DNA of 64,000 bases. Source: a virus. Each line of letters opens with the position of its first letter. Positions within the stretch are counted from its first letter, which is position 1. The stretch is from IMG/VR virus record IMGVR_UViG_3300022821_000014, positions 26,968-90,967 of that record; one strand, written 5' to 3'. The position numbers and the translations under genes were made by a program. The notes under the pieces were generated by a model that was not told the DNA's origin, did no database searches, and worked only from the letters and a program-made list of their open reading frames with translations. Positions 1-64,000 of this stretch are shown here, in pieces.

Positions 1-65
1 GAGTTGGGCTTTAACGTCGCTTCAATTTCACGAGCTATAAAAACAAATAAATTGTATCGTGGTTG

Positions 66-161
66 TTACTGGTCGAAAGTGTCGAAGTAGACTGTTGGTT
101 CTTGGGTCTCCACAAGTTCATCCATGACTTGCTCAACCAATAGTTCGATTAGCTTTTTCAT
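66..161 (-). CDS. 31-aa ORF consisting mainly of the shared N-terminal tag
   Basis: Begins MKKLIELLVEQVMDELVE and runs 31 codons to TAA. It is little more than the amphipathic tag found at the start of many proteins in this window. Its ATG overlaps the stop of the preceding 372-aa gene (ATGA), so it is probably translationally coupled. It may be a tag-only peptide or the remnant of a larger tagged gene. Function unknown; nothing recognisable follows to the window edge. Confidence 0.45.
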   Translation of the reverse strand: MKKLIELLVEQVMDELVETQEPTVYFDTFDQ

Positions 162-1276
162 CCGTATGTGTGTTTCACTTGCATCTTGGTCTGGATAGCT
201 TTAAACTTATTCAAGTCAATAAAGCGGACGTCGTAGACCTTGTCTAGACCATATTCAAATACCGTTTTGATTATGTCCCTTGAATTTGACATTTCCCTGG
301 TCCACGAATTACTGTCTATATCGATACCAAGCTTTGGCTCTTCACCCTTTGAGAGTTTGGCCTGAGCAGCCTCTGGGAAATCTGAGAGCGGCGCTTCGAC
401 TGCCACTAGTAGTCTTGAACCACGAGGAATTTTAAGAGTATCAGAGTCTACAACCCACTCCCCCTCTGTAGAATATGTGCGAACTGAATCAACGATAGCC
501 TTCTTCACGTGGGATGTCCACATGTCTAATGAGACATCCTTGAATTCCTGTCGGTGTGTTGCCTTATCAACTTCCATCTTGAGGTAGCCAGCAAATTCTT
601 TAGGAGTGTCAAGAGTAAACCCACCATCTCCATATGGCGCCAGAATTTTATACCCAGGTAAATACCCGTCTCGCATCGAGCGCCCCAAGTCTTCCAAGAC
701 TTTGTCTCCGTCTTTAATCATATTTTTGGCCAGGTGACTCCAAACGTTGTCAATAATACGGCGGTTTCCCCTTGGCGCCTCGTCTGCATTGAAAATGCGT
801 CGCAGATAAGCTAAATCATCCCGAGTCAGGTCGTACGGATCATCATAGCGTACTCGGTCAACACGGCCTTGATTATCATTCATCAGTTTCTTGGCATCCA
901 TCACTAAAACAGCGTTGCGTCCAATACCGAGCCAATGCATCAGGATTTTGCGATTGTCAGAAATGCCCGATACCCCATGGAGAACACCATCGGCGAGGTC
1001 TTCTACTTTGTCCGTAACCTTTTCGTTGATTGTTGTTACGAGCCAAAATACGTTTGGGTTGCCTGGTGTAGACTTCGCTTCATCTAAAACTTCTTTTACG
1101 CACTCACTAATGAGATTTTGCAGTTCTTGCTTTTTGTTCATTTCATGTCGACTGAGTTTTTTGAAGTGCGCTAAATTAAAACCTCTGAAGGCTTCCGTTA
1201 GTGGAGCCCGCTCAGCTTCAACAAACACCTCTCTAACACATTCGCTGATGAGGACTTGCAACTCCTGTTTCTTCAT
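158..1276 (-). CDS. Tagged protein of unknown function, paralogue of the next gene upstream
   Basis: 372 aa. The N-terminus carries two tags in tandem: residues 1-29 ending in LTEA, followed by RGFN, then a second Met (residue 46) opening MNKKQELQNLISECVKEV and ending in LDEA (64-67). This looks like a truncated kinase-type leader fused in frame to a complete tagged gene. The body (VFWLVTT..., GISD, WLGIGRNAVLV) is clearly paralogous to the 332-aa neighbour. The start ATG overlaps the neighbour's TGA. Residue 46 is an alternative start. No catalytic motif recognised; by context a candidate virion-packaged effector. Confidence 0.8.
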   Translation of the reverse strand: MKKQELQVLISECVREVFVEAERAPLTEAFRGFNLAHFKKLSRHEMNKKQELQNLISECVKEVLDEAKSTPGNPNVFWLVTTINEKVTDKVEDLADGVLHGVSGISDNRKILMHWLGIGRNAVLVMDAKKLMNDNQGRVDRVRYDDPYDLTRDDLAYLRRIFNADEAPRGNRRIIDNVWSHLAKNMIKDGDKVLEDLGRSMRDGYLPGYKILAPYGDGGFTLDTPKEFAGYLKMEVDKATHRQEFKDVSLDMWTSHVKKAIVDSVRTYSTEGEWVVDSDTLKIPRGSRLLVAVEAPLSDFPEAAQAKLSKGEEPKLGIDIDSNSWTREMSNSRDIIKTVFEYGLDKVYDVRFIDLNKFKAIQTKMQVKHTYG

Positions 1277-2271
1277 TGCTTTGATTTCCTTGTCCAGAAT
1301 TTTTTCTTGTATGCATCAAATTTCTTCATTGAGATGAACTTGAGTCGGTAGTGGTTTTCAAGCCCATACCGTTTAGCTAGCGCCATAATCTCCAGCGCTT
1401 GTTTCTCTTGTACCATCTGCGGTGTAGGCCAGCCATTTACATGCGATCTAGGGTCTGGGTCTTGAGCAAATTCCTCACGGGCCTCATCGGAAATTGTCTT
1501 GGGGTCCACGTCAACGCCAATAAACAATATGCTGTCCTTAGGGACTGACATAGCATCGTCTTTGACAAACCATTCACCTTCAGATCGGTAGGTGGCACCG
1601 ATGGCTTTGAGTGCCTTTTCCACGAGGGGCATCCAATCATCCAAAGTCAGCAACTCCGCATCCTTGACAATGTGTTTCTCATTGTCATTGGCAATCTTGA
1701 TTGTGGCTTTATGAATCCATGCTGTCAGATCTTTTAGGGTATTGATAGAAGGCTTCTCAGTTTTGTATGCCCTTCCATACCAACTTGGCGCCAAAGTGCC
1801 ATAGTCAATATTGTATAAGACTGTAGCCATAGGTTTACTGGCCTGCTCTGACTTCTTGCCCTGGGCCTTGACATAATCCATGACGGTTTGCATGAGGCCT
1901 GTCCAGTCGTAATCATTTTCTGGAGAGCGGTTGAAAAGCCTGAATAGGGCAGCCATCCCCTTTGAGACAAGGTAATGAGGATTGTCATACATCACACGAG
2001 AAACATTATTTACCTCAAGGAACTTCTTTGCTGGGATGACCAGGACGGCGTTTCGAGCTACTCCGAGCCATTGAACCACAATCTCCTTTGTATCGGAGAT
2101 TCCTTTGACCCCTACAAGCTCCCCCGTGGCCAGCTGCTCAAGGGTATCTTCAGAGTGTTCATCGACGGAAGTCACCATCCAAAAAACCTTGGGGATGTCC
2201 GCTTCGGTGTAAGAAGCTTCACGGAGTACCTTGCGGACCTCTTGTTCTATTAAATTATTTAGGGTGCTCAT
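1273..2271 (-). CDS. Tagged protein of unknown function (332 aa)
   Basis: Starts MSTLNNLIEQEVRKVLREAS, with the tag ending in LREA at residues 16-19. The rest shares VFWMVT, GISD, WLGVARNAVLV and RVMYDNP blocks with the adjacent 372-aa protein, so the two are tandem paralogues. An upstream in-frame start exists at 2301, but the ATG at 2271 is chosen because it places the tag at the N-terminus and lies just after the TAA of the upstream small ORF. Function unknown. Confidence 0.8.
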   Translation of the reverse strand: MSTLNNLIEQEVRKVLREASYTEADIPKVFWMVTSVDEHSEDTLEQLATGELVGVKGISDTKEIVVQWLGVARNAVLVIPAKKFLEVNNVSRVMYDNPHYLVSKGMAALFRLFNRSPENDYDWTGLMQTVMDYVKAQGKKSEQASKPMATVLYNIDYGTLAPSWYGRAYKTEKPSINTLKDLTAWIHKATIKIANDNEKHIVKDAELLTLDDWMPLVEKALKAIGATYRSEGEWFVKDDAMSVPKDSILFIGVDVDPKTISDEAREEFAQDPDPRSHVNGWPTPQMVQEKQALEIMALAKRYGLENHYRLKFISMKKFDAYKKKFWTRKSKQ

Positions 2272-2272
2272 G

Positions 2273-2443
2273 TTATCTGGTTCTCCCAACGCCACTGCCA
2301 AGGGGGTCTAGATGTGCATCTGCGTATGCGTACATCTCCTCGTAGGATTCAAGTTGCTGAAAGTGTCTGAAGTTAAACCCTCTAACGGATTCTGCCAGTG
2401 TCTTTCGCACTTGACTTTCAATTAATTTTTGCAAGGCGTACAT
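2273..2443 (-). pseudogene. Truncated copy of the kinase-like gene N-terminus (56 aa)
   Basis: Encodes MYALQKLIESQVRKTLAES, then RGFNFRHFQQL and ...LDPLGSGVGR before a TAA. It parallels the first ~60 residues of the next gene upstream (tag, LSES, RGFNMKRFKLL, LPRLGRGAAR) and stops at the point where the glycine-rich loop would continue. ATG overlaps the upstream TGA (TGATG). Either a decayed tandem duplicate or a short peptide carrying tag plus RGFN motif. Confidence 0.55.
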
Positions 2444-3147
2444 CAATCCATAAACCCTTCTTCGGTAAGCCCATAATCAGCAATAACTAGGCGTCCATCT
2501 GTTGTCATACCCCAGTGGTCATAACGCTCAATATCCTCTATGCCTGCTCTAGTGGCCTCAAAAGCCTTTTCAAACAGTTCAAGGTCCAAGTTATTCAAAT
2601 CACTCAATTCAATAGGCTTGTTTATGGTAAATTTAGTGAACTCATCTTTGTAGTGGTTGTTATGGTATTCAATGCCTTGAACCAATGCCTCGTCGAATTC
2701 TATATTCTGGTAAGCAAGCATAATCACCCATTCCAGAGCTACCTCGCTAACATGCATTTTACTCATCAGGTCAGCATTGTCAGCGATTATTTTGACACCT
2801 TCAGCTATCAACCACATATAATTTTCAGAATCGAAGTCATAAATCTTAGCCAGGAAGTCTTCAGCACCACTTTTCGTATAAGCTTCTACTTCGTTTCTTG
2901 TCTGTGTGTTGCCACGTTTACTGTGAACTATCTTCAGTATTTTGCCTGAGCCTAGTCCAAATACAATTCTTGCTGCGCCCCTGCCAAGGCGTGGAAGATG
3001 GTCTAGCGCATATTGGACTCTCTCTTCGGGAGTTTCTAAGAGCTTGAAACGCTTCATGTTAAAACCTCTCCAAGACTCAGACAAAGAAACACCTCGTAGT
3101 TCTTCAACCACAAGGCTTTCTACAAGTTGTTTTAGCGTGTTTGTCAC
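2443..3147 (-). CDS. Protein-kinase-fold protein with N-terminal tag
   Basis: 234 aa, GTG start. Order: tag (1-25, ending LSES), RGFNMKRF, then a kinase-like fold: glycine-rich LGRGAARIVF (54-63), candidate Lys72 in KILKI, Glu86 or Glu88 on the following helix, hinge-like WLIAEGV (112-118), HWG (211-213) and DYG (224-226) replacing HRD and DFG. Small phage kinase-like proteins with this HWG...DYG arrangement occur; substrate unknown. It heads the overlapping series 2443-66, 9 nt after the protease gene. If the tag is a packaging propeptide, this could be an injected kinase, analogous in role to T4 Alt. Confidence 0.7.
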   Translation of the reverse strand: MTNTLKQLVESLVVEELRGVSLSESWRGFNMKRFKLLETPEERVQYALDHLPRLGRGAARIVFGLGSGKILKIVHSKRGNTQTRNEVEAYTKSGAEDFLAKIYDFDSENYMWLIAEGVKIIADNADLMSKMHVSEVALEWVIMLAYQNIEFDEALVQGIEYHNNHYKDEFTKFTINKPIELSDLNNLDLELFEKAFEATRAGIEDIERYDHWGMTTDGRLVIADYGLTEEGFMD

Positions 3148-3155
3148 GCCTATAA

Positions 3156-4022
3156 CTATTCTAGTTCAGGCAAGGAGCATGTAATGTTTTGACACGCAGA
3201 TGAAGAAACTGGGTGGTCGGTTAAAATAGTCGGTTCACCAAGCATCACCACTGGCTGCGACACGAGTCTCTGAACCTCTGAAATAACTGTTGCAAACCCG
3301 ATATAATGTGCGTCTCTTACAAAAGAAGTTGTCACACCAACTGCTTGGCCAAAGTTATTAAACAAGGGCCCACCAGAAGCTCCTGGCGAGACGTGTGCTT
3401 GGTGAATAATTCTAGTCCTGCCGTTTGGAAACTCACGAATAGATGAGATCATCCCCTCAGTGAAAAGCCAGAACTGGCTGCTTGGCATCCCAATTTCATA
3501 GACCCTTTCACCAATCCTTGGTAAAGCAGGAGCCATAGAAAACCAATGTACTGAATCTGGTTCACCCTCTACCAGGCGCAGTAAGGCTACATCCTCGCTT
3601 GGATTAGTCTGTACCACAATTGCTCTGTGAGTTACAGGTTCAGAAATTCGGCTATAGTTTCTAATGAAATTCATGTGAACTTCGTGAGTAATAAACAAGA
3701 CTTCGCTTCCGATTGTTGGTTCCGCATCAGGTATTGGTAACCTTATGGTCAAATCAGATCCAAGTGAATAAACCTGGTATTGGGGGATTTCCACACAATG
3801 ATTTGCTGTTGCCAAAATTCTCGGTCCAACAAAAAAGGCTGTGCATTGTGGCGCCGACAAGCCGTCATCCCCTCTCTCAACAAGAGCAACCGTTGAATTC
3901 ATTGCAGCATTTACCAACTCTGCATTGTCAGCGAGCCGCTGCTCGGTAGCAGCTGCCAAAACAGTACAACCACCAACTAACAGCCCAAACAGGACTACTA
4001 ATCCAACAAGTTTTTTATGCAT
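3156..4022 (-). CDS. Secreted lipoprotein trypsin-like serine protease
   Basis: 288 aa. The N-terminus MHKKLVGLVVLFGLLVGGC is a lipoprotein signal with lipobox LVGGC. The chymotrypsin-like triad is visible: His in ATANHC, Asp in SEDVALLRL, Ser in SPGASGGPL. Overlaps the upstream protease gene by 8 nt, and the two are paralogues. It would be anchored in the cell envelope, facing the periplasm. Lipoprotein proteases are unusual in phages. Possible roles are superinfection exclusion, host envelope modification or lysis support. Confidence 0.85.
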   Translation of the reverse strand: MHKKLVGLVVLFGLLVGGCTVLAAATEQRLADNAELVNAAMNSTVALVERGDDGLSAPQCTAFFVGPRILATANHCVEIPQYQVYSLGSDLTIRLPIPDAEPTIGSEVLFITHEVHMNFIRNYSRISEPVTHRAIVVQTNPSEDVALLRLVEGEPDSVHWFSMAPALPRIGERVYEIGMPSSQFWLFTEGMISSIREFPNGRTRIIHQAHVSPGASGGPLFNNFGQAVGVTTSFVRDAHYIGFATVISEVQRLVSQPVVMLGEPTILTDHPVSSSACQNITCSLPELE

Positions 4023-4860
4023 TTTCTCTTATCAACTCTCGGAAATTCCTGTCCATCTGTTCGATTTCTCGTTGTCCTTCCAGAACCCTGATCATAGTTT
4101 GGATGTAGTTGATGGGTTTTGCCTGACCTAAAACGATCCCTGAGCTTTGTGTGCCCCAACCAGCTGAGTTAACACCGATCATTCGGCCTCTCGCATCCAT
4201 CAGAGCAGAGCCCGATGAGCCTGGTCCCATGCGAACTTGGTGAAGGATGTCAATCGTATTGTTTAGGCGAATATGAACCCTAGAGATGATGCCCTCCGTT
4301 AAAATCCAAATCTGTCCAACGGGCATTCCTACTGAGTAAGCAACTTCTCCAGCTCTGAGAGGTTCATTTGTGAGATTCCTCATTTCGAGCCAGTGCTCGG
4401 CATCTGGTTCATCAGCTGTAAGTTCTAGCAACGCTACATCGTGTTCATCTGCATCATCTACTACCACTACAGTAGCGTGTGTAAGTACGGGATGGTTCTC
4501 ATCCTCGTCGTCTCTACCAACCCATTCAGAATAATGCTGATGCTCGATGAAAGAAACCGATTGTCCAACTGGCGATTGATTGCTAGATCCTGGAAGTACG
4601 ACTGTTATGCCAGGTGCCAGAGTGACTCTGTTTACGGCTGGCACACAATGCGCTGCTGTTGCCAAAAGCCTTGGGCTGACATATGTTGCAGTGCAATACG
4701 AGCCTCTAATGTTCTCGTTTTCTTCGTGAACCAGCGCTACAACTGCCTCGTAAACATTCCCCAATTCATCTGGATTACCTGGCACATGCAGGTCTGGGAG
4801 CCTGGCCCCACAACTCGTAAGGAACAACGCTCCCATTAACCAAAAAACTACTTTGTTCAT
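4015..4860 (-). CDS. Secreted lipoprotein trypsin-like serine protease, second copy
   Basis: 281 aa from ATG 4860, chosen because AGAGG lies 5-6 nt upstream and the signal peptide starts there; a longer frame is open to 4920. Lipobox LFLTSC. Triad: His in ATAAHC, Asp in EHDVALLEL, Ser in GPGSSGSAL. Shares the layout of the downstream protease (GMP..Q.W.LTEG.IS block). First gene of this minus-strand block after a 127-bp gap behind nrdJ. Confidence 0.85.
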   Translation of the reverse strand: MNKVVFWLMGALFLTSCGARLPDLHVPGNPDELGNVYEAVVALVHEENENIRGSYCTATYVSPRLLATAAHCVPAVNRVTLAPGITVVLPGSSNQSPVGQSVSFIEHQHYSEWVGRDDEDENHPVLTHATVVVVDDADEHDVALLELTADEPDAEHWLEMRNLTNEPLRAGEVAYSVGMPVGQIWILTEGIISRVHIRLNNTIDILHQVRMGPGSSGSALMDARGRMIGVNSAGWGTQSSGIVLGQAKPINYIQTMIRVLEGQREIEQMDRNFRELIRENA

Positions 4861-4987
4861 CTTTGCCTCTACTTTCAAAACGTGTGAGAACACGCATATG
4901 AATAAATAGAAACAAAACACCGCTTTGTTACATTATTGTTACAAATGCTTAATTGCCTAGTTATTACGGCATTCTACGTAATGAGTC

Positions 4988-7900
4988 TTACCCGCACTTT
5001 GAATGCCCACAACCTTGGCAGGTAATACAACCTTCTTGGTAAGCTAGGTCTTTTGAACTACAGTTCGGACACTTTTTGAGTGAAGGTTTAGTACCATTCT
5101 CGATGTAATGTTTGAGTACCCGCATCAGACCCTTGGCCATTGTAAACATCTCATTGTCCTTGTCAGCACCCTTTTCAATTTGTTCGGTGACATATTGGAC
5201 AGGAGCACCATGCCGAAGTGCAAGTGAAACGGTCCTAGTGAACGCACTTTCTGTGGTGTTTGCGAAAACTGATGCAAGGTCCTTGATCACAAGCTCATTT
5301 TCACCTTCACCTGTGTACAGATTGTAAGTGCCATTTTTCTTGATCACACCCCTCTTGCGACTACGTGGAAGGTGGATGTGTTCCGAGCGGCCAGCGAAAA
5401 TCTCGTAAGGTTTATCATCGTAGATCCCTACAAAGAAGTTCCACTTCTCACCACGAACCTGCATATGGTAGATGTCACAAGGGAGTTGTCCAGGGCGCTT
5501 TGGAGCATGGTGATAGGCAAATTTGTCTGATGAACGAATTTCATCCTCCGACACTAATACACCTGTACGACACTTGTCACGATACACAGTAACTCCCTTG
5601 CAGCCCGTTTCCCATCCAGCCATGTAAATGTCTTTGATTGTATCTACTGTAGTATCTTCTGGCACGTTGGTAGTGTTGCTGATTGAGTGACAAACCCACT
5701 GTTGAGCAGCGGCCTGGGCCTTTACTTTGTTTAACCAGTTAATATCGTTCGAAGTGGCGCCGTGGTAAGGACTGTCCTTTGGATCAGACTTTCCAGTTAC
5801 TTCCATCCACTTCTTAAACCAGTGATGGTAAACCGTGTATTCCTGCCACTTGTCGCCCATGTCGTCAACAAAATCAACACGGGCATCATGATCTCCTGGG
5901 TTGATCTTTCGTCGGCGCTTGTAGGACAGCATGAACGCTGGTTCAATGCCGCTGGTAGTTTGAGTAAGAACTGAAACAGAACCAGCTGGAGCTGTTGTCG
6001 TGTTTGCGATGTTCCGTCGACCGTACTTTTGCCAGGATTTTTTCATTTCTGGATCAAGGTCCATGATGCGGTTGATAAAGGGGTGATCCTTCTCAAGCTC
6101 GTAATCATACACAGGGAAGGCACCACGCTCTTCAGCAAGTTTCACGCTAGAACGGTGTGAATTTAGTGCCAGATTCTTGTATATTTCGTTGATAAGCTCA
6201 ATCGACTCTGGGGACCCGTAGACAACATTCATCGCTGCAACGGCATCACCTACCGCTGTAAGTCCAAGTCCAGTCCGTCGCCCATTTTCAGCAGTTGTTC
6301 GAATCTTGTTCCATAGATCAGCCTCCATTTTCTTTACATCAGGAGGTTCTGGATCGGCATCGATTTTCGCCAGGATTCGATCAATAGCTTCCAGCTCAAG
6401 CTCAACCAGGTCGTCCATGAGGCGCTGTGAATCCTGTACAACATTTGCAAACTCTTCCCAGTCAAATGCAGCTTCGGCTGTAAACGGGTTCTTGACGAAT
6501 GTTACAGAATTGACAAGTAGCAGTCTACACGAATCATATGGTGAGAGAGTTATTTCTCCGCAATTATGTGCAAAGGTTCCCTTGAATGACTTTGTACCAT
6601 CTTGTTGCCCTGTTATACCAGTAATGATGCCAACTGTGTGGCTGTCATCTACTGTAATATTGTACACAGAGTGTGTGCCTTCAACCTCTTCAACTAAAAC
6701 AATCTTATGGTTGTACTCAATACCTGCATCGCAAACTTCACTGTAGCTTTTAAAGCCATGCTTTATTTTTTGACCCAGCCTAAATGGGACGTTTTCTTGT
6801 TTACAGGCAGTTTCCCACTCCTTGGCCAACGGCTTTCGTCCTAGCTCGTACTGCAAGGAACTCCAAATTTTAATCTGGTCTCGCATTCGAAGCTCAGCCT
6901 TTTCTTTTGCCTTACGGTTAATGGCCTTTGTTCGCTTCGCATTTATACTCTGATCAGAATTCACGTATTCAAGTGAACATGCATGTGTACAGAAAGAAAT
7001 TTCTCTTCTGTTGTGTTCAGTTACAAATGATGTTGCACAAGTTTCGCACTCTTTCTTTACCTGAACCGTATTGTCAGAAATAAACGCCTCATAACCTTGT
7101 CTGATCATCTCTTGTAGTGTTCTAACCAAACGTGGGTCTTTGTCAGTGTGTTCATAGCCCAAAGTACTGGCGCAAAGCATAGAAAGTTCAGCAGGGCTTC
7201 GGCCTAAGACCGCATGATGCATTTTAGAGAATGTCTGTGGCAACCCTTTATTCTTGGCAAAATCTTGCCATTCCTGGTGTGAGAACCTTCGGCCAAGATC
7301 CTGAGTAAAATTCAGTGCTTCTTTATAGATTTCCTTAGATTTTTTTCCGAGGAATTTACCGTTGTTTGAACCATTGTTATCATGCGTTGCATGAAATTGC
7401 TGATGTTCACGAAAAGTCATTATCTCAAGATTATCAGGATCATTATTGGTGCCATCATAATCTTTGTGATGTACAACCAACCCTCCTTTTACCCAGCCAT
7501 TTTGTTTCTCAGCTTGGTACTTTTCGGTCCACAACTTACCTTGAGTGGCTTCAGCTATGAGTCTATGTTCGTATCTCTTTTTAGGTTCTGCCGAGCGGGT
7601 CTCAGTTTTTACTTGGTAGTATTTATTACCAGACTTATTCATGCAGACAGGAGTCTTGCTGAATGAGGGCAGGCTATCGCCAGGCACTAGATCCCTAGCA
7701 TTCTTTGTTTGACCGTCCCTGAGAATCATTTTATGATTCGGAGTGACCCTAAGGGTCGTTCCATCATCAAGCGTTATTTTTAATAGCTTCTGATTGAGGT
7801 TTGTCAGGCGAGGGTTTCTTCCTGTTTTTATTTCAACATGACCGTTTTTTGGATTTACTGAGTACAGTAGGACATCTTTACCTTCATCTGCGAGCTGTTT

Positions 7901-8833
7901 AATTGAAACAGCATCTCTACCGTCAGCCAACGCAATTAGTGTATCACTAGAAAAACATGGGTTAGTTGATACTGTTCCGAATCCTACTGATTCGTAGGCG
8001 TCTGCTGGAGAGTATTTCTTAACTGTATCCCAGAACAGAAGTCCAGGCTCAGCTGATTCATGGGCTGACTCAATAATTTCGTGCCAAAGCTCTGCTGCAT
8101 CGACCCAGGCTTCGACCTTTGGGTCTACTTTTTGAGTGATGGGCCAGCGAAGCTGAACTTCTTGACCCTTCTTGACTGCATTCATAAACTCATCCGAAAG
8201 TCGAATGGAAATGTTGGCTCCAGTCACACGCTTGCGGTCACGTTTGATGTTGATAAACGTGCGAATTTCTGGGTGGTGTACTGAGATTGAGAGCATTAGT
8301 GCACCTCGACGCCCTCCTTGTCCTACTTCACGACAGGTGTTTGAAAAACGATCCATGAAAACAGCTATACCATCCGTAGTCCTTGCTGCATTTGCCGTTA
8401 GGAGACCTTGAGGTCGGATACTTGAGATGTCAAAGCCAACACCGCCTCGGCGCTTCATCAGCTGAGCCTGTTCTTGGTCTGTCTTAAGGATACCTCCGTA
8501 AGAATCATACGGCTCCTCAATCACAAAACAGTTGGATAGAGACATAACCTGATAAGGGTTTCCGACACCAGCCATCGGCGATCCTTGGGGGATTATGTAT
8601 TTGAAATCTTTGAGGTACTGGTAAATTGCCTCTTCGGACAGCCCGTTTTTAAACTTACCTTCAATTCTTGCAAACTCGCTTGCAAGCCTCCTGTGCATAT
8701 CTTCAGGAGTTGTTTCTTCTAAACCACCTCTTGGGTTGTTTATAGCATATTTTGTAATAAAAACATTGGCTGCTAGTTCATCGTTCTTGAAATATTTTAG
8801 TGATTGCTTATGTGCTTCTTCGAATGTTGCCAT
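4988..8833 (-). CDS. nrdJ: Adenosylcobalamin-dependent (class II) ribonucleotide reductase containing an intein
   Basis: 1281 aa as translated; 816 aa after removal of a 465-aa intein. The extein has NCFVI, the NPCGE finger loop carrying the thiyl-radical cysteine, SPYDSCRL, and a cysteine-rich zinc-ribbon-like tail (CPNCSSKDL...CQGCGHSKCG) typical of NrdJ. It reduces ribonucleotides to deoxyribonucleotides with B12 and needs no separate radical-generating subunit. The intein splits the gene immediately before the catalytic Cys of NPCGE, so activity should depend on splicing. Followed 22 bp upstream in the same orientation by the DnaB helicase gene. Confidence 0.93.
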   Translation of the reverse strand: MATFEEAHKQSLKYFKNDELAANVFITKYAINNPRGGLEETTPEDMHRRLASEFARIEGKFKNGLSEEAIYQYLKDFKYIIPQGSPMAGVGNPYQVMSLSNCFVIEEPYDSYGGILKTDQEQAQLMKRRGGVGFDISSIRPQGLLTANAARTTDGIAVFMDRFSNTCREVGQGGRRGALMLSISVHHPEIRTFINIKRDRKRVTGANISIRLSDEFMNAVKKGQEVQLRWPITQKVDPKVEAWVDAAELWHEIIESAHESAEPGLLFWDTVKKYSPADAYESVGFGTVSTNPCFSSDTLIALADGRDAVSIKQLADEGKDVLLYSVNPKNGHVEIKTGRNPRLTNLNQKLLKITLDDGTTLRVTPNHKMILRDGQTKNARDLVPGDSLPSFSKTPVCMNKSGNKYYQVKTETRSAEPKKRYEHRLIAEATQGKLWTEKYQAEKQNGWVKGGLVVHHKDYDGTNNDPDNLEIMTFREHQQFHATHDNNGSNNGKFLGKKSKEIYKEALNFTQDLGRRFSHQEWQDFAKNKGLPQTFSKMHHAVLGRSPAELSMLCASTLGYEHTDKDPRLVRTLQEMIRQGYEAFISDNTVQVKKECETCATSFVTEHNRREISFCTHACSLEYVNSDQSINAKRTKAINRKAKEKAELRMRDQIKIWSSLQYELGRKPLAKEWETACKQENVPFRLGQKIKHGFKSYSEVCDAGIEYNHKIVLVEEVEGTHSVYNITVDDSHTVGIITGITGQQDGTKSFKGTFAHNCGEITLSPYDSCRLLLVNSVTFVKNPFTAEAAFDWEEFANVVQDSQRLMDDLVELELEAIDRILAKIDADPEPPDVKKMEADLWNKIRTTAENGRRTGLGLTAVGDAVAAMNVVYGSPESIELINEIYKNLALNSHRSSVKLAEERGAFPVYDYELEKDHPFINRIMDLDPEMKKSWQKYGRRNIANTTTAPAGSVSVLTQTTSGIEPAFMLSYKRRRKINPGDHDARVDFVDDMGDKWQEYTVYHHWFKKWMEVTGKSDPKDSPYHGATSNDINWLNKVKAQAAAQQWVCHSISNTTNVPEDTTVDTIKDIYMAGWETGCKGVTVYRDKCRTGVLVSEDEIRSSDKFAYHHAPKRPGQLPCDIYHMQVRGEKWNFFVGIYDDKPYEIFAGRSEHIHLPRSRKRGVIKKNGTYNLYTGEGENELVIKDLASVFANTTESAFTRTVSLALRHGAPVQYVTEQIEKGADKDNEMFTMAKGLMRVLKHYIENGTKPSLKKCPNCSSKDLAYQEGCITCQGCGHSKCG
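6563..7957 (-). other. Complete HNH-type intein inside nrdJ
   Basis: 465 aa. N-terminal block CFSSDTLIALADGRD, block B TPNHKMIL, HNH homing nuclease core with VVHHKDYDGTNNDPDNLEIM, a long zinc-finger-containing stretch (CETCATSF...CTHAC), C-terminal splicing blocks HSVYNITVDDSHTVGI and terminal HN followed by Cys. Exteins join as STNP/CGEI. Open throughout with no stops, so probably still splicing and possibly still homing. Confidence 0.92.
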
Positions 8834-8855
8834 TGATTATACCTGGTGTTTCAGT

Positions 8856-10253
8856 TCAGCTGCCTGACTTGTTGCTCTGTATCTCACGAAGCTTCCTTCG
8901 AATGAAGGAATGGTCGTCAGAGCCCATGTCGCTTGAGTATTCAGCAACTTCGTCATCTGTCAGGATACGAAGCTTAGACTTAGCTGTGTCAAGGTGAATT
9001 TGATATTTGATGCCATCGACGCCAGCTCGGTTCTTCGCAATGAAGATATTGCCGAAACCATTGGCCTTTTGTGCTGACTTTCTTGAAAGCCCTACAACAA
9101 AATCTGCTACGTGTGCCTGACCATAGCCTTCAGCCATGTTAGTCAGATCGACAACATCATTTTGAGCGCCTTCCTTGTTGGACTGAATTGCTGTCCAACA
9201 AGGAACATCAATTTCAGTCGCAAGCTGTCGCAACTCTTCCATGACCTTTTTTAGCTCCATGCGAAGCAAGTCATAACGCTCGGAAGACCTCATGATGCCT
9301 GCGTAATCTACAATAATGACATCGGGTCGGAAATTCTGTGTGGCAAGTTTCTCAATATGCCCACGCAAAGTCATAGCCGTAACTGAAGAAGTAGGGTAGT
9401 ACTTGATTCGTAGACGACCTAGATTCTCTGCGTTATCCTGGTAGAACTCTTGGATCGCAGCTTTGTGGTCAAAACATTCAAGACTTGGAAGGTCCAAGAT
9501 GTGTGAATCATAGCGAATGCCCATGGCACGTTCATTCAACTCAAAAGTGTAATGGACAACGTTCTTCTGCTTTAGGAGAGCTTGTGCACCGACGTGCACC
9601 AGGAAGTGAGATTTGCCGACACCAGTAGGTGCTACACAAACGCCTAGCTCACCAGCACCGAGTCCGCCGTTCAGGATCTTCCGCTGGTCCAACTCGGTAA
9701 TTCCTGTTGGAACTGTACGGCGGTAGGTTTCTGAGTAGCGGCTTTCAACGTCTTCAAAAAGATCAAGACCTGGGGAGTGGTGGTTTCCAGCGTGAATCGC
9801 TTTCTTCACTATCTCGATTACCTTGTCGTAATTTTCTGATTCAACCAGGTCAACCGACTGCATTAGTGCGTGTGTGAGCCTTCTACGTTTGCACCAGTCT
9901 AATGATTTGTCCTTTACAAGGGGAAGGTCGCCCAGATCTTCGTGCGTTTTGACCCTCTTTAGGAAAGTCTTTACCTGGTCAAGAAGTACTGCGTCATGTT
10001 TGTTTTTCAACTGCTCCTTTAGTTCAGAAATAAGCAGGTCGATTGAAGGAAACTCTTTGTACTTCTGGTAATACCCGAGGTGCGTGGCTGCTACGAGTCT
10101 GAGATGTGCTAGGGTAAAGTACTCTGTGTCGAGAACCTCGTTCATCTGAGCCGCCCATGGGCGATCTACGATGAGTGCTTGGACAATCTTCGCTTGGAAG
10201 TTCTTGTCAAATGAAAAGTGTTGTTTTGGTGGTGTTGGCATTTCTTCGGTCAT
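8856..10253 (-). CDS. Replicative DNA helicase, DnaB/gp41 type
   Basis: 465 aa. Walker A APTGVGKSH, Walker B VIIVDYAGIM, and KNRAGVDG with the basic residues of the C-terminal RecA-like domain. An N-terminal helical region (residues 1-170) corresponds to the primase- or loader-binding domain. It unwinds DNA 5'-3' at the fork as a hexamer. Sits between nrdJ and the divergent NUDIX gene, in the replication block with SSB, UvsX and DnaE. The 211-bp divergent gap upstream (10254-10464) probably holds its promoter, but I could not define one. Confidence 0.92.
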   Translation of the reverse strand: MTEEMPTPPKQHFSFDKNFQAKIVQALIVDRPWAAQMNEVLDTEYFTLAHLRLVAATHLGYYQKYKEFPSIDLLISELKEQLKNKHDAVLLDQVKTFLKRVKTHEDLGDLPLVKDKSLDWCKRRRLTHALMQSVDLVESENYDKVIEIVKKAIHAGNHHSPGLDLFEDVESRYSETYRRTVPTGITELDQRKILNGGLGAGELGVCVAPTGVGKSHFLVHVGAQALLKQKNVVHYTFELNERAMGIRYDSHILDLPSLECFDHKAAIQEFYQDNAENLGRLRIKYYPTSSVTAMTLRGHIEKLATQNFRPDVIIVDYAGIMRSSERYDLLRMELKKVMEELRQLATEIDVPCWTAIQSNKEGAQNDVVDLTNMAEGYGQAHVADFVVGLSRKSAQKANGFGNIFIAKNRAGVDGIKYQIHLDTAKSKLRILTDDEVAEYSSDMGSDDHSFIRRKLREIQSNKSGS

Positions 10254-10464
10254 TTACTGCTCCTGTTTTGGCCTTGTAGAGAAAAGTCTGCCATCCTCGA
10301 ATAGGTGTTTAAACGAGTCTGGTACGTTCGTAACCTACGAGCCTGGCAGTAGACAATTGCGGAGCATCGTAGCTTAAAGAGATCCGTCGTGGACAAAATT
10401 CCAAGGTAGACCAAAATGATTTGTTTACTATTTTGTTTGTAAAATACGCATAAAACACGTATTT

Positions 10465-11028
10465 ATGGTTATGAAAAAAGGCTACCTAAAACAGCTAATC
10501 GAAATGGCCGTTTCGGCGGTCCTAAAAGAAATTGATAATAATGATGAATCTCATCTAGTGCCAGATGAACAAGGTGAATTTCATTCATCGGATGGTGACG
10601 ATTCTAGATTTTGGGGTAATCGTGGGGCAGGTATTTTACTGGTCGCTCAAGATACGGGCAAACTTCTTCTTGTCCTCCGTAGCGGTTATGTGAATGAACC
10701 AGGTACCTGGGGCGTCCCAGGCGGGAAGATAGATGATGAGGATGAATCCCCAAGTGTTGCGGCCAATAGAGAAGCTGAGGAGGAGCTAGGATACTCGGGC
10801 CCTATAGACCTCGTCCCTGCTCATGTCTTCAAATCAGGCAAGTTTCGATTCTACAACTTCATTGGTGTCGTACCAAATGAGTTTAAACCCACACTTGACT
10901 GGGAAAATGATGATGTAGGTTGGTTTTCAATTAACGACCTTCCTTCACCACTACATTTCGGTATTCAATCACTGCTAACAAACTCCGAAAATCAAATCCT
11001 AGACGTGTTCAACTCAGTAGGTCATTAG
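10465..11028 (+). CDS. NUDIX hydrolase with N-terminal tag
   Basis: 187 aa, the only plus-strand gene among minus-strand neighbours. The leader MKKGYLKQLIEMAVSAVLKEI resembles the shared tag but lacks a clear LxEA site. NUDIX box: GGKIDDEDESPSVAANREAEEELGYS, here cited as GGKIDDEDE...REAEEELG, with one extra residue in the Gly-Glu spacing. It hydrolyses a nucleoside diphosphate linked to X; substrate unknown. Start is ATG 10465 or 10471. The 3' end overlaps the convergent exonuclease gene by 15 nt. Confidence 0.85.
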   Translation: MVMKKGYLKQLIEMAVSAVLKEIDNNDESHLVPDEQGEFHSSDGDDSRFWGNRGAGILLVAQDTGKLLLVLRSGYVNEPGTWGVPGGKIDDEDESPSVAANREAEEELGYSGPIDLVPAHVFKSGKFRFYNFIGVVPNEFKPTLDWENDDVGWFSINDLPSPLHFGIQSLLTNSENQILDVFNSVGH

Positions 11029-12027
11029 CAGACGCATTTCGCTTGTAAACTTCTCAAAGTCAAAAGCGATTGCCATTCCTGAAGCCAATACGTCCTTGAT
11101 CAAAGCGATCTTATCCATCTTGGGCTCGTGGTTTTCAGCGATATGAGTTATCTTGGCAATCTCTTTCGCAGATAGCATTGCTGAAGACAGGTGCATGAGT
11201 TTCCAATTGCGCTTTACAATATCTTCTGATTCACGAACTTGCTTGAAGACCTTTTGCCGAGCCTTAGCCGCTACTTGCTTATCACAGAATTCCATAATCA
11301 TACCAGTGTTCAGGTCCATAGATCTATCAGCAATTTGTGGGAATCTCTTGACAACCGTCTTTAGCCCAACTCCTGCGACGCCGTGAAGGTTGTCACTGTT
11401 ATCACCGACAAGGGCACGGGCCATACAGAAATTTCGAGGTGCTATTCCATACTTTTCAAAAATTTTATCGCCATCATAAACCGTTCTTGTCGCATGATCA
11501 TAGATGGTTACACTGTCGTCTTCTAGCAGCTGATAGAAATCTTTGTCGTTCGACACAATAATTTTATCGGTTGAGTCACTTCTAAAGTGTTGCGATACTA
11601 GATAAGCAAGCACATCGTCACATTCTGTGCCACTTACAAAGACTTGACACACAGGTGTATGTTTTAATAGCTTGTATAACTGTGACAGTTGTTTAACTTT
11701 AGTTTCACCGTCTGTTACGAGTGTATCTCGCATAGAGGCAGTCCCTGCCTTGAGCTTCTTAAACTCTTTAATTTTGCCTCTATTGGCTTTGTATTCCTTG
11801 TAGATTTTACGGCGTCGGGCTGAGCCGCCGCCCGTTTCCCATACAACAAACACCTTGGACGGTGCAAAGGTGTCAATAGCGTAGTTTAAAAAACGAAGAA
11901 AGCCTACTACTCCTCCGATTGGCTCGCTTTTCGAGCTAACAGTTTGGTTGACCAAATAATGGCGGATAAACACATTTAATCCGTCTATGAACAGGTATGG
12001 CCTATTTTTTTTCTCTCTGGTACTCAC
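11014..12027 (-). CDS. 5'-3' exonuclease of the FEN/T4 RNase H family
   Basis: 337 aa, GTG start. Metal-binding and helical-arch motifs: LFIDGLNVFIR, VVWETGGGSARRRKIYKEY, ECDDVLAYL, SNDKDFYQLL, GDNSDNLHGVAGVGLKT (helix-hairpin-helix). It removes RNA primers or flaps during lagging-strand synthesis, matching the neighbouring helicase, SSB and polymerase genes. Confidence 0.92.
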   Translation of the reverse strand: MSTREKKNRPYLFIDGLNVFIRHYLVNQTVSSKSEPIGGVVGFLRFLNYAIDTFAPSKVFVVWETGGGSARRRKIYKEYKANRGKIKEFKKLKAGTASMRDTLVTDGETKVKQLSQLYKLLKHTPVCQVFVSGTECDDVLAYLVSQHFRSDSTDKIIVSNDKDFYQLLEDDSVTIYDHATRTVYDGDKIFEKYGIAPRNFCMARALVGDNSDNLHGVAGVGLKTVVKRFPQIADRSMDLNTGMIMEFCDKQVAAKARQKVFKQVRESEDIVKRNWKLMHLSSAMLSAKEIAKITHIAENHEPKMDKIALIKDVLASGMAIAFDFEKFTSEMRLLMTY

Positions 12028-12197
12028 GCATTTTCCTTATTTTTGATCCGCATGTTTTTGTTGCCTTATGATACACGACGCACAACGAGTGGGCATTCAA
12101 CTGTTACTGTGGTAAGCAGCACCTGGTGCCAATACATTCTAGGACGCCTTCTTTCTTGTTTAAAGACCTTTCCACACTCATGTGAAACCAGCCAAAA

Positions 12198-12455
12198 TCA
12201 GTTTGAGCATTCAACTATGAAGTTGGTTTCACCATTATTAAATCTTTCAACGTGGATAAGTTCATATTCTTGCTCATGTCTGCAAAGACAAATGTTGTTG
12301 TCACAACCGACATAACTGACATCGAGTTCTTTGCATGCCTGCTCACAAAAAAAAGCTGGCTTGAGCATATCATGAACTTTAAAACCTACAAGGAAGAAGA
12401 AAGGCAGCATCAAGATGAACCCTAGAATTAAATGCTCGAACTGGTGTCTAGTCAT
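12198..12455 (-). CDS. Small membrane protein with cysteine-rich tail, possibly interrupted by TGA
   Basis: 85 aa. A transmembrane helix near residues 8-30 ([17 protein letters not shown]) is followed by a soluble part with C..AC...C..NICLC. Start ATG overlaps the dUTPase stop. It ends ...FIVECSN then TGA. The same frame stays open for 44 more codons (to 12066) and continues FWLVSHECGKVFKQ...VECPL, so a CxxC-type zinc knuckle could have been broken by a Cys-to-TGA change. Function unknown. Confidence 0.6.
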
Positions 12456-12961
12456 TTATATCCTGTGGAACCAAGTCCACCATCTCCCCGTTCTGTATCT
12501 TCAAGAGTCTCTACCGTGTGAATAGAAGGTTGCTCAACACGAGCGATTACCATTTGTGCGATGCGGTCCCCAGAAGCAATAGCAAATTCTTCTTGGCTAT
12601 GGTTAATAAGGATCACTTTTAATTCACCACGATAATCAGAATCAATTGTCCCTGGAGAGTTGAGGACGGTAATACCATATTTTGCTGCTAGGCCGCTACG
12701 TGGTCTTATTTGAGCCTCAAAGCCTTTGGGCAATGACATGGCTAGTCCTGTAGATACAATAGCAGAGCGTCCTGGAGGCAGTACTACGGCTTCTGTGGCA
12801 CTCAGATCCATTCCAGCTGCTTCTGAGGATTTATACTCGGGTATCTTTGCCCAGCGGTTAAGTCTTTTGAAACAAATAGCTATCTCTTTTCCTAGAAGAG
12901 CTTTTCTGGGCGGTTCGACCCATCGTGGGTCATCAGTCTTGTAATCTTCTTTGTACTTCAT
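12452..12961 (-). CDS. dut: dUTP diphosphatase
   Basis: 169 aa. All five trimeric dUTPase motifs are present: AGMDLSA (I), RPRSGLA (II), [14 protein letters not shown] (III), GDRIAQMVI (IV), [10 protein letters not shown] (V). Hydrolyses dUTP to dUMP, keeping uracil out of phage DNA. ATG overlaps the upstream TGA (ATGA), so translation is coupled. About 20 residues longer than usual at the N-terminus. Confidence 0.95.
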
Positions 12962-13422
12962 TTGTCTTGTTCCATGTCTAGAATGATAATAGGTGTATAG
13001 ATGCCTTCGTCGGTCACATAATACATTCCTCCTTCTACAATTGTCTTGTCAAAATAAACCCGAACGGTTTCCATCTCATCAACAACTGAGTCTTGAAAAT
13101 TCAATTCTCCATGTGTGTACTTACCTTTGTCTACAAGATTGTCGTATGCAAACTTTGCACGGAAGCAGAGAAGGTGTTCCAGGATCAAATGCGGTCCCCT
13201 AGAAGTTACAATAACTCCTTTGCCGCTGTTCTCACGAGAAATATTCCTAATCAATTCTGCCAAACCTTTGTTCCATTGAAATTTGTCAAAAAAGAACGGC
13301 GCTCCCGCTTTTATAGCTTCTTCTGGGGGAATTGGTTCGCTGGTGTCTTGATCAATATATACACCTGGCTTCTTCGACCAGAATTTCAATTTGCCCGACT
13401 TCTCTTTTAACTCGTACTCCAT
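12958..13422 (-). CDS. Unknown protein, paralogue of the next upstream gene
   Basis: 154 aa. Begins with [19 protein letters not shown], which aligns with RYWSRLPGKLVDPKTGDVL of the 135-aa neighbour. Both end in a beta-rich segment closing with a hydrophobic strand (YTPIIILD). No catalytic motif seen. Lies between dut and the uvsX 3' half in an overlapping operon, so a role in DNA metabolism is possible but unproven. Confidence 0.7.
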
Positions 13423-13438
13423 ACTACCTCTTCAACCA

Positions 13439-13846
13439 CTAGCCTATTATGACCAATTCAACATGTCCACTATCCTTAATCGACAGGAACAAACTTTCTG
13501 TTTTAAACTTGTCAATCTTATACAGTGGAATTTCTGTACCAGCTAGAATCAAGCTGCCAAAAACAACTTCGTCTGTGTTACAAGGACTAATCTCTGGTGG
13601 TCTAAAATTAATGAGAACTTCCATGATTACGCTAACCAAACTTTCAGGGTCGAGTGAGATCGCCTTGACAATTCCAAGCTCATCTTGTATTGACATTATT
13701 AGTGGCATGAGGGTATGATACCACTCGTATACACTGTACCGACCTGTACTCCCACTATTCCAGTCATCTGATAACACATCACCTGTTTTGGGGTCTACTA
13801 GCTTTCCTGGCAATCTTGACCAATATCTTCTGGTGGCGAGTTTCAC
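13439..13846 (-). CDS. Unknown protein, paralogue of the 154-aa neighbour
   Basis: 135 aa from a GTG that overlaps the uvsX stop (GTGA). Opening RYWSRLPGKLVDPKTGDVL matches the 154-aa downstream protein; the C-terminus ends in strand HVELVIIG. Function not recognised. Confidence 0.65.
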   Translation of the reverse strand: MKLATRRYWSRLPGKLVDPKTGDVLSDDWNSGSTGRYSVYEWYHTLMPLIMSIQDELGIVKAISLDPESLVSVIMEVLINFRPPEISPCNTDEVVFGSLILAGTEIPLYKIDKFKTESLFLSIKDSGHVELVIIG

Positions 13847-14874
13847 TTTCCATGCGCCTTTAGTGCCTCAGCCTCTTCAACGGAATCCTTGTTTACACCC
13901 GCAAAAGTCAAATGTTCCTTTGCATCACGTTGCATGACCAATGCATCGGTATATAGTGCGTCAACGTACTCTTGGTAAGCAGGGTTGTAAAGAACCCTGT
14001 TGAAATTAGGCTTGTAGAATTTTTCCTCAACAAGAATTTCACCCGTACTCTGGTCAGTCACAGTGAATGTTTTCCAAGCAGCTGTGCCAGCGACGAGGAT
14101 CGATTTCCCGTTATGAACTACACCGTAAGCATCCTTATCTTGTTTGATAACTTCCGTACAATGTGCACGAAACAAGTCAAAAACTTCTTCATGTTCAACA
14201 ACGCCGACGCCGAAGATAATCTGGAACTCACAAGTGCGGAATGGCCGAGCTACACGGTTCTTGATCGTCTTGGCTTTCACCTTAATGCCAATGACGTTCC
14301 CTGCATTATCTTTAATTTGCTGCTGCCCAGTAGAAGAAATACGAACACGGACTGAACTTGCGTAAGGGATAGCCATCCCACCAGGTGTTGTAGTGTTGTG
14401 GTTAATAAACCCTTCAGCAATATAGTTGTGAGTGTCTTCCACTTCGCAATCAACAACTTGTATGGGGTGTTGTACTTGTTCAGCACCAATGTAGTCTTCA
14501 AGACGAATATACTCGCCATCAACAAAGATCTTATGGTCTTTGGTGCCGTGAAGAGTATTTGCTTGGTAGTGCTCGTCTGCATTTTGTTTGACGACAAACG
14601 TTTTCAGTGGCTTCCAAACTTCCTGCTTGGATTCGTGATCATATGAGAGGATTTCATATTTTTCATGTTCTATATTGTAGATTTCTGGCGTATTTAGATC
14701 TTCTATACCTATACGTTTTGCCAATTCACGAAATGTGATTTCCTCTTCCACGAACTGACGTTCATGCCTTGTTTCAAGATTGTGTTTTTTTATTTCGGTT
14801 TCCATAAGTTTCTGTCTTTCGGTGGCAAGCTTCACACAATGTTCTTCCGTTTGAGGTTCTCCAAAGAGGTTCAT
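13843..14874 (-). CDS. uvsX: UvsX/RecA C-terminal half fused to the large C-terminal part of an atypically split intein
   Basis: The C-intein runs from the N-terminus to HN at 14395: ITFRELAKRIGIEDLNT, ILSYDHESKQEVWKPL, block B GTKDHKIFVDGEYI, and blocks F/G VEDTHNYIAEGFINHN. Extein resumes as TTTPGGMAIPYASSVRVRI, the RecA segment after IGVMFGDP, and continues 183 aa. ATG 14874 is preferred (GAAGAGG 9 nt upstream); ATG 14805 is an alternative that starts nearer the splicing domain. Trans-splicing with the N-half (15624-16358) would give a ~413-aa recombinase. The first ~100 nt overlap the end of the inserted HNH gene. Confidence 0.85.
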   Translation of the reverse strand: MNLFGEPQTEEHCVKLATERQKLMETEIKKHNLETRHERQFVEEEITFRELAKRIGIEDLNTPEIYNIEHEKYEILSYDHESKQEVWKPLKTFVVKQNADEHYQANTLHGTKDHKIFVDGEYIRLEDYIGAEQVQHPIQVVDCEVEDTHNYIAEGFINHNTTTPGGMAIPYASSVRVRISSTGQQQIKDNAGNVIGIKVKAKTIKNRVARPFRTCEFQIIFGVGVVEHEEVFDLFRAHCTEVIKQDKDAYGVVHNGKSILVAGTAAWKTFTVTDQSTGEILVEEKFYKPNFNRVLYNPAYQEYVDALYTDALVMQRDAKEHLTFAGVNKDSVEEAEALKAHGK

Positions 14875-15631
14875 ATCTTTTTGCCTCTTCAACAGATTTG
14901 ATATTACCTTCTTCTAAAAGCAAACAAAAAGGATAAATGTGATCTACGTGCAATTTTTCTGTTCTATCGCATCTGATGCATTTGTGCTCATCACGTTTCA
15001 GAGCACTCTGCCTCCATTTTCGATATGCGTAACTTTTCCTAATCAAACTAGCGGTTTTCGTTAAACCACTTTTCCAATTTGGATTTTTTTCTTTTCTTTT
15101 TGGGTTTGCTTTATTGTATCTTATTATCCAAGAACGCAATTTTTTCCTGTGTTCCTCGGTCGGCTGATATCTTGGACTTGGTATAGCTTTTATTGGATAA
15201 AACTGGCTAAGCTTGTCTATAATTCGTTTTGTTTTTCTTAGTTTGAGATTTAGTTTATTGGCTATGTGCCCGTAAGGTACTTCCGCCTGGCACAATGCAA
15301 TTATTTGTTCATAATCTTCTGGTGATAAATCCTGGGGCAGGTATTTGATCTGCTTTTTAGCGCACTGATCCCGAACATATCTGCGATAAACCCTATCGGA
15401 AATTCCTAGTTTAGTCTTAATCCACCTGGGCGGGACGAACCTTTTATCCCAATAACCGTGAAGTTATTTAACTTGTTCCTCCGAAAGGATAACCTTCTGA
15501 GCTTCTCCAATGTTTCTTCGCCGCTCTTTCGAAAAGACCTTTCCCGTATTCGCTGCTGCGATTTTCCGCCTTGTTTCTTTTGAGTGTGCATACCTTTTTT
15601 TGTTCTTTGCTGGTTTCATGCAGCTAAACAT
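14774..15631 (-). pseudogene. HNH homing endonuclease between the uvsX halves, interrupted by an in-frame TAA
   Basis: Read from ATG 15631 (or 15619): a NUMOD3-like helix HSKETRRKIAAANTGKVFS, then TAA at 15464-15466, then in the same frame HGYWDKRFVPPRW... and an HNH domain CIRCDRTEKLHVDHIYPF...GRTLCEACHRKT. The single stop splits an otherwise continuous ~285-codon frame. HNH nucleases cleave intein-less alleles to spread the element. Here it is either decayed or expressed as a shorter protein from an internal start such as TTG 15295. It overlaps both uvsX halves. Confidence 0.75.
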
Positions 15632-16358
15632 ACTTGCGAATTCGAATCCTAGTGTCTGGAGTAACGCAAGGGTCTCCAAACATGACACCGATCTTCTGAC
15701 GTTGTTGGTTAATGAGAAGGAAGAGGACATTTTGGTTACCAATAATATTGACGATTTTACGCATGCCTTTACCTAACACACGGGCTTGGAGGCCAATCGT
15801 GTTAGAGTCATAATCGCCCTCAAGCTCAGCTTTAGGAGACGAGGCGGCAATAGAATCCCACACGATTGTTACTGGAACATTCTTTTGCATAGCACGAGCC
15901 TTAAGGATCGTTGATTCAGCAATTTTGAAAATTTCTTCCGTGCACGCTGTCTGACAAAAGATGAAACGGTTACTTACGTCGATACCAATTGCACTAAGGT
16001 TATCAAGGCTAGTGGCGTTTTCCGTATCTATGTAAACAACTATTCCTCCCATCTTCTGGGTCGCCTTAGAGGCTTCGAAAGCAATGTGTGATTTGCCGCT
16101 TGATGTTGGCCCCTGAATTTCTACAATCCTACCTTCTGGAAAGCCCCCGACTGCTTGGTTTGCAATGATCGCATCAAGCTGTCGTGAGCCTGTGCTAATC
16201 CATCGTTTGATATTTGTTGGGGCGTCATCGGTAGAAAGATTGAAAGCGATATTCTCGCCGTTCTCCTTGTTCAACTGCTTAATAAGGTCAGTTGTAAAGT
16301 CATCACCCATGTCATCTGCACTGGCGGTGTCTGTTGTTGTTTTTTTCTTTTTGGCCAC
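15624..16358 (-). CDS. uvsX: UvsX/RecA N-terminal half ending in a 14-residue N-intein
   Basis: GTG start. The extein (230 aa) has Walker A GPTSSGKSH, the DTENAT block, TIVWDSIAA (Walker B) and NQQRQKIGVMFGDP. It then reads CVTPDTRIRIRKYV and stops (TAG). CVTPDTRI is a typical intein block A, so the N-intein is only 14 residues. Split inteins with a very short N-part have been described from viral UvsX genes in metagenomes; this arrangement fits. Product: strand-exchange recombinase after trans-splicing. Confidence 0.88.
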   Translation of the reverse strand: MAKKKKTTTDTASADDMGDDFTTDLIKQLNKENGENIAFNLSTDDAPTNIKRWISTGSRQLDAIIANQAVGGFPEGRIVEIQGPTSSGKSHIAFEASKATQKMGGIVVYIDTENATSLDNLSAIGIDVSNRFIFCQTACTEEIFKIAESTILKARAMQKNVPVTIVWDSIAASSPKAELEGDYDSNTIGLQARVLGKGMRKIVNIIGNQNVLFLLINQQRQKIGVMFGDPCVTPDTRIRIRKYV

Positions 16359-16416
16359 GGTACCTCTTGTCTTTAATTGTAGCTGTGCCCATTAATTGAT
16401 TAAACAGGCTTAGACG

Positions 16417-16440
16417 AAAAAAGGCCAGCGTTAGCTGGCC
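16417..16440 (-). terminator. Rho-independent terminator between SSB and uvsX
   Basis: Perfect 7-bp hairpin GGCCAGC-GTTA-GCTGGCC; on the minus strand it is followed by six Ts. It lies just beyond the SSB stop (16466), so it ends transcripts coming through SSB before uvsX. The opposite side is also moderately T-rich. Confidence 0.8.
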
Positions 16441-16465
16441 TTCTTCGTTTTAAAGGAGCGGGGAC

Positions 16466-17344
16466 TTAGAAAACAGTACCAACGTCATCATCCAAGTCGG
16501 CGAATGCATCTTCAATGCTCTTCACCGTGTTGGAGTGTTCCTTATCTCGATCGGCACCCTTAGAAGCATTGTGATCCTTGCCTGTGCCCAGTTCCTTGCT
16601 CTCGGTATCCTCCTCACCGTCATCTCCAGCTGTTTTAGCAAGGAAGTTCTCAACCGTTTGCTGAAGCTGCTCAGGGTTACGAACCTGACCCTTGAAGTAA
16701 GCCTCAAGGTCTGGTACGGATGCGACAAGAGCGTCGACGTCCTTTTTTCCCTTGGCGAGCCTTGTGGGCTTGCGGCGAGGAGTCAGGTTGTAGTTCTTGA
16801 CTTTCCACTTGCCGAACATCTTACCAGAGTCTTCTACGTCAAGAGTGAAATCAAATCCGTTCTCAGCATCCATCATGTCCTCATCGGCATAATCAGGGTG
16901 AGCAAGAATAGAGTAAATGTCCTTGAGGATCTTGGAGTTCAACTCCCAAATCTGAACGCCCCGATCCTCTTCTCCACGCACAACAATAGGTGCATAAAAG
17001 CGATCCTTTGGACGCAGGTTGTTCATAAGACGCCAGGTCTCACGTGTATTCTCTTTACGAAGCTCATTGATAAGGTCGAAGATTGGGTCTTCTAGCTGAT
17101 ACTGAGCGGGGGATACGAAACGGCGCTCAGAAAGCTCCTTGTTGTCGTAATAAGACACTTCCTCGAAAGGTTGACCCTGTCGATCGGTGTAGGGCATGAA
17201 ACGAATTTCATAACTGTTTTTACTGCCATCCGCAAGTAGTGAAGGCTTGAACCAGGTGAGTTTCACTCGGTCACTTTTGCCCCCGTTGCGGCCACCAGAA
17301 AGGTCAGCGATTTTTTGTTTGATTGCATCAAGATTATATGCCAT
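16466..17344 (-). CDS. Single-stranded DNA-binding protein, gp32-like
   Basis: 292 aa. OB-fold core with KLTWFKPSLLADG, YEIRFMPYTDRQGQPFEEV and DRFYAPIVVRGEEDRG, then a linker and a strongly acidic tail ending EDAFADLDDDVGTVF, as in T4 gp32, where the tail recruits partner proteins. I do not see the zinc-binding Cys/His set of T4 gp32. High-level expression is suggested by its own terminator. Coordinates helicase, recombinase and polymerase on ssDNA. Confidence 0.85.
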   Translation of the reverse strand: MAYNLDAIKQKIADLSGGRNGGKSDRVKLTWFKPSLLADGSKNSYEIRFMPYTDRQGQPFEEVSYYDNKELSERRFVSPAQYQLEDPIFDLINELRKENTRETWRLMNNLRPKDRFYAPIVVRGEEDRGVQIWELNSKILKDIYSILAHPDYADEDMMDAENGFDFTLDVEDSGKMFGKWKVKNYNLTPRRKPTRLAKGKKDVDALVASVPDLEAYFKGQVRNPEQLQQTVENFLAKTAGDDGEEDTESKELGTGKDHNASKGADRDKEHSNTVKSIEDAFADLDDDVGTVF

Positions 17345-17379
17345 GTGTATTTCCTATTTGTTTCTATTGTTTGTGTTTA

Positions 17380-18186
17380 TTATTTGGTTGCGCAAACATC
17401 ATGCTTGCGTGTCATGTAGAATTTACCCATGGTTTTTGGGTAAACATACTTTTTAATTTTCGTGCTAAGATTATTCCCACTGTATTTCAACTCATAACAT
17501 TGGGCAGTCTTTATTTTGTACGGTCTTTTATTGGGAATGCCAGTATTCTCGGTTAACTGGCGTTGTAACTCTTTCAAGAAATCTTGTGAGGCAGACGCAA
17601 TTTGCAGTCCTAATGTTGGCGTAACACCTTCTCTGTTTCTAATAAACCAGCAACCATCTCCATCAATAAACCCTCTGATATAATGTGGGTAAAAAGATTC
17701 TTTCAGATTGGGCCAGGACAAATTGTGAGTTTTTTGTGGTGTCACCCCATAACAAGATAAATCAGACTTTAATCTTCTGCTGCTGACTTCAAAAGTCGAA
17801 TAAGGTCCGTACGTTCTGACCTTATTTTCTGCCTCTAATTCTTCTCTAAGGTATTCTAACAAATATGCATCTTCATTTTTCAGTGTCAATTTAATTGCAT
17901 TGCGTTTCGTTGAAACACATCCATCGGCTGCCAACAATCCTAGAAAGTAAGCTTTGGAAGGTGTGTTAATATGTGAAAAATATTTTTGATTGACCTTGTT
18001 GGACCTGGGTCCAGGTGAACGTAATTTACGGTTGTGTTTTGTCAGTAACCATCTGACCCAGGATAAACTCTTGTTGAAATATTTGGCTGTCTTAGACACA
18101 CCTTCGACAAGGTATTTTTTATACACCTCATCAGGATTATAAGCCATTCGTTGTCTGTTCCATTCCTTTCTATAAGTATGGTTCAT
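17380..18186 (-). CDS. Free-standing LAGLIDADG homing endonuclease
   Basis: 268 aa from ATG 18186; the frame is open to a TTG at 18267 and ATG MAYNP is a third possible start. A helix-turn-helix region (VSKTAKYFNKSLSWVRWLL) is followed by two LAGLIDADG helices, YFLGLLAADGCVS and YIRGFIDGDGCWF, each with the catalytic Asp, so the protein should act as a monomer. It sits between SSB and a cluster of tiny ORFs rather than inside an intein or obvious intron. Likely target: the intergenic region or flanking genes of a related phage. Confidence 0.88.
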   Translation of the reverse strand: MNHTYRKEWNRQRMAYNPDEVYKKYLVEGVSKTAKYFNKSLSWVRWLLTKHNRKLRSPGPRSNKVNQKYFSHINTPSKAYFLGLLAADGCVSTKRNAIKLTLKNEDAYLLEYLREELEAENKVRTYGPYSTFEVSSRRLKSDLSCYGVTPQKTHNLSWPNLKESFYPHYIRGFIDGDGCWFIRNREGVTPTLGLQIASASQDFLKELQRQLTENTGIPNKRPYKIKTAQCYELKYSGNNLSTKIKKYVYPKTMGKFYMTRKHDVCATK

Positions 18187-18292
18187 TGGGTCGAAATTGA
18201 CCAATTCTAAGCGTCCGAGATGAAGATTTATCTTCAATGATTTCAAGTACTTACGCACTGCAAGCAATTTATTTTGGCCATGTTTTCGAGTG

Positions 18293-18442
18293 TTAAATTG
18301 ACGCAGAATTGAGGGAAGTTTTACTACTTATGTGCAAGTTTGTAAGTTTGAGTACCGCTTCTTTAATAGCTACATTCAGTGTGAGTTTGACTACCACCAG
18401 ACGATACTTCATGATAAGTTTTTGTGCTTCCTTCACTGTCAT
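18293..18442 (-). CDS. Small ORF, third member of a tandem family
   Basis: 49 aa, MTVKEAQKLIMKYRLVVVKL... . Shares the pattern xxC/AxKLIxxYxxxV with the two ORFs directly upstream. Its ATG overlaps the TGA of the second member (TGATG). Predicted helical; function unknown. Confidence 0.5.
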   Translation of the reverse strand: MTVKEAQKLIMKYRLVVVKLTLNVAIKEAVLKLTNLHISSKTSLNSASI

Positions 18443-18591
18443 CACAATTTCCTCTTCCACTCAGGCCATGAGGCAACCTGTTGCTTCGCTTTTTCGCTAG
18501 CGGAAATGATATCCTTGAGATAATATACCCTGCGCCAGGCGACCCTTGACTTATATCGGGCTATCAACTTCTTACAATCAGCGGGGTTCAT
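18442..18591 (-). CDS. Small ORF, second member of a tandem family
   Basis: 49 aa, MNPADCKKLIARYKSRVAWR... ending WPEWKRKL. Aligns with the first member (TDCRKLITYYTRYWELV). Overlaps both neighbours, so translation is probably coupled. Basic and helical; possibly nucleic-acid binding, but this is a guess. Confidence 0.5.
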   Translation of the reverse strand: MNPADCKKLIARYKSRVAWRRVYYLKDIISASEKAKQQVASWPEWKRKL

Positions 18592-18679
18592 ACATTTTTA
18601 CCATATTGCTGGCTGCCTTGACAAGTTCCCAGTATCTGGTGTAGTACGTGATCAGCTTTCTACAGTCAGTCTTAGTCAA
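18578..18679 (-). CDS. Small ORF, first member of a tandem family
   Basis: 33 aa from a TTG that overlaps the stop of the HD-domain gene: (M)TKTDCRKLITYYTRYWELV... . The DCxKLIxxY pattern recurs in the next two ORFs, which argues that all three are real or arose by tandem duplication. Confidence 0.4.
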   Translation of the reverse strand: MTKTDCRKLITYYTRYWELVKAASNMVKMYEPR

Positions 18680-19280
18680 TAACGGAAGTCTTACCAGACG
18701 CCTGCATGCAAGCAACTCGAACGGCTGTCTGAAGAACAACGGACAACATTGGAGATTCGTACAACTCTGAGGAGTACATTTGGTTCATGTGCCCAAGACT
18801 AGAAATTGCGTGCACTTCTTCTTCTGTGAGAAGAACTCTGGAGGAGTTTAACCACCAAAGCGAACGTTGAGTTGGATGCATCTTTGGGAGATTGGTATTC
18901 AACTCGTACATCATGCCCTTGTTGCGGTGCCAGTCACTTTCCTGCTCGACATAGTGGTCTTCTTCCTGATTGCCGATTTTACCTAGGTCGTGAAAAAGGC
19001 ACGTAACAATCAAACTATCTGCTGATAACTTGGACCCGAAAACCCTGTTAAGGTCTTTCGCAAGCTTGAGTACATTCAAGCTGTACTCAACAAGCCCACC
19101 TGGGTAGGCACCGACGAATTCAAGACGTGTAGAGGCTGGCGCAGCTGCCAGCCGTTCTTTTACTTCATCACAGAGTGAAAGAAGTTCAGTTTTCACATCT
19201 TCGTTTTTAATGCGACCAACTAGGCTCATATAAAGTTCCCAATTGGATTCAAGTCTTGCGACCAATTTATCGTGGCTCAT
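18672..19280 (-). CDS. HD-domain phosphohydrolase
   Basis: 202 aa from ATG 19280 (GAGAGG upstream). HD signature TCLFHDLGKIGN with an earlier candidate His and later HxxxGM-like block. HD proteins hydrolyse phosphoesters or nucleotides on a metal centre. In phage replication blocks such proteins are often nucleotidases, but the substrate cannot be told here. Confidence 0.8.
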   Translation of the reverse strand: MSHDKLVARLESNWELYMSLVGRIKNEDVKTELLSLCDEVKERLAAAPASTRLEFVGAYPGGLVEYSLNVLKLAKDLNRVFGSKLSADSLIVTCLFHDLGKIGNQEEDHYVEQESDWHRNKGMMYELNTNLPKMHPTQRSLWWLNSSRVLLTEEEVHAISSLGHMNQMYSSELYESPMLSVVLQTAVRVACMQASGKTSVID

Positions 19281-19339
19281 TTTGTTTCCTCTCAACAACT
19301 ACAAGGTAGCAATGCCGATTAGACTCATAAACCAAGTTA

Positions 19340-19426
19340 CTAAAGAATTTTTTTCCAAGAAACAGGAACGTTATCGGGGCATTCAGATAAAACTATGTCA
19401 TCAGACATGCCGCTTATCTTAAACAT
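19340..19426 (-). CDS. Possible 28-aa peptide
   Basis: MFKISGMSDDIVLSECPDN... ends at TAG. It begins 11 nt after the stop of the 211-aa membrane protein gene and fills an otherwise empty 150-bp gap. No homology recognised and no convincing ribosome-binding site. Confidence 0.25.
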   Translation of the reverse strand: MFKISGMSDDIVLSECPDNVPVSWKKIL

Positions 19427-19436
19427 GTTCTATCTC

Positions 19437-20072
19437 TCAGTCTAATGAGGCGGCGAGGTATCCGACGACAAAGCCAACCGCAGCTGCACCAACTACTACA
19501 AGTCCCCACTGGAGTATTTCACCAAAATCTGTATTCCAGAATCCTCCATTGCGTTCTTCTACATAACTTTCGTGTATTTGGATGCGTCGTTCTACTTCAC
19601 GTTCTAGACCAGCAATGATTACATCGGCCTGACGTCGGTCAGAAGTTACCCTTAGTCTCAGCTGACCCACTTCAAGCCTCAAACGGTTCCAGTCAGATTC
19701 ACGTTGACGTTGCAAAGCTGCTTCTGCTCGACTGCGTGCCGCTTCTGCTTCGGCGATTAGGTAAGCTACCGCTGATGGATTTAGGAGTACTCCTGGCCAT
19801 GGCGCCACCTCACCTCTTTGCAGGTACGTCTGGCGTTCGCCTCGTAAGCCATTTGAAAGTTGTGCAGGGGGTAGTTCAACTTCCTCAAGTGGAGCAAGTG
19901 TTAAATCAAGCTCAGGCCAATCAATTGTTGCACGAACAGTATCCTCTGTAGAATCCTCTGTAACCTCCTCAGAAGCCCCAGACTCTTCTTGGGCGTATGC
20001 ACCAGAAGAATTTAGACCAAGGGTTAGGAAAACGCTAAAAGCGACTATGGTAGTTATCTTATGCATGTTCAT
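19437..20072 (-). CDS. Secreted/membrane protein with signal peptide, coiled coil and C-terminal membrane anchor
   Basis: 211 aa. A signal peptide (about residues 1-27, ending AYAQ) is followed by an acidic stretch, a Glu/Ala/Arg-rich coiled coil (EAEAARSRAEAALQRQ to EREVERRIQ) and a C-terminal membrane helix (LQWGLVVVGAAAVGFVVGYL). ATG overlaps the TGA of the upstream i-spanin-like gene. With that neighbour it could form an envelope-spanning pair used at lysis; no lipobox is seen here. Confidence 0.7.
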   Translation of the reverse strand: MNMHKITTIVAFSVFLTLGLNSSGAYAQEESGASEEVTEDSTEDTVRATIDWPELDLTLAPLEEVELPPAQLSNGLRGERQTYLQRGEVAPWPGVLLNPSAVAYLIAEAEAARSRAEAALQRQRESDWNRLRLEVGQLRLRVTSDRRQADVIIAGLEREVERRIQIHESYVEERNGGFWNTDFGEILQWGLVVVGAAAVGFVVGYLAASLD

Positions 20073-20482
20073 TCCGAAGGAATCCCGAAAGTGTTAGTAA
20101 CAGCCCCTGTGAGAGTTGTTGGGTCCCTATCGTGTCTGCGCACAATTTGAGTTTGCGTATTATCACGGGTGTCGTCGATTTGACCAAGAACCTCCTTGAA
20201 CTCAGTCTCAAGCCTATTCTGCTCTACTAAATACTCTTGCAGGAGCCTCGCTTGTTCAATCCGCTCTTCTTCAACAATTAGTCTCAATTCTTTGATTTGC
20301 TGCTGGTGATCCCTAGATTCCTGGTGATACTGCTCCAACAGATTTTTATATGACTTAGTTTGATCAAACTGTGAGAATGCACTAGCCGTAAGAAGGCAGA
20401 CACCAATCACAATAAGAATTGTTAACCAGTTCTTCTTGACCCAGTCCCAGACTGCGCCGAAGAACTTCTTAAGTTTTTCCAT
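20069..20482 (-). CDS. i-spanin-like protein: inner-membrane anchor plus periplasmic coiled coil
   Basis: 137 aa. One N-terminal membrane helix (WLTILIVIGVCLLTASAF) is followed by a charged coiled coil (YHQESRDHQQQIKELRLIVEEERIEQ) and a flexible tail. This is the topology of Rz-type inner-membrane spanins that fuse inner and outer membranes at lysis. Overlap with the downstream coiled-coil membrane protein supports a two-component system. Assignment rests on topology only. Confidence 0.55.
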   Translation of the reverse strand: MEKLKKFFGAVWDWVKKNWLTILIVIGVCLLTASAFSQFDQTKSYKNLLEQYHQESRDHQQQIKELRLIVEEERIEQARLLQEYLVEQNRLETEFKEVLGQIDDTRDNTQTQIVRRHDRDPTTLTGAVTNTFGIPSE

Positions 20483-20491
20483 GAATAAACC

Positions 20492-20827
20492 CTAGTTTAA
20501 CCCGTACTTCTTCTCTTCGGAGTGTACGGTCAACTTGGGTGTGTTGTCTGTCTGTTGTTCAAATTGATCAATGGTGTACATCAATTCTTCTGCGAGTGTC
20601 GAGCAGTTTACAACTTGTTCATTTAACAGCTCGACCCTGTCAATCAAGGTTGAAACCTTCATGCTTAAATTGCTTACGAGTGTAGTCAGGTCTAGATAGT
20701 TTTTGTCGGGTTCCTCCTGAGAGATCTTTGTAAACGCCTTTTGGTGTATTGAGGCGTCCTTTTCGGAACTTCTGGCATCTTCCAAGATTGTCTCTAGGGC
20801 TTCGGTTAGTTTCGTTTTGAACGACAT
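20492..20827 (-). CDS. Small coiled-coil protein of unknown function
   Basis: 111 aa, MSFKTKLTEALETILEDAR..., mostly predicted helix with heptad-like LxxxVSTLIDRVELL. The N-terminus loosely resembles the shared tag (LTEALETILEDA). No recognised domain. Confidence 0.6.
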   Translation of the reverse strand: MSFKTKLTEALETILEDARSSEKDASIHQKAFTKISQEEPDKNYLDLTTLVSNLSMKVSTLIDRVELLNEQVVNCSTLAEELMYTIDQFEQQTDNTPKLTVHSEEKKYGLN

Positions 20828-20829
20828 GG

Positions 20830-21111
20830 CTAAACTCCATTTTTATTATTCTCCTTGAGGCGGTCCTCAATGAGCTTATATAACAACTCGGCATCATGCT
20901 GGTTAGCACGATGTCTTCCCGAGTTCGTTTGCTTATGTGTAAGTGCCTCATCCATAAATTGTGACACTCTATCGTCCCTTAAAGAAACAAGCTCAACAAC
21001 ATAAGTCAAAAATTGTTGAGGCGTAAGACCTCTCTTGAAGAGCACCTTGCGAAGCTCTTTTAAAGAATCAGAATCGAAATCAAGGACGATTTTCGTCTTT
21101 TTGATGGACAC
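20830..21111 (-). CDS. Small protein with possible ribbon-helix-helix fold
   Basis: 93 aa from GTG 21111, which follows the upstream TAA by 1 nt (a longer frame overlaps it). Sequence SIKKTKIVLDFDSDSLKEL then RGLTPQQFLTYVVELV suggests a strand plus two helices as in ribbon-helix-helix regulators. Could bind DNA as an antirepressor or repressor; inference only. Confidence 0.55.
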   Translation of the reverse strand: MSIKKTKIVLDFDSDSLKELRKVLFKRGLTPQQFLTYVVELVSLRDDRVSQFMDEALTHKQTNSGRHRANQHDAELLYKLIEDRLKENNKNGV

Positions 21112-21112
21112 T

Positions 21113-21778
21113 TTAGCCTCCAACGGGGCCAGTGACACCTGCACGTGGCTCAGGGTTTTGTGGCAAGTTCTGAGAACTTACCTCATCTTCCGTTGGCCTA
21201 AGGTCGTAGCTTGTGTCAAGAATCTCCATCATTTCTTTTGCTGTTCTCTCATCGTAGTTACTCTGAACATACTTTTCAGCACGGTTCAGGATCAGTGTGT
21301 TTAGATCAATCAGTGATGGAAGGTTATTAGTAAGCCTCGCCACGCTTCTTGTAAAGTCTTGTAGGTTGATCTTAGGGGTGTTTATAACTGGTTGTTCGCC
21401 AGCACCTGCGTCTTCACCATCTGCGGCTGGGTCTTCTTCGCCTAGATCACCACCTAGATCACCACCTAGGTCACCACCCAAATCCCCTCCGAGGTCAAGG
21501 CCGCCTTCTGCGTCAGCTTCGTCGTCAACTGGTTCTTCATCTTGTTCAAGCAGGAAATCAACAAGTGAGTCAACATTTGCCGATTCGAACATTTCAGAGG
21601 TAGGAATAGCTTCACGTTCATATTGAACGAAGTACCGATCGATTGCTTGGTCCAACGAAAAAGCCTTGTCAGCCACACTTGCAAAATCCTGCATGGCTTC
21701 TGGGCGTTCTTGTGGTTGATATTCTTTTAGTAAGCTCTCAAGCAACACTTCAAGATTGTTTTTGTTTTTCTTGCGCAT
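21113..21778 (-). CDS. Tagged acidic protein with DLGG repeats
   Basis: 221 aa. Leader NNLEVLLESLLKEY resembles the tag. An acidic region contains four tandem DLGG units (residues ~93-114, encoded by 12-bp DNA repeats near 21440-21495), then a folded C-terminus (NLQDFTRSVARLTNNLPSLI). ATG overlaps the stop of the SOD-like gene. Function unknown; the low-complexity linker suggests a structural or scaffold-associated protein. Confidence 0.7.
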   Translation of the reverse strand: MRKKNKNNLEVLLESLLKEYQPQERPEAMQDFASVADKAFSLDQAIDRYFVQYEREAIPTSEMFESANVDSLVDFLLEQDEEPVDDEADAEGGLDLGGDLGGDLGGDLGGDLGEEDPAADGEDAGAGEQPVINTPKINLQDFTRSVARLTNNLPSLIDLNTLILNRAEKYVQSNYDERTAKEMMEILDTSYDLRPTEDEVSSQNLPQNPEPRAGVTGPVGG

Positions 21779-22701
21779 CAGTAACGCTCCTCTTCTGGAC
21801 GTACTGGTGAGGGTGTTTCAGGTCCTGGAGGCGTCGTTGGTGGAACGTCGACCTCCCCTGAAGTGGTCACTTGATCGATAGGCGGACTCATAGCATTGTC
21901 GAGCATTTCCTGTGGAACTGCATTATACACAGGCTTAATCATGAAAAGTGCATCCAGATCACATCTTTCAGCAAGCGCCATACGAGCTTCAACCACGTTC
22001 CAGTTGATTTCACGCATCATTGCAACTATGTAATCATTTTTGTCATTTTCGTAATCGCAAATGTAAGCATGCTCCCACATGTCCATCACGAGAACAGGTA
22101 CAGCACCTAGCGGAATGCCAATGTTGTGTGAGTCAATCACGACATTCATGTAGGTGTTTTTGTAAGGCTCGTAAACCAATACAGCCCAACCACTTTTTGC
22201 TGACCTACAAGCTGCCATAAAGTTGAACTGCCAATTCTCAAAGGTGCCAAAGTCTCTTGCAAGCCTCATATATGGCAATGCGTCCACACTGATTTCTGAT
22301 GCTCTATCAGCGACGTTGTGAAAGTAAAGTTCATGAAGCTTGATTGAATTCAAGTTATAGTTTTCGTCAACCTTCAGGGAACGATACTCAGAAGAGTTGG
22401 AATTCGCCTCATGTTTGCCAGCCCCGTCAAGCGCCGAGCTTGATTTGTTGAAAGTGTCAACGTAAGAGTTATAAAGCTGTTGGTGTACTCGTTTAGTAAC
22501 TTCCGACAATGATTCTGTGTTTAAAGTAAAGGCCTGTGGTATTGCCACTAGTGCTTCTTTGATTACTCTTTTGGCGGTCTTCACAGACTCCACTAAATTT
22601 GTGGTTGGCCTGGCCACTTCTTTTTTCGTGTATTCAGGTAGCTTTCCTGACCTCTGAAGAGAGTCACGGATAGCACCGTTGATGATTTGCTTCAAATCCA
22701 T
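21778..22701 (-). CDS. Fe/Mn superoxide dismutase-like protein with N-terminal extension
   Basis: 307 aa. The C-terminal SOD signature is clear: LVMDMWEHAYICDYENDKND, then INWNVVEAR. Upstream FGTFENWQFNFMAACRSAKSGWAVLV matches the FGSF...FGSGWAWLV block and KLHELYFHNV matches the NHxFYW helix. Candidate metal ligands: His in KLHELYF, Asp and His in MDMWEHAY. The first His (VHQQLYNSYV) sits one residue off the usual position, so activity is uncertain. Leader MDLKQIINGAIRDSL resembles the tag. It may protect the phage from superoxide or be a structural protein with an SOD fold. Confidence 0.8.
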   Translation of the reverse strand: MDLKQIINGAIRDSLQRSGKLPEYTKKEVARPTTNLVESVKTAKRVIKEALVAIPQAFTLNTESLSEVTKRVHQQLYNSYVDTFNKSSSALDGAGKHEANSNSSEYRSLKVDENYNLNSIKLHELYFHNVADRASEISVDALPYMRLARDFGTFENWQFNFMAACRSAKSGWAVLVYEPYKNTYMNVVIDSHNIGIPLGAVPVLVMDMWEHAYICDYENDKNDYIVAMMREINWNVVEARMALAERCDLDALFMIKPVYNAVPQEMLDNAMSPPIDQVTTSGEVDVPPTTPPGPETPSPVRPEEERY

Positions 22702-22802
22702 GGGAATTCTTTCGTTGCGCAACACGGTTAAGTATGTGCAGCAATCCAAAAGAAAACCCTAGGAAGGCGCCTAAGCGTGGTGCCTAAGTTTTATTACAAT
22801 AC

Positions 22803-23951
22803 TCAGCTCTTCTTATTTTTCCTTGGTTTACTTTTGGTCTCCCAGGGCTCAAACTGTTTGAAGACATCCGATCGAATCACATCCAAACCATACAAGGTCA
22901 TATTACATAAAGCAGATTGGTGTGTCACCATAATGGCATCCAGGTGTCTCAAATGGTCTGGTTCTCCCTTGAGTTTGGCGATGGGTATGTTGTAATTGGC
23001 GCCACAACCTCGACGTAATCGGTAATGGTTTATTTTCTTCCTGGTTTGGTTTTCGCAGCTTCTTCGCACACTGTTGACAATGTCCGTGGGTAAGTCGACT
23101 TGAAATTTTGGTTCCCTGGTAATATAGCTGTGACTCTTTTTACACTGAAAAGCGTAGCTGGCGTGTGGACTATGAATATAGTCATTGACTTGTTTCATAA
23201 GAGTTTCTGACGTCTGTTTATTACCGTTCCAGGTTACTATATGGAATTCAAACCAGAGCGACGCCAACTTCTTTTTTAAGAACCGAACCTTGAAGTCTTG
23301 AACTGGCGTTTTTTTGGTTAGCTGCTGATGATTCCAGGAAAGGTGAGACTTTACTCCTATCGGTAAATCGACCACAATGGTCTCTGTGTTCACATAACCT
23401 AAAAATAGTGCGGAATTTCCGACGGCCGTTTTGTAAACATTGCCAACAACCAAGTCTTTGACTTTGATCGAAGCCTGGGCCTTCTTTCCTGCACGCCTGA
23501 GTATGCTTTTATAGATGCCCGAGCCTACTTGAATCGGTATGAGCTTACGATTGGCCTGCACAAAAATAAATTCACCCTTCAATGTCCTTTTATCCTTTTC
23601 GAAACCTTTGCTTCGGATAGCATTGAATAGGATGTCAGGCGTGAGTTCAACAACATGTCCAGTAGGTAAACAAGCCTGCATGTATTCGGCACTCCAACCA
23701 ACTACAGCAAGCTTTGTAGGCTTGTTCAAGTGAATATATTTTAGCTTTTCCTTAGCACGTTGCTCTACTTCCTTTTTTGAGGACGTTCCCCAGTAAACCC
23801 AGTTAAACAACTTCTCAGAAAACCTTCTTGCATCTCCCTGATGTGGGTCTGTAGTTGGTAATCTGTCCCAGTCAGCTCTTGTTGGGGTCTTCTTGCCTTT
23901 GAATGAACCATTGAATATTATATGTTTTGGGATTGTTGCTGAGTACGCCAT
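22803..23951 (-). CDS. Unknown protein, 382 aa
   Basis: Starts MAYSATIPKHIIFNGSFKG at ATG 23951 (AGGAAA upstream). Basic, with many Lys/Arg and a C-terminal RRGCGANYN and HLRHLDAIMVTHQSALC block. No domain recognised. Codon use and orientation fit its neighbours. Separated from the tagged SOD-like and 505-aa genes by short gaps. Confidence 0.75.
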   Translation of the reverse strand: MAYSATIPKHIIFNGSFKGKKTPTRADWDRLPTTDPHQGDARRFSEKLFNWVYWGTSSKKEVEQRAKEKLKYIHLNKPTKLAVVGWSAEYMQACLPTGHVVELTPDILFNAIRSKGFEKDKRTLKGEFIFVQANRKLIPIQVGSGIYKSILRRAGKKAQASIKVKDLVVGNVYKTAVGNSALFLGYVNTETIVVDLPIGVKSHLSWNHQQLTKKTPVQDFKVRFLKKKLASLWFEFHIVTWNGNKQTSETLMKQVNDYIHSPHASYAFQCKKSHSYITREPKFQVDLPTDIVNSVRRSCENQTRKKINHYRLRRGCGANYNIPIAKLKGEPDHLRHLDAIMVTHQSALCNMTLYGLDVIRSDVFKQFEPWETKSKPRKNKKS

Positions 23952-24012
23952 TGTATTTCCTAACAATAAACATTGTAACAGCCGAACAAATTGAAGTAAA
24001 CACTATTGTAGC

Positions 24013-25530
24013 TTAGCCTACCTTTGTTTTAATCTTGAAGCTAATTTTGCCTTTGATGCCCGTAGTAAAGAAGTTCTTCCCTGAGTTAGCATAGATTTTA
24101 CCCTGGAAGTTTGGTGGGTATACCACATTAAAGTCTTTAAAGAAGGCATCGACCTTGTTCACACGACCCATTTTACTATTAACTTGGATGACAGAGCTAT
24201 GATTTAAAATTGCTCTAACAGCTGCATCAAATGAGTCTTCTCTGTTAATCTGAGCTGTTAGTCTCTTTGCAATTCCTGCGAGCAGATGAAAGAATGGGTG
24301 GTAGGTAGGTGGTGGGTCGATGATCTCCCAAGGAGTTTTGCCCCACATTTGCTTAGAAAGCTCAATGAGATTTGGTGTAGACAAGCTTGGGTGGTTTGCC
24401 TTCATTCCCTGAACAGCTTTGTCCCTACGCATCCTTCTCATGTTGACGACAACCTTCATATCCTGGTCGTCTACAATACCCATAATTTTAGCTGATTCCA
24501 AGACACCGAGGATTGCGTTGTTGTTGTTAATTGTTTGAATGATGCTGATTGGAAATCCATATTCGCTCAGGATATGCTGATAACCCTTAGGGTTCTTAGA
24601 TTGAATTTCGTTCAAAATAGAAAGAAGTGAAGTCACAGATGCTGCTGCACCTGTGCCAGCCTTAGAGCTAATTCCAACCTTCATTCCATTTGGCGCTTCC
24701 AACTCTGAATCTACAAGAGCATTGGTGGCTGACTGGAAGAAGCGAATTCTGCACTGAGCATATGAACTTTGTGGTAACAGTATCTTCTCGGAAGAAGCTC
24801 TGTCTCCTGTGGACACCCAATTGGACACGACGGATATTGGTGCAAGTATCTCGCCAAGATACTTGTTGTATGCCTTCGCATATTTGTTACCACCAGGCAA
24901 AACTGGGGACTGCCCGCCTTTTAAGGCGGCGTCTAATAGCATCTCAACGTGCTCTCCAGCTTCAGCAGGCAAGCCTCCAGATTTTACCATTAGTGCAGTG
25001 TTGGTCTTCGCAGTTGATACTACTTCTGCCACAGTACGGAGATTTTCATCCTGTATGAGGTCACTAGGCTTTAGCGCAAAACCTTCAAGGGCTGCGGCCC
25101 CCTTCTTGAGTTTCAGGCCCGTGTCTCTAGCAAACTTGGCCATCGTCCATTTGCCATATCCACCATTTTTTGTATTTTGGACATACCTGATATAACCACG
25201 GTAGGTGTTATCCTCTTTATTTAAGAGATAAATTAAGATGGCACCTTTTTTGTCAGCAGTGATTGAGTTAACTTCTATTAACTCAACATCTATTTCTTCA
25301 GTGTTCAGCTCCAGAAATGAATCGACAGCATCTGAAAGCTCTTCTGAGGAATCGAATGAATCAGATTCACCTGGGAACTTTCGGATGTTGGCAATTTCAT
25401 ATTCTGTTCCATCATTATCAACTAGCAATTGCCCAGTTTCTCTCGCAGCTACCCCACGGGCTTCGCTCAGGTATAGGCTGATTTCACTATCAATCGCTGA
25501 CTCAATTAAACGGAGAAGTTGTTTGGACAT
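24013..25530 (-). CDS. Large tagged protein of unknown function (505 aa)
   Basis: Leader MSKQLLRLIESAIDSEISLY then LSEA at residues 21-24, the clearest full-length tag with an LxEA site. The remainder (TEYEIANIRKFPGES..., GKWTMAKFARDTGLKLKKG) is not recognised. It starts 13 nt after the dnaE stop. If the tag is a capsid-targeting propeptide this would be one of the largest packaged proteins in the window. Confidence 0.75.
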   Translation of the reverse strand: MSKQLLRLIESAIDSEISLYLSEARGVAARETGQLLVDNDGTEYEIANIRKFPGESDSFDSSEELSDAVDSFLELNTEEIDVELIEVNSITADKKGAILIYLLNKEDNTYRGYIRYVQNTKNGGYGKWTMAKFARDTGLKLKKGAAALEGFALKPSDLIQDENLRTVAEVVSTAKTNTALMVKSGGLPAEAGEHVEMLLDAALKGGQSPVLPGGNKYAKAYNKYLGEILAPISVVSNWVSTGDRASSEKILLPQSSYAQCRIRFFQSATNALVDSELEAPNGMKVGISSKAGTGAAASVTSLLSILNEIQSKNPKGYQHILSEYGFPISIIQTINNNNAILGVLESAKIMGIVDDQDMKVVVNMRRMRRDKAVQGMKANHPSLSTPNLIELSKQMWGKTPWEIIDPPPTYHPFFHLLAGIAKRLTAQINREDSFDAAVRAILNHSSVIQVNSKMGRVNKVDAFFKDFNVVYPPNFQGKIYANSGKNFFTTGIKGKISFKIKTKVG

Positions 25531-25542
25531 ACTATGGTGTAA

Positions 25543-27873
25543 TTAGTCATCTTTACGTTCGATCACATCCAACTTGGTAAAATGTGTTGAAAGGCCGAAA
25601 TCTGACTTTTTAAATCTAGCTAACACAAGTGTATTGCTAGGAATCACTGCATCACGCTTAGGGTTGAATCCCCAGATAAAACACCCCTGCTCTGAGCCAG
25701 ACTCTCCATAGACTTTCATTCTCAGATATGGTTTTCCATTCCTTGTTTTGGCTACTACACTTCGTTTTACAACTGCCCAATAATAACTGTTTTCACTGCG
25801 CCATTCATCAACAGACCCAATACCATTTTCTTCGAAGTAGGCCTTGATCTCCTTTGTGATGATAAGGTTGATGTTCACTGAACCTGCAAGCGTCTGACTG
25901 TGCTCGATCTTCTCATCAATCGTCCAGTCCTTAAGCCCCTGAGCCTCCTTAATAAGGTCTTCCAGGATTTCTGGTGGACGTGGTTCTTTTTTCCGTGAAC
26001 AGGCTCTTTTTAGATTATCAGCTTGGTCGACAAGCACATAATGCATTTGGCGATAGTTCTTGAACATCTTGTCTTCACCGACAAGGTCCATAGACTCAAA
26101 AGCTTCAAGCTTTATAAGAGTTGAAAGGGCTCTCTTGTTGAATTTGCTGTGCCTCCATGTCTGATCCTGATTCCATAGAAGCTCCTCAACCGTTTTGTAG
26201 GGTCGGAATTCTTGAATTTCCCTTAGTGTGGGCATGCCAACATGCTTCAGTGCCTGGAAACTTGGAATTAGCACTCCGTTTTTGACCTGATAATCTGCCT
26301 CAGACTCGTTGATGTCAGGCTTCCCAACCTTGTAACCAAGACCCTTAGCTTCACCAAGGGCGATTGAGATAGGCGCTTCTTTGCCTGTAACGTGTCCCTT
26401 ATCAGTTGCACAGTAATCGATATAACTGGCCATCCACTCATCTGGATGATAGGTGAGAAGCCAAGCACACTGATATGAAGTGATGGCATAGGCGGTAGCG
26501 TGGCTCTTATTGAACGAGTATGCTACGAACTCTTCCATCTCGTCAAAAATCTTGTAGCTGGTAATCAGCTGCGTGCCGTGTACTTCTTTGCATTTGATGG
26601 CGAAATCTTCACGCATCTGCTTTCTCTGTGCGTCAGCTGCACCCTTGTTAGATTTGTCCTTCTTTGTGAAGGATTTACGAACCATGTCGGTCTCTTCGAG
26701 AGGAACCCCAGCCATCTGATGGTAGATGAGCTGTAGTTGCTCCTGGAAAACAATTAGTCCACAGGTGACATCCAGCACCTCTTCGAGTAACTCATGTTTG
26801 TAGATGATGCTCTCAGGGTTTTTGCGGTTGTTCAAATACAACTTGTCAGCTCCGATGGCTAGAGGTCCAGGGCGGAAAATCGAAGTTGCTGTTGCGATAT
26901 CAAGGATGGTCCTTGGCTTCATCTTCTTAATGAATTTCTGTACGGGAGGCTGGACGAACTGAAAAACTCCAGCCCAGTTGCCGTTCCAATACACATGTTT
27001 GTAGACTTTGATGTCATCCATCTGATTGTTGTCTGGATGAAGGTTCGTATAGAACCAGTCCTGCACATTTCGGAATGTTGGGTATTTGGTACCCTGTTTC
27101 TTTAGAATACGTCGAATTGTGTTCTCAAATATCCTAAGCGTACCAAGCCCAAGAATATCAAACTTTAGAAGCCCGAAACCTTCAAGGTGACGAAAATTCA
27201 ATCCCTCTTGCCAAGGCGTTTGAAGAACCCCACCGCTCTTGATGAGCGGCATGTGCTTATTGGGAGTCTCCGTAATGATGACGCCGCCAGCATGTCGTGA
27301 GACGTTTCTCATTTGCTTGAACAACACCTTGATGTTGTTTTCAAGGTCAGGGAACTCAACCATAAGCTCCTGAAAAGTCTTGGACTTCTCAGCTGCCTCG
27401 TCAAATGTCAATGTCCACAGCTGTCGGTCGAAGCCTGGCTTCTTCTTCGCCTCACCCAATGCCTCACTTTCAATTTTACGTGTGTATTTATTGACCTCTT
27501 CGAATGGCACTCCATTCAAGCGACACAAGTCCTTAACCAATGAGCGCATTTGAAGTTGGTTGAAGTTAGAAATCGGGATGACGTTCTCTTCACCAAAGTG
27601 TTCAGCAATAAGCTGAACTGCTTTCTCACGGTCTGAGAAATCAGAGTCAATATCGGGAAAGCCTTTCTTGAAGCGTGTGAGGAAACGCTCAAAAAGTAGG
27701 CCATACCTGATCGGGTCTAGCTGAGTAATGTTCAGAACATAAGCAAGCAAAGACCCGCCAGCAGAATTGTGTACTCCTAATCCTTCAATGTTATATGAAT
27801 GAGATTCACTGACGGTGAGATCATGAACCTTGCCTGTGTAATGGAATAGAGTCTTTTTTGTTAGCTTTGCCAA
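25543..27873 (-). CDS. dnaE: DNA polymerase III alpha, C-terminal part with N-terminal C-intein
   Basis: TTG start with AAGGAAA upstream. The first 36 residues are a C-intein (block F VHDLTVSESHSYNIEGLG, block G VHN) ending at 27766. Extein continues SAGGSLLAYVLNIT, the conserved GRGSAAGSLVAY region of DnaE, then PDIDSDFSD (catalytic aspartates), ISRHAGG-like VSRHAGGVII, finger and thumb regions, and an OB-fold-like end; 740 aa. Trans-splicing to the 490-aa N-extein gives ~1230 aa, the normal size of DnaE. Overlaps the end of the intervening endonuclease gene by 53 nt. Confidence 0.92.
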   Translation of the reverse strand: MAKLTKKTLFHYTGKVHDLTVSESHSYNIEGLGVHNSAGGSLLAYVLNITQLDPIRYGLLFERFLTRFKKGFPDIDSDFSDREKAVQLIAEHFGEENVIPISNFNQLQMRSLVKDLCRLNGVPFEEVNKYTRKIESEALGEAKKKPGFDRQLWTLTFDEAAEKSKTFQELMVEFPDLENNIKVLFKQMRNVSRHAGGVIITETPNKHMPLIKSGGVLQTPWQEGLNFRHLEGFGLLKFDILGLGTLRIFENTIRRILKKQGTKYPTFRNVQDWFYTNLHPDNNQMDDIKVYKHVYWNGNWAGVFQFVQPPVQKFIKKMKPRTILDIATATSIFRPGPLAIGADKLYLNNRKNPESIIYKHELLEEVLDVTCGLIVFQEQLQLIYHQMAGVPLEETDMVRKSFTKKDKSNKGAADAQRKQMREDFAIKCKEVHGTQLITSYKIFDEMEEFVAYSFNKSHATAYAITSYQCAWLLTYHPDEWMASYIDYCATDKGHVTGKEAPISIALGEAKGLGYKVGKPDINESEADYQVKNGVLIPSFQALKHVGMPTLREIQEFRPYKTVEELLWNQDQTWRHSKFNKRALSTLIKLEAFESMDLVGEDKMFKNYRQMHYVLVDQADNLKRACSRKKEPRPPEILEDLIKEAQGLKDWTIDEKIEHSQTLAGSVNINLIITKEIKAYFEENGIGSVDEWRSENSYYWAVVKRSVVAKTRNGKPYLRMKVYGESGSEQGCFIWGFNPKRDAVIPSNTLVLARFKKSDFGLSTHFTKLDVIERKDD

Positions 27874-28777
27874 TGTTATTTTCCTTGTGCCACTTTCGAG
27901 CTTCTTTAATCAGTTGTTTCGGAATGTCAGAGTCAAATACTAGTCTAGCATAAAACTCGTTGTCTTTGCACCACGCCTTCAGTGCATGGTCTTTTGCGTT
28001 GCAGCGCCATTGCAATTTTTTGTAATAGAGGCCACCACGACCTTTCACTTCAACAATTCGATTTTGATTTACAATGAAATCTGGGTAGTATCGATGTTCT
28101 TTTCCTTCAAATACATACGGAATCCCCTCTAGATCAAATCGCTTAAGCGAATAACCTTTTTCTAGTGACCAGATAATGAACGCCAATTCATAAGAACTTT
28201 GGTATGTAAGACCTTCATACATACCAGATATCGCAATAGAATTTTTGATTACATTTTCACGGTATTCTGCGCTCTTCCAAAGCCTTTTCTCAATTTGTCT
28301 ATACTTCTCTTTCATGCCAGGTTGTGCATGTCTTCTTTTCTGTGAAGCTGTTTGCCTTGCAAGAGTTTCAGGCCGATTTTGCGCTATAAGTTGGGCTTTG
28401 CTATTGTTGGCTCGCCATTCGGTATCGTAGGCAAACTGTTCTTTGTAACAACTATCACAAACTGGTTTTTGGTGTTTCCTTCTCATAAACCCAAATACGA
28501 TACAAACATAGTCCTTACCACACGGACATTGGATGTAGAGGTTGTTTTTATTGTATTTGCTGTGAAGTTTTTGATTTGCCTGAAACTCCATCCAAGAGTA
28601 CCCAAACTTAGTTTCGATGCCCGAGCGCCAGGCTCGTCGCTTCAATGAATGCCAGGTCATCTTCCACTCTGTTAACATAGGTGCTAGCATGTCCTCTGTC
28701 AGACATGGAGATTCTATGTTCTCGATTGTCTGTAGTTGTTCTGCGGTCAACTTTGGACAAATTACACGGCCACCCAT
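27821..28777 (-). CDS. PD-(D/E)XK homing endonuclease between the split dnaE genes
   Basis: 318 aa. An N-terminal DNA-binding region is followed by a zinc knuckle (IQCPCGKDY...PVCDSCYKE), NUMOD-like RRHAQPGMKEKYRQ, and the nuclease core YQSSYELAFI...YYPDFIV...RIVEVKG with the D-xn-ExK catalytic pattern. Endonucleases of this Vsr-like class are known to sit between the two halves of genes fractured by split inteins in phages. It would cut unfractured dnaE alleles. Confidence 0.85.
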   Translation of the reverse strand: MGGRVICPKLTAEQLQTIENIESPCLTEDMLAPMLTEWKMTWHSLKRRAWRSGIETKFGYSWMEFQANQKLHSKYNKNNLYIQCPCGKDYVCIVFGFMRRKHQKPVCDSCYKEQFAYDTEWRANNSKAQLIAQNRPETLARQTASQKRRHAQPGMKEKYRQIEKRLWKSAEYRENVIKNSIAISGMYEGLTYQSSYELAFIIWSLEKGYSLKRFDLEGIPYVFEGKEHRYYPDFIVNQNRIVEVKGRGGLYYKKLQWRCNAKDHALKAWCKDNEFYARLVFDSDIPKQLIKEARKWHKENNIGKANKKDSIPLHRQGS

Positions 28778-28820
28778 GTTCGTGAATAGTTGTGTTCAAT
28801 GGTAAAGGCCGAGGGACTGG

Positions 28821-28948
28821 TTATGAAACCAATACATGGATTAGAAACATTGGCAAAGGGCAAAAATGCAAGTTTAAACCATCTGCTTTTTGTCCCAAAA
28901 CAAACCAACCCACAAATCACGTGGTTCAAATTTCACTGCCAGCTTCAT
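28821..28948 (-). CDS. Tiny phage protein probably made by -1 ribosomal frameshifting
   Basis: Starts at ATG 28948, overlapping the stop of the dnaE N-half (ATGA). Frame 0 reads MKLAVKFEPRDLWVGLFWDKK then QMV stop. A -1 shift at C-AAA-AAG (plus-strand 28886-28892) continues ADGLNLHFCPLPMFLIHVLVS, ending at 28821. Short phage proteins of pattern FxPRDLWIGxxW...DGxLHVYxCxxPMLxI are common, and the -1 product matches that pattern end to end. It may be programmed frameshifting or a recent indel. Confidence 0.6.
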
Positions 28949-30687
28949 ACTTCAACGACAACATCTTCTTCGGTGAGGTGTTGAGCTTCGACCCAGCTTC
29001 TATTTGAAGTTAGAATCTCATGGTTCTTGGTACATCTAATCACCTTACCGTTGTCGAGTTCAAGTTCAATACATTCTTCATCGATGTCATATGTCATAGT
29101 GTTTTCCACAGATTGTTCATTACCAAATGCGTCTATTACTTTATCGCTGATGATGATATCTTGAATTTTGGCATGCAACCCATCCGCCATTTTCACACGA
29201 GACCCTGGGAGAAAGCATCCTCGGGCGTTTCCAATCAGCATGTGTTCACTTACAATCTCCATAATTTTGGAGTACGTGAGGAAATACTTTGAGAAGTTCA
29301 GATGCTTGATGACCTTCAGCTCGTGCTTGAGTCGGGCAATGTACTCCTGGTTTTCAGCAAACCCTCTGCGTTTTATACCTGCAATTGCCTGACGCTTCAG
29401 TTCCTGAAAAGCAACCTGGTCTTCGGTCGCCTCGGTCCCAACCTTATCATAGATTGTTTCCAACTCAAACTTATCTACCATGCGACTGATCGATGGTAGT
29501 TTTACAGAACGATCTGGCGTGATATCATCAATCTGGTCGTGAGCAATTGTGTGTGTTCGTTCAATAGCCTCGCACACCAGATCGTCATCATAGAAATCCC
29601 AGCCCTTGCCTTCCTTATACCTGTGGTATGATTCCCAAACCTGCTCGGCATTCTTTGGATAAAGTTCACATTTCAACTCTTCCATCTTCTGCGGGAGTTT
29701 GGAAGTATCCAAGCCTTGGCCTCTGGAAGACCACGCCATCATCTTGTAAATCTCACGCTGCTTCCAGTGGTCTGGGTGAGAGTAGTGTGCATCCACTGTT
29801 ACAACAAGCTTAGTATTTGTACGCTTACTCGCTTCAATGAGATGTTGGTTTACAAGATGCTGCGCTCCCAGGGAGTTGAACTGAAGTTCGAGATAATAAT
29901 TCTCTTCACCAAGAGCCCACTTGAAGCCATCAACAACCTTTTTCAATTCCTGTTGAATCTCATCAAAGTGCAGGTCATTGGGCTCCCAGTTCTCGAAGTT
30001 TGGGTCTTTCTGTCGGTCAAATACCTTCCGTGCGGGTACTCCACCTACACATGCCGTTAGAGCAATGATGTTACCCTTTGCGTACTTCTTGAGCATCTCC
30101 AGGTCCATCCTGGGGTAGCGATAAAAGCCATCAACGTAAGACTCAGAAACAAGCTGGTTAAGTGCTGTAAGGCCCTCACGGTTTTTTGGAAGTAAAACAA
30201 GGTGATTTCTCTGGTTCAGAGGGTCGCCATATTTATTGCCCTTCGTTTCTTCCTCGTTTTCTACTACCGTGCCCGCAACCGTATCTTCCAAATCAAGTTT
30301 TGTTGAGGCATATGCATCCCCAAGAAGCTCTAGATGTCTCTTGAGCTGGTCCTTAGCATCGACATTACCCTTCTTTACTAGCTTCTCTAGACGCTTGATT
30401 TCTCTACGGCCATCATAAATTTCCTGCCATCGTGGAAGTGAATCAATGAAGTAAGCTTCAATGCCTGGCAGTGCCTTGAAGTTCACGCCCTTCTTTACCA
30501 GTTTTTCATGGTGAAAAAACTGGTGTGAATAACCATTCATGTTGCCATGGTCTGTAAGCGCCAGGGCATCCATTCCGTTATCAATGGCATAATTGATATG
30601 ATCTTGCGGCATGCCGATTGCATCACCAATCGAAAACGTACTGTGGGAATGCAATCCCACAAACTTCTTAGGGTATTTCTTATTCAT
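28945..30687 (-). CDS. dnaE: DNA polymerase III alpha, N-terminal part with C-terminal N-intein
   Basis: The extein (490 aa) has the PHP domain (VGLHSHSTFSIGDAIG, LTDHGNM, GIEAYF) and the palm entry YFLTYSKIMEIV...GNARG. At 29217 it becomes an intein: CFLPGSRVKMADGLHAKI (block A), IELELDNGKVIRCTKNHEIL (block B), and stops after 90 residues. The canonical split site lies here, and the matching C-intein is at 27766-27873. Essential polymerase function therefore depends on trans-splicing. Confidence 0.93.
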   Translation of the reverse strand: MNKKYPKKFVGLHSHSTFSIGDAIGMPQDHINYAIDNGMDALALTDHGNMNGYSHQFFHHEKLVKKGVNFKALPGIEAYFIDSLPRWQEIYDGRREIKRLEKLVKKGNVDAKDQLKRHLELLGDAYASTKLDLEDTVAGTVVENEEETKGNKYGDPLNQRNHLVLLPKNREGLTALNQLVSESYVDGFYRYPRMDLEMLKKYAKGNIIALTACVGGVPARKVFDRQKDPNFENWEPNDLHFDEIQQELKKVVDGFKWALGEENYYLELQFNSLGAQHLVNQHLIEASKRTNTKLVVTVDAHYSHPDHWKQREIYKMMAWSSRGQGLDTSKLPQKMEELKCELYPKNAEQVWESYHRYKEGKGWDFYDDDLVCEAIERTHTIAHDQIDDITPDRSVKLPSISRMVDKFELETIYDKVGTEATEDQVAFQELKRQAIAGIKRRGFAENQEYIARLKHELKVIKHLNFSKYFLTYSKIMEIVSEHMLIGNARGCFLPGSRVKMADGLHAKIQDIIISDKVIDAFGNEQSVENTMTYDIDEECIELELDNGKVIRCTKNHEILTSNRSWVEAQHLTEEDVVVEV

Positions 30688-30755
30688 TAATAACTTTCAT
30701 GTGAAGGGACTGGCCACAATCCCAAATCTTATATAGGCCTTTTTTATAACCAGAG

Positions 30756-31127
30756 TTACTTCGAAACTTCATACGATGGAAGCATGGGCGCTAAAAGTAA
30801 AGATTCACTTCCTTCCGTTGCCGCCAGATACAAGTGAATAACTTGTTCGCCATATAAAAACGACCTCCCTATATAAGGGAGGTTGAATAATGTGGTGCAC
30901 CTTGTGCTAGCCAGGTACATTAGCAGGTCTCCATGCTTTAGTTTAAATTCAAAGGGGCGGTTTTTCGATTCGACGTGCAGGAACGACTCGTGTAGTACTA
31001 CTCCGTTTGCTTCACATGTTCTGAACTCGGCTTCTGATATCTCAAATTGCATCTGGGCATTATAGGTCTTGAAATCATGTTTAACACGATACAACTTGCC
31101 CTTACAGAACATAACACATTGTGACAT
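30756..31127 (-). CDS. Unknown protein, paralogue of the 158-aa gene at 32 kb
   Basis: 123 aa. Shares with the 32.1-32.6 kb gene the layout GKLYRVK...F then KLHGDLLMYLA and a beta-rich remainder. Contains an 8-bp perfect hairpin within the coding sequence (near 30853-30872). Function unknown. Confidence 0.65.
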   Translation of the reverse strand: MSQCVMFCKGKLYRVKHDFKTYNAQMQFEISEAEFRTCEANGVVLHESFLHVESKNRPFEFKLKHGDLLMYLASTRCTTLFNLPYIGRSFLYGEQVIHLYLAATEGSESLLLAPMLPSYEVSK

Positions 31128-31186
31128 GCCCGCATCTAGGTTTAAACCAATTTGGTAAATTTGAAAACGCCCGAGTCGGGAGATAT

Positions 31187-32095
31187 TCAGATATTTCTTG
31201 GCATTATAGCGGTAGGCCCGTTGAATAGCTCAGCTGGCCAGAGATTGCTTCGAATGGCAAACACTCGTGTACGATCGTATCTATTTCCACCATCAACTGT
31301 GTCATGCCATCTGCCATAATTGGTTGTCCCTAACGTCTTGATAAGCCTTTTAGGCCATTCAGAAGATGCATCGGGCCGTGAGGCTTGTAATCTTATTCGA
31401 CCCATACTAGGGGCATTTACGGAAAACGAGTGGTATACGTTCCAAGCTAGGTCATGCTCAGCCGAAATATTTTTCCCGAACTCGATTGCTGTCGGGTGTT
31501 CGAGACCAACTGTCTCTTTATACGCAGCAGATTCTACTCTTTGATTTCCTTTGACTAGAGACTCAATTGCCGAGTCAATCTGAACTTGGTAAGTTACCTC
31601 ATCTGCAAACAAATCGTGGAAAAGAACAGCCCACATTTCCGCCTTTTCCCACTTGGGACCTTTACGTGGAACACGTCCACCTGGAGGGGCTACCAGATCC
31701 CGAATTTCGGCGCCTGTTATTAAGCGGCCTGTTTCCCAGTGTCGGAGAGAACCATCTTGAGCAATGTACTTCTTGTCTCTTTTTAGTTCACTCCAAAGAT
31801 TATCCAGAGCTTGACATGGAGCATGAAGTTCAAACTCACGAAGCAAACGCCAAATTGAGCCTTGTTTCATTGAACGTGGATATACACCAATTTTATGTTC
31901 TAGACCAGCTGATATCCCTGCGCCGTCATAGGACTGCACTGCGCCGAACTTACCACCACCTTCAGCCATAGCTGTTAGCCAAAGCCCACGCCATATGTGA
32001 CGCTTTTTTTGCTCATCCGTAAGAACGAAATCTTTGATGCCCAAAATTTTCGCTCCCGACCAAGACCTATACTTTCTCCAGCTAACTTTTGTCAT
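31187..32095 (-). CDS. Possible muramidase-like protein
   Basis: 302 aa. Region 30-75 reads RGLWLTAMAEGGGKFGAVQSYDGAGISAGLEH, in which AEGGG..AVQ.YD.AGIS.G resembles the catalytic Glu region of some phage peptidoglycan hydrolases. No signal peptide, no peptidoglycan-binding repeat. Neighbours are unknown genes, so the assignment rests on one motif. Confidence 0.45.
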   Translation of the reverse strand: MTKVSWRKYRSWSGAKILGIKDFVLTDEQKKRHIWRGLWLTAMAEGGGKFGAVQSYDGAGISAGLEHKIGVYPRSMKQGSIWRLLREFELHAPCQALDNLWSELKRDKKYIAQDGSLRHWETGRLITGAEIRDLVAPPGGRVPRKGPKWEKAEMWAVLFHDLFADEVTYQVQIDSAIESLVKGNQRVESAAYKETVGLEHPTAIEFGKNISAEHDLAWNVYHSFSVNAPSMGRIRLQASRPDASSEWPKRLIKTLGTTNYGRWHDTVDGGNRYDRTRVFAIRSNLWPAELFNGPTAIMPRNI

Positions 32096-32558
32096 TTCCT
32101 AATTTTACCTTGTTGAATTGTTTCAAAATGGCTTTATTGGACATTTGGACAATGTTGACCCAACCAAACTTGTCCCCAAAACCAATATACAACATTCCAG
32201 AGTAAACTGTGTCCTTGGACTTGTAACGGATACAGACACTATTCGTATTCCAATAACTGCGTTTTGTGCTAACAACAGTGTAGCCTTTTTTTACCAAATT
32301 GGCTGCCGCTGCTTTCTTTGATGCAACACAGACCAAATTGGTCTTAGTGCCCTCTGACTCCCATAAATCCGCTTTAAGGAATATAACATAATCACCATGT
32401 TGAATTTTTGTGTGATTTCTACGCCACTCGGCCTTTTGTTCCTTGTATAGGTATCGAAAGCGCCCTTGAAAAGAGTATAGCTTACCTGGTACAAGACCAA
32501 GGTCTTCTAAATCTGTGATTCTTTTTTTTCGCTGTTTTCTCTTACGGCGGTCGGTCAT
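32082..32558 (-). CDS. Unknown basic protein, paralogue of the 123-aa gene at 30.8 kb
   Basis: 158 aa. Very basic N-terminus (MTDRRKRKQRKKR), then GKLYSFQGRFRYLYKEQ and IQHGDYVIFLKAD, matching the block order of the gene at 30756-31127. Overlaps the next gene by 14 nt. Function unknown. Confidence 0.65.
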   Translation of the reverse strand: MTDRRKRKQRKKRITDLEDLGLVPGKLYSFQGRFRYLYKEQKAEWRRNHTKIQHGDYVIFLKADLWESEGTKTNLVCVASKKAAAANLVKKGYTVVSTKRSYWNTNSVCIRYKSKDTVYSGMLYIGFGDKFGWVNIVQMSNKAILKQFNKVKLGNDKS

Positions 32559-32632
32559 GATAAGAGTTTGCTCTTCTTGTTGACCCTTGTACAGAGCCCT
32601 GATTTATGAGTTAGAGAGCAGGTTTTATATCG

Positions 32633-33388
32633 TCACAACGACTCCAAATATGCTGGGTTCGTTGTTGTGCCTCTTCTGTAACAATAGAAAGGCATCTTGA
32701 GAACCGATGTTCGTTGAAGTAGAAGTGTCATCTTCGTGTTAAAGTCACTATCTTCGGCTTTCTGACACCTTAGTCCCAAGTTACCTGGCATGAACTTCAT
32801 GCCATGATCCCAGAGCTGCCTGTAGAAAAGTGCTGATGCGCCATGCGTCTCGAAGCTTGGACCTACGTAGTAGTGGTTGATGCCACCCGTTTTGAATCCC
32901 GTAAAAACGTGCTGCACGACTGCGGAATGTGGCATGATGTCTGACTCGGTTGGCCCGTCTGAATCTACTAAAACTGCCTGTGCTTTATCCATTTCCTCTT
33001 GTGTCCCACAATTAGCAAAACCGCATAGTGTATGATGGCTTTTCATTTTCTGAAGGGTTTTTACCTGCCACTCCAGCCTTTGCGGACATGAAGCATCATC
33101 AGCATCTTGAGTTGTCACTAAGTCACCAGTCGCTTTGGCATCGATGCCATGGTTCAGTGCGAACCACTTTCCACGATTACTAGGGAGGAAAATTGGCTCA
33201 ACAATTCGGTCATCAAGAGTGACGAGTTTATTAATCACCTCACGTGAGTTGTCGTTGGAACAATCATCTACGATGATCACTTCAACATTTTTGTATGTCT
33301 GGTTCAAAACGGACGTGACGGCTTGTTCAATGAATTGTGCATGATTGAAATTGGCTACGATCACCGAAATTTTAGGCGTGTCAGTCAT
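32633..33388 (-). CDS. Family 2 glycosyltransferase
   Basis: 251 aa. GT-A opening ISVIVANFNHAQFIEQAVTS, then VIIVDDCSNDNS, and the nucleotide-sugar/metal site TTQDADDA. Transfers a sugar from an NDP donor; acceptor unknown (virion protein, DNA base or host surface glycan). First of three sugar-transfer genes at 32.6-37.5 kb. Confidence 0.85.
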   Translation of the reverse strand: MTDTPKISVIVANFNHAQFIEQAVTSVLNQTYKNVEVIIVDDCSNDNSREVINKLVTLDDRIVEPIFLPSNRGKWFALNHGIDAKATGDLVTTQDADDASCPQRLEWQVKTLQKMKSHHTLCGFANCGTQEEMDKAQAVLVDSDGPTESDIMPHSAVVQHVFTGFKTGGINHYYVGPSFETHGASALFYRQLWDHGMKFMPGNLGLRCQKAEDSDFNTKMTLLLQRTSVLKMPFYCYRRGTTTNPAYLESL

Positions 33389-33407
33389 TTATCACATCCT
33401 TCCTGCT

Positions 33408-34433
33408 TTAAATGTTTTGGGCATGTTTCTTACACCATTCCAAAATAATTTTGGGTGGACGAGCTTCGAGGGTGACTGAATTGGTTCTATTACCTTGCCA
33501 TGGAGTATGGAAAATATGCCCGCCTGTTTCTGTAGCAAGTTTATCAGACAATACCCTAATCTCCTCATCAGTGACTTCGTCCAGGCTCTTGTCGGCAAAG
33601 AATGGGTTCCAATCTTCCTTTTTCTTCTCGTTGTAAAGTGTAAGCCACGAACCATTCCAGAAGTGCTTGAACTTCAAGATTTTGCTCTCTATGGAAAACC
33701 AGGAGAAGTGGTAAACGGTTGGTAGATGACCAACTATCATATTGAACCACATCTGGTATTGCTTGGCAGCGGCTTCATCAGTGACTGCGAGCTGTCGCAT
33801 TTTTTCTACATCTTGGGTCATGAAGTTTGAGGATACAATAACCTTACCCGTACTTTTGTCGATGTAATCACAGCCGTCTGTTCCACGCTGCGCATACAAA
33901 AGACCATCTTCCGTCTTGCGCAGATGTTTAGGAATGCCGTGAGTGATATTTGGCAAATTCTTGCTAAGGCGCCATTTCCAAGGGTTTACATCAACCCTTA
34001 CTTTGTCAAGACTGCCCCAATATTCAACAACTGGAAGGCACATCACTGGAGCCTTGTCTATATGTTCAGCCGCTTGTTCGATAAGATTTTCAAGCTTTGC
34101 ACGAATTCCTTCTTCGGCGATCTCATCCACATCTTGCTGCCACAAGTAGTCACCTGTGCACTTGGATCGTGCGAGAGCTTTCATCTGACCATCATATATG
34201 CCGTGGTTGGGTGCATCCCAGGGGACATCCACGTGATATACAAAGAGATGATCAAATTCGTTCATCAACTCTTCTAGTTTAGCCATTGTACCATCGTCCT
34301 TGTCTGAGGAATCTCCGACAACAACCTCGTCGCAGAAAGCAAGCATGCTTCGGATTGCTTCCTCGAAAGGGTAATTCATTTCTACACAGCACCGTGTAGT
34401 GGTGTAGCCTGAGATCTTCATATAGTTTGCCAC
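33408..34433 (-). CDS. Glycosyltransferase-like protein
   Basis: 341 aa. GT-A-like opening TTTRCCVEMNYPFEEAI, EVVVGDSSDKDDG, and a DxD-type motif YLWQQDVDEIAEEG. Placed next to the family 2 enzyme, 19 nt from its start. Likely works on the same glycan pathway; specificity unknown. Confidence 0.7.
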   Translation of the reverse strand: MANYMKISGYTTTRCCVEMNYPFEEAIRSMLAFCDEVVVGDSSDKDDGTMAKLEELMNEFDHLFVYHVDVPWDAPNHGIYDGQMKALARSKCTGDYLWQQDVDEIAEEGIRAKLENLIEQAAEHIDKAPVMCLPVVEYWGSLDKVRVDVNPWKWRLSKNLPNITHGIPKHLRKTEDGLLYAQRGTDGCDYIDKSTGKVIVSSNFMTQDVEKMRQLAVTDEAAAKQYQMWFNMIVGHLPTVYHFSWFSIESKILKFKHFWNGSWLTLYNEKKKEDWNPFFADKSLDEVTDEEIRVLSDKLATETGGHIFHTPWQGNRTNSVTLEARPPKIILEWCKKHAQNI

Positions 34434-34450
34434 CGTTTCACATAAAGGAT

Positions 34451-34475
34451 GCCCTAAGGAGGGCTTCCTTAGGGC
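34451..34475. repeat. Perfect 10-bp inverted repeat between genes
   Basis: GCCCTAAGGA-gggct-TCCTTAGGGC. Lies between the small membrane protein gene (ending 34518) and the glycosyltransferase start (34433). On the minus strand it is not followed by a T tract; on the plus strand a T-rich run (GTTTTTCTTTG) follows after ~6 nt. Could be an RNA processing or attenuating hairpin rather than a simple terminator. Confidence 0.5.
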
Positions 34476-34517
34476 AGTGTATGTTTTTCTTTGTGAGTTG
34501 TAAGTCTCAGATTATCT

Positions 34518-34754
34518 TTATTTTTTTCTCTTCATTTTATATCGGTACCTAACAGCACAAACTACTCGAAACAACAACCTCAGGAGAACTCCAATACCAA
34601 ATATACAGGAGGCGGCGAAATTGATAACGGAAAACCCTGGGGTTGCCAGGAGTGACATCGCAATGGCTAGGTTGTAAATTCCTATAACGAATAGAGGAAT
34701 CTCCCAACTCCCAAAGACATACTCATTGAGATTACTTATGTGATTTTGCGACAT
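34518..34754 (-). CDS. Small two-helix membrane protein
   Basis: 78 aa, ATG 34754 lying 1 nt after the stop of the nuclease gene. Sequence MSQNHISNLNEYVFGSWEIP then two hydrophobic segments (LFVIGIYNLAIAMSLLA; FAASCIFGIGVLLRLLFRVV) and a basic tail KMKRKK. Function unknown. Confidence 0.6.
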   Translation of the reverse strand: MSQNHISNLNEYVFGSWEIPLFVIGIYNLAIAMSLLATPGFSVINFAASCIFGIGVLLRLLFRVVCAVRYRYKMKRKK

Positions 34755-34755
34755 C

Positions 34756-35658
34756 CTAGGGGCAGTGAACGGTGAATTTGTACGGGCAGAACCGACAGGA
34801 CCATTTGTTTTTGACTGCTCGGCCAGAAATAATCTGATTGATGGCGTCATGCACATTTGTAAGAGCCTTCTCGACTGTCTTGGGTCCTGCCGAGATTGGC
34901 AGGAAGATAATGCGACTACCATCTTTAGCAGGCCGACGGCGAAGAAGAACGAACCCACAACGGGCGTCTTTTAGATCAATACCGTGCTTTGAACACCAGA
35001 AATACTTATAGAGGATGATCTGCATCTGCTTTTGGAACGAACGTATTTGCTCAGCACGCCAGCCCCAATTAGTTGTCTTCCAATCGAGAATCCAATAGAC
35101 ATATTCTCCAGGAACGGTTTCACCCTTGAGTCCACTGAGTCGGTTCTTCTTCCCAGCCTTCTTTTTCGGAACCTTGATTACTAGGTCGATAAAACCCTTG
35201 AAATGTTTATTAACCTGACCCTCGATTGGCTCAAATAGCTTTTCCTCAGCTGATACCAATTTCCAACCTGGAAATTCTTCATCGAGCCATTGGGGCGTTT
35301 TCTCAAGAATACCAGGCATGGCATCGATGAACTCTTGAGCTGACTCGGAATCCACTGCCTTTTCGCTAAAGAGTAATTTTCCGAGGCGTTCTTGAAACTC
35401 AGCTACACACTCTTCAAGAGGTGGAACTGTGCCCGTTAGGACATATTGCTCCATAGCACCGTGCATGACCTGGCCGAATTCGGTGTGGATGGAAGGCCCG
35501 TCCATATTCAGCTTCTTCACATGCTTCAATTTGTGCATGTGTGAACAATCCATCCAGTTGGCAATCTCCGAATAGGAGATATGCCACTTCTGCGTTGGTA
35601 GTACCGTTTTATCTTCAAAAAGAGGGAGTTGTATCTTATCTTGGTTCTTATCGGCCAT
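34756..35658 (-). CDS. Cas4/RecB-like PD-(D/E)XK nuclease
   Basis: 300 aa from ATG 35658. Opens with SYSEIANWMDCSHMHKLKHV, then EFGQVMHGAME, the GFIDLVI...YWILDWKTTNW catalytic strands (D, D-x-K), the helix QMQIILYKYFWCSKHG, and a C-terminal CRFCPYKFTVHC. The Cys near the N-terminus plus three at the C-terminus fit an iron-sulfur cluster as in Cas4/AddB-type nucleases. Role probably in recombination or end processing. Overlaps the GMP reductase-like gene by 11 nt. Confidence 0.8.
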   Translation of the reverse strand: MADKNQDKIQLPLFEDKTVLPTQKWHISYSEIANWMDCSHMHKLKHVKKLNMDGPSIHTEFGQVMHGAMEQYVLTGTVPPLEECVAEFQERLGKLLFSEKAVDSESAQEFIDAMPGILEKTPQWLDEEFPGWKLVSAEEKLFEPIEGQVNKHFKGFIDLVIKVPKKKAGKKNRLSGLKGETVPGEYVYWILDWKTTNWGWRAEQIRSFQKQMQIILYKYFWCSKHGIDLKDARCGFVLLRRRPAKDGSRIIFLPISAGPKTVEKALTNVHDAINQIISGRAVKNKWSCRFCPYKFTVHCP

Positions 35659-36610
35659 TTCGGTATCCAATTTTGCAGTTCTCTCGGAACTCATCTAGTG
35701 TCAATGCATTTGAGTAGGAGAATGCGCTCTGTAGGCCACCCCTAATCTGCTGAACCACCTCTGCGACGTGCTGGCCGACAGGCATTGCCATTGTCTTACC
35801 TTCAGGTGTCGGCAGCTCATCTCCACTACGAATTTCTCTCATGGCGTCAGCAGATGCCATACCCCGATAAAGCCCTGGATGGGGTGCCTCGGGGCACGAG
35901 GCGAACATCCGCCCACTCATAACGAGGTGGGCCCCAAGGCCGAGGGCCTTAGCAATATCTCCAATCTCACGGACTCCGCCATCAGCGATTATTCTGATAT
36001 CTGGTCTGTTTAGTTCCTTGATACCTCGTACAACGTTTTCGATTGCTGTCACTTGGGGTACAGTAACACCCGTGACGTTCTTTGTCGTGCATGCGGCACC
36101 TGGGCCAATACCAACCTTTACAGCGTTGGCGCCCCATGCAACAAGCGCAGCGGCCCCTTCATCAGTTGCTACATTTCCTGCTACAATATAGGGTTCGTCT
36201 CCGTAGTTAGACCTAAGGTGGCCCAGGATACTTTTCATTAGGTGATGGTGCCCATGGGCGATATCAATGATGAAGTGCTTTGCACCTGCCGTATGAAGCT
36301 CGTGAAAACGTTCCCGTGCATCCCCTGCTACACCAATTGAGACAAAACAAGGTCTGCCTTGCACTTTTGTATACTCTTCTACAGCGTCACCGATTGATAG
36401 AAAGCGATGAATCGCTCCGATTCCACCAGCATCAGCCATCGCCAGTGCCATTGATCCATTCGTAACTGTATCCATATTTGCAGAAATCACTGGTACGTCA
36501 ATGATGTTTTTGTGGTGCGCTGGATCTAATACACATGCGGTATTCACCTGAGACCGTGAGGTCACAGAGGAGTATTGGGGTACGATGTATACGTCTTTGT
36601 ATTCTGTCAT
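35648..36610 (-). CDS. guaC: GMP reductase / IMP dehydrogenase-family enzyme
   Basis: 320 aa (beta/alpha)8 barrel without CBS domains. Motifs: VISANMDTVT, AGNVATDEGA, GIGPGAACTTKNVTGV with the catalytic Cys, IIADGGVREIGDIAKAL, YRGMAS. Absence of CBS domains and the length favour GMP reductase (GMP to IMP) over IMPDH. It would feed purine interconversion alongside the reductase and dUTPase. Start overlaps the stop of the upstream glycosyltransferase. Confidence 0.85.
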   Translation of the reverse strand: MTEYKDVYIVPQYSSVTSRSQVNTACVLDPAHHKNIIDVPVISANMDTVTNGSMALAMADAGGIGAIHRFLSIGDAVEEYTKVQGRPCFVSIGVAGDARERFHELHTAGAKHFIIDIAHGHHHLMKSILGHLRSNYGDEPYIVAGNVATDEGAAALVAWGANAVKVGIGPGAACTTKNVTGVTVPQVTAIENVVRGIKELNRPDIRIIADGGVREIGDIAKALGLGAHLVMSGRMFASCPEAPHPGLYRGMASADAMREIRSGDELPTPEGKTMAMPVGQHVAEVVQQIRGGLQSAFSYSNALTLDEFRENCKIGYRNGR

Positions 36611-37494
36611 TTATCTAGTGTTTTCCAAAAGAATGCTGTGCGGCCTCTAAGGTGTTGTTCAGTTTCATCAACCGAACCAACGAACCATCCCTCATCCTTG
36701 TGCTGCACGTTCTCACTTAGAATACACTCTAAGCCCATAAGTTTGGACTCAATTACGACCCGTGGGCATGTGTCATGCCCTGCTGGCCTGAATACCAGGC
36801 CTTTAAACCCACTCAATTTCCGCAAGAAAGCAGCTGGAGGAAGTCCACCAACAACCTCATATTTCATGCCTTTTTCTTCACACCATTTCTTTGTTTCCTC
36901 TTCCGCCTTGATCCAAGAATATCCACCAAGAACTGCCCAGGTCTCTGTAGGACTTCGTGTCTCTCTGAGACCCGCTAACATGTCAAGCGTCTCACTTTTG
37001 AATGTGGAAGTCTGAACTATGAAATTTGTTGGCTTTGCTTGTGGGAATTTATCGATATACACCTGCATCTGTGCTTCGGACATAAAATAAACCTTTTGTG
37101 CTCGCTGGTACAGACCTCGAATAAAGATACCATTTTCCTGTGTGTGACAGTCACAATCTTTCCCTTCATTCAGTTTGTGCAGGTGCGTCGACCTATGCTT
37201 GCAGAATTTGTAGTCACATTCAATAATCGCAAAGTTGACCTTTGAGACAACCAGTTCAATTATGGCTGCCCTGGGCATCTGAGTAAAGTTCCCCAGAATC
37301 CAGTATTTGCCCTTGTTGGCCTCAACAAGTTCTGCGGTACATGAAGCGCTGTGAAGTTCGAAGACGGCGCCAGGGGCTTTTTGCAGAATAGCATCGAGGG
37401 TAAGTTCGGCTCCACCTGTGTAGTCCTTTGCAAACATGTCAGAGACGACAACGAATTCAATGTCATCTGGTATGTAAAAAACGGGTTGAATCAT
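36607..37494 (-). CDS. GT-B-type glycosyltransferase-like protein
   Basis: 295 aa. The C-terminal half has the GT1/GT4 donor-binding pattern VLGGYSWIKAEEE... and GLVFRPAGHDTCPRVVIES (E of the EX7E-type helix). The N-terminal half contains a Cys/His cluster CDYKFCKHRSTHLH...CDCH. Third sugar-transfer gene of the cluster. Acceptor unknown. Confidence 0.65.
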   Translation of the reverse strand: MIQPVFYIPDDIEFVVVSDMFAKDYTGGAELTLDAILQKAPGAVFELHSASCTAELVEANKGKYWILGNFTQMPRAAIIELVVSKVNFAIIECDYKFCKHRSTHLHKLNEGKDCDCHTQENGIFIRGLYQRAQKVYFMSEAQMQVYIDKFPQAKPTNFIVQTSTFKSETLDMLAGLRETRSPTETWAVLGGYSWIKAEEETKKWCEEKGMKYEVVGGLPPAAFLRKLSGFKGLVFRPAGHDTCPRVVIESKLMGLECILSENVQHKDEGWFVGSVDETEQHLRGRTAFFWKTLDK

Positions 37495-37537
37495 AGAGGT
37501 ATTGTATACCCTACTCCATTTGGTGGTTAAACAAGAA

Positions 37538-37560
37538 AAGGGGCTTTCGCCCCTTATTCT
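37538..37560 (-). terminator. Terminator downstream of the 456-aa gene
   Basis: Hairpin AAGGGGC-TTTC-GCCCCTT (7 bp with flanking A-T pairs). On the minus strand it is followed by TTTTCTTGTTT. Lies 18-40 nt past the stop of the gene ending at 37578. Confidence 0.75.
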
Positions 37561-37577
37561 ATTAACTTGTCTAAGAC

Positions 37578-38948
37578 TTACAGGTCGTCTACCATGTTCT
37601 TATTCTCTACACAGCCAAAGGCTTTGAAGAGCATTCTGAGGTCGGACTCACTATGGGATTCCGCATACTCAAACACTCCAGGAAGTCGCTCCTGGATTCC
37701 TACTTGGTCAGCAATCTGCTTTACCCTCGTCCCATCGTCCAGAGCTTGATGTTCATCCCAATGATCCTTAGGGCATACAACTAGGCTGTAGGTATCGTTA
37801 AGGTACCCAAAAGCAAAGTAACAGTCTGGCCATCGGACTGGAGGTAGAGACGGTTCAGAACTCTCTGTCTCAGCCTTTTTGGCCTTCTTGTTGAGACCCA
37901 TAGCTTCGATAAGCTTGTCCGAATCATCATTAGCGCTTGCAGCACTCTCAGGCTTTGGTCGGCTATCTCGGGCTTCAAAAAGGTTGTAAAAGCCTCCATT
38001 GCTCAAGAAATGGCCTGCATAATCGTCGAACCCGTCAACAATGTCAATGACATGCTCTACTTCAGTGGCAGAGATGAACGTGTAAAGACTCTTTTCGATG
38101 CTACGAAGAAACAGAGGTCCCTTTGCGGTTACCGCACCAAGGTTCGTGGTTGCGTGAACCCAAATAACTTCACCCTCTTTCAACTTCTGGACACGGAGAT
38201 AACTGAGCCTCATTCCCTTCGACAGAAATTTGGTGTCCATCTTTTCAGCAAATGCAGCCTTGAGTTCTTCTTCTGAAAGAATCTTTGGCTTCAATGGCTC
38301 TGACTCCTTTGCAGTCAAGGAAGGTACACCAAGGTCTCCAAACATATCACTTAAAGTATCTTCTTCTTCTAGAACATCCGATGCTTCTGTCTGGGTTGCA
38401 GGAGTGGCTGATGTAGCGTTGGGTGAAGTTGAATCTTCTTCCTCCTCTTCCTTCTCCTGTACTGAGATCTTCCATTCGATGTCATTCGTGATACCGAACG
38501 GTTTGTCGCCACGATAAAGAATTTCGGCGAGTCCAAGAGCAAGCGCAACAGACACATCCTGAAAAGTGATCTCCTCAATCTCCTCAGAACGCATGTTCCT
38601 ACATTCCAGATAGTCCTCATCTGGGTGAACTTCTTCTACCGTATACATGTTGGAGGTGAAACCAGCATTAGGATGTCCAGTCTGTCGGAATGTTCCCAAG
38701 CCAATCACATCTTCCTTCTTAATTGAATCAAAGAGTTCAGCAGTTTCTTCTTCATCTAGGATCAATTGACCGTCTCTCAATTGATCCAGCTGGACAGGGT
38801 CATCATTATTGAGGAAGGTCATAAGTTTGCGTCCTGCATCCAGGACCTCGTGACTACCCCTGCAAGGGTAACGTACATCATTTGGATGTCGCTTCCGCTC
38901 TGTAACAATCACATGCTCTGTGACCTTCATAGTAGACTTTTCACTCAT
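37578..38948 (-). CDS. Unknown acidic protein, 456 aa
   Basis: Folded N-terminal part (KLMTFLNNDDPVQLDQL, GLGTFRQTGHPNAGFTS), then low-complexity acidic linker (EKEEEEEDSTSPNATSAT), then a second folded part with VIWVHATTNLGAVTAKGP and a C-terminal YCFAFGYLND-like region. Monocistronic: terminator behind, 532-bp gap in front. No domain recognised. Confidence 0.75.
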   Translation of the reverse strand: MSEKSTMKVTEHVIVTERKRHPNDVRYPCRGSHEVLDAGRKLMTFLNNDDPVQLDQLRDGQLILDEEETAELFDSIKKEDVIGLGTFRQTGHPNAGFTSNMYTVEEVHPDEDYLECRNMRSEEIEEITFQDVSVALALGLAEILYRGDKPFGITNDIEWKISVQEKEEEEEDSTSPNATSATPATQTEASDVLEEEDTLSDMFGDLGVPSLTAKESEPLKPKILSEEELKAAFAEKMDTKFLSKGMRLSYLRVQKLKEGEVIWVHATTNLGAVTAKGPLFLRSIEKSLYTFISATEVEHVIDIVDGFDDYAGHFLSNGGFYNLFEARDSRPKPESAASANDDSDKLIEAMGLNKKAKKAETESSEPSLPPVRWPDCYFAFGYLNDTYSLVVCPKDHWDEHQALDDGTRVKQIADQVGIQERLPGVFEYAESHSESDLRMLFKAFGCVENKNMVDDL

Positions 38949-39480
38949 TTATTCACCTATACCTGTTGGAACTCACTAAGATCAAGTGTAAGTACACTTG
39001 AAGAATTGTTTCAGAGCTTCTTGTTGGGTCTCTCATGATTACCATTACAAATTCCCAACTTCTCAGAAGTCTCGCAGAGAGGTAATCACCTGTTTGTAGT
39101 ATAATGGAAGGTACCTTAGGTTTAAACCAAATTACCTACAAAACCCTCTCAGACTCTCCCAATTGATAGTAATTGAGTGTTAAATTAGTCTTCTATATAG
39201 AGGATCTTCTAATTGACGAAGATTGATTTGATACATTCAGGTTTCTGAGATGGAATCGAAGATACTTGAATCTGTTGAATCGATGATCGATCAATGATGA
39301 TCCGAGTTTACATTATGATCAGAAACTTGTGTAACTCAGAGTTATGTAAGTAATTGAAACTAGATCACTTTTCGGGTTTGACTAACTTAAAGCTTCTTAA
39401 GTCCGATTTGGAACTGGAGGAGATCATGAGGGAATTTTGATCACCTTCCTGATCAAGCTAGCAATAAGAAAGTTTCAGAC
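38949..39480. other. 532-bp non-coding gap with a 20-bp palindrome
   Basis: No ORF with good support on either strand. Contains a perfect palindrome TCAAGTGTA-AG-TACACTTGA at 38982-39001, 33 nt from the 456-aa gene start, which could be an operator or hairpin. A lone TATAAT on the plus strand at 39100 has no matching -35 box. AT-rich with repeated ATCGATGATCGAT-like words near 39290. Confidence 0.5.
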
Positions 39481-39741
39481 TTACTTGGTCCCGATAATGG
39501 TAACCTGAGTAGCACCAGATGGCGGACTACCTTCACTAAACACGTAGACACCTCCAGAGACTCCACGGAACACCAACACAGTTGGGGAACCACCTTCTAT
39601 CACCTGGATTATGTTTGAACTCGTTAGTTGAATGAAATTAGTTCCATTATAACCAGTTCGACCTCGTAATGAGTCATAACCTATTATTTGGGATGAAGTA
39701 ATAGTCCCACTATGGGGAATGCTTGCTGCGTAGTTTGGCAT
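39481..39741 (-). CDS. Small beta-rich virion-type protein
   Basis: 86 aa, MPNYAASIPHSGTITSSQII..., rich in Ser/Thr/Gly/Val and ending in VTIIGTK, as in small tail or fibre-associated proteins. Separated by 7 nt from the 334-aa gene. Assignment by composition and context only. Confidence 0.5.
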   Translation of the reverse strand: MPNYAASIPHSGTITSSQIIGYDSLRGRTGYNGTNFIQLTSSNIIQVIEGGSPTVLVFRGVSGGVYVFSEGSPPSGATQVTIIGTK

Positions 39742-39748
39742 TTGAACC

Positions 39749-40753
39749 TTATACTAGAGGGTTTGTACCATCCCAGGGAAAAGCAAAATCACCAAGTCGA
39801 ATGAAATCTTTAGACGATGATGTAGCGATAGAATAGGTGGAACCATTAGAGCGAACTGGTCCAGCTGGTGATTTTAACAATGAACTTGCGCCCTTGTATC
39901 CGCCAGGGCCACTAGGGTTCGCAGTAGCAGGCCTGAACCAGAATACTGGGAGAAGATCGTCGTTTCCAGTTATATGGTTTGTTCTTCCTTTATCATCTGC
40001 AAATTCCTGTTGCGAAGCTAAAAAGAATCCATACGCCATTGCTGCGACTCCTCCATAAACTTCACTTGGTGTATTTTTTGCGAACCAAGCTGCTGGAGTT
40101 AAAATAATTGAGGAAGTGATGGCGTGGGTGACCGTGTTCGACGCAGTTAATCCATCTAATACACTACTTCCATCAGCACAATAATTTACATAGGGGTCAA
40201 CATCTCCTGGATCAAAAGTGCCGCTAACCATTCCATCAGATATCCAACACACATCAATGTTGGCGCCGCCTGGTTCAACTTGTACAAAATACCACGAGTA
40301 AGGGGGATCTTGGTCAGCCGCAACGTGGAGCGTATATGATCCATCAGTGTCAAAATAGAAAGTTTCAAAAGAAAAGTTTGGAAGTTCTGTCCCGATAAGT
40401 CTGACTTGATCCAAAGCATCTGGTAACGTAGTTGCATTAGCACTTCCTGTAAAACTTGCGCTGTAGGAATATTTGGCACGCCAACTCAATGAGTTGGTGC
40501 CTCTCTGAAAAGCATATTCACGGCGGACGCCTCCGTGCGAACCTGTTGCACCCAAAGGCTGTTTAACAACAAACCAAGCATTACTATTTGCCAGATCGGA
40601 CGCAGCCGTAAGGACATCACCCGAAGAGAAAGTTGTCGCATCTGATGAAGAGACAACAACCCAACCTGCTTGAACAAGCGTATCTTTCAGAATCCAGACA
40701 GCGTCATTACCTGTCGCTGGTGACAGAGAGGCAGAGAAGAAATAGTTGGTCAT
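39749..40753 (-). CDS. Probable virion structural protein
   Basis: 334 aa. Gly/Ser/Thr/aromatic-rich, e.g. MTNYFFSASLSPATGNDAVWIL, GSHGGVRREYAFQRGTNSLSWR, DTDGSYTLHVAADQDPPYSW, typical of phage tail or decoration proteins. No enzymatic motif. Lies between the small beta-rich protein and the terminase. Confidence 0.6.
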   Translation of the reverse strand: MTNYFFSASLSPATGNDAVWILKDTLVQAGWVVVSSSDATTFSSGDVLTAASDLANSNAWFVVKQPLGATGSHGGVRREYAFQRGTNSLSWRAKYSYSASFTGSANATTLPDALDQVRLIGTELPNFSFETFYFDTDGSYTLHVAADQDPPYSWYFVQVEPGGANIDVCWISDGMVSGTFDPGDVDPYVNYCADGSSVLDGLTASNTVTHAITSSIILTPAAWFAKNTPSEVYGGVAAMAYGFFLASQQEFADDKGRTNHITGNDDLLPVFWFRPATANPSGPGGYKGASSLLKSPAGPVRSNGSTYSIATSSSKDFIRLGDFAFPWDGTNPLV

Positions 40754-40890
40754 GCAACTAAATATGTTGAACTAAAATTAACAACCTGCATGTTTGAATT
40801 GTTCCTGCTTGGTCAGCAAATTCCTTCTGATAGTTGAATGAGACTGGCCAATTCTGGGTATAGAGTTAAAATAACAAAGGTAACATTTGC

Positions 40891-42591
40891 CTAGTCCCAC
40901 ACCCATTTAAACTGCTTCCAAAAACTATCGTTGTAGTTATGTGTACCGCTTGCTGCCTTAGAGTTCATGGCTCTATTTCGGTCTAGGAAGTCGGTAAGGC
41001 TACCATCTGTCATAATGGGTGGAGCAGCATGTTGGTTTGCTGAATCTGGGGCATCTACCGCATTGAACACTTGAGTGTTTACAGACATGCCAGCGATCAT
41101 TGCTTTAGCGATTTCGTCAGAGCTGTAGGCTGAGGCCCCGCCTGCTTCGAACAGAGAATTACCAATGGCGAGTGACATAACAAGGTCATCATTGTAGCCC
41201 TTCTGAGCCGATAATTTGTTATTCTTCTTCCAGACGAATGTTTGAAGTTCTGCATGGAACCTCTCTGAGTAGATGCTGAGCCGCTTGTTCCTAAGGACAT
41301 CTTCTAATCGAGCTAGAATCTCTTGTTTGCTTTTTTCAGTGGTCTCAAAACCAGGGATCTCATTAGCCAACTCTATGGTTGAGTAAGCCATGTAGATGTT
41401 TTTTTGAAGCTTTGGGTAAAAAAGGTTAGGATAATTCATCTCTTTTAACTTCAAGCATGCAGGAAGTCCTACTGAGTTGCGCTCTGGGCAAACCATTGCC
41501 ATATTGTATCTCAAGCCGGCCGTGACCAACATTTCACCAAACTTATCGGGAGGCATTTTACCTTTGTACTCGGCTACAACCTCATCGGCCACTGTGTCAA
41601 TTACGTGGAAAGCAGAGAAGTCGGCACCGTCTCCTCGGGCTACGTCTGCGGAAATGACGTATTTGTGTTCGGGTTTAGGATGCTCCCAGATCCACATATC
41701 TTTTCGTATTGTCCAGTCAGGCCCCCAAAAGGCTATTGGCTTCTTGATAACCTGATGAATCATGTCCATCACGTCAACATTCAGGAATGTGTCACCAGAT
41801 GCAGCAAACGAACACAAAAGCTCTTGTGCAACTCCTCGTTCACCCTTAGCTTCGATTAACTGACGTCGTTCCTTTTCGTACCATTCCTGATCACGTTCTG
41901 GGTGAACTGTCCATGGAAGTTCGATTGGCACAAAGTCATTTCCGCCTTCTTGTGCGGATTTCCACATTTTATGGAAAAAGGAACCAACACCTGAAGGTGT
42001 AGAGATTAGGATGGCAGAACCACCAGTGGACAAAGTAGGCCAAAGGGCAAGCCACAGGTCTTCAATTCCTTCAACGTGAGCGGCCTCATCGACTACCAAA
42101 AGAGAAAGTGCTGCACCACGGAAAGCATCCTGAGAGGTTGCAGAAGCCTCGATACGGGATCCATTGGAGAACTCAAGGTGTGACTTGGAATCTCCAGTAA
42201 CTGCTGGCATGACAAGCCAATCGGGCAAGGACATATACATGTCTCTTACTTTTCGAATGAAGAGCTGTGCGGTTTTTAGCTTAGTAGCGATGACACCGAG
42301 GAACTTTTGCTTACGGAATATACCCATCCACAGGCAGTACGCAGCAGAGACTGTAGAAAGACCCAACTGACGTGACTTGTTGACGATGGCGAATCTGTTT
42401 TGCTGAAAAATCTCCAAACACTCGTCCTGGAACGGGAAGGTGTCAAACTTAATCACCCCCTTCATTGGATGGGAGATTTTTACGTAGTTGTTGATAAAGT
42501 AGCGAGCGTCGGTGCCGCATTTAAGCACCTCTTCCATTTGTATTTTTTTGGGAGGTGCTTTGCTTTTCCTGGATTTTTTTATGCGGGCCAT
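40891..42591 (-). CDS. terL: Large terminase subunit (gp17-like)
   Basis: 566 aa. ATPase: Walker A-like NKSRQLGLST, Walker B SLLVVDEAAHVEG, coupling SAILISTPSG. Nuclease: ISADVARGDGADFSA, MVCPERNSVGLP, NDDLVMSLAIGNS carrying the acidic metal ligands. It pumps DNA into proheads and cuts concatemers. A T4-type headful terminase is likely from the length and layout. The small subunit is not identifiable in the window. Confidence 0.95.
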   Translation of the reverse strand: MARIKKSRKSKAPPKKIQMEEVLKCGTDARYFINNYVKISHPMKGVIKFDTFPFQDECLEIFQQNRFAIVNKSRQLGLSTVSAAYCLWMGIFRKQKFLGVIATKLKTAQLFIRKVRDMYMSLPDWLVMPAVTGDSKSHLEFSNGSRIEASATSQDAFRGAALSLLVVDEAAHVEGIEDLWLALWPTLSTGGSAILISTPSGVGSFFHKMWKSAQEGGNDFVPIELPWTVHPERDQEWYEKERRQLIEAKGERGVAQELLCSFAASGDTFLNVDVMDMIHQVIKKPIAFWGPDWTIRKDMWIWEHPKPEHKYVISADVARGDGADFSAFHVIDTVADEVVAEYKGKMPPDKFGEMLVTAGLRYNMAMVCPERNSVGLPACLKLKEMNYPNLFYPKLQKNIYMAYSTIELANEIPGFETTEKSKQEILARLEDVLRNKRLSIYSERFHAELQTFVWKKNNKLSAQKGYNDDLVMSLAIGNSLFEAGGASAYSSDEIAKAMIAGMSVNTQVFNAVDAPDSANQHAAPPIMTDGSLTDFLDRNRAMNSKAASGTHNYNDSFWKQFKWVWD

Positions 42592-42597
42592 TTTAAC

Positions 42598-42996
42598 TTA
42601 CTTCACACGGACAAGCGCATTAACCCTATAAAATGCTCTACTGAGAGCTGAATATTGTGAAATGTGAATGAACTCGGTTGACTCCTCAAACGTGCCGTCA
42701 TCCATTTCAAGTTTCAGTTTCTCATCAAAACGAGCTTCATAGTCCGCAGAAGCACGTTCAATAGCTCCTCTGATCATGGCTAGAGCTTCATTACGATGAA
42801 CTCTCTGAAGTTCACGCATCATTTGGTCAGAACGATAGGTGACTGTCATGATGCATCGAGCCCTGATTAGCCCACTGTCGATTGGGTCAAGTCGGACATT
42901 CATACCAGCGACATGTTGGTGACCAGGGCCATCAGAACCAAACGAACCGTTTAGTACCTGTGAAATTCGGAGGAGTTTATTGTAATCAGTTTCCAT
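42598..42996 (-). CDS. Unknown protein next to terminase
   Basis: 132 aa, METDYNKLLRISQVLNGSFG... with a conserved-looking middle (LIRARCIMTVTYRSDQMMRE) and helical RNEALAMIRGAIERASADYEARF. Six nt upstream of terL in the same direction, so probably a head, neck or packaging protein; no family recognised. Confidence 0.7.
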   Translation of the reverse strand: METDYNKLLRISQVLNGSFGSDGPGHQHVAGMNVRLDPIDSGLIRARCIMTVTYRSDQMMRELQRVHRNEALAMIRGAIERASADYEARFDEKLKLEMDDGTFEESTEFIHISQYSALSRAFYRVNALVRVK

Positions 42997-43048
42997 AGCG
43001 CCTTTTCCTAAAAACTACAGTTAAGTAGCAAGCCTGCACCAAAATCAC

Positions 43049-43360
43049 TTATTTGAAGGTTAGGCTTGGCCTCTCAAGCAAGGAACGAAGTGCTATATAT
43101 TGAGCCCATTCTTCCGAGGATTTATTGGGACCTTCAGGCCAGGAAACTCCTGGTGAGCCTGTCCATCTTTCTTTACATTTATGGCAAACACCATTTGTTC
43201 TATATGCTAGGCCATCGTCTGAAGTTCGCATAGGGTGTTCACAACAGGAGCAAAAGAGTGGTATAATCCCGCTAAGATCCTTAGGAGCTACCACAACAAT
43301 TTGACCGTCCGCTACCAACTTCATTTTGCGGCTTGAGCCGCTTTCTATCCAATCATTCAT
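43049..43360 (-). CDS. Small zinc-ribbon protein
   Basis: 103 aa from ATG 43360 (frame also open to ATG 43408, which would overlap the divergent cca gene). CSCCEHPMRT...GVCHKCKERW gives a CxxC...CxxC zinc ribbon. May bind nucleic acid. Start uncertain. Confidence 0.6.
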   Translation of the reverse strand: MNDWIESGSSRKMKLVADGQIVVVAPKDLSGIIPLFCSCCEHPMRTSDDGLAYRTNGVCHKCKERWTGSPGVSWPEGPNKSSEEWAQYIALRSLLERPSLTFK

Positions 43361-43395
43361 ATTGTTGATTCTAAGGGTGATATTTACGGTTGTCC

Positions 43396-44940
43396 ATGAA
43401 TAATCCAAAACTTACAATATTGATTGAGCGAATTGTTGACGAAGTCCTCAAAGAGGACCGAGCTGACATTTCTGCTGACTATGTTGCTTCTATAAAAAGC
43501 AAAGACCCAGAGCTGTATAATGACCTTATGCAGCATGCTGAGTTTGTCATCCAAGCTACGAAAAACAAGTATAAACCATCTGATAAACTTGTTACCATAC
43601 ATCGTCTGTTGAATTCGGATCCAAACCTTGACCCGAGATCTTCAGGAGATACACATGGTGTCCGCCTTTTTATCGACTACCTCGCACGTGAGGAAGGTAA
43701 GGATTCAGAGGACTCCAGAGAGTTTGCTGGCAAAGCTAAGCGATGGTATCAATCTACGATTGATGCTTTGCTCAAAAAAGTCTTCCAGGAATCAACTACT
43801 GAAAAGAAGCGTAAAGTGCTAAGTGAAGCAGTTAGAAAGCCTTTCAACATGGACCTGCCTAGGGATCTACTAACCTTGGCAGATATCTTCACCCTAAACA
43901 GCTTTCAGCTAGTTGTTGTGGGTGGAGCGGTTCGTGATGCTCTATTGGGTAAGGAACCAAAGGACTACGACGTTGCAACAAACGCACAGCCCGACGAGGT
44001 GTTGTCTATGTTGGCAGGGCACCCACAGTTCAAGACACTGGAAATCGGCAAATCCTTTGGTGTTATTAACGTAATCACTCCCGAAGGGAATGAATACGAA
44101 GTAGCTACCTATCGAAATGATATTGGAAGTGGACGTCGGCCTGATGCAGTTGAATTTACTACAATTGAGAACGACGTAAAGAGACGAGACCTTACAATCA
44201 ATGCACTCTTCTTTGACATTGCTGAGCAAGAGATCATCGATTATGTCGGCGGCATCAAAGATTTGGAGGCTGGGCGCATCCGAGCGGTTGGCGACGCCAA
44301 AGAAAGATTTGATGAGGACCCGCTTCGTATCCTACGTGCAATTAGGTTCTCAGCACGAATGGGTGCAGGGCTTGATGACAATACTGAAGAAGCTATCCGC
44401 AACGACAACACACTAAGAGGTGTCTCACCTGAGAGGGTTCGTGACGAGTTCCTCAAGTCAATCAAGACTGCCAGGTCAGTTCCAGCCCTGATGAGGCTTT
44501 ACGACAGTTTTGATCTCTGGGGACAAATCCTTCCAGGATTGAAAATCAACACGTGGTATCAAGAGACAAAAAACATTCCAGTGCTGCTTTCTTTACTTCT
44601 CCGTGAGAATCCTCCCAAGAGCCTGGGCAAAAAGATGAACAAGTTGAAATACAGTGTCGTTGAAACTCGTCAAATTATGTTTTTAACGATGTTCCAGGGT
44701 TTGACACCAGAAAACGCATATCAAATGAAGAAGCTGTGGAAATCAACCAGATTGACAGACCAGGATCTCGAAGAGTTCGCTAGGCTGAGTAACCACCCTA
44801 AAATGCAGCTTGTAAAGGCATTCAACCAGTACACACCTACGGTGGACGGGCAAGAACTGTTGGCACAGGGCTTCAAGGGTCGTGAGCTTGGACAGGAAAT
44901 TGAACGCAGAGAGATGGATCTGTTCAAAAGGCTTATCTAA
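43396..44940 (+). CDS. cca: CCA-adding tRNA nucleotidyltransferase with long N-terminal propeptide-like region
   Basis: 514 aa from ATG 43396. The catalytic domain starts near residue 145: VVVGGAVRDALLGKEPKDYD (metal-binding DxD), RRDLTINAL, EDPLRILRAIRFSARMG, then the helical tRNA-binding body. Residues 1-144 are extra: tag MNNPKLTILIERIVDEVLKE, a helical stretch, and VLSEAVRKPFN, whose LSE-A lies exactly before the catalytic domain. It adds or repairs 3' CCA; the phage tRNAs lack encoded CCA, so this enzyme matches the array. First plus-strand gene after the divergent switch. Confidence 0.92.
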   Translation: MNNPKLTILIERIVDEVLKEDRADISADYVASIKSKDPELYNDLMQHAEFVIQATKNKYKPSDKLVTIHRLLNSDPNLDPRSSGDTHGVRLFIDYLAREEGKDSEDSREFAGKAKRWYQSTIDALLKKVFQESTTEKKRKVLSEAVRKPFNMDLPRDLLTLADIFTLNSFQLVVVGGAVRDALLGKEPKDYDVATNAQPDEVLSMLAGHPQFKTLEIGKSFGVINVITPEGNEYEVATYRNDIGSGRRPDAVEFTTIENDVKRRDLTINALFFDIAEQEIIDYVGGIKDLEAGRIRAVGDAKERFDEDPLRILRAIRFSARMGAGLDDNTEEAIRNDNTLRGVSPERVRDEFLKSIKTARSVPALMRLYDSFDLWGQILPGLKINTWYQETKNIPVLLSLLLRENPPKSLGKKMNKLKYSVVETRQIMFLTMFQGLTPENAYQMKKLWKSTRLTDQDLEEFARLSNHPKMQLVKAFNQYTPTVDGQELLAQGFKGRELGQEIERREMDLFKRLI

Positions 44941-45158
44941 TGTTTGAAAACAACGAAACGGATGAGTCAGGTATAGGCGAAAAAATCGGTGCTAGAAAGA
45001 AGCTGATGTATTCAGCGAGGATTGCTCACCGTGAAGGCTTCGACCCAACGACTTGGAGGAATCATCCAGAAATTCAAAAAGTTTGTTCACGACATGGCCT
45101 CGACCCTGATATACTAAATCACATAGTCGCCTGGGTTTGGACTTTTGGACGACGGTAA
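44940..45158 (+). CDS. Small protein coupled to cca
   Basis: 72 aa, ATG overlapping the cca stop (TAATG). MFENNETDESGIGEKIGARK... contains IAHREGFDPTTWRNHPEIQ. Helical, no family recognised. Ends just before a tRNA-Ser gene. Confidence 0.6.
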   Translation: MFENNETDESGIGEKIGARKKLMYSARIAHREGFDPTTWRNHPEIQKVCSRHGLDPDILNHIVAWVWTFGRR

Positions 45159-45174
45159 CCTAGTTAGAAAACTC

Positions 45175-45264
45175 GGAGGGTAATGCGGCATGGGTGCTGT
45201 CACTGCCTCGAAAGCAGAGGGCTCGTCAGAGATGGCGAGTGGGGTTCAACTCCTCTGCCCTCCT
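45175..45264 (+). tRNA. tRNA-Ser (CGA)
   Basis: Acceptor GGAGGGT/GCCCTCC pairs over 7 bp, anticodon arm CTGC-CTCGAAA-GCAG, long variable arm GGCTCG...CGAGT, T arm with GGTTCAAC. No encoded CCA. Isolated from the main array, ~10 kb upstream of it but directly behind the CCA-adding enzyme operon. Confidence 0.8.
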
Positions 45265-45441
45265 TTTGGCAACAGAAACAAGATGGTTTCTAGGTCAATC
45301 AAACAACAACTTTGGCAGCAACAACTGCCTTTTGCTCGAAACGTACTATGACACAACTACAATCATTTCTTAAACATATCAATTCAGTACGCCACAACAG
45401 CGGCGTATCCGACATATGCAATTTGATTGGAGAATGCAACG

Positions 45442-46293
45442 ATGAGAGACGATTTCAAAAAAGTCCTGTGCGAGGAGCCACGTCGGCTCCGTAGGGGAGC
45501 CAAGGCACTCAACAAGCTGCCTGGCTACAAAAAGAAGGCCCAGAAAAACCGACGTGGGGACTACGGCGAGTGGAATTTCCCTAAAAAAGAATCAATGCGA
45601 GCCCGTGGTGGTTGGCATCGTGGCACCAAAGTTTTTGGTGAACACTTGGGTCCGCTCGTCCGCTTCCTTAGAAGCTCGGTGGGTCGTAAATGGGACGATG
45701 TTTATTCAGAGATTGCCAAAGTTTGCCCTAATAATAGTGCGGTGAGTGGTCATATTTACGAACACCTCTGGGGATATGTTGAAACTAAACCCGCCTTCGA
45801 GGACGGCAGGCCTTATGATTCTGCTTACGGATACAGCGGTATCCGCCATTATATTGTAGACCGTGGTCAAGATAATACCTTTTACGTTGACAAGGAAGGT
45901 CTCCTTTGCCGAGCACCGCTTTTGAAGCGTGTAAAGAACAAGGTACAGAACACAATACACAAGGCCAGTGGTAAGATTTATATCAAAGTAGAAGGCGTTT
46001 GGCACGAGGGGCTTTTTCGTCGCATTCCTAAAAAACAACCCAGGACTGTTGAATTTGAAGGGTACAATTACTATACATATAAGTTTGAGGTCATTGACCG
46101 ACCTGATTTCGACGATATTTTTGTCGGAATGGGCAGTTGGTGTTGGGGTCGCCTGGCCGAAAGAACCGAGAGAAAAATGCGCCTATGCTACAAAGTATAC
46201 GGCAAAAAGGTCCACTGCTACGACAAGGTAAAGCTGAGCCCTAAAGAACTCAAAAAACTCGGGCTTGTGAACAAAGAAGCTACTAAGACCTGA
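45442..46293 (+). CDS. Unknown basic protein
   Basis: 283 aa from ATG 45442 (GGAG upstream). MRDDFKKVLCEEPRRLRRGA, later RARGGWHRGTKVFGEHLGPL, GRKWDDVYSEIA and HIYEHLWGYV. I recognise this as a recurring unknown family in phages and bacteria but cannot give a function. Strongly basic, suggesting nucleic-acid contact. Confidence 0.75.
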   Translation: MRDDFKKVLCEEPRRLRRGAKALNKLPGYKKKAQKNRRGDYGEWNFPKKESMRARGGWHRGTKVFGEHLGPLVRFLRSSVGRKWDDVYSEIAKVCPNNSAVSGHIYEHLWGYVETKPAFEDGRPYDSAYGYSGIRHYIVDRGQDNTFYVDKEGLLCRAPLLKRVKNKVQNTIHKASGKIYIKVEGVWHEGLFRRIPKKQPRTVEFEGYNYYTYKFEVIDRPDFDDIFVGMGSWCWGRLAERTERKMRLCYKVYGKKVHCYDKVKLSPKELKKLGLVNKEATKT

Positions 46294-46351
46294 TTTAGTA
46301 TACGTGTTTAAATTGTCATTGAAGTGTGCTCTAGTTTAGAGAAGGTGTTGT

Positions 46352-46645
46352 GTGAACCATAAAAACAAGCTAGTTTCCTTTACTTTGGTATTGGGGTTGA
46401 TGATGAGCGGGTGCATTTCTAGTGCAGACACAGCTCGTACTACTGTAGAGCCGCAGACATCGGAAATGGCTGAACGGGTGTATGCGACCGAGGAATCGGA
46501 GTCGGCTGCTGAACGAAGTACTCCAGAGGAACCCTCACGAGAGACAACGACATCGGCCCGCAGAGAACCCTTGATTATTAGTGTTGTTACTGCTGGAGTT
46601 GTTATGTTCCTAACAGGGGCCATCATTACCGCAGGAGCCAATTAA
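46352..46645 (+). CDS. u-spanin-like lipoprotein
   Basis: 97 aa, GTG start with GAAGG upstream. Signal with lipobox LMMSGC, an acidic/Ser-Thr-rich periplasmic stretch, and a C-terminal membrane helix (LIISVVTAGVVMFLTGAII). Lipid anchor at one end and membrane helix at the other is the topology of unimolecular spanins. Function by topology only. Confidence 0.55.
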   Translation: MNHKNKLVSFTLVLGLMMSGCISSADTARTTVEPQTSEMAERVYATEESESAAERSTPEEPSRETTTSARREPLIISVVTAGVVMFLTGAIITAGAN

Positions 46646-46682
46646 AAAACATTTAGGGAATACATAGTAGTATACTTGACTA

Positions 46683-46877
46683 ATGACTGTATCTAGGAAA
46701 AATAAGTGTCAGACATGCGAAACTGTTCTCGTCCTGGACGAAAAGTATGATGCATATATGTGTTTGACTTGTAATGAGTGGGCCGAAGGTGCCTGCCCAG
46801 ATGAAGCTTGTGAGTTCTGTTCAGATAGGCCAAAAGCTCCACAAAAGATAGTAAGAGAGAGAAAAAAATGTCACTAA
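46683..46877 (+). CDS. Small zinc-ribbon protein
   Basis: 64 aa. CQTCETVLVLDEKYDAYMCLTC, then CPDEACEFC: eight cysteines in CxxC-type pairs, so one or two zinc sites. Basic C-terminus. Probably a small nucleic-acid- or RNA-polymerase-binding protein; inference. Confidence 0.65.
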   Translation: MTVSRKNKCQTCETVLVLDEKYDAYMCLTCNEWAEGACPDEACEFCSDRPKAPQKIVRERKKCH

Positions 46878-46951
46878 TATTTGAAATCCATTCTGCTGAA
46901 GGCAGCGATTTAAATAAGCTTGCACAAATCAGCTTGTTGGATTGGCTTTGA
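46868..46951 (+). pseudogene. 27-aa remnant resembling the N-terminus of the release-factor-like gene
   Basis: MSLIFEIHSAEGSDLNKLAQ... parallels LIVELRAAEGGNDSKDLIRV of the RF-like protein at 47180. It overlaps the end of the zinc-ribbon gene and stops after 27 codons. May be a leftover of a duplicated or replaced RF gene, or a leader peptide. Confidence 0.35.
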
Positions 46952-46964
46952 CCTTTCTCTTCCA

Positions 46965-47102
46965 TCAATAGTTACAAGCCTTGCAAGTCATGCGCTGGGC
47001 TTGTTTGATGCCAGTGCGCCCACAATAAATTCCATTGCGGAAAGTTTCTTCACTGAAACATTTCGAACACGGAATTTGTTTTTGCCTGGTTGTAAGTTCC
47101 AT
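46965..47102 (-). CDS. Small zinc-finger protein on the opposite strand
   Basis: 45 aa, ATG 47102 with AAGGGAG 6 nt upstream. IPCSKCFSEETFRNGIYC...MTCKACNY gives CxxC...CxxC, as in the zinc ribbons at the start of some transposases and regulators. The only minus-strand gene in the 43.4-64 kb region. Function unknown. Confidence 0.55.
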   Translation of the reverse strand: MELTTRQKQIPCSKCFSEETFRNGIYCGRTGIKQAQRMTCKACNY

Positions 47103-47179
47103 TTCAATCTCCCTTAGCTGGATAGTTTGTGGTCATAGCAAACATAGATTATCTACAACAAAATAAACAGGAGAATGAA

Positions 47180-47863
47180 ATGAAAGAGAAATTGATAGTA
47201 GAGCTTCGAGCAGCCGAGGGTGGTAATGACTCGAAGGATTTGATTAGGGTTCAGTTTGGTATTTATTTGAAGGCGTGTAAATATCAAAAATTTGAGGCAG
47301 AGATTATCAGGACTGATGACGCCATCATTATCTTTTCGGTGAGAGGTAAGGGGGCCTGGGGCTTTTTTAAGGGAGAGGCTGGCGGTTTGCGCTGGCAACG
47401 AGTTCCTCCAAGTGAAAAACGGGGGCGTGTACAGACAAGTACCATTACGGTAGCTGTGCTCCCTGAGCCAAAGCGCCATGAGATTCACATTGACCCAAAG
47501 GACTTGAATGAAAAATTCACCTTTGGTTCTGGCGCAGGCGGACAACACCGTAATAAAAATGCGACTGCGGTGCAACTTACTCATATTCCTTCAGGGCTCT
47601 CTGTCCGTGCCGAAAGCGAAAAGAGCCAAAAGCAGAACAGGGAGAATGCTCTTGCTTTACTAAGAGCCAAGCTCCTAGAGCGGAAGAAAAACAAAGCAAA
47701 TGAAGCTCGGTTCAGGATGAGACAGGAACAAGTGGGGTCTGGTATGCGAGGTGACAAAGTTCGTACTATTAGAGTTCGGCACAATCAAGTTATAGACCAT
47801 GAATCGGGCAAGCAGATCACGTATAAGGATTACTCACGTGGTAAGCTCTGGGGTTTAAAATAA
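47180..47863 (+). CDS. Class I release-factor-like protein with altered codon-recognition tripeptide
   Basis: 227 aa (AGGAG upstream of ATG 47180). Domains 2/3 of RF1/RF2 are present: GGLRWQRVPPSEKRGRVQTS, GAGGQHRNKNATAVQLTHI with the GGQ peptidyl-hydrolysis loop. RF domain 1 is missing. The stop-codon-reading tripeptide position (PxT in RF1, SPF in RF2) reads PPS. It may release stalled or damaged ribosomes, like the short RF-H/ArfB-type factors, rather than read normal stops. Confidence 0.8.
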   Translation: MKEKLIVELRAAEGGNDSKDLIRVQFGIYLKACKYQKFEAEIIRTDDAIIIFSVRGKGAWGFFKGEAGGLRWQRVPPSEKRGRVQTSTITVAVLPEPKRHEIHIDPKDLNEKFTFGSGAGGQHRNKNATAVQLTHIPSGLSVRAESEKSQKQNRENALALLRAKLLERKKNKANEARFRMRQEQVGSGMRGDKVRTIRVRHNQVIDHESGKQITYKDYSRGKLWGLK

Positions 47864-47898
47864 TTCTATAGTGTGAGACACTACAATCATGAGGGAAG

Positions 47899-48126
47899 AT
47901 GCCATATCGTAAACCAGCAGTACAAACGAGAGATGCTGTGAAGATAACTTACGAACTAACAAATAATGAGGCTAAAAAAGCTATCATGAATTTTTTGATT
48001 GAAAATGGTAAGATACCTGGCGAGGTTGCTGGTAAAAATGTTTATATCGCAACTAGCAGCCATTTGACAAAAGGCGGTGGGACATACAACACTTGCAAGG
48101 TTGTAATTGAACAAGAAACTTTTTAG
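47899..48126 (+). CDS. Unknown small protein
   Basis: 75 aa, MPYRKPAVQTRDAVKITYEL... with IMNFLIENGKIPGEV and HLTKGGGTYNTCKVV. GAGGGAAG-type ribosome-binding site upstream. No family recognised. Confidence 0.6.
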   Translation: MPYRKPAVQTRDAVKITYELTNNEAKKAIMNFLIENGKIPGEVAGKNVYIATSSHLTKGGGTYNTCKVVIEQETF

Positions 48127-48158
48127 GTTTTAAAGGATATTTATCTATTTGGTGGAAG

Positions 48159-48431
48159 ATGAATCAGGATGATGTTTTTGGGTATCCGTCGATACCAACC
48201 AGTTGCCAGCTGAATAGCATAGTCAATCGTCGGGTTCGTGTGATGATATCCAAACCATTAGCCTATTCAAGCAAGTTTGTTTTGCAATTCTCGGGAGAGG
48301 CAGGGGTGATTATTGCTCACACACCCTGTATGCCTGGCATAACTGAACTACTAGCCACTTGGTATTTTACACCTGATAGTGGTATTGGCCTAGTGATACC
48401 GATAGATCCGATGGACGTAGTTTTCATCTGA
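48159..48431 (+). CDS. Unknown small protein
   Basis: 90 aa, MNQDDVFGYPSIPTSCQLNS... with beta-rich RVRVMISKPLAYSSKFVLQF and LATWYFTPDSGIG. No family recognised; fits the run of short plus-strand genes. Confidence 0.6.
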   Translation: MNQDDVFGYPSIPTSCQLNSIVNRRVRVMISKPLAYSSKFVLQFSGEAGVIIAHTPCMPGITELLATWYFTPDSGIGLVIPIDPMDVVFI

Positions 48432-48443
48432 TGGATAACAATA

Positions 48444-48641
48444 ATGATGAAGTTCCTAAAGCCTGAGATGATGTACAAAGTGGGTATTGTGGGTGCCTGT
48501 GCCGACGCTATTTTTGCCTTAGGAACATGGGTCATCGGCCTCCCTCCTGCCTTTTCAGAAATTTTCATTGTCGCTGGTTTGTGCTTCCTTTTCAGCGCAG
48601 TGGCAAACTGGTCGATAGTGAAAATCCAAAATAAGAAATAG
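48444..48641 (+). CDS. Small two-helix membrane protein
   Basis: 65 aa. Hydrophobic segments around VGIVGACADAIFALGTWVI and IFIVAGLCFLFSAVANWSI, basic tail KIQNKK. Could be a holin-like or accessory membrane protein near the spanin and transglycosylase genes; no direct evidence. Confidence 0.55.
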   Translation: MMKFLKPEMMYKVGIVGACADAIFALGTWVIGLPPAFSEIFIVAGLCFLFSAVANWSIVKIQNKK

Positions 48642-48657
48642 GTAACATACTGATTAT

Positions 48658-48933
48658 ATGAAGTTGCGAACCTATAAGGTACACATGCGCAAAGCTTGCT
48701 TGTTCTATACAAATAAGCTCTACGAAAAACATTTGGGACGACCACTTACACCAGCAGTTTGTGAGTTAATTCTACAAGACCTGACCGCTCTTCAAAACCA
48801 AATGAAGCAAAAGGAAAGTAACACAGTTTGGCAGGTTCCTGTTGGCCTGATGTTTGATTTTGAACAAAGCCAATTTGAAGTTGTGGTTTCTGATGAAGAA
48901 AATGTTCTTTATCTTGATTTCGACCAGCCATAA
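48658..48933 (+). CDS. Unknown small protein
   Basis: 91 aa, MKLRTYKVHMRKACLFYTNK... with helical CELILQDLTALQNQMKQ and an acidic beta end (VVVSDEENVLYLDFD). Function unknown. Confidence 0.55.
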   Translation: MKLRTYKVHMRKACLFYTNKLYEKHLGRPLTPAVCELILQDLTALQNQMKQKESNTVWQVPVGLMFDFEQSQFEVVVSDEENVLYLDFDQP

Positions 48934-48994
48934 GAACAGGGTATAAAATTGATTTCAGGTGCGTTAGGTTAAATTGACGCATTCTGGAGAACAA

Positions 48995-49750
48995 ATGAAT
49001 AAAAATAAGACAATTACAACAGTGACCATCTTCCTATTCCTAGGCGTGGTCCTTTTGTTTATTGGTGCCCTACTTCCCCATGTAGAGGCACAACAATTCT
49101 ATGACCCAACTTACACCCCTGATATAAATGCACAAGGTTCACCAAGATCTGCATTGGACAATCAGAGAGTGCTCTTGATTGGAGACTCTCACGTAGCAGG
49201 GCCACCAGGCGTAGCGCTCGGCAATCACCTTACAGCCGCTGGTGCGACATATTATGCTCGTGCAGGCCAGGTTGGTTGGGGTGTTACGAACTGGTATTTG
49301 CATCGACGTGAAGCGAACAACCTAATTCAGCGGCACCACCCTACACTTCTTATCCTTATACTTGGAGGCAATGATTGGAGCCGTGTTGGTAATGAAGATT
49401 ATCGCAACACAGTACACGATTTCTGGAGGGAGGTTCACAATAGTACCCACAGGAGTGCACCTGAAGACTCAATGGTTTCCACTTGCTGGATTGAACCCCC
49501 TAACATTCTAGGTCGTCGAGCCGCCGAACTTCAGCCACGCAGAGATGAGGTTGCAGAAGTAATTCGCTCTGTAGTTTTCTTTAATCACTTCGTCAGGTCA
49601 AGCGACCTAACAAATACTAGAACGGGTCGAGCCCGAGATGGGATACACTTTACGCCGAGCGGCGCAAACGACTGGATACGACAGACTATTCCCCGCCTTG
49701 AGGCATGTGTCGAAAGACAACACCCAAACATTAGGCAGTTAAGTGAATAG
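48995..49750 (+). CDS. Secreted or membrane-anchored SGNH hydrolase
   Basis: 251 aa from ATG 48995 (GGAGA upstream). An N-terminal hydrophobic segment (IFLFLGVVLLFIGALLPHVEA) exports the protein. SGNH blocks: LLIGDSHVAG (Ser), GGND, and DGIHFTPSGAN (Asp-His). It hydrolyses esters, possibly de-O-acetylating envelope polysaccharide or peptidoglycan. Overlaps the transglycosylase gene, suggesting joint action at the cell wall. Confidence 0.8.
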   Translation: MNKNKTITTVTIFLFLGVVLLFIGALLPHVEAQQFYDPTYTPDINAQGSPRSALDNQRVLLIGDSHVAGPPGVALGNHLTAAGATYYARAGQVGWGVTNWYLHRREANNLIQRHHPTLLILILGGNDWSRVGNEDYRNTVHDFWREVHNSTHRSAPEDSMVSTCWIEPPNILGRRAAELQPRRDEVAEVIRSVVFFNHFVRSSDLTNTRTGRARDGIHFTPSGANDWIRQTIPRLEACVERQHPNIRQLSE

Positions 49751-50567
49751 GTTTTTGGTTGTATGCGTTCTACTAATAATGACGTCTATTCCGTTGGTTT
49801 CACAGGCTCAGACCTCTGAAGAAGTAGGGCAGGAAGTAATTGAGCCTAACCTAGCTCCATTCCCAGGTGAGTCTCAAGGCGATCGAGCCCTGATGACCCA
49901 CGTTATCTTGAATAGGCTGACAATCTGGGTCCGACCCAGGGATGGCAGTAGAGTCTATATACCTGGGTGTCGCTCTTTGCGATTTGGTTGTGAGGTACAG
50001 GTTGCAGAATTTGTGAAGTATATTTGGGATGAGTCTGAAAGACAAAACTTCAACCCCTGGTTGGTAGCTGGCATAGCCTGGCATGAATCAAGGTTTAACC
50101 CATTCGCCCAGTCTTCTCAGCACGCTTACGGGATACTGCAAATACTTCAAAGGTCTGCCTGGTCGGAGGGCCTACCCTTTGTTAGACAAAGGTGGTTCAG
50201 GGAGAACACATGTAGAAGAGAGCTTGGCTCATGCCAGCAACCCGTAGTTGAAAGATCTATATACTGGCTTCGACGTTCTATTGCACAGTGCGGCTCTATT
50301 CAAAGAGGTCTAAGGATGTATAACTCTGGCCAGTGTACTGGCACATTGAGGTATGCAAGAATTGTGTACAGGTACAGGGACCTTATAGTAGCTGAGGCAG
50401 AGTCCATCAGACAAAACGGCTACATCGATCCCGTGCACCCGAATGAGGGCCCTGTTTATTTCGCTGATGATGATTGTGCTGAACCCACTTTGGAGGAATA
50501 CCTTTGTGAAAGGGGTCAGGCTCCTTGCGATACAGAAGGTGTCCGTAGCAACTGCGTTGGTGAATAG
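49743..50567 (+). CDS. Exported lytic transglycosylase (SLT-like)
   Basis: 274 aa, GTG start overlapping the SGNH gene stop. Signal peptide to SQAQT. Catalytic region WLVAGIAWHESRFNPFAQSS then HAYGILQI, the usual E...G.mQ pattern of SLT domains. Cleaves peptidoglycan glycan strands in the periplasm. Cys-rich C-terminus. A paralogue follows 1 nt later. Confidence 0.8.
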   Translation: MNRFLVVCVLLIMTSIPLVSQAQTSEEVGQEVIEPNLAPFPGESQGDRALMTHVILNRLTIWVRPRDGSRVYIPGCRSLRFGCEVQVAEFVKYIWDESERQNFNPWLVAGIAWHESRFNPFAQSSQHAYGILQILQRSAWSEGLPFVRQRWFRENTCRRELGSCQQPVVERSIYWLRRSIAQCGSIQRGLRMYNSGQCTGTLRYARIVYRYRDLIVAEAESIRQNGYIDPVHPNEGPVYFADDDCAEPTLEEYLCERGQAPCDTEGVRSNCVGE

Positions 50568-50568
50568 C

Positions 50569-51228
50569 ATGAAATACATTTCCATCATCCTTACGGTTTT
50601 CTTGACTTTTACATCTAGTGCCTTTGCACAGGTTGTTGATGGAGATGACCCATATGGCTGGAACGAACGCTACAAGGCTAAACAGGTGGTTTTGAACAAT
50701 CTGTCATATGGCAACGGCAGGTATGCGAGGGCATGTCGTGAGGATATAACCCCAATGGGCTGTGAGAGAAGAGTCAGTTCACTCGTCGACTCCATCTTTA
50801 CCTCTTCCTTGAGGCACGAGGTGGATCCCTGGGTAATGATAGCACTTGCTTTTGAGACAACCCATTTCAACCCATTCTACATAGGGAACGATGGATTCAC
50901 AGGTATTATGGGCGTTCCACTTGAGCATACTTTCCGTAGACATGAGCCATTTTTCACCAATGCTGCCTACCGTGAAAGTTGTAGGGCAGAATTAGATGCT
51001 TGTCAAGTCGAGTCCATTGAACACAGTATTGCTCGTGTAGCAGAAACCATGAGAGTTCATGAGATATCACCTTCATTAGCGTTGCAGAGGTATTCTGGGA
51101 TGGAACTCCAAAGCTCAAGAGCTGTCTTCTCCAGGCATGTCTTGAGGAGGGCTCGTAGTTTTCGTTCTGAGGCTCTGGATATCGACGATTTTGATATTTG
51201 CCAAGCTCATCCAATGATTTGTGACTAA
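50569..51228 (+). CDS. Second exported transglycosylase-like protein
   Basis: 219 aa, signal peptide MKYISIILTVFLTFTSSAFA. Parallels the upstream gene: WVMIALAFETTHFNPFYIGN then FTGIMGV, keeping the candidate catalytic Glu (AFET). The active-site surroundings are more divergent, so it may be inactive or have another role, for example as a binding partner. Confidence 0.65.
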   Translation: MKYISIILTVFLTFTSSAFAQVVDGDDPYGWNERYKAKQVVLNNLSYGNGRYARACREDITPMGCERRVSSLVDSIFTSSLRHEVDPWVMIALAFETTHFNPFYIGNDGFTGIMGVPLEHTFRRHEPFFTNAAYRESCRAELDACQVESIEHSIARVAETMRVHEISPSLALQRYSGMELQSSRAVFSRHVLRRARSFRSEALDIDDFDICQAHPMICD

Positions 51229-51295
51229 TAAACCAGTTCTGGGTTACTGTCTGTCGTTTCCTTTTTTGCCTGATACTTATGGCCAGAGGTAGAAC

Positions 51296-51580
51296 ATGGG
51301 TTGGATCAAAAATTCTAAAGGAGAGCCAAGTGCATCACTAACAATGTCACTTGTTGCTTTCATCGCAGTAACCACCTGGCTTATAACTTGGTTGGTAGCT
51401 ACACCTTTTGGTGCCCCTGTACCCACATTTGAGGCAGCCACCGCCATGGCGTACCTTTCCCCGATACTGGCACTCTACTTTGGTAGGCGTTGGACATCCG
51501 ATAACGGGGAAGTGACAGCCGAAGGTGTTGGCGAGCAGCACATAAACAGCAATTCGAGCGTCGACGAGACGAAAAGCTAG
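51296..51580 (+). CDS. Small membrane protein, possible holin
   Basis: 94 aa. Two hydrophobic segments (SLTMSLVAFIAVTTWLITWL; AATAMAYLSPILALYFG), hydrophilic acidic C-terminus. Position after SGNH and transglycosylase genes makes a holin plausible. Assignment by topology and context. Confidence 0.5.
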   Translation: MGWIKNSKGEPSASLTMSLVAFIAVTTWLITWLVATPFGAPVPTFEAATAMAYLSPILALYFGRRWTSDNGEVTAEGVGEQHINSNSSVDETKS

Positions 51581-51606
51581 CAAAAACGACGATTTCTGAA
51601 ATAGGG

Positions 51607-51635
51607 TTCACATACTACCCAACATCTGGTATAAT
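51607..51635 (+). promoter_or_regulatory. Sigma70-type promoter TTCACA-N17-TATAAT
   Basis: TTCACA at 51607-51612, 17-nt spacer, TATAAT at 51630-51635; 36 nt before the sigma-region-4-like gene. First of six similar boxes in 51.6-57 kb. Confidence 0.75.
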
Positions 51636-51670
51636 GAAGACCAGGCCTAAGGGAATAAGGATTAATAAAT

Positions 51671-52567
51671 ATGAGCAATAAGAAGATTGTCAAAAAGGGT
51701 GTCACTCAACTACAGGATCGTATTCGCACGATTGTAAAGGAAGAGGTTCGTTCAGCTCTCCGTGAAGAGAATGTCAGTGTTTGGTTCACGAAGTTGGGTG
51801 GCAAGCAATCGGCCTTTGCAGGTTGGCTGATGCGACAGTACTTCAACCCTGATAAGCACTCAGGCAAGGTTTGGTATGATGACTCCGTGACGAAGGACAA
51901 TGTCCTCGAATACGTAACCAAGATGGCAGCGAGCGGAGTTTTCCCACAGACCCCAAAGTCTCTCTATAGCCTGTTTAAGCTCAAGGGACAGCTTCAGACG
52001 TCTATGGGACAGCTGGACAAGTCTGGCGAGCTGGATGCAATGTCTGATTACCTTGACGATGAAGAGGATGAGGATGAAAAGGCTACCTACCAGACTGGCG
52101 AGGTATCTCTCAAGGACATCGGTAAGGAACTTGGAGGAATCACACCCACCATGGTCAACAAGCTTGCTGCGAGCGGGATGGACAAGTTTCGCTCGTTGAC
52201 TCAAGGACAAGCACTTGACAATGTTGACGGTGCCGCTCTGGAAGAGTTTTTGAAGAAGATTCAAGATGCCCGAGCAGACGCAGCAGACGAGTTTGTTCAG
52301 AGGCTTGCAGATGCAACAACCATTGGTGAATTCATCAAGAGCCTCCAGAAGGGCCAAATTCTTTCGCCCACTGATCTCAAGCTGGTCACCAAGAATGAGC
52401 TGGAAGGCCTCCGTATGCTCCAGAAGCGTGACCCAGAAGTGGCCAAGCAGATGCTCATGCAGGACATTCAGGACGACAACAACCTTTTTAAGTCATACCA
52501 GGCTATGGTTTCCAAGAAGGTCTTCCCAGGGAAGAAGCGTGGTCGTCCGAAAAAGATCAAGAACTAG
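51671..52567 (+). CDS. Tagged protein with sigma-region-4-like helix-turn-helix
   Basis: 298 aa. Residues ~13-34 (LQDRIRTIVKEEVRSALREE) are tag-like. A middle acidic linker precedes VSLKDIGKELGGITPTMVNK and LAASGMDKFRSL, which resembles sigma70 region 4 ([27 protein letters not shown]). Basic tail KKRGRPKKIKN (AT-hook-like GRPKK). It may be a transcription factor carried in or made for late transcription. No region 2 is recognised. Confidence 0.65.
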   Translation: MSNKKIVKKGVTQLQDRIRTIVKEEVRSALREENVSVWFTKLGGKQSAFAGWLMRQYFNPDKHSGKVWYDDSVTKDNVLEYVTKMAASGVFPQTPKSLYSLFKLKGQLQTSMGQLDKSGELDAMSDYLDDEEDEDEKATYQTGEVSLKDIGKELGGITPTMVNKLAASGMDKFRSLTQGQALDNVDGAALEEFLKKIQDARADAADEFVQRLADATTIGEFIKSLQKGQILSPTDLKLVTKNELEGLRMLQKRDPEVAKQMLMQDIQDDNNLFKSYQAMVSKKVFPGKKRGRPKKIKN

Positions 52568-52568
52568 T

Positions 52569-52859
52569 ATGACAAGTGGTATATCCAATTTATTGGAGCA
52601 GCAAGGGTGGCTATGTAATGCCACCCTTCAACGCTTTAAGACGTTTATTTTCCCACCAGAAATCCAAATTTCGGTTTTTGCTTCACAGCTTTTAAAGCTT
52701 GATTTTTCTAGGCAAATCCATATGCAGGTGACACCAAAGCAGATTGATCACGCTGTTGAGGTTTATTTGAGCTACGAAGCCTATCAAAAGGAAGCGGCTG
52801 AAGAATTGCTTCTTGCAATTGAAAATGCATACAACGAAGTCAAGAACCCTGATAGCTAA
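52569..52859 (+). CDS. Unknown small protein
   Basis: 96 aa from ATG 52569, 1 nt after the previous stop. MTSGISNLLEQQGWLCNATL..., then FKTFIFPPEIQISVF and a helical C-terminus. Function unknown. Confidence 0.55.
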   Translation: MTSGISNLLEQQGWLCNATLQRFKTFIFPPEIQISVFASQLLKLDFSRQIHMQVTPKQIDHAVEVYLSYEAYQKEAAEELLLAIENAYNEVKNPDS

Positions 52860-52863
52860 GTGT

Positions 52864-53385
52864 ATGACAGAAAATAAACATGAACGAGATGGTGAGTCAT
52901 TCATCGTTAGTGATGGGGTAAATTTAGATGAACTTGACTTGGAAAACATGGTCAGGAATGAAGTCACTGTACCTGAGATTCTCCAAACGCAATATGCCAG
53001 AGCGCCCTCCATTGAGTCCATCCCAGGGATGATCCCTAAGATCCACCAAACTCAGGAGCGGATTTGGTTGGAAATCACTTTGGACATTGATGGAACTGTA
53101 AACACTTTTCCAGGGTATGTCGAAAAACAGAAGACTACGCCTTATGTTAAATCATGGCAGCTGAGGATGGATCGAGAAAGTGCAGCGCACCTAATGATGG
53201 TAATAGCGGACTCCAACCAACATTCGGACCGAAGTGCGCTTTGCGTACAACTTAAATGGTGTTATGGTGAAAGTGAAAGGGTCATGAAGTTAGACCCACC
53301 TTCAGATATTCAGATGTTCGATGCCGAGGATATTTCTGACTCCGATTTATTTGTGAAAGTGAACTTTGAAATCTCTAAATCTTGA
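52864..53385 (+). CDS. Unknown protein
   Basis: 173 aa from ATG 52864. MTENKHERDGESFIVSDGVN..., with ERIWLEITLDIDGTVNTFPG and a beta-rich C-terminal half. No motif recognised. Confidence 0.6.
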   Translation: MTENKHERDGESFIVSDGVNLDELDLENMVRNEVTVPEILQTQYARAPSIESIPGMIPKIHQTQERIWLEITLDIDGTVNTFPGYVEKQKTTPYVKSWQLRMDRESAAHLMMVIADSNQHSDRSALCVQLKWCYGESERVMKLDPPSDIQMFDAEDISDSDLFVKVNFEISKS

Positions 53386-53426
53386 AATGCATGAATGAGA
53401 CATAATTACGGAGGAAGGAATCGGCC

Positions 53427-53963
53427 ATGACCAAGAAGAACAAGCCAAATAAAAACCTCCGTAAGGAATTCGAGCTACATAAGGAGCGTCGTTCACGTCA
53501 CTTAAAGAACCTCATAGAAGAGTCTATTATCAACGTTCTGGCCGAACAGGATGCAGCAGCAGCCCAGCAAGCTGCAATGACGGCCGAAACCCCACCCCCA
53601 GTAGCTACCCCTGAGAACCAAGCTCAAGGTGCTCAAGACAACATGGTCAAAGAGCAATACACGGTGGATGGCATGATTGACGAGTTAAATGCTATTCGAG
53701 GAGGCAGGTCCTTTTCCGATCCTGAGGTCTACGGCAAACTTGTGACCTTCTTCAAAACCCTAGGTGAAGAGCAAAAAAACACTTTAGATACTTTGCTAAC
53801 GCAGATCGCTGAGCTTATCACAGGAGTTGATGATGCACCAGCACCGCAACAAGACCAGAGCGCAGGTGCTCAACCGCCAAATCCTGGAGGTGCTCCGCAA
53901 CAGAACGCACCAATGCCTGGGGCACAACAAGCAGCAGGCGCCGCCGGCGTCGGAGTAGCCTAG
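53427..53963 (+). CDS. Tagged low-complexity protein
   Basis: 178 aa, GGAGGAAGG ribosome-binding site. Residues ~25-45 (RHLKNLIEESIINVLAEQ) match the tag, ending LAEQ. A helical core (YTVDGMIDELNAIRGG..., YGKLVTFFKTLGEEQKNTLD) is flanked by Ala/Gln/Pro-rich low-complexity segments. Likely a capsid-associated or packaged protein by tag logic. Confidence 0.65.
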   Translation: MTKKNKPNKNLRKEFELHKERRSRHLKNLIEESIINVLAEQDAAAAQQAAMTAETPPPVATPENQAQGAQDNMVKEQYTVDGMIDELNAIRGGRSFSDPEVYGKLVTFFKTLGEEQKNTLDTLLTQIAELITGVDDAPAPQQDQSAGAQPPNPGGAPQQNAPMPGAQQAAGAAGVGVA

Positions 53964-53965
53964 TA

Positions 53966-54328
53966 ATGGATAAGTTGAGGGCATGGCTGACTAACCCTAA
54001 AGTGTTGTTGGTCATAGCCGTTCTTCTTGTTATTTTGAACTTTATTGACGGTGGCTTTTCTTTCTGGGCAATCTATGTTGCTCAGATTGCTTACGAGGCA
54101 AACCCTATCATGGCAGCTCTTATGGCTGTTTCGCCGTATGTCTTTCTCGTCTTCAAGGTAATAGTCCCGACAATTGCGTCATATGTTCTCTACAAGTATC
54201 GGGAACAACCAATTAGAGGTGTAAAAGTTGCCACCTGGATTCTCTGGGCTAGTTTTTTTCTGTATGTAGGATTGATGGTTCATTTCGGGTTTCTTTTACA
54301 GACAGCTATGAATGCTGGCTTTCTATAG
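53966..54328 (+). CDS. Four-helix membrane protein
   Basis: 120 aa. Hydrophobic segments at VLLVIAVLLVILNFIDG, IYVAQIAYEANPIMAALMAV, VFLVFKVIVPTIASYVLY, WILWASFFLYVGLMVHFGF. The ANPIM...K pattern is that of a small DUF5658-type membrane family. Role unknown. Confidence 0.65.
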   Translation: MDKLRAWLTNPKVLLVIAVLLVILNFIDGGFSFWAIYVAQIAYEANPIMAALMAVSPYVFLVFKVIVPTIASYVLYKYREQPIRGVKVATWILWASFFLYVGLMVHFGFLLQTAMNAGFL

Positions 54329-54344
54329 AATTTTTCTATTTGGG

Positions 54345-54373
54345 TTCACACTTCCTACCTAAGGTAGTACAGT
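54345..54373 (+). promoter_or_regulatory. Promoter TTCACA-N17-TACAGT
   Basis: TTCACA 54345-54350, 17-nt spacer, TACAGT 54368-54373; 43 nt before the 98-aa gene. Confidence 0.7.
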
Positions 54374-54415
54374 ATTGTTGTCTTCGATGACGAGGACGAC
54401 GAAACATTCTAAAGA

Positions 54416-54712
54416 ATGACCGATTTACGAAGAAAAGTTGAACTGCGACGATTCCGCTTGAGACGGAATGAAGATGAGTCTGGTGTTTCTGGCACTGGCT
54501 ACGTAGCTGAAGGTGTCAAGTTTACAGATGGGCAGTGCGTCATAAAGTGGTCCACAGATACCAGCAGTATTGGCATTTATCATTCCTGGGTAGAAATGAT
54601 GGCGATTCATGGGCACGGCGGTAAAACCGAGATTGAATGGGTTGATGCAGAATCCCTCGGTGGCAGTGGAGCAGCGGAAAATCCCTCTAAACCTACTAAA
54701 AAGAAAAAGTAG
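54416..54712 (+). CDS. Small conserved phage protein
   Basis: 98 aa. FRLRRNEDESGVSGTGYVAE, then FTDGQCVIKWSTDTSSIGIY and AIHGHGGKTEIEW: a pattern I recognise from small phage and actinobacterial proteins of unknown function. Basic tail PTKKKK. Own promoter; last protein gene before the tRNA array. Confidence 0.7.
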   Translation: MTDLRRKVELRRFRLRRNEDESGVSGTGYVAEGVKFTDGQCVIKWSTDTSSIGIYHSWVEMMAIHGHGGKTEIEWVDAESLGGSGAAENPSKPTKKKK

Positions 54713-54720
54713 AAAACTGG

Positions 54721-54749
54721 TTCACAAACACACACCGAAGTAGTACAAT
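54721..54749 (+). promoter_or_regulatory. Promoter TTCACA-N17-TACAAT
   Basis: TTCACA 54721-54726, 17-nt spacer, TACAAT 54744-54749, just past the 98-aa gene. Drives the start of the tRNA array. Confidence 0.72.
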
Positions 54750-54827
54750 GATTCTTAGGTTGACAAGCAAGACAAAACGTCAAACAAACGACCGAGAGAA
54801 AAATCACACACAAAGTAGATAAATCGG

Positions 54828-54856
54828 TTTACAATCCTACTTAGAAGTAGTACAAT
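54828..54856 (+). promoter_or_regulatory. Promoter TTTACA-N17-TACAAT
   Basis: TTTACA 54828-54833, 17-nt spacer, TACAAT 54851-54856; shares TAGAAGTAGTACAATGATTCTTA-type sequence (only the core quoted: AGTAGTACAATGATTCTTA) with the promoter 107 nt upstream. Confidence 0.72.
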
Positions 54857-54917
54857 GATTCTTACGCTCAACGAAGCAACTTCCTGAGCGCTGCATAGCA
54901 GCCACGCTGCAACACTT

Positions 54918-54991
54918 GACTCTGTCCTACTAATCAGTATGATGGTCACCCTAACCAGGTGAATTTGTGGGTTCAAATCCCCGTAGAGTCA
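54918..54991 (+). tRNA. tRNA-like gene, apparent anticodon AAC (Val?)
   Basis: Acceptor GACTCTG/TAGAGTC pairs fully and anticodon arm TCACC-CTAACCA-GGTGA is perfect, but the D region (CTACTAATCAGTATGATG) and the T stem (GTGGG/CCCCG) pair poorly. Anticodon AAC is unusual in bacteria. May be degenerate or chimeric. Confidence 0.45.
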
Positions 54992-54994
54992 CTA

Positions 54995-55010
54995 CAAATC
55001 TTCGGATTTG
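54995..55010 (+). other. UUCG-tetraloop hairpin behind the first tRNA
   Basis: CAAATC-TTCG-GATTTG, followed by a T-rich stretch (GATTTCTTCT). Processing hairpin or weak terminator in the array. Confidence 0.5.
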
Positions 55011-55175
55011 GATTTCTTCTATACTGCTCCACGAGAGTATAGATTCATTAGTTCGTTGAAAACTGAATACGTCTTACAGTTCATCTGCACTGTTACCAGA
55101 AAGCAGATGATGTAAAGACGAGCTACGTTAGTAACCATGGTTTATTCTGTGGAGGAAGCGTAGCCGTCTAAACTT

Positions 55176-55246
55176 GCAGCATTGGTGTAGTGGAAACATC
55201 TTTGGCTTCCAACCAAAGGTCACGAGTTCGAACCTCGTATGCTGCT
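55176..55246 (+). tRNA. tRNA-Gly (TCC)
   Basis: Acceptor GCAGCAT/ATGCTGC, anticodon arm TTTGG-CTTCCAA-CCAAA, T arm ACGAG-TTCGAAC-CTCGT. No encoded CCA. The preceding 150 nt hold hairpins (CATCTGC...GCAGATG; TCTATACT...AGTATAGA) but no gene. Confidence 0.9.
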
Positions 55247-55320
55247 TTTTTCTCAGGCCCTCCCGAGGTAACTTTCGGGTCCTGCGTGAACAAGAGATTG
55301 GTTGTCTTTTCTGGGAAAAT

Positions 55321-55393
55321 GGGATGTTAGCATCAAGGAGATGCAACGGGTTCCTCGACCCTATCGAGGCAGGTTCAATTCCTGTGCATCCCA
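55321..55393 (+). tRNA. tRNA-like gene with defective anticodon arm (CCT or CTC)
   Basis: Acceptor GGGATGT/GCATCCC, D arm GCAT/ATGC and T arm GCAGG-TTCAATT-CCTGT are sound. The anticodon arm reads ACGGG-TTCCTCG-ACCCT, with two mismatches, or GGG/CCC around an 8-nt loop. Anticodon therefore ambiguous: CCT (Arg) by spacing, CTC (Glu) if the loop is enlarged. Confidence 0.5.
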
Positions 55394-55485
55394 CTTACAA
55401 ATGACTAACTTGGAAGGTGGATGAAGTTCACTGCTAGTTTCATCACTGTGGGGTGAGGACAGTGAGTCGCAACTCTCCCCAATTT

Positions 55486-55559
55486 GGGTTCTTAGTGTAA
55501 CTGGATTAGCACTCCAGATTTGTTAATCAACAGTCTGGGTTCAAATCCCAGGGAACCCA
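55486..55559 (+). tRNA. tRNA-like gene with non-pairing anticodon stem (GTT or TGT)
   Basis: Acceptor GGGTTCT/GGAACCC, D arm GTGT/GCAC and T arm CTGGG-TTCAAAT-CCCAG are intact. Between them CCAGATTTGTTAATCAACAG gives no 5-bp anticodon stem in any register. The 5' and 3' halves look as if they came from different tRNAs. Confidence 0.45.
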
Positions 55560-55612
55560 CTGGAGCGAAAGCCCGTGCACGAAGGCTTGACAGTCGGAGA
55601 GACGACATTTCT

Positions 55613-55683
55613 AGGTCACTGGTGTAATGTAGCATGACGATCTCCAAAATCGTTCGGTCTGAGTTCAAGTCTTAGGTGGCCTG
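55613..55683 (+). tRNA. tRNA-Trp (CCA)
   Basis: Acceptor AGGTCAC/GTGGCCT, anticodon arm ACGAT-CTCCAAA-ATCGT, T arm CTGAG-TTCAAGT-CTTAG. No encoded CCA tail. Confidence 0.9.
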
Positions 55684-55745
55684 TAAATCCTAGAACTGAA
55701 GGTTCCTGCCCTGGGCAGCGAAAGCTGGTTGGTAGCCTTCAAAAT

Positions 55746-55818
55746 GTCTTCGACGCCGACAGGAACGGCAGCTCGCCTTCTAAGCGAGTTTTTGAGGGTT
55801 CGAGTCCTTCCGAAGACG
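55746..55818 (+). tRNA. tRNA-Arg (TCT)
   Basis: Acceptor GTCTTCG/CGAAGAC, anticodon arm CTCGC-CTTCTAA-GCGAG, T arm with GAGGGTTCGAGTCCTTC. Reads AGA/AGG-type codons. Confidence 0.9.
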
Positions 55819-55864
55819 CTGAGAGTGTAAGACTGCCGATTATGGCAGCCCCTGCACTCGATTA

Positions 55865-55937
55865 GGGGCATTGGTCCAGTGGTTGAGGACGCTAGGCTGT
55901 CTACTTAGAAGCACGGGTTCGATTCCCGTATGCCCCG
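55865..55937 (+). tRNA. tRNA-Asp (GTC)
   Basis: Acceptor GGGGCAT/ATGCCCC, anticodon arm CTAGG-CTGTCTA-CTTAG, T arm ACGGG-TTCGATT-CCCGT. U at position 37 is unusual. One of two apparently intact tRNA-Asp genes in the array. Confidence 0.85.
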
Positions 55938-55966
55938 CTAGTTTCCGTTCAGGAAACAATAAATGA

Positions 55967-56034
55967 GCCGTGTAGCCTGAGGGCCTAGGAGAGTCGCTAT
56001 CTCTTAGAAGTTCGAACCCCATAGGGCAGCGGCA
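55967..56034 (+). tRNA. Degenerate tRNA-like sequence, apparent anticodon CGC
   Basis: Anticodon-type hairpin GGAGA-GTCGCTA-TCTCT is good, but acceptor ends (GCCGTGT/CAGCGGC) pair only partly and no T stem forms around TTCGAAC. Preceded by hairpin GTTTCC-GTTCA-GGAAAC (55941-55957). Probably a tRNA remnant. Confidence 0.3.
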
Positions 56035-56037
56035 TAT

Positions 56038-56111
56038 AGGATCGTAGCATAACTGGTAGTGCGCCTCCCTGTCACGGAGCGAGTGTGCGAGTTCAAATCT
56101 CGTCGGTCCTG
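56038..56111 (+). tRNA. tRNA-Asp (GTC), second gene
   Basis: Acceptor AGGATCG/CGGTCCT, D arm GCAT/GTGC, anticodon arm CCTCC-CTGTCAC-GGAGC (one mismatch), T arm GCGAG-TTCAAAT-CTCGT. Confidence 0.85.
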
Positions 56112-56256
56112 TCAAGTTCTATTTCTAGAAATATGTGTATAACCTCGATAAGTGAGGGAACTGTTTTTTCTATCCTCCTACTTAGAAGAGTAACGGCAAA
56201 TGTTTCTACCGAAAAAGTTGTTTTGCCGTGCTATTTACTGTCAAGGGTAAAAGGTT

Positions 56257-56547
56257 ATGACAAGAATCACACTTAGAACATTGAGAGCCATGATCCGTGA
56301 AGCGGTTCGTGAAGAAATGAAGAACGGCCTAAACGAGGCAGGCTTCATGGGCGCCGGCGGTAAAATGCAAGGCGCTCAACGGGGTGGAGTAGGTAGTCGT
56401 CAGGCACTTTCCAAAACTGGTGGAATGACAGGTTATTCCTCCATGAATTTGGATGAGTTGGTTGCAGCGATGAAATCAGCCTCCGAGGCAGATAAACCAC
56501 ACATCAAAAAGGCTATCACAGCTCAGCTCAAGGCAGCTGGCTGGTGA
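56257..56547 (+). CDS. Small tagged protein
   Basis: 96 aa. Leader MTRITLRTLRAMIREAVREE then LNEA at residues 25-28: a textbook example of the tag with an LxEA site. A Gly-rich linker and a helical C-terminus (NLDELVAAMKSASEADKPH) follow. Sits inside the tRNA array with its own downstream hairpin terminator. After cleavage at LNE-A a ~69-aa peptide would remain. Confidence 0.7.
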   Translation: MTRITLRTLRAMIREAVREEMKNGLNEAGFMGAGGKMQGAQRGGVGSRQALSKTGGMTGYSSMNLDELVAAMKSASEADKPHIKKAITAQLKAAGW

Positions 56548-56553
56548 GCAAAT

Positions 56554-56573
56554 AGCTGGTATTACCAGCTTTT
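56554..56573 (+). terminator. Hairpin terminator after the 96-aa gene
   Basis: AGCTGGT-ATT-ACCAGCT followed by TTT; 7 nt after the stop codon. The T tract is short, so termination may be weak. Confidence 0.6.
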
Positions 56574-56595
56574 AGAGAAAAAAACTCTAAATAGG

Positions 56596-56624
56596 TTCAA
56601 AAGACCTGATTATAGTGTTATACT
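56596..56624 (+). promoter_or_regulatory. Promoter TTCAAA-N17-TATACT
   Basis: TTCAAA 56596-56601, 17-nt spacer, TATACT 56619-56624; 44 nt before the 72-aa gene. Confidence 0.7.
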
Positions 56625-56667
56625 CTTAGGTAGGAAGTCAAACAGACCTTTTACCTAAGAGTACGAC

Positions 56668-56886
56668 ATGGAATACCAGAACTTTTCGATCAATACTGCT
56701 GAAGATCTTGTCAAGGGATTTGCCATTGGCATCCGAGACAAGGTCATTGACCTCACTGAGGTTCGAGATATCGTATTGGCGAGTACGGATGATGAGCGAC
56801 TTACCCAAGTTGTTCTTGAGAAGGTCCAGCTGGAGTTGGAGTGCATGGAGCACTTTGCTCTCAGGGTAGCTGCTACGGCAGCCTGA
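56668..56886 (+). CDS. Unknown small acidic protein
   Basis: 72 aa, MEYQNFSINTAEDLVKGFAI..., helical with LTEVRDIVLASTDDERL. Own promoter, located inside the tRNA array. Function unknown. Confidence 0.6.
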   Translation: MEYQNFSINTAEDLVKGFAIGIRDKVIDLTEVRDIVLASTDDERLTQVVLEKVQLELECMEHFALRVAATAA

Positions 56887-56896
56887 AAAAAAGCTG

Positions 56897-56925
56897 TTCA
56901 CAATCATTTATGTCTGTCCTAAACT
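56897..56925 (+). promoter_or_regulatory. Promoter TTCACA-N17-TAAACT
   Basis: TTCACA 56897-56902, 17-nt spacer, TAAACT 56920-56925, followed by ACTTAGG as at two other promoters; 18 nt before tRNA-Ala. Confidence 0.7.
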
Positions 56926-56942
56926 ACTTAGGTAGACAACAT

Positions 56943-57014
56943 GGGGCCTTAGTGCTAACGGGAACACACCTGCTTTGCACGCAGGAATTAAGGGTTCGAT
57001 TCCCTTAGGCTCCA
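56943..57014 (+). tRNA. tRNA-Ala (TGC)
   Basis: Acceptor GGGGCCT/AGGCTCC, anticodon arm CCTGC-TTTGCAC-GCAGG, T arm AAGGG-TTCGATT-CCCTT. No encoded CCA. Confidence 0.92.
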
Positions 57015-57206
57015 TTATGAACTGCATAACCAACTGTAGTCAAGGAACGTCACTGTAGATTCAAGACGTGACTGCTCGGAGAGTCGAGCAAAACTTCGGT
57101 GGTGTCAGGCTTCAAGATACTCCACCTAAAACAGACTGGTAGTGAAGTAGGTACGTTCCACCACAAGGGGCAGACAAGTGGTAGGAAATGAAGACCTGCC
57201 CGTTCT

Positions 57207-57279
57207 CGGTCGTTGGTGTCAGCGGCAGCACACTGGGCTCTTAACCCACGAAGCAGAGGTTCGAATCCTCTACGACCGA
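57207..57279 (+). tRNA. tRNA-Lys (CTT)
   Basis: Acceptor CGGTCGT/ACGACCG, anticodon arm CTGGG-CTCTTAA-CCCAC, T arm AGAGG-TTCGAAT-CCTCT. The ~190 nt upstream hold only structured spacer. Confidence 0.88.
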
Positions 57280-57287
57280 CTAAACTT

Positions 57288-57359
57288 GGGACGTTAGCAT
57301 CAAGGCGATGCACTGGCCTTTTAAGCCATCTGAGCTGGGTTCGATTCCCAGGCGCCCCA
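57288..57359 (+). tRNA. tRNA-Lys (TTT)
   Basis: Anticodon arm CTGGC-CTTTTAA-GCCAT, D arm GCAT/ATGC, T arm CTGGG-TTCGATT-CCCAG. Acceptor GGGACGT/GCGCCCC has one mismatch (A4-C69). An HNH gene begins 3 nt after its end. Confidence 0.85.
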
Positions 57360-57361
57360 CT

Positions 57362-57823
57362 ATGAAAAAGTGTTCTTCTTGCAAAGTATCCAAAACGAGA
57401 AATGAGTTCAATAAAAACTCTTCTAAGTGTGATAACCTTCAAAGCATGTGCCGTGCTTGCAATAAGAAAACTGCTAAAAATTATTATGCTAAAAACAAGT
57501 CGCATCACCGATTAGTCTGTAGCCAGATTAAAAAAAGGCGCATCAGAGAAAATCAAAATAAACTTTTCGAGGTGCTACGCAGAAGTGAGTGTGTTGATTG
57601 CGCTGAAAGAGATCCGTTGGTATTAGAATTTGACCATGTCCAAAAAAAGGACCACGGAATATCAGAGTTGCTTTGTGGTGGGTATAGCTGGCACCGAATT
57701 TTTGCTGAAATGAAAAAATGTGAAATACGCTGTGCAAACTGCCACAACAAGAAAACACACCAAGCAAATAATTCGTATCGTTGGAGGCTTTTAGTTGAAC
57801 TAAAATCTTGTACGTCTCACTAA
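57362..57823 (+). CDS. HNH endonuclease directly behind tRNA-Lys
   Basis: 153 aa. Zinc finger CSSCKVSKTRNEF...CRACNKKT, then HNH core ECVDCAERDPLVLEFDHVQ ... IRCANCHNKKT. The ATG is 2 nt after the tRNA-Lys discriminator base, with no room for a ribosome-binding site outside the tRNA. Resembles the HNH at 61636. A free-standing homing nuclease, probably targeting tRNA arrays of related phages. Confidence 0.85.
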   Translation: MKKCSSCKVSKTRNEFNKNSSKCDNLQSMCRACNKKTAKNYYAKNKSHHRLVCSQIKKRRIRENQNKLFEVLRRSECVDCAERDPLVLEFDHVQKKDHGISELLCGGYSWHRIFAEMKKCEIRCANCHNKKTHQANNSYRWRLLVELKSCTSH

Positions 57824-57834
57824 ACGAGGTTCAC

Positions 57835-58080
57835 ATGTTGATTCAAGTATGGAAAGATAGTAATGGACTAGGTGTTATGCCGAAGCCAAATGCTGATGCG
57901 CTCTGGGAGAGCGGTCACATGTGTATCAACGCAGTCCTCGTTCGTGAATATGAAGCAAAAACCTGGTACGAAGCGATGTGTAAGCATCATGAGTTTCAAG
58001 GTTGGGGCGAGTACAATCCTCCTCGGCTAATGAATGGTGACATCGACCCTGTGGTTTTACAGCCACTAGATGATGTGTGA
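57835..58080 (+). CDS. Unknown small protein
   Basis: 81 aa from ATG 57835. MLIQVWKDSNGLGVMPKPNA..., HMCINAVLVREYEAKTWYEA. Function unknown. The 188-nt gap that follows holds hairpins (GCAAG-TTCATT-GCTTGC) but no tRNA I can fold. Confidence 0.6.
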   Translation: MLIQVWKDSNGLGVMPKPNADALWESGHMCINAVLVREYEAKTWYEAMCKHHEFQGWGEYNPPRLMNGDIDPVVLQPLDDV

Positions 58081-58268
58081 TAATAATGTCCTATAGTAGA
58101 CTGGTTTAGCCATCTCGATCAATCGATGATAAATTATGAACATAGTTCGGATGAGTACGACTAACAAGGGTTGCAAGTTCATTGCTTGCCTGGGGGCCTC
58201 CAAACGCCTCTGGTAGTTTAATGAAAACACTTGTAAATTTTCTTCTTACTCCAGCAGAGTAAGAATAT

Positions 58269-58342
58269 GGCGCAGTCTTCTAATGGCTTAGGAACCTTGG
58301 CTTTCATCCAAGACAATGTGGGTTCGAGTCCCATCTGCGTCA
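58269..58342 (+). tRNA. tRNA-Glu (TTC)
   Basis: Acceptor GGCGCAG/CTGCGTC, anticodon arm CTTGG-CTTTCAT-CCAAG, T arm GTGGG-TTCGAGT-CCCAT. Confidence 0.9.
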
Positions 58343-58348
58343 CTCAAT

Positions 58349-58423
58349 GGTCCTGTCGTCTACTATGGTTTAGGACACCAACCTCTCAAGTTGGAGAACC
58401 GAGTTCGAACCTCGGTGGGATCA
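58349..58423 (+). tRNA. tRNA-Glu (CTC)
   Basis: Acceptor GGTCCTG/TGGGATC (with wobbles), anticodon arm CCAAC-CTCTCAA-GTTGG, T arm CCGAG-TTCGAAC-CTCGG. Confidence 0.88.
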
Positions 58424-58485
58424 TTCGAATAGGTTCTAGTTTCAGCGACTAAATTAAAATAGCACGCCAGCTATGCCTAAAACAT

Positions 58486-58571
58486 GGCCGAGTGGGGGAA
58501 TTGGCAGACCCGCAGGATTAAGGATCCTGTTCCCATAAAAAGGAGTGCAGGTTCGATGCCTGTCTCGGCTA
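58486..58571 (+). tRNA. tRNA-Leu (AAG)
   Basis: Class II tRNA: acceptor GGCCGAG/CTCGGCT, anticodon arm CAGGA-TTAAGGA-TCCTG, long variable arm, T arm GCAGG-TTCGATG-CCTGT. Confidence 0.85.
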
Positions 58572-58746
58572 CTATTTTGGTGCGAGCTTCAAGAAAGTCC
58601 CTACGAGTACTGAAGCCCTGGTTTAGGGAGCAGCAGTTATGTCACTTGCCAAATCCGTGAGTGGAGAATGACGGCATCAACAATTTCAAGAGGTTCTCCC
58701 GAGTCAGTGGGGATTAAAGCGGAGATTCGGCGAACGCCTCTTATTT

Positions 58747-58829
58747 GCTCGAATGGTGGAATGGCAGACACACACGCCTGAGTAGCGTGACCACGAAAGT
58801 GGGTAAGAGTTCGAATCTCTCTTCGAGTA
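58747..58829 (+). tRNA. tRNA-Leu (GAG)
   Basis: Class II: acceptor GCTCGAA/TTCGAGT, anticodon arm CACGC-CTGAGTA-GCGTG, variable arm CCAC-GAAA-GTGG, T loop TTCGAAT. Confidence 0.87.
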
Positions 58830-58834
58830 CTAAA

Positions 58835-58908
58835 AGAGAAGATGGTTCGCAGGGTGACGGCGACTAATAATCGCTGGTGAAACGACGCCGTACATCTTGA
58901 AAATCTCT
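58835..58908 (+). repeat. Structured spacer element, copy 1
   Basis: Starts AGAGAAGATGGTTCGC and closes GTACATCTTGAAAATCTCT; the ends pair (AGAGA/TCTCT and AGATG/CATCT) around a variable hairpin. Three more copies at 60598, 61037 and 61500. Likely a structured RNA or processing signal between tRNAs. Confidence 0.7.
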
Positions 58909-58919
58909 TTCTTTGATAT

Positions 58920-58960
58920 CGTGGGTTGGAAAAGTAGCAATTCGCTAGGCTCATAACCTA
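58920..58960 (+). tRNA. Truncated tRNA-fMet-like gene (CAT), 5' two-thirds only
   Basis: CGTGGGT TG GAA...TTC G CTAGG-CTCATAA-CCTAG matches an initiator-type tRNA up to the end of the anticodon stem. Then the sequence switches abruptly into the 104-bp repeat that encodes the tail of the HNH gene. No 3' half is present. Confidence 0.7.
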
Positions 58961-59062
58961 GGGATACTCAAAACAAAAACTTTAGATAGAACTTTCCCAA
59001 ATTGGAAAGATTTCTATTTCCCGATGGGGGCAATGGCGCAATGGCGTGCCAGCGGACTGTAA
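58959..59062 (+). repeat. 104-bp perfect direct repeat, copy 1
   Basis: Identical to 59603-59706. It contains the last ~34 codons of the HNH gene plus the 5' half of tRNA-Tyr, through anticodon GTA and A37. The upstream junction is fused to the truncated tRNA-fMet. Confidence 0.95.
59026..59062 (+). tRNA. tRNA-Tyr 5' half (GTA), interrupted by HNH element
   Basis: GGGGGCA...GCGGA-CTGTAA is identical to the start of the intact tRNA-Tyr at 59670, then breaks after position 37 and runs into AATGTTACACAGACATT (a hairpin) and the HNH gene. Confidence 0.85.
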
Positions 59063-59106
59063 AATGTTACACAGACATTTGAAGTTCGGTTACTCATACT
59101 AAAAGT

Positions 59107-59706
59107 ATGAAGTGTTTGGAGTGTTCAAACCCTTTGGAAACAAAGGATGCAAAGAAGTTTTGTTCCCGTTCTTGTTCGGCAACGTTCAATAACAGGAATC
59201 GAGTTCTGACTTCTAAAACCAAGTCTAAGATCAGGGTCGGCGTTCTTGGTTTCCATGCTGAACTTCCAAGAAGTCAGTACGATTATGTGTGTGACAAATG
59301 TTTGGCTGCATTCACTTCGTATGTTTATATGAGGAAAAGTCGATCGGTTAGATGCAAATCTTGCAAAAGGGTGGTGAAGAGAGCAACTAAGGATGCACGG
59401 TCGATTTTGGAGTTATCAAAACGAACAATAACCAAGTTGCTTAAAAGAGCTAACTTTGGTTGCGTTATGTGTGGCTGGGATCGCACGACGTTGGACATCC
59501 ATCACATTTTGCATAGAAGTAAAGGTGGAACCGATGCACACCAAAACTTGATAGCATTATGTCCGAATTGCCATCGTTTGGCACATGAGGGCAAATATGA
59601 CTTAGGGATACTCAAAACAAAAACTTTAGATAGAACTTTCCCAAATTGGAAAGATTTCTATTTCCCGATGGGGGCAATGGCGCAATGGCGTGCCAGCGGA
59701 CTGTAA
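59107..59706 (+). CDS. HNH endonuclease nested in tRNA-Tyr
   Basis: 199 aa. Three zinc knuckles (CLECSNPL...FCSRSC; CDKCLAAF...CKSC), then HNH GCVMCGWDRTTLDIHHILHR...NLIALCPNCHRLAH. ATG lies in the 3' strand of hairpin CATAC-TAAAA-GTATG. The last residues (GAMAQWRASGL) are encoded by the 5' half of the downstream tRNA-Tyr, and the stop TAA overlaps the anticodon GTA plus A37. The gene therefore carries its own replacement tRNA 5' half. Confidence 0.88.
   Translation: MKCLECSNPLETKDAKKFCSRSCSATFNNRNRVLTSKTKSKIRVGVLGFHAELPRSQYDYVCDKCLAAFTSYVYMRKSRSVRCKSCKRVVKRATKDARSILELSKRTITKLLKRANFGCVMCGWDRTTLDIHHILHRSKGGTDAHQNLIALCPNCHRLAHEGKYDLGILKTKTLDRTFPNWKDFYFPMGAMAQWRASGL
59603..59706 (+). repeat. 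104-bp perfect direct repeat, copy 2
   Basis: Second copy, 644 bp from the first; it ends exactly at position 37 of the intact tRNA-Tyr. The pair marks a 644-bp tandem unit consistent with insertion of the HNH element into the anticodon loop. Confidence 0.95.
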
Positions 59707-59750
59707 CTCCGTGGCCTTCGGGCGGGTAGGTTCGATTCCTACTGTCCCCA
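59670..59750 (+). tRNA. tRNA-Tyr (GTA)
   Basis: Acceptor GGGGGCA/TGTCCCC, anticodon arm GCGGA-CTGTAAC-TCCGT, long variable arm (GGCCTTCGGGCGG region), T arm GTAGG-TTCGATT-CCTAC. Its 5' half overlaps the HNH coding sequence. Confidence 0.92.
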
Positions 59751-59954
59751 CTTAGAAGAGAACAGATATACATAAGTCAAGTAGTCTGTGCTAGAGCGGT
59801 ACTTGTAAATGTTAGTAGCCCGCCATCTTCGCATAATCTATCTCTGTTGAAGCGTATTACATCTCCAGTCACAATATTGGGGTGTAGGAAGTGGGGCTCG
59901 TAAGTGACTACGAGGAAGCAGTGCCCAATCGCTGCTACGGTTTAACAGGATTTT

Positions 59955-59985
59955 GGGGTCTTAGCTCACCTGGGAGAGCGTCTGT
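59955..59985 (+). tRNA. tRNA 5' half interrupted by HNH element
   Basis: GGGGTCT TA GCTC-ACCTGGGA-GAGC G TCTG: acceptor strand, D arm and start of the anticodon stem, then CGACATAC...GTATG leading into the HNH gene. Identity cannot be read because the anticodon is lost. The 204 nt before it (59751-59954) hold hairpins such as CTCGTA-AGTGAC-TACGAG and no gene. Confidence 0.6.
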
Positions 59986-60001
59986 CGACATACTTATCGG
60001 T

Positions 60002-60532
60002 ATGGACAACAAACTACTTGAACAGTATGTGCAGGCTAAGCTGAGTACATATGACATAGCTGCTGCGACTGGCAAAAGCCAATCAACAGTTAGATACTGG
60101 CTCAAGAAATACGGATTGAAAACCAGTCCATATAAGACCAAAAGGCAATGCCTGGTCTGTGAAAAGGTTTGCGCAACCACAAGGGCAAAATACTGCTCGA
60201 ATGGTTGCCAGAACGAAGCTCAGTACAACAAGTACATCCTGGAATGGAAACTTGGAAACGTCTCTGGAAACATGAGTAGCGGAAGAAATCTGAAGCTAAG
60301 CAATCATGTTCGTCGATTCATCCGAGAAAAACACGGAGAACACTGTTCAATATGTGGGTGGAATGAGCGTCACAAAATCACTGGTAAGGTACCAACAAAC
60401 GTTGACCATGTTGACGGAAATCCGTACAATACTAGTGAAGACAACTTGAGAGTGTTGTGTCCAAATCATCACTCACTAACAGAAACTTACGGAGCTTTGA
60501 ATAAAGGCAACGGTAGAAAAATGGGGCTTTAA
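60002..60532 (+). CDS. HNH endonuclease behind a tRNA half
   Basis: 176 aa. N-terminal helix-turn-helix YDIAAATGKSQSTVRYWLKK, zinc knuckle CLVCEKVC...YCSNGC, HNH HCSICGWNERH...NVDHVDGNPYN...LRVLCPNHHSLT. ATG sits in hairpin CATAC-TTATCG-GTATG. The stop TAA overlaps positions 8-10 of the next tRNA. Close relative of the HNH at 63512 (CGW, SSG blocks). Confidence 0.88.
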   Translation: MDNKLLEQYVQAKLSTYDIAAATGKSQSTVRYWLKKYGLKTSPYKTKRQCLVCEKVCATTRAKYCSNGCQNEAQYNKYILEWKLGNVSGNMSSGRNLKLSNHVRRFIREKHGEHCSICGWNERHKITGKVPTNVDHVDGNPYNTSEDNLRVLCPNHHSLTETYGALNKGNGRKMGL

Positions 60533-60594
60533 CTCAGCGGGAGAGTGTTACGCTGTCAGACAAAAGGTGAAGGGTTCAAGTCCCTTAGGCTCCA
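60523..60594 (+). tRNA. tRNA-Asp-like (GTC) with mismatched anticodon stem
   Basis: Acceptor GGGGCTT/AGGCTCC, D arm ACTC/GAGT, T arm AAGGG-TTCAAGT-CCCTT are good. Anticodon arm TTACG-CTGTCAG-ACAAA pairs at only 2 of 5 positions. The 3' part (CAGAC) could instead pair with GTCTG in the upstream orphan half at 59955, suggesting a chimera. Confidence 0.55.
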
Positions 60595-60597
60595 CTA

Positions 60598-60662
60598 AGA
60601 GAAGATGGTTCGCCGCCAATGGCCTGTGAAACGGCCGAATGGTTATGGTCTTGAAAATCTCT
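60598..60662 (+). repeat. Structured spacer element, copy 2
   Basis: AGAGAAGATGGTTCGC...GTCTTGAAAATCTCT with inner hairpin GGCC...GGCC. Same ends as copy 1, different core. Confidence 0.68.
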
Positions 60663-60683
60663 TTCATGGGTTCATGGTCTAAT

Positions 60684-60795
60684 AGATTTGACACCACTCC
60701 TTCAGCCTACCTAGGATAAAGCTGTAGTGAAGTGTTTAAACGGCAAGACACACGCTTGCCGGCGTGTAATGCAGGTTCGAGTCCTGTTGAATCTA
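60684..60795 (+). tRNA. Aberrant tRNA-Gly-like gene (GCC) with insertion
   Basis: Acceptor AGATTTG/TGAATCT, D arm GTGT/ACAC, T arm GCAGG-TTCGAGT-CCTGT. Two oddities: ~39 extra nt between acceptor and D arm forming a hairpin (CACT..CAGC/GCTG..AGTG), and anticodon arm CACGC-TTGCCG-GCGTG with a 6-nt loop (8 nt if 5 bp). May be non-functional, or the insert may be removed from the precursor. Confidence 0.4.
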
Positions 60796-60896
60796 CTAAC
60801 TGTTCTGACGCTGGCAACGTAAATGCTGAAGCTGGGTTAGCTACCAGTGGATAAGGGCCCTTGAATGGGTAAGCTATATAATCCATCAATAGTAAG

Positions 60897-60960
60897 TAAC
60901 TTATAGTTTAACTGGAAAAACGCCCATACGGGAGATGAGGGTTCGAGCCCCTCTGAGCCA
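60897..60960 (+). tRNA. tRNA remnant with shortened anticodon arm
   Basis: D arm GTTT/AAAC and T arm GAGGG-TTCGAGC-CCCTC are recognisable. The anticodon arm has shrunk to CCC-ATAC-GGG, and acceptor strands (TAACTTA/TGAGCCA) pair poorly. Confidence 0.35.
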
Positions 60961-60976
60961 AAACTAATGAGATTTC

Positions 60977-61030
60977 GGTGTACAACGAATCAGGATTTAT
61001 GGTAGAGGTTTGAGTCCTCCGCAGAACGCC
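60977..61030 (+). tRNA. Short tRNA-like remnant
   Basis: GGTGT...ACGCC ends pair and a T-arm-like GAGG-TTTGAGT-CCTC is present, but there is no D arm and no clear anticodon arm. Likely decayed tRNA. Confidence 0.3.
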
Positions 61031-61036
61031 AATTTT

Positions 61037-61085
61037 CGAGAATAGATGGTTCGCAGGTCATGAACTTGCCGTACGTCTTTTCTCG
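61037..61085 (+). repeat. Structured spacer element, copy 3
   Basis: CGAGAATAGATGGTTCGC...GTACGTCTTTTCTCG; ends pair CGAGAA/TTCTCG, inner stem AGGTCATGAACTTGCC-type. Shortest copy. Confidence 0.7.
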
Positions 61086-61088
61086 TTT

Positions 61089-61127
61089 GCCGCCTAAGCT
61101 AATCTGGTGAAAGCGCCGAGTTGATTA
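61089..61127 (+). tRNA. tRNA-Ile (GAT) 5' half, interrupted
   Basis: GCCGCCT AA GCT-AATCTGGTGAA-AGC G CCGAG-TTGATTA: acceptor, D arm, anticodon stem and loop with anticodon GAT, then a break. The expected 3' strand CTCGG does not follow; a decayed HNH gene follows instead. Confidence 0.7.
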
Positions 61128-61183
61128 GGCAGCATAAACTATTGTAGCCATACTAACAATATGGAACTGCACGGTCTACGCAC

Positions 61184-61390
61184 TTGAAAAATAGATTATT
61201 ACAAGCTAAGGTGATTGAGAATCAATGCCATGCTTGTGCACAAATACCCACGTGGAAGGGCAAGAAATTAGTTATGGCCTTGGACCATATTAATGGTGTG
61301 AGAAACGACAATAGACTTGCAAATTTGAGGTTACTTTGCCCGAACTGCAATTCACAACAGCCTACATTTTGTAGGGCAAACGGAGCCTGA
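61184..61390 (+). pseudogene. N-terminally truncated HNH endonuclease
   Basis: Coding from a TTG: HNH core QCHACAQIPTWKGKKLVMAL, DHINGVRNDNRLANLRLLCP, NCNSQ. The expected ATG, in hairpin CCATA-CTAACAA-TATGG at 61150-61166, is out of frame and reads only 8 codons, and the usual N-terminal DNA-binding part is missing. The stop TGA lies inside the first bases of tRNA-Phe. Probably a decaying element. Confidence 0.65.
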
Positions 61391-61454
61391 GCAAGTGAGG
61401 TCATTGCGCTGGTCTGAAAAACCAGAGAACTCGGATCGATACCGAGAGGTTCCA
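61382..61454 (+). tRNA. tRNA-Phe (GAA)
   Basis: Acceptor GGAGCCT/AGGTTCC, anticodon arm CTGGT-CTGAAAA-ACCAG, T arm CTCGG-ATCGATA-CCGAG. The first 9 nt overlap the end of the HNH pseudogene. Confidence 0.9.
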
Positions 61455-61499
61455 CTAAGTGCCTCGGAGAGTCAGGAACAAAACCTGAAGGCGGCACTA

Positions 61500-61572
61500 A
61501 GAGTAGATGGTTCGTTTTACGTCAACCGCCTCCCTAAAAGGGGATAAGGAACGATTTAGCTGTACGTCTCTC
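61500..61572 (+). repeat. Structured spacer element, copy 4
   Basis: AGAGTAGATGGTTCG...GTACGTCTCTC; pairing ends and conserved GATGGTTCG and GTACGTCT words as in the other copies, longer core. Confidence 0.6.
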
Positions 61573-61576
61573 AATT

Positions 61577-61612
61577 TCTAGCCTAGCCAAGTGGCAAGGT
61601 GTTCACTTATAG
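61577..61612 (+). tRNA. tRNA 5' half interrupted by HNH element
   Basis: TCTAGCC TA GCC-AAGTGGCAA-GGT G TTCAC TTATAG: acceptor strand, D arm and part of an anticodon arm, resembling the intact tRNA-Asn downstream (shared GCCAAGTGG) but not identical. Anticodon uncertain (TAT or ATA). Confidence 0.55.
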
Positions 61613-61635
61613 TTTGTTTGTGATAGGATACTATC

Positions 61636-62187
61636 GTGTCACACGCATCAGAAAAGGTAAAACTTTGGCGTCAACAAACCAAAAAACGGATAGTAAAAGC
61701 TTTTGGAGGTTCATGTGGTATATGTGGATATAGTCGTTGTAACGACTCTTTAGCGCTTCACCATATCAACCCAGAAGAAAAAGACTTTTCCTTAGGGGCT
61801 ATCAGAGCTAATGCTTGTTCATGGGCGAAGATAGTTGTTGAACTTAGAAAGTGCATATTGGTGTGTCATAATTGCCATTCAGAAATTCATGCAGGCCTGG
61901 CGCATGTGTCGAAAGACATCACAAGGTTTGATGAGAGTTTCGCTGAATATCGGAAACCTAAACCGAAGTTTAGCGGCGTTTTTTGTCACTGTGGTCAAGA
62001 ATTGACTTTTGAACAAAAGAAGTACTGTTCGAATGTTTGTTATGGACTAAAAAACAGAAAAATTGACTGGGATGCATTTGATCTATCAGCGTTGTACGCC
62101 AAATATCCTGTTACACAAATAGCAGATATACTTGGCGTCAGTGACCAGGCTGTGCATAAAAGGCTGAAAAAATTAGGTTTGAAATAA
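61636..62187 (+). CDS. HNH endonuclease behind a tRNA half
   Basis: 183 aa, GTG start placed in hairpin GATAG-GATA-CTATC-GTG with outer pairing TGT...ACA. HNH SCGICGYSRCNDSLALHHIN...ILVCHNCHSEIHAGL, then zinc knuckle FCHCGQEL...KYCSNVC and a C-terminal helix-turn-helix VTQIADILGVSDQAVHKRLK. Stop is 6 nt before tRNA-Asn. Domain order is reversed relative to the HNH at 60002. Confidence 0.88.
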   Translation: MSHASEKVKLWRQQTKKRIVKAFGGSCGICGYSRCNDSLALHHINPEEKDFSLGAIRANACSWAKIVVELRKCILVCHNCHSEIHAGLAHVSKDITRFDESFAEYRKPKPKFSGVFCHCGQELTFEQKKYCSNVCYGLKNRKIDWDAFDLSALYAKYPVTQIADILGVSDQAVHKRLKKLGLK

Positions 62188-62193
62188 CAATAT

Positions 62194-62265
62194 TCTGGGG
62201 TGGCCAAGTGGTAAGGCGATCGGCTGTTAACCGATAGAGCGTGGGTTCGACCCCCACCCCCAGAG
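62194..62265 (+). tRNA. tRNA-Asn (GTT)
   Basis: Acceptor TCTGGGG/CCCCAGA, D arm GCC/GGC, anticodon arm ATCGG-CTGTTAA-CCGAT, T arm GTGGG-TTCGACC-CCCAC. Confidence 0.92.
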
Positions 62266-62354
62266 CTAACTGATTACCGTTCTAAACCCTCAAACTTTAT
62301 TATTTGAGGACTTGTCGGTTGGTTTTATATCTTAGCAGATACAAAATGCTATTT

Positions 62355-62425
62355 TCGGGGTTCGTCTAATGGCAGGACCGTGGTTTCTGGTACCACTAAT
62401 GGGAGTTCAAATCTCTCACCCCGAG
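62355..62425 (+). tRNA. tRNA-Gln (CTG)
   Basis: Acceptor TCGGGGT/ACCCCGA, anticodon arm GTGGT-TTCTGGT-ACCAC, T arm GGGAG-TTCAAAT-CTCTC. Confidence 0.85.
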
Positions 62426-62431
62426 TAATTT

Positions 62432-62513
62432 GGAAGGTACGGTGCATGGTGCACAACCAGTCTTGAAAACTGGCGCATGTGAAAGCATGGTGGTTCGACT
62501 CCTCTACCTTCCG
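62432..62513 (+). tRNA. tRNA-Ser (TGA)
   Basis: Class II: acceptor GGAAGGT/ACCTTCC, anticodon arm CCAGT-CTTGAAA-ACTGG, variable arm CATG-TGAAAG-CATG, T loop TTCGACT. Confidence 0.9.
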
Positions 62514-62531
62514 CTCAGTAAAGTGAAATAT

Positions 62532-62603
62532 TCGGGAGTAGTTCAATGGTAGAGCGCTTGACTTTGAATCAAGTGGTTGTGAGTTCGAGTCTCACCTCCC
62601 GAT
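62532..62603 (+). tRNA. tRNA-Gln (TTG)
   Basis: Acceptor TCGGGAG/CTCCCGA, anticodon arm CTTGA-CTTTGAA-TCAAG, T arm GTGAG-TTCGAGT-CTCAC. Confidence 0.92.
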
Positions 62604-62606
62604 TTT

Positions 62607-62692
62607 GGAAGATAAACCTAGAGGGTTCTGGGGCTAGTTTGCTAAACTAAGTGGTCAAGAAATTGACTGGGGATCAAGACCTCTATCTTCCG
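62607..62692 (+). tRNA. tRNA-Ser (GCT)
   Basis: Class II: acceptor GGAAGAT/ATCTTCC, anticodon arm CTAGT-TTGCTAA-ACTAA (one mismatch), variable arm GTCAA-GAAA-TTGAC, T loop ATCAAGA. Confidence 0.85.
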
Positions 62693-62701
62693 CCAACTCA
62701 T

Positions 62702-62775
62702 TCCCGAGTGTTCTAATGGTTTATGATGCTGACCTCTGAAGTCATGCGATGTTGGTTCAAATCCAGCCTTGGGAG
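62702..62775 (+). tRNA. tRNA-Gln (CTG), second gene
   Basis: Acceptor TCCCGAG/CTTGGGA, anticodon arm TGAC-CTCTGAA-GTCA, T loop TTCAAAT with stem TTGG/CCAG. Less regular D arm (TTCT...). Same anticodon as 62355, different body. Confidence 0.75.
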
Positions 62776-62789
62776 CTAAATGGTCAAAT

Positions 62790-62841
62790 AGCTGGTTTTC
62801 TAAAATGGCAAATCCCCATTATTGGGTTTACACTACCAGCT
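62790..62841 (+). other. Structured spacer hairpin
   Basis: AGCTGGT...ACCAGCT outer stem with inner AAATCCC-CATTATT-GGGTTT. The outer stem is the same AGCTGGT/ACCAGCT as the terminator at 56554. Lies in the gap before tRNA-Thr. Confidence 0.55.
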
Positions 62842-62924
62842 GATTGTGTTTCTATTAGAGAATAGAGAAACGGGTCGCAAAGACCTAGCTACTCTAGACC
62901 TTGAAAACTGAATAAGAATACCAC

Positions 62925-62998
62925 GCTTCATAAGCATTGTTGGTTCGATGCACTCGCCTTGTAAGCGAGAGAGAACGGTTCGAGTCCGTTATGAAGCT
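62925..62998 (+). tRNA. tRNA-Thr (TGT)
   Basis: Acceptor GCTTCAT/ATGAAGC, D arm GCAT/ATGC, anticodon arm CTCGC-CTTGTAA-GCGAG, T arm AACGG-TTCGAGT-CCGTT. Confidence 0.92.
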
Positions 62999-63006
62999 CT
63001 CGAATA

Positions 63007-63045
63007 GGCTGTGCTTGTCTGGTCACCTAAGGCTGTTTCACAGCC
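63007..63045 (+). repeat. Covarying spacer hairpin, copy A
   Basis: GGCTGTG...GGTCACCTAAGG...CACAGCC: 7-bp stem enclosing the conserved GGTCACCTAAGG and TGTTTC words. Copy B at 63151 keeps the loop but has a different, also complementary, stem. Confidence 0.65.
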
Positions 63046-63069
63046 CCACTATCAGTGGAACCAGAGTAT

Positions 63070-63140
63070 GCTCGCATAGTTCAATGGAAGAATATTCGGC
63101 TTCGAACCGAACGATCAAGGTTCAAATCCTTGTGTGAGTG
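63070..63140 (+). tRNA. tRNA-Arg (TCG)
   Basis: Acceptor GCTCGCA/TGTGAGT, anticodon arm TTCGG-CTTCGAA-CCGAA, T arm CAAGG-TTCAAAT-CCTTG. Confidence 0.9.
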
Positions 63141-63150
63141 CTAGAATAGC

Positions 63151-63187
63151 GACCGACAGTGTTTGGTCACCTAAGGGTGTTTCGGTC
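63151..63187 (+). repeat. Covarying spacer hairpin, copy B
   Basis: GACCGA...GGTCACCTAAGG...TCGGTC. Loop words identical to copy A, stem bases changed on both sides. Confidence 0.65.
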
Positions 63188-63214
63188 CCATCTTGAAAGA
63201 TGAAACCAAGGTAT

Positions 63215-63288
63215 GCTCTGTTAGTGAAATTGGATTATCACGCTACCCTACGAAGGTTGTATTTCAGGTTCGAATCCTGGACAGAGTG
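63215..63288 (+). tRNA. tRNA-Arg (ACG)
   Basis: Acceptor GCTCTGT/ACAGAGT, D arm GTGA/TCAC, anticodon arm CTACC-CTACGAA-GGTTG, T arm TCAGG-TTCGAAT-CCTGG. A34 would need host TadA editing to inosine. Confidence 0.88.
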
Positions 63289-63295
63289 CTGAAAT

Positions 63296-63366
63296 GCGTT
63301 ATTAGTTTAGTGGTAAAATTCCTGCTTGCCATGCAGGGGTCCCGAGTTCGACCCTCGGATAACGCT
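63296..63366 (+). tRNA. tRNA-Gly (GCC)
   Basis: Acceptor GCGTTAT/ATAACGC, anticodon arm CCTGC-TTGCCAT-GCAGG, T arm CCGAG-TTCGACC-CTCGG. An intact Gly(GCC) gene, unlike the aberrant one at 60684. Confidence 0.92.
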
Positions 63367-63370
63367 CTTA

Positions 63371-63442
63371 GACGGGGACAGTTGGTAACACTGGCAGCGA
63401 ATTGCAACCTCGCTTTATAGAGTTCGATTCTCTACTCCGTCT
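63371..63442 (+). tRNA. tRNA-Cys (GCA)
   Basis: Acceptor GACGGGG/CTCCGTC, anticodon arm GCGAA-TTGCAAC-CTCGC (top pair mismatched), T arm TAGAG-TTCGATT-CTCTA; short D stem AGT/ACT. Confidence 0.82.
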
Positions 63443-63453
63443 CTCAAAAAAAT

Positions 63454-63492
63454 GCTTCCTTAGTATAGTGGTTCATTACACAAGCTGGCTGA
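63454..63492 (+). tRNA. tRNA 5' half interrupted by HNH element
   Basis: GCTTCCT TA GTAT-AGTGGTTCA-TTAC A CAAGC TGGCTGA, then AAGTTGT and the hairpin CATAT-TTTCG-ATATG leading into an HNH gene. Anticodon not certain (GGC possible). Confidence 0.6.
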
Positions 63493-63511
63493 AAGTTGTC
63501 ATATTTTCGAT

Positions 63512-64000
63512 ATGAAGCTAAGCAAAAGCGAAGCAGGTAGACTTGGCGCTGCTAAGTCCAGACTGATTACAGCGGCGAACTATCAGAAAAGATTGGAAAT
63601 TTATAGGGGCAGCCCTAAGCTTTGCGAAGGGTGTTCAAAGCCTATTGAATATGTCAAACGACAAAACAAGTTTTGCAATCATTCGTGTGCTGCTAAATAC
63701 ACCAACGTCCAAAGGGCTGGGTACAAAGCCAGTGCCATCAACAAAAATTTACAATGCTTCAACTGCAAGAAGAAGACTTCTTCAAATAGAAACAAGTATT
63801 GCAGTCATAGGTGCCAACAGAGCTTCCAACACAAGGCCTGGGTTCAAAGGTGGTTGGCTGGCCAGGAAGATGGCATAGTCTCCTCGGGAATGAGCACTTC
63901 GGCATCCATCAAAAGATGGCTAGTTGAAAGTTACGGTGAAAAATGTGTGTTGTGTGGATGGGATGAGGCAAACCCTCACTCAGGTCGAAGGCCTCTCAAT
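63512..64000 (+). CDS. HNH endonuclease behind a tRNA half, cut by the window end
   Basis: At least 163 aa. Two zinc knuckles (CEGCSKPI...FCNHSC; CFNCKKKT...YCSHRC), then RWLVESYGEKCVLCGWDEANPH, matching the HNH at 60002 (CSICGWNERH) just before its catalytic DHxDGN. ATG lies in the 3' strand of hairpin CATAT-TTTCG-ATATG. The catalytic residues and any downstream restored tRNA lie beyond 64000. Confidence 0.85.
   Translation, partial: MKLSKSEAGRLGAAKSRLITAANYQKRLEIYRGSPKLCEGCSKPIEYVKRQNKFCNHSCAAKYTNVQRAGYKASAINKNLQCFNCKKKTSSNRNKYCSHRCQQSFQHKAWVQRWLAGQEDGIVSSGMSTSASIKRWLVESYGEKCVLCGWDEANPHSGRRPLN

Follow-up and report, generated by a model that had tools for sequence, protein, structure and literature searches.

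An N-terminally extended CCA-adding enzyme in a tRNA-bearing phage

The window analysed here is a 64,000-nucleotide stretch of a 91-kb IMG/VR virus record. At 43396-44940 it carries an uninterrupted open reading frame, and an identical copy of the gene occurs in another IMG/VR contig (L005). The features at this locus are the following.

43396..44940 (+): CCA-adding enzyme precursor, 514 aa, ATG start (uninterrupted ORF; Pfam and PHROG matches)
43396..43827 (+): N-terminal extension, residues 1-144, candidate propeptide, predicted helical with low model confidence (no homologue; codon score; model)
43405..43455 (+): tag-like N-terminal helix, residues 4-20 (PKLTILIERIVDEVLKE), candidate capsid-targeting sequence (left-out motif score; own-genome recurrence)
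43780..43794 (+): second candidate cleavage site, V-F-Q-E132/S (sequence)
43819..43830 (+): candidate prohead-protease site, L142-S-E144/A145, at the folded-domain border, 11 residues ahead of conserved Pro155 (sequence, relatives, model)
43828..44937 (+): predicted mature CCA-adding enzyme, residues 145-514, about 42 kDa, with GGAVRD, DxD, RRD and EDxxR (Pfam, motif alignment, structure comparison)
45175..45264 (+): tRNA-Ser(CGA), no encoded CCA, 235 bases downstream of the CCA gene

The protein matches Pfam PolyA_pol over residues 173-296 (1.1e-34) and PolyA_pol_RNAbd over residues 326-382 (1.2e-7), and its PHROG match is tRNA nucleotidyltransferase. The GG[A]VRD, DxD, RRD and EDxxR motifs of the class II CCA-adding head domain are all present and are invariant across the alignment with relatives. 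Judged by its sequence, the product is a class II CCA-adding enzyme (tRNA nucleotidyltransferase). The closest solved structures are bacterial and human CCA-adding enzymes; those of Planococcus (6ibp/6q52) and B. stearothermophilus (1miv) have the same motifs and catalytic fold (sequence E-values as low as 1e-34; TM-score, normalised to target length, 0.72-0.73) but lack the 144-residue N-terminal extension. The first-pass annotation had described the gene in these terms, as a CCA-adding enzyme with a front piece of about 144 residues running to an LSE-A site and the catalytic GGAVRDALL some 30 residues beyond. The ORF, the Pfam matches and the residues L142-S143-E144/A145 agree with this description, and GGAVRD, which begins at residue 176, lies 32 residues past E144. 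The region ahead of the site had also been called foreign to ordinary CCA enzymes, and indeed no PolyA_pol match falls within those 144 residues.

The extension residues before LSE-A match no Pfam family, and a 148-aa N-terminal query found no homologue in phage records, IMG/VR (save the identical gene copy) or GTDB genomes. Its codon score is 0.283 bits/codon, compared with 0.288 for the CCA part, and the other two forward frames score negative. Since the extension has the codon bias of the enzyme, it is coding. AlphaFold models the extension as helices of low confidence; residues 132-142 have pLDDT <50, the confident fold begins at residue 145/146, and blocks from 151 onward are mostly >90.

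The true start is uncertain, with candidate codons at 43390 (TTG), 43396 (ATG) and 43528 (ATG). A start further downstream (ATG 43528 or a GTG at codon 141) would make the long propeptide partly or wholly an artefact; the ORF caller used in this analysis favoured 43528, and the CCA enzymes of relatives bear short tags. However, the stretch beginning at 43396 has the same codon usage as the enzyme, and the helix at residues 4-20 fits the phage's own tag motif described below, and we consider a downstream start highly improbable.

None of the 26 predicted tRNAs of the window encodes CCA, as the earlier reading had said of the phage tRNAs, and these tRNAs must therefore at some point receive CCA from an enzyme of the host or the phage. 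This lack does not fix when, or by which enzyme, CCA is added. All but one of the tRNA genes (25/26) lie within 55176-63367 on a single strand, and many have C then T past the discriminator base, not CCA.

Candidate cleavage sites in the extension

An [LI]xE site between tag and folded cargo is present as sequence at LSE144/A145, on the fold border. Further hydrophobic-x-Glu (hxE) sites fall inside the extension, namely LKE20/D, ARE99/E and FQE132/S, and a 144-residue propeptide is therefore one option among several. Thus the extension and the LSE-A position reported at first pass are borne out, while the exact propeptide length given there is less fixed.

Across the proteins of this phage, 2.8% of all 17-residue windows contain [LI]xE[AS]. 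LSE-A by itself is therefore weak evidence for processing, and we dropped it as proof. A second argument had likened VRKPFN, beyond the site, to the RGFN that follows LxE(A/S) in the kinase-like proteins. The equivalent stretches in related CCA enzymes are VRKKFNMHLP, IRRPFEMKLP and RVKFNMQLP, and some of these enzymes are untagged. A common post-cleavage motif RGFN/VRKPFN was thus ruled out: VRKPFN belongs to the edge of the CCA family, and its likeness to RGFN is probably fortuitous, because homology between CCA enzymes accounts for the stretch.

The N-terminal tag recurs elsewhere in the proteome of the phage

A tag matrix was built from 12 segments of this phage's other proteins, picked by eye, with the CCA enzyme left out. 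The helix of the window enzyme scores 11.9 on this matrix, a value equalled by 0.06% of internal 40-mers, and the matrix places the CCA enzyme of the syntenic phage G006 3rd of 423 N-termini. The tag-bearing proteins of the window are these.

158..1276 (-): tag-bearing protein (MKKQELQVLISECVREVFVEA...LTEAFRGFN), tag twice in frame
1273..2301 (-): tag-bearing protein (MSTLNNLIEQEVRKVLREA)
2443..3147 (-): tag-bearing protein (LKQLVESLVVEELRGVSLSESWRGFN), PHROG 4301
10465..11028 (+): tag-bearing NUDIX hydrolase (YLKQLIEMAVSAVLKE), domain match
21113..21778 (-): tag-bearing protein (NLEVLLESLLKEY), G006 homologue tagged as well (VGDLKRILREEF)
24013..25530 (-): tag-bearing protein (LLRLIESAIDSEISLYLSEARG)
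51671..52567 (+): tag-bearing protein (DRIRTIVKEEVRSALREE)
53427..53963 (+): tag-bearing protein (HLKNLIEESIINVLAEQ)
56257..56547 (+): tag-bearing small protein (TLRAMIREAVREEMKNGLNEA)

In the first of these, MKKQELQVLISECVREVFVEA and MNKKQELQNLISECVKEVLDEA stand ~45 residues apart, as if two tagged genes had fused.

Recurrence was assessed by scoring each CCA tag against the N-termini and internal tiles of its own genome, and was significant at N-termini in 5/9 genomes tested. In this phage the CCA tag is shared by 5/117 N-termini vs 1/539 internal tiles (p=9e-4). The corresponding counts are 25/920 vs 14/3713 in LR745206 (p=1.8e-9), 7/73 vs 0/344 in G005 (p=3.9e-6), 13/378 vs 8/1869 in G021 (p=4e-6) and 7/250 vs 4/1283 in G028 (p=5e-4). 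Recurrence was not significant in G002, G004 and G006 (p 0.10-0.27) and borderline in G033 (p=0.05), genomes whose contig is small or in which scoring with one sequence has little power. Genes adjoining the CCA gene carry the same tag in LR745206, L010 and G004.

A single universal tag motif was ruled out. The matrix of this phage works for G006 and fails on LR745206, G021, G002 and T4, and tags are therefore lineage-specific.

Two further tagged proteins were seen in LR745206. One (L083:8260-9573, minus strand) joins a T4-like tag, MKLKKYKQFIKES, to a 2'-5' RNA ligase/Acb1-like domain and an RNase T exonuclease domain, and the other (L078:827-1435, minus strand) joins MILDFLSFINES to a SMODS-associated NUDIX domain (4e-30).

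Short tags and hxE sites on related CCA enzymes

The relatives examined are huge phages and IMG/VR contigs, many of them contig fragments with ORFs called in this analysis. Their CCA enzymes often begin with a short tag that has an hxE end shortly ahead of a conserved proline (P155 here), and in many of them the short tag directly precedes the cargo. Examples are given below.

G006: MTLKSLITEAVRAHLFE/Q (enzyme 55% identical to that of the window)
LR745206 (635 kb): MILKKYKMFLE/S
L010: MKIKSFYEFVNE/S
L188: MQLKTFTEFQMVNE/A
L172: MRRLKLYEEFSLIQE/A
L144: MKTQIKQILREGLTMEE/R

Among 53 non-redundant CCA relatives, 42 have an hxE no more than 20 residues away from the proline, and in 38/53 the hxE glutamate stands 10-13 residues ahead of it. 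Conservation of this glutamate may partly come from the enzyme itself, because some untagged relatives have it too (e.g. L180, MEKRIKHHIDLP). The CCA gene of G006 (L011, ~5965-7501) is interrupted by an insertion that resembles an endonuclease remnant and is probably an intron.

The CCA enzymes of the isolates GAP32, XacN1, 2.275.O and phiM12 are phage-encoded like that of the window but have nothing ahead of the catalytic core. No tag was recognised on the CCA enzymes of GAP32, KVP40, XacN1, ME3, 2.275.O, phiM12, phage G, CcrPW, ScoobyDoobyDoo, RpAliso, Desulfovibrio 7757 or Bambus, the CCA genes of KVP40 and Desulfovibrio 7757 being unannotated. Because these isolate enzymes show no tag, the tag is a trait of one enzyme clade and not of every phage CCA enzyme.

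These untagged enzymes would suit another explanation, in which the extension is an accessory domain kept on a cytoplasmic enzyme made during infection and LSE-A arose by chance. The site alone is at a chance level of ~3%, and the tRNA genes of the same genome would be enough to explain a late CCA enzyme. Against this stand the recurrence of the tag in its own genome, the left-out motif match in G006, the position of the site at the fold border and the hxE of relatives, and we regard such an accessory domain as unlikely.

Head-assembly genes and comparison with T4 and giant phages

G006 has 32 ORFs in common with the 91-kb record, many in the same order, and the terminases are 49% identical. 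The genes of G006 include one for an S77 prohead protease (7.9e-26) and one for a gp23 capsid protein. The stretch ...QAAQVLKE/SNSLSTGGG of this capsid protein corresponds to the T4 gp23 cut position FLTE/AEIGG, and by analogy the protein is presumably cut at LKE/S. An S77 protease match exceeded the cut-off in 7/14 records in one search and 15/27 in another. No prohead protease was found in the 91-kb record itself, which is a fragment, and we infer the cognate protease of this phage from the syntenic G006. Upstream of the window, a gp23-like fragment lies among tail genes (G000:C1:17726-17896, minus strand; 57% identical to the G006 major capsid protein over 42 aa); G006 has extra gp23 fragments as well (16752-17807).

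The head operon of G006 contains small tagged proteins (MKLTSKLLKKIIEEEV, MSRQQLKAIVKECLVEILQE and MSNKITLPRLRKIIAEEL), and tagged proteins flank its protease and terminase. The head operon of LR745206 likewise contains tagged proteins. As the tag is found on diverse enzymes, it could in principle address proteins elsewhere, to a replication compartment, a membrane or a degradation system. The location of tagged proteins within both head operons, the form that the tag shares with the T4 capsid-targeting sequence (CTS) and the suitability of hxE for the protease all speak for the head instead, and make another address very unlikely.

In T4, the head-protein N-termini read MKTYQEFIAE/A (ipII and ipIII), MAKINELLRE/S (gp24) and MLKEQLIAE/A (gp22). 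The first 10 residues of IPIII are a CTS sufficient for packaging, and cutting of this tag is governed by residues 8 and 10 (PMC9026906). The T4 internal proteins IPI-III, which are cut by gp21, resemble the tagged CCA enzymes in having an N-terminal tag with a hydrophobic-x-E/A or S end and a cargo unrelated to the tag, and relatives of the window phage encode a T4-type protease and gp23. The window protein differs in that its presumed cargo is a CCA-adding enzyme, its hxE follows 144 residues and its tag is lineage-dependent. T4 CTSs are 10-19 residues long and T4 propeptides 7-65. Because its extension of 144 residues departs from a short tag of 10-19 residues directly ahead of the cargo, we do not class the window protein as a T4 internal protein, though it would resemble one in its proposed working.

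The length of the extension falls within the range of SPN3US propeptides (111-254 residues), which have several internal cuts and mostly get cut up and exit the head (PMC10052503). SPN3US/phiKZ head proteins thus resemble the window extension in their long propeptides with several internal sites. The SPN3US motif is A-x-E, unlike the hxE here, and a CCA enzyme is absent from the SPN3US substrates described in the accessible text of that paper. T4 Alt, a packaged ADP-ribosyltransferase, has been proposed to be injected and to act ahead of phage gene expression, as we propose here, but its propeptide has 7 residues, and the window enzyme acts on the tRNA 3' end.

CCA-enzyme precursors with an additional domain

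Several related precursors carry more than a tag ahead of the CCA fold. L141 has the tag MTLLRECVKEMLVES, ~140 aa extra and then LLRE/A; L165 has the tag MNKLTEWLTKPFLDE, an AAA_33/Zeta_toxin kinase domain, TIDE/A, the CCA fold and a C-terminal HD domain. In L117 a weak tRNA-ligase phosphodiesterase match precedes LLRE/A and the CCA fold, and in L150 an extra domain lies between the tag or N-terminus and the hxE. L147 contains a DUF5661 without a clear hxE site.

The order of tag, extra domain, hxE and CCA fold in L141, L165, L150 and L117 raises the idea of a polyprotein with two cargoes, in which the window tag would deliver residues ~21-132 and the CCA enzyme as separate polypeptides, split at FQE132/LSE144. 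We think this improbable for the window protein, whose segment matches no family and is modelled with low confidence; the long propeptides of SPN3US are for the most part cut up and lost from the head. More broadly, it is tempting to speculate, as a tentative idea that we hold to be doubtful, that many large T4-type phages inject a tRNA-repair kit of capsid-tagged CCA enzymes, some joined to a phosphodiesterase- or kinase-like domain and split by the protease, that might reverse tRNA damage from host defences ahead of the translation of any phage gene.

A model for delivery of the CCA-adding enzyme with the phage head

We propose a mechanistic model. Computation shows the enzyme identity, the tag recurrence, the hxE position and the protease and capsid genes of relatives, and we infer that the protein is addressed to the head, cut, packaged, injected and active in early tRNA repair. 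The N-terminal helix would bind to the scaffolding core while the prohead grows, like the T4 capsid-targeting sequence. A T4-type (S77) prohead protease would cut after hydrophobic-x-Glu, finally at LSE144/A145, and the ~42-kDa CCA enzyme would be left inside the head. The enzyme may then enter the host along with the phage DNA, and would add or repair CCA at the 3' ends of host and phage tRNAs ahead of phage protein synthesis. A capsid-targeted, protease-released and injected CCA-adding enzyme is the most likely reading of this gene, and we judge it to be probably correct. The virion delivery already suggested by the first-pass annotation receives indirect support from the tags in many phages, the recurrence in 5/9 genomes, the T4-type genes of relatives and the hxE position in 38/53 enzymes; the VRKPFN/RGFN argument lends it none.

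In the accessible text of two papers, phage CCA enzymes are described for tRNA maturation or repair, without packaging (PMC7824862, PMC3622015), and the usual view is that these enzymes and tRNA-repair genes act once phage expression has begun. In the open-access literature we found no report of a capsid-targeted CCA enzyme and no paper pairing "capsid targeting sequence" with "nucleotidyltransferase". What would be new here is the CCA enzyme as cargo, together with the long precursor; the mechanism itself is already known. Were such enzymes carried in the capsid, they could let phages oppose tRNA-cleaving defences from time zero. The tag may also serve as a sequence rule (short, with an hxE end and recurring within the genome) that predicts injected proteins of large uncultured T4-type phages. 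Because nearly all tagged proteins are unannotated, such a rule would yield directly testable injected-effector candidates.

Other insertions in the window

Two further genes of the window bear apparent insertions. A DNA polymerase III alpha gene (25543-27873, minus strand) has an apparent intein C-terminal junction (VHNSA), and a ribonucleotide reductase gene (4988-8833, minus strand) has an HNH endonuclease insertion.
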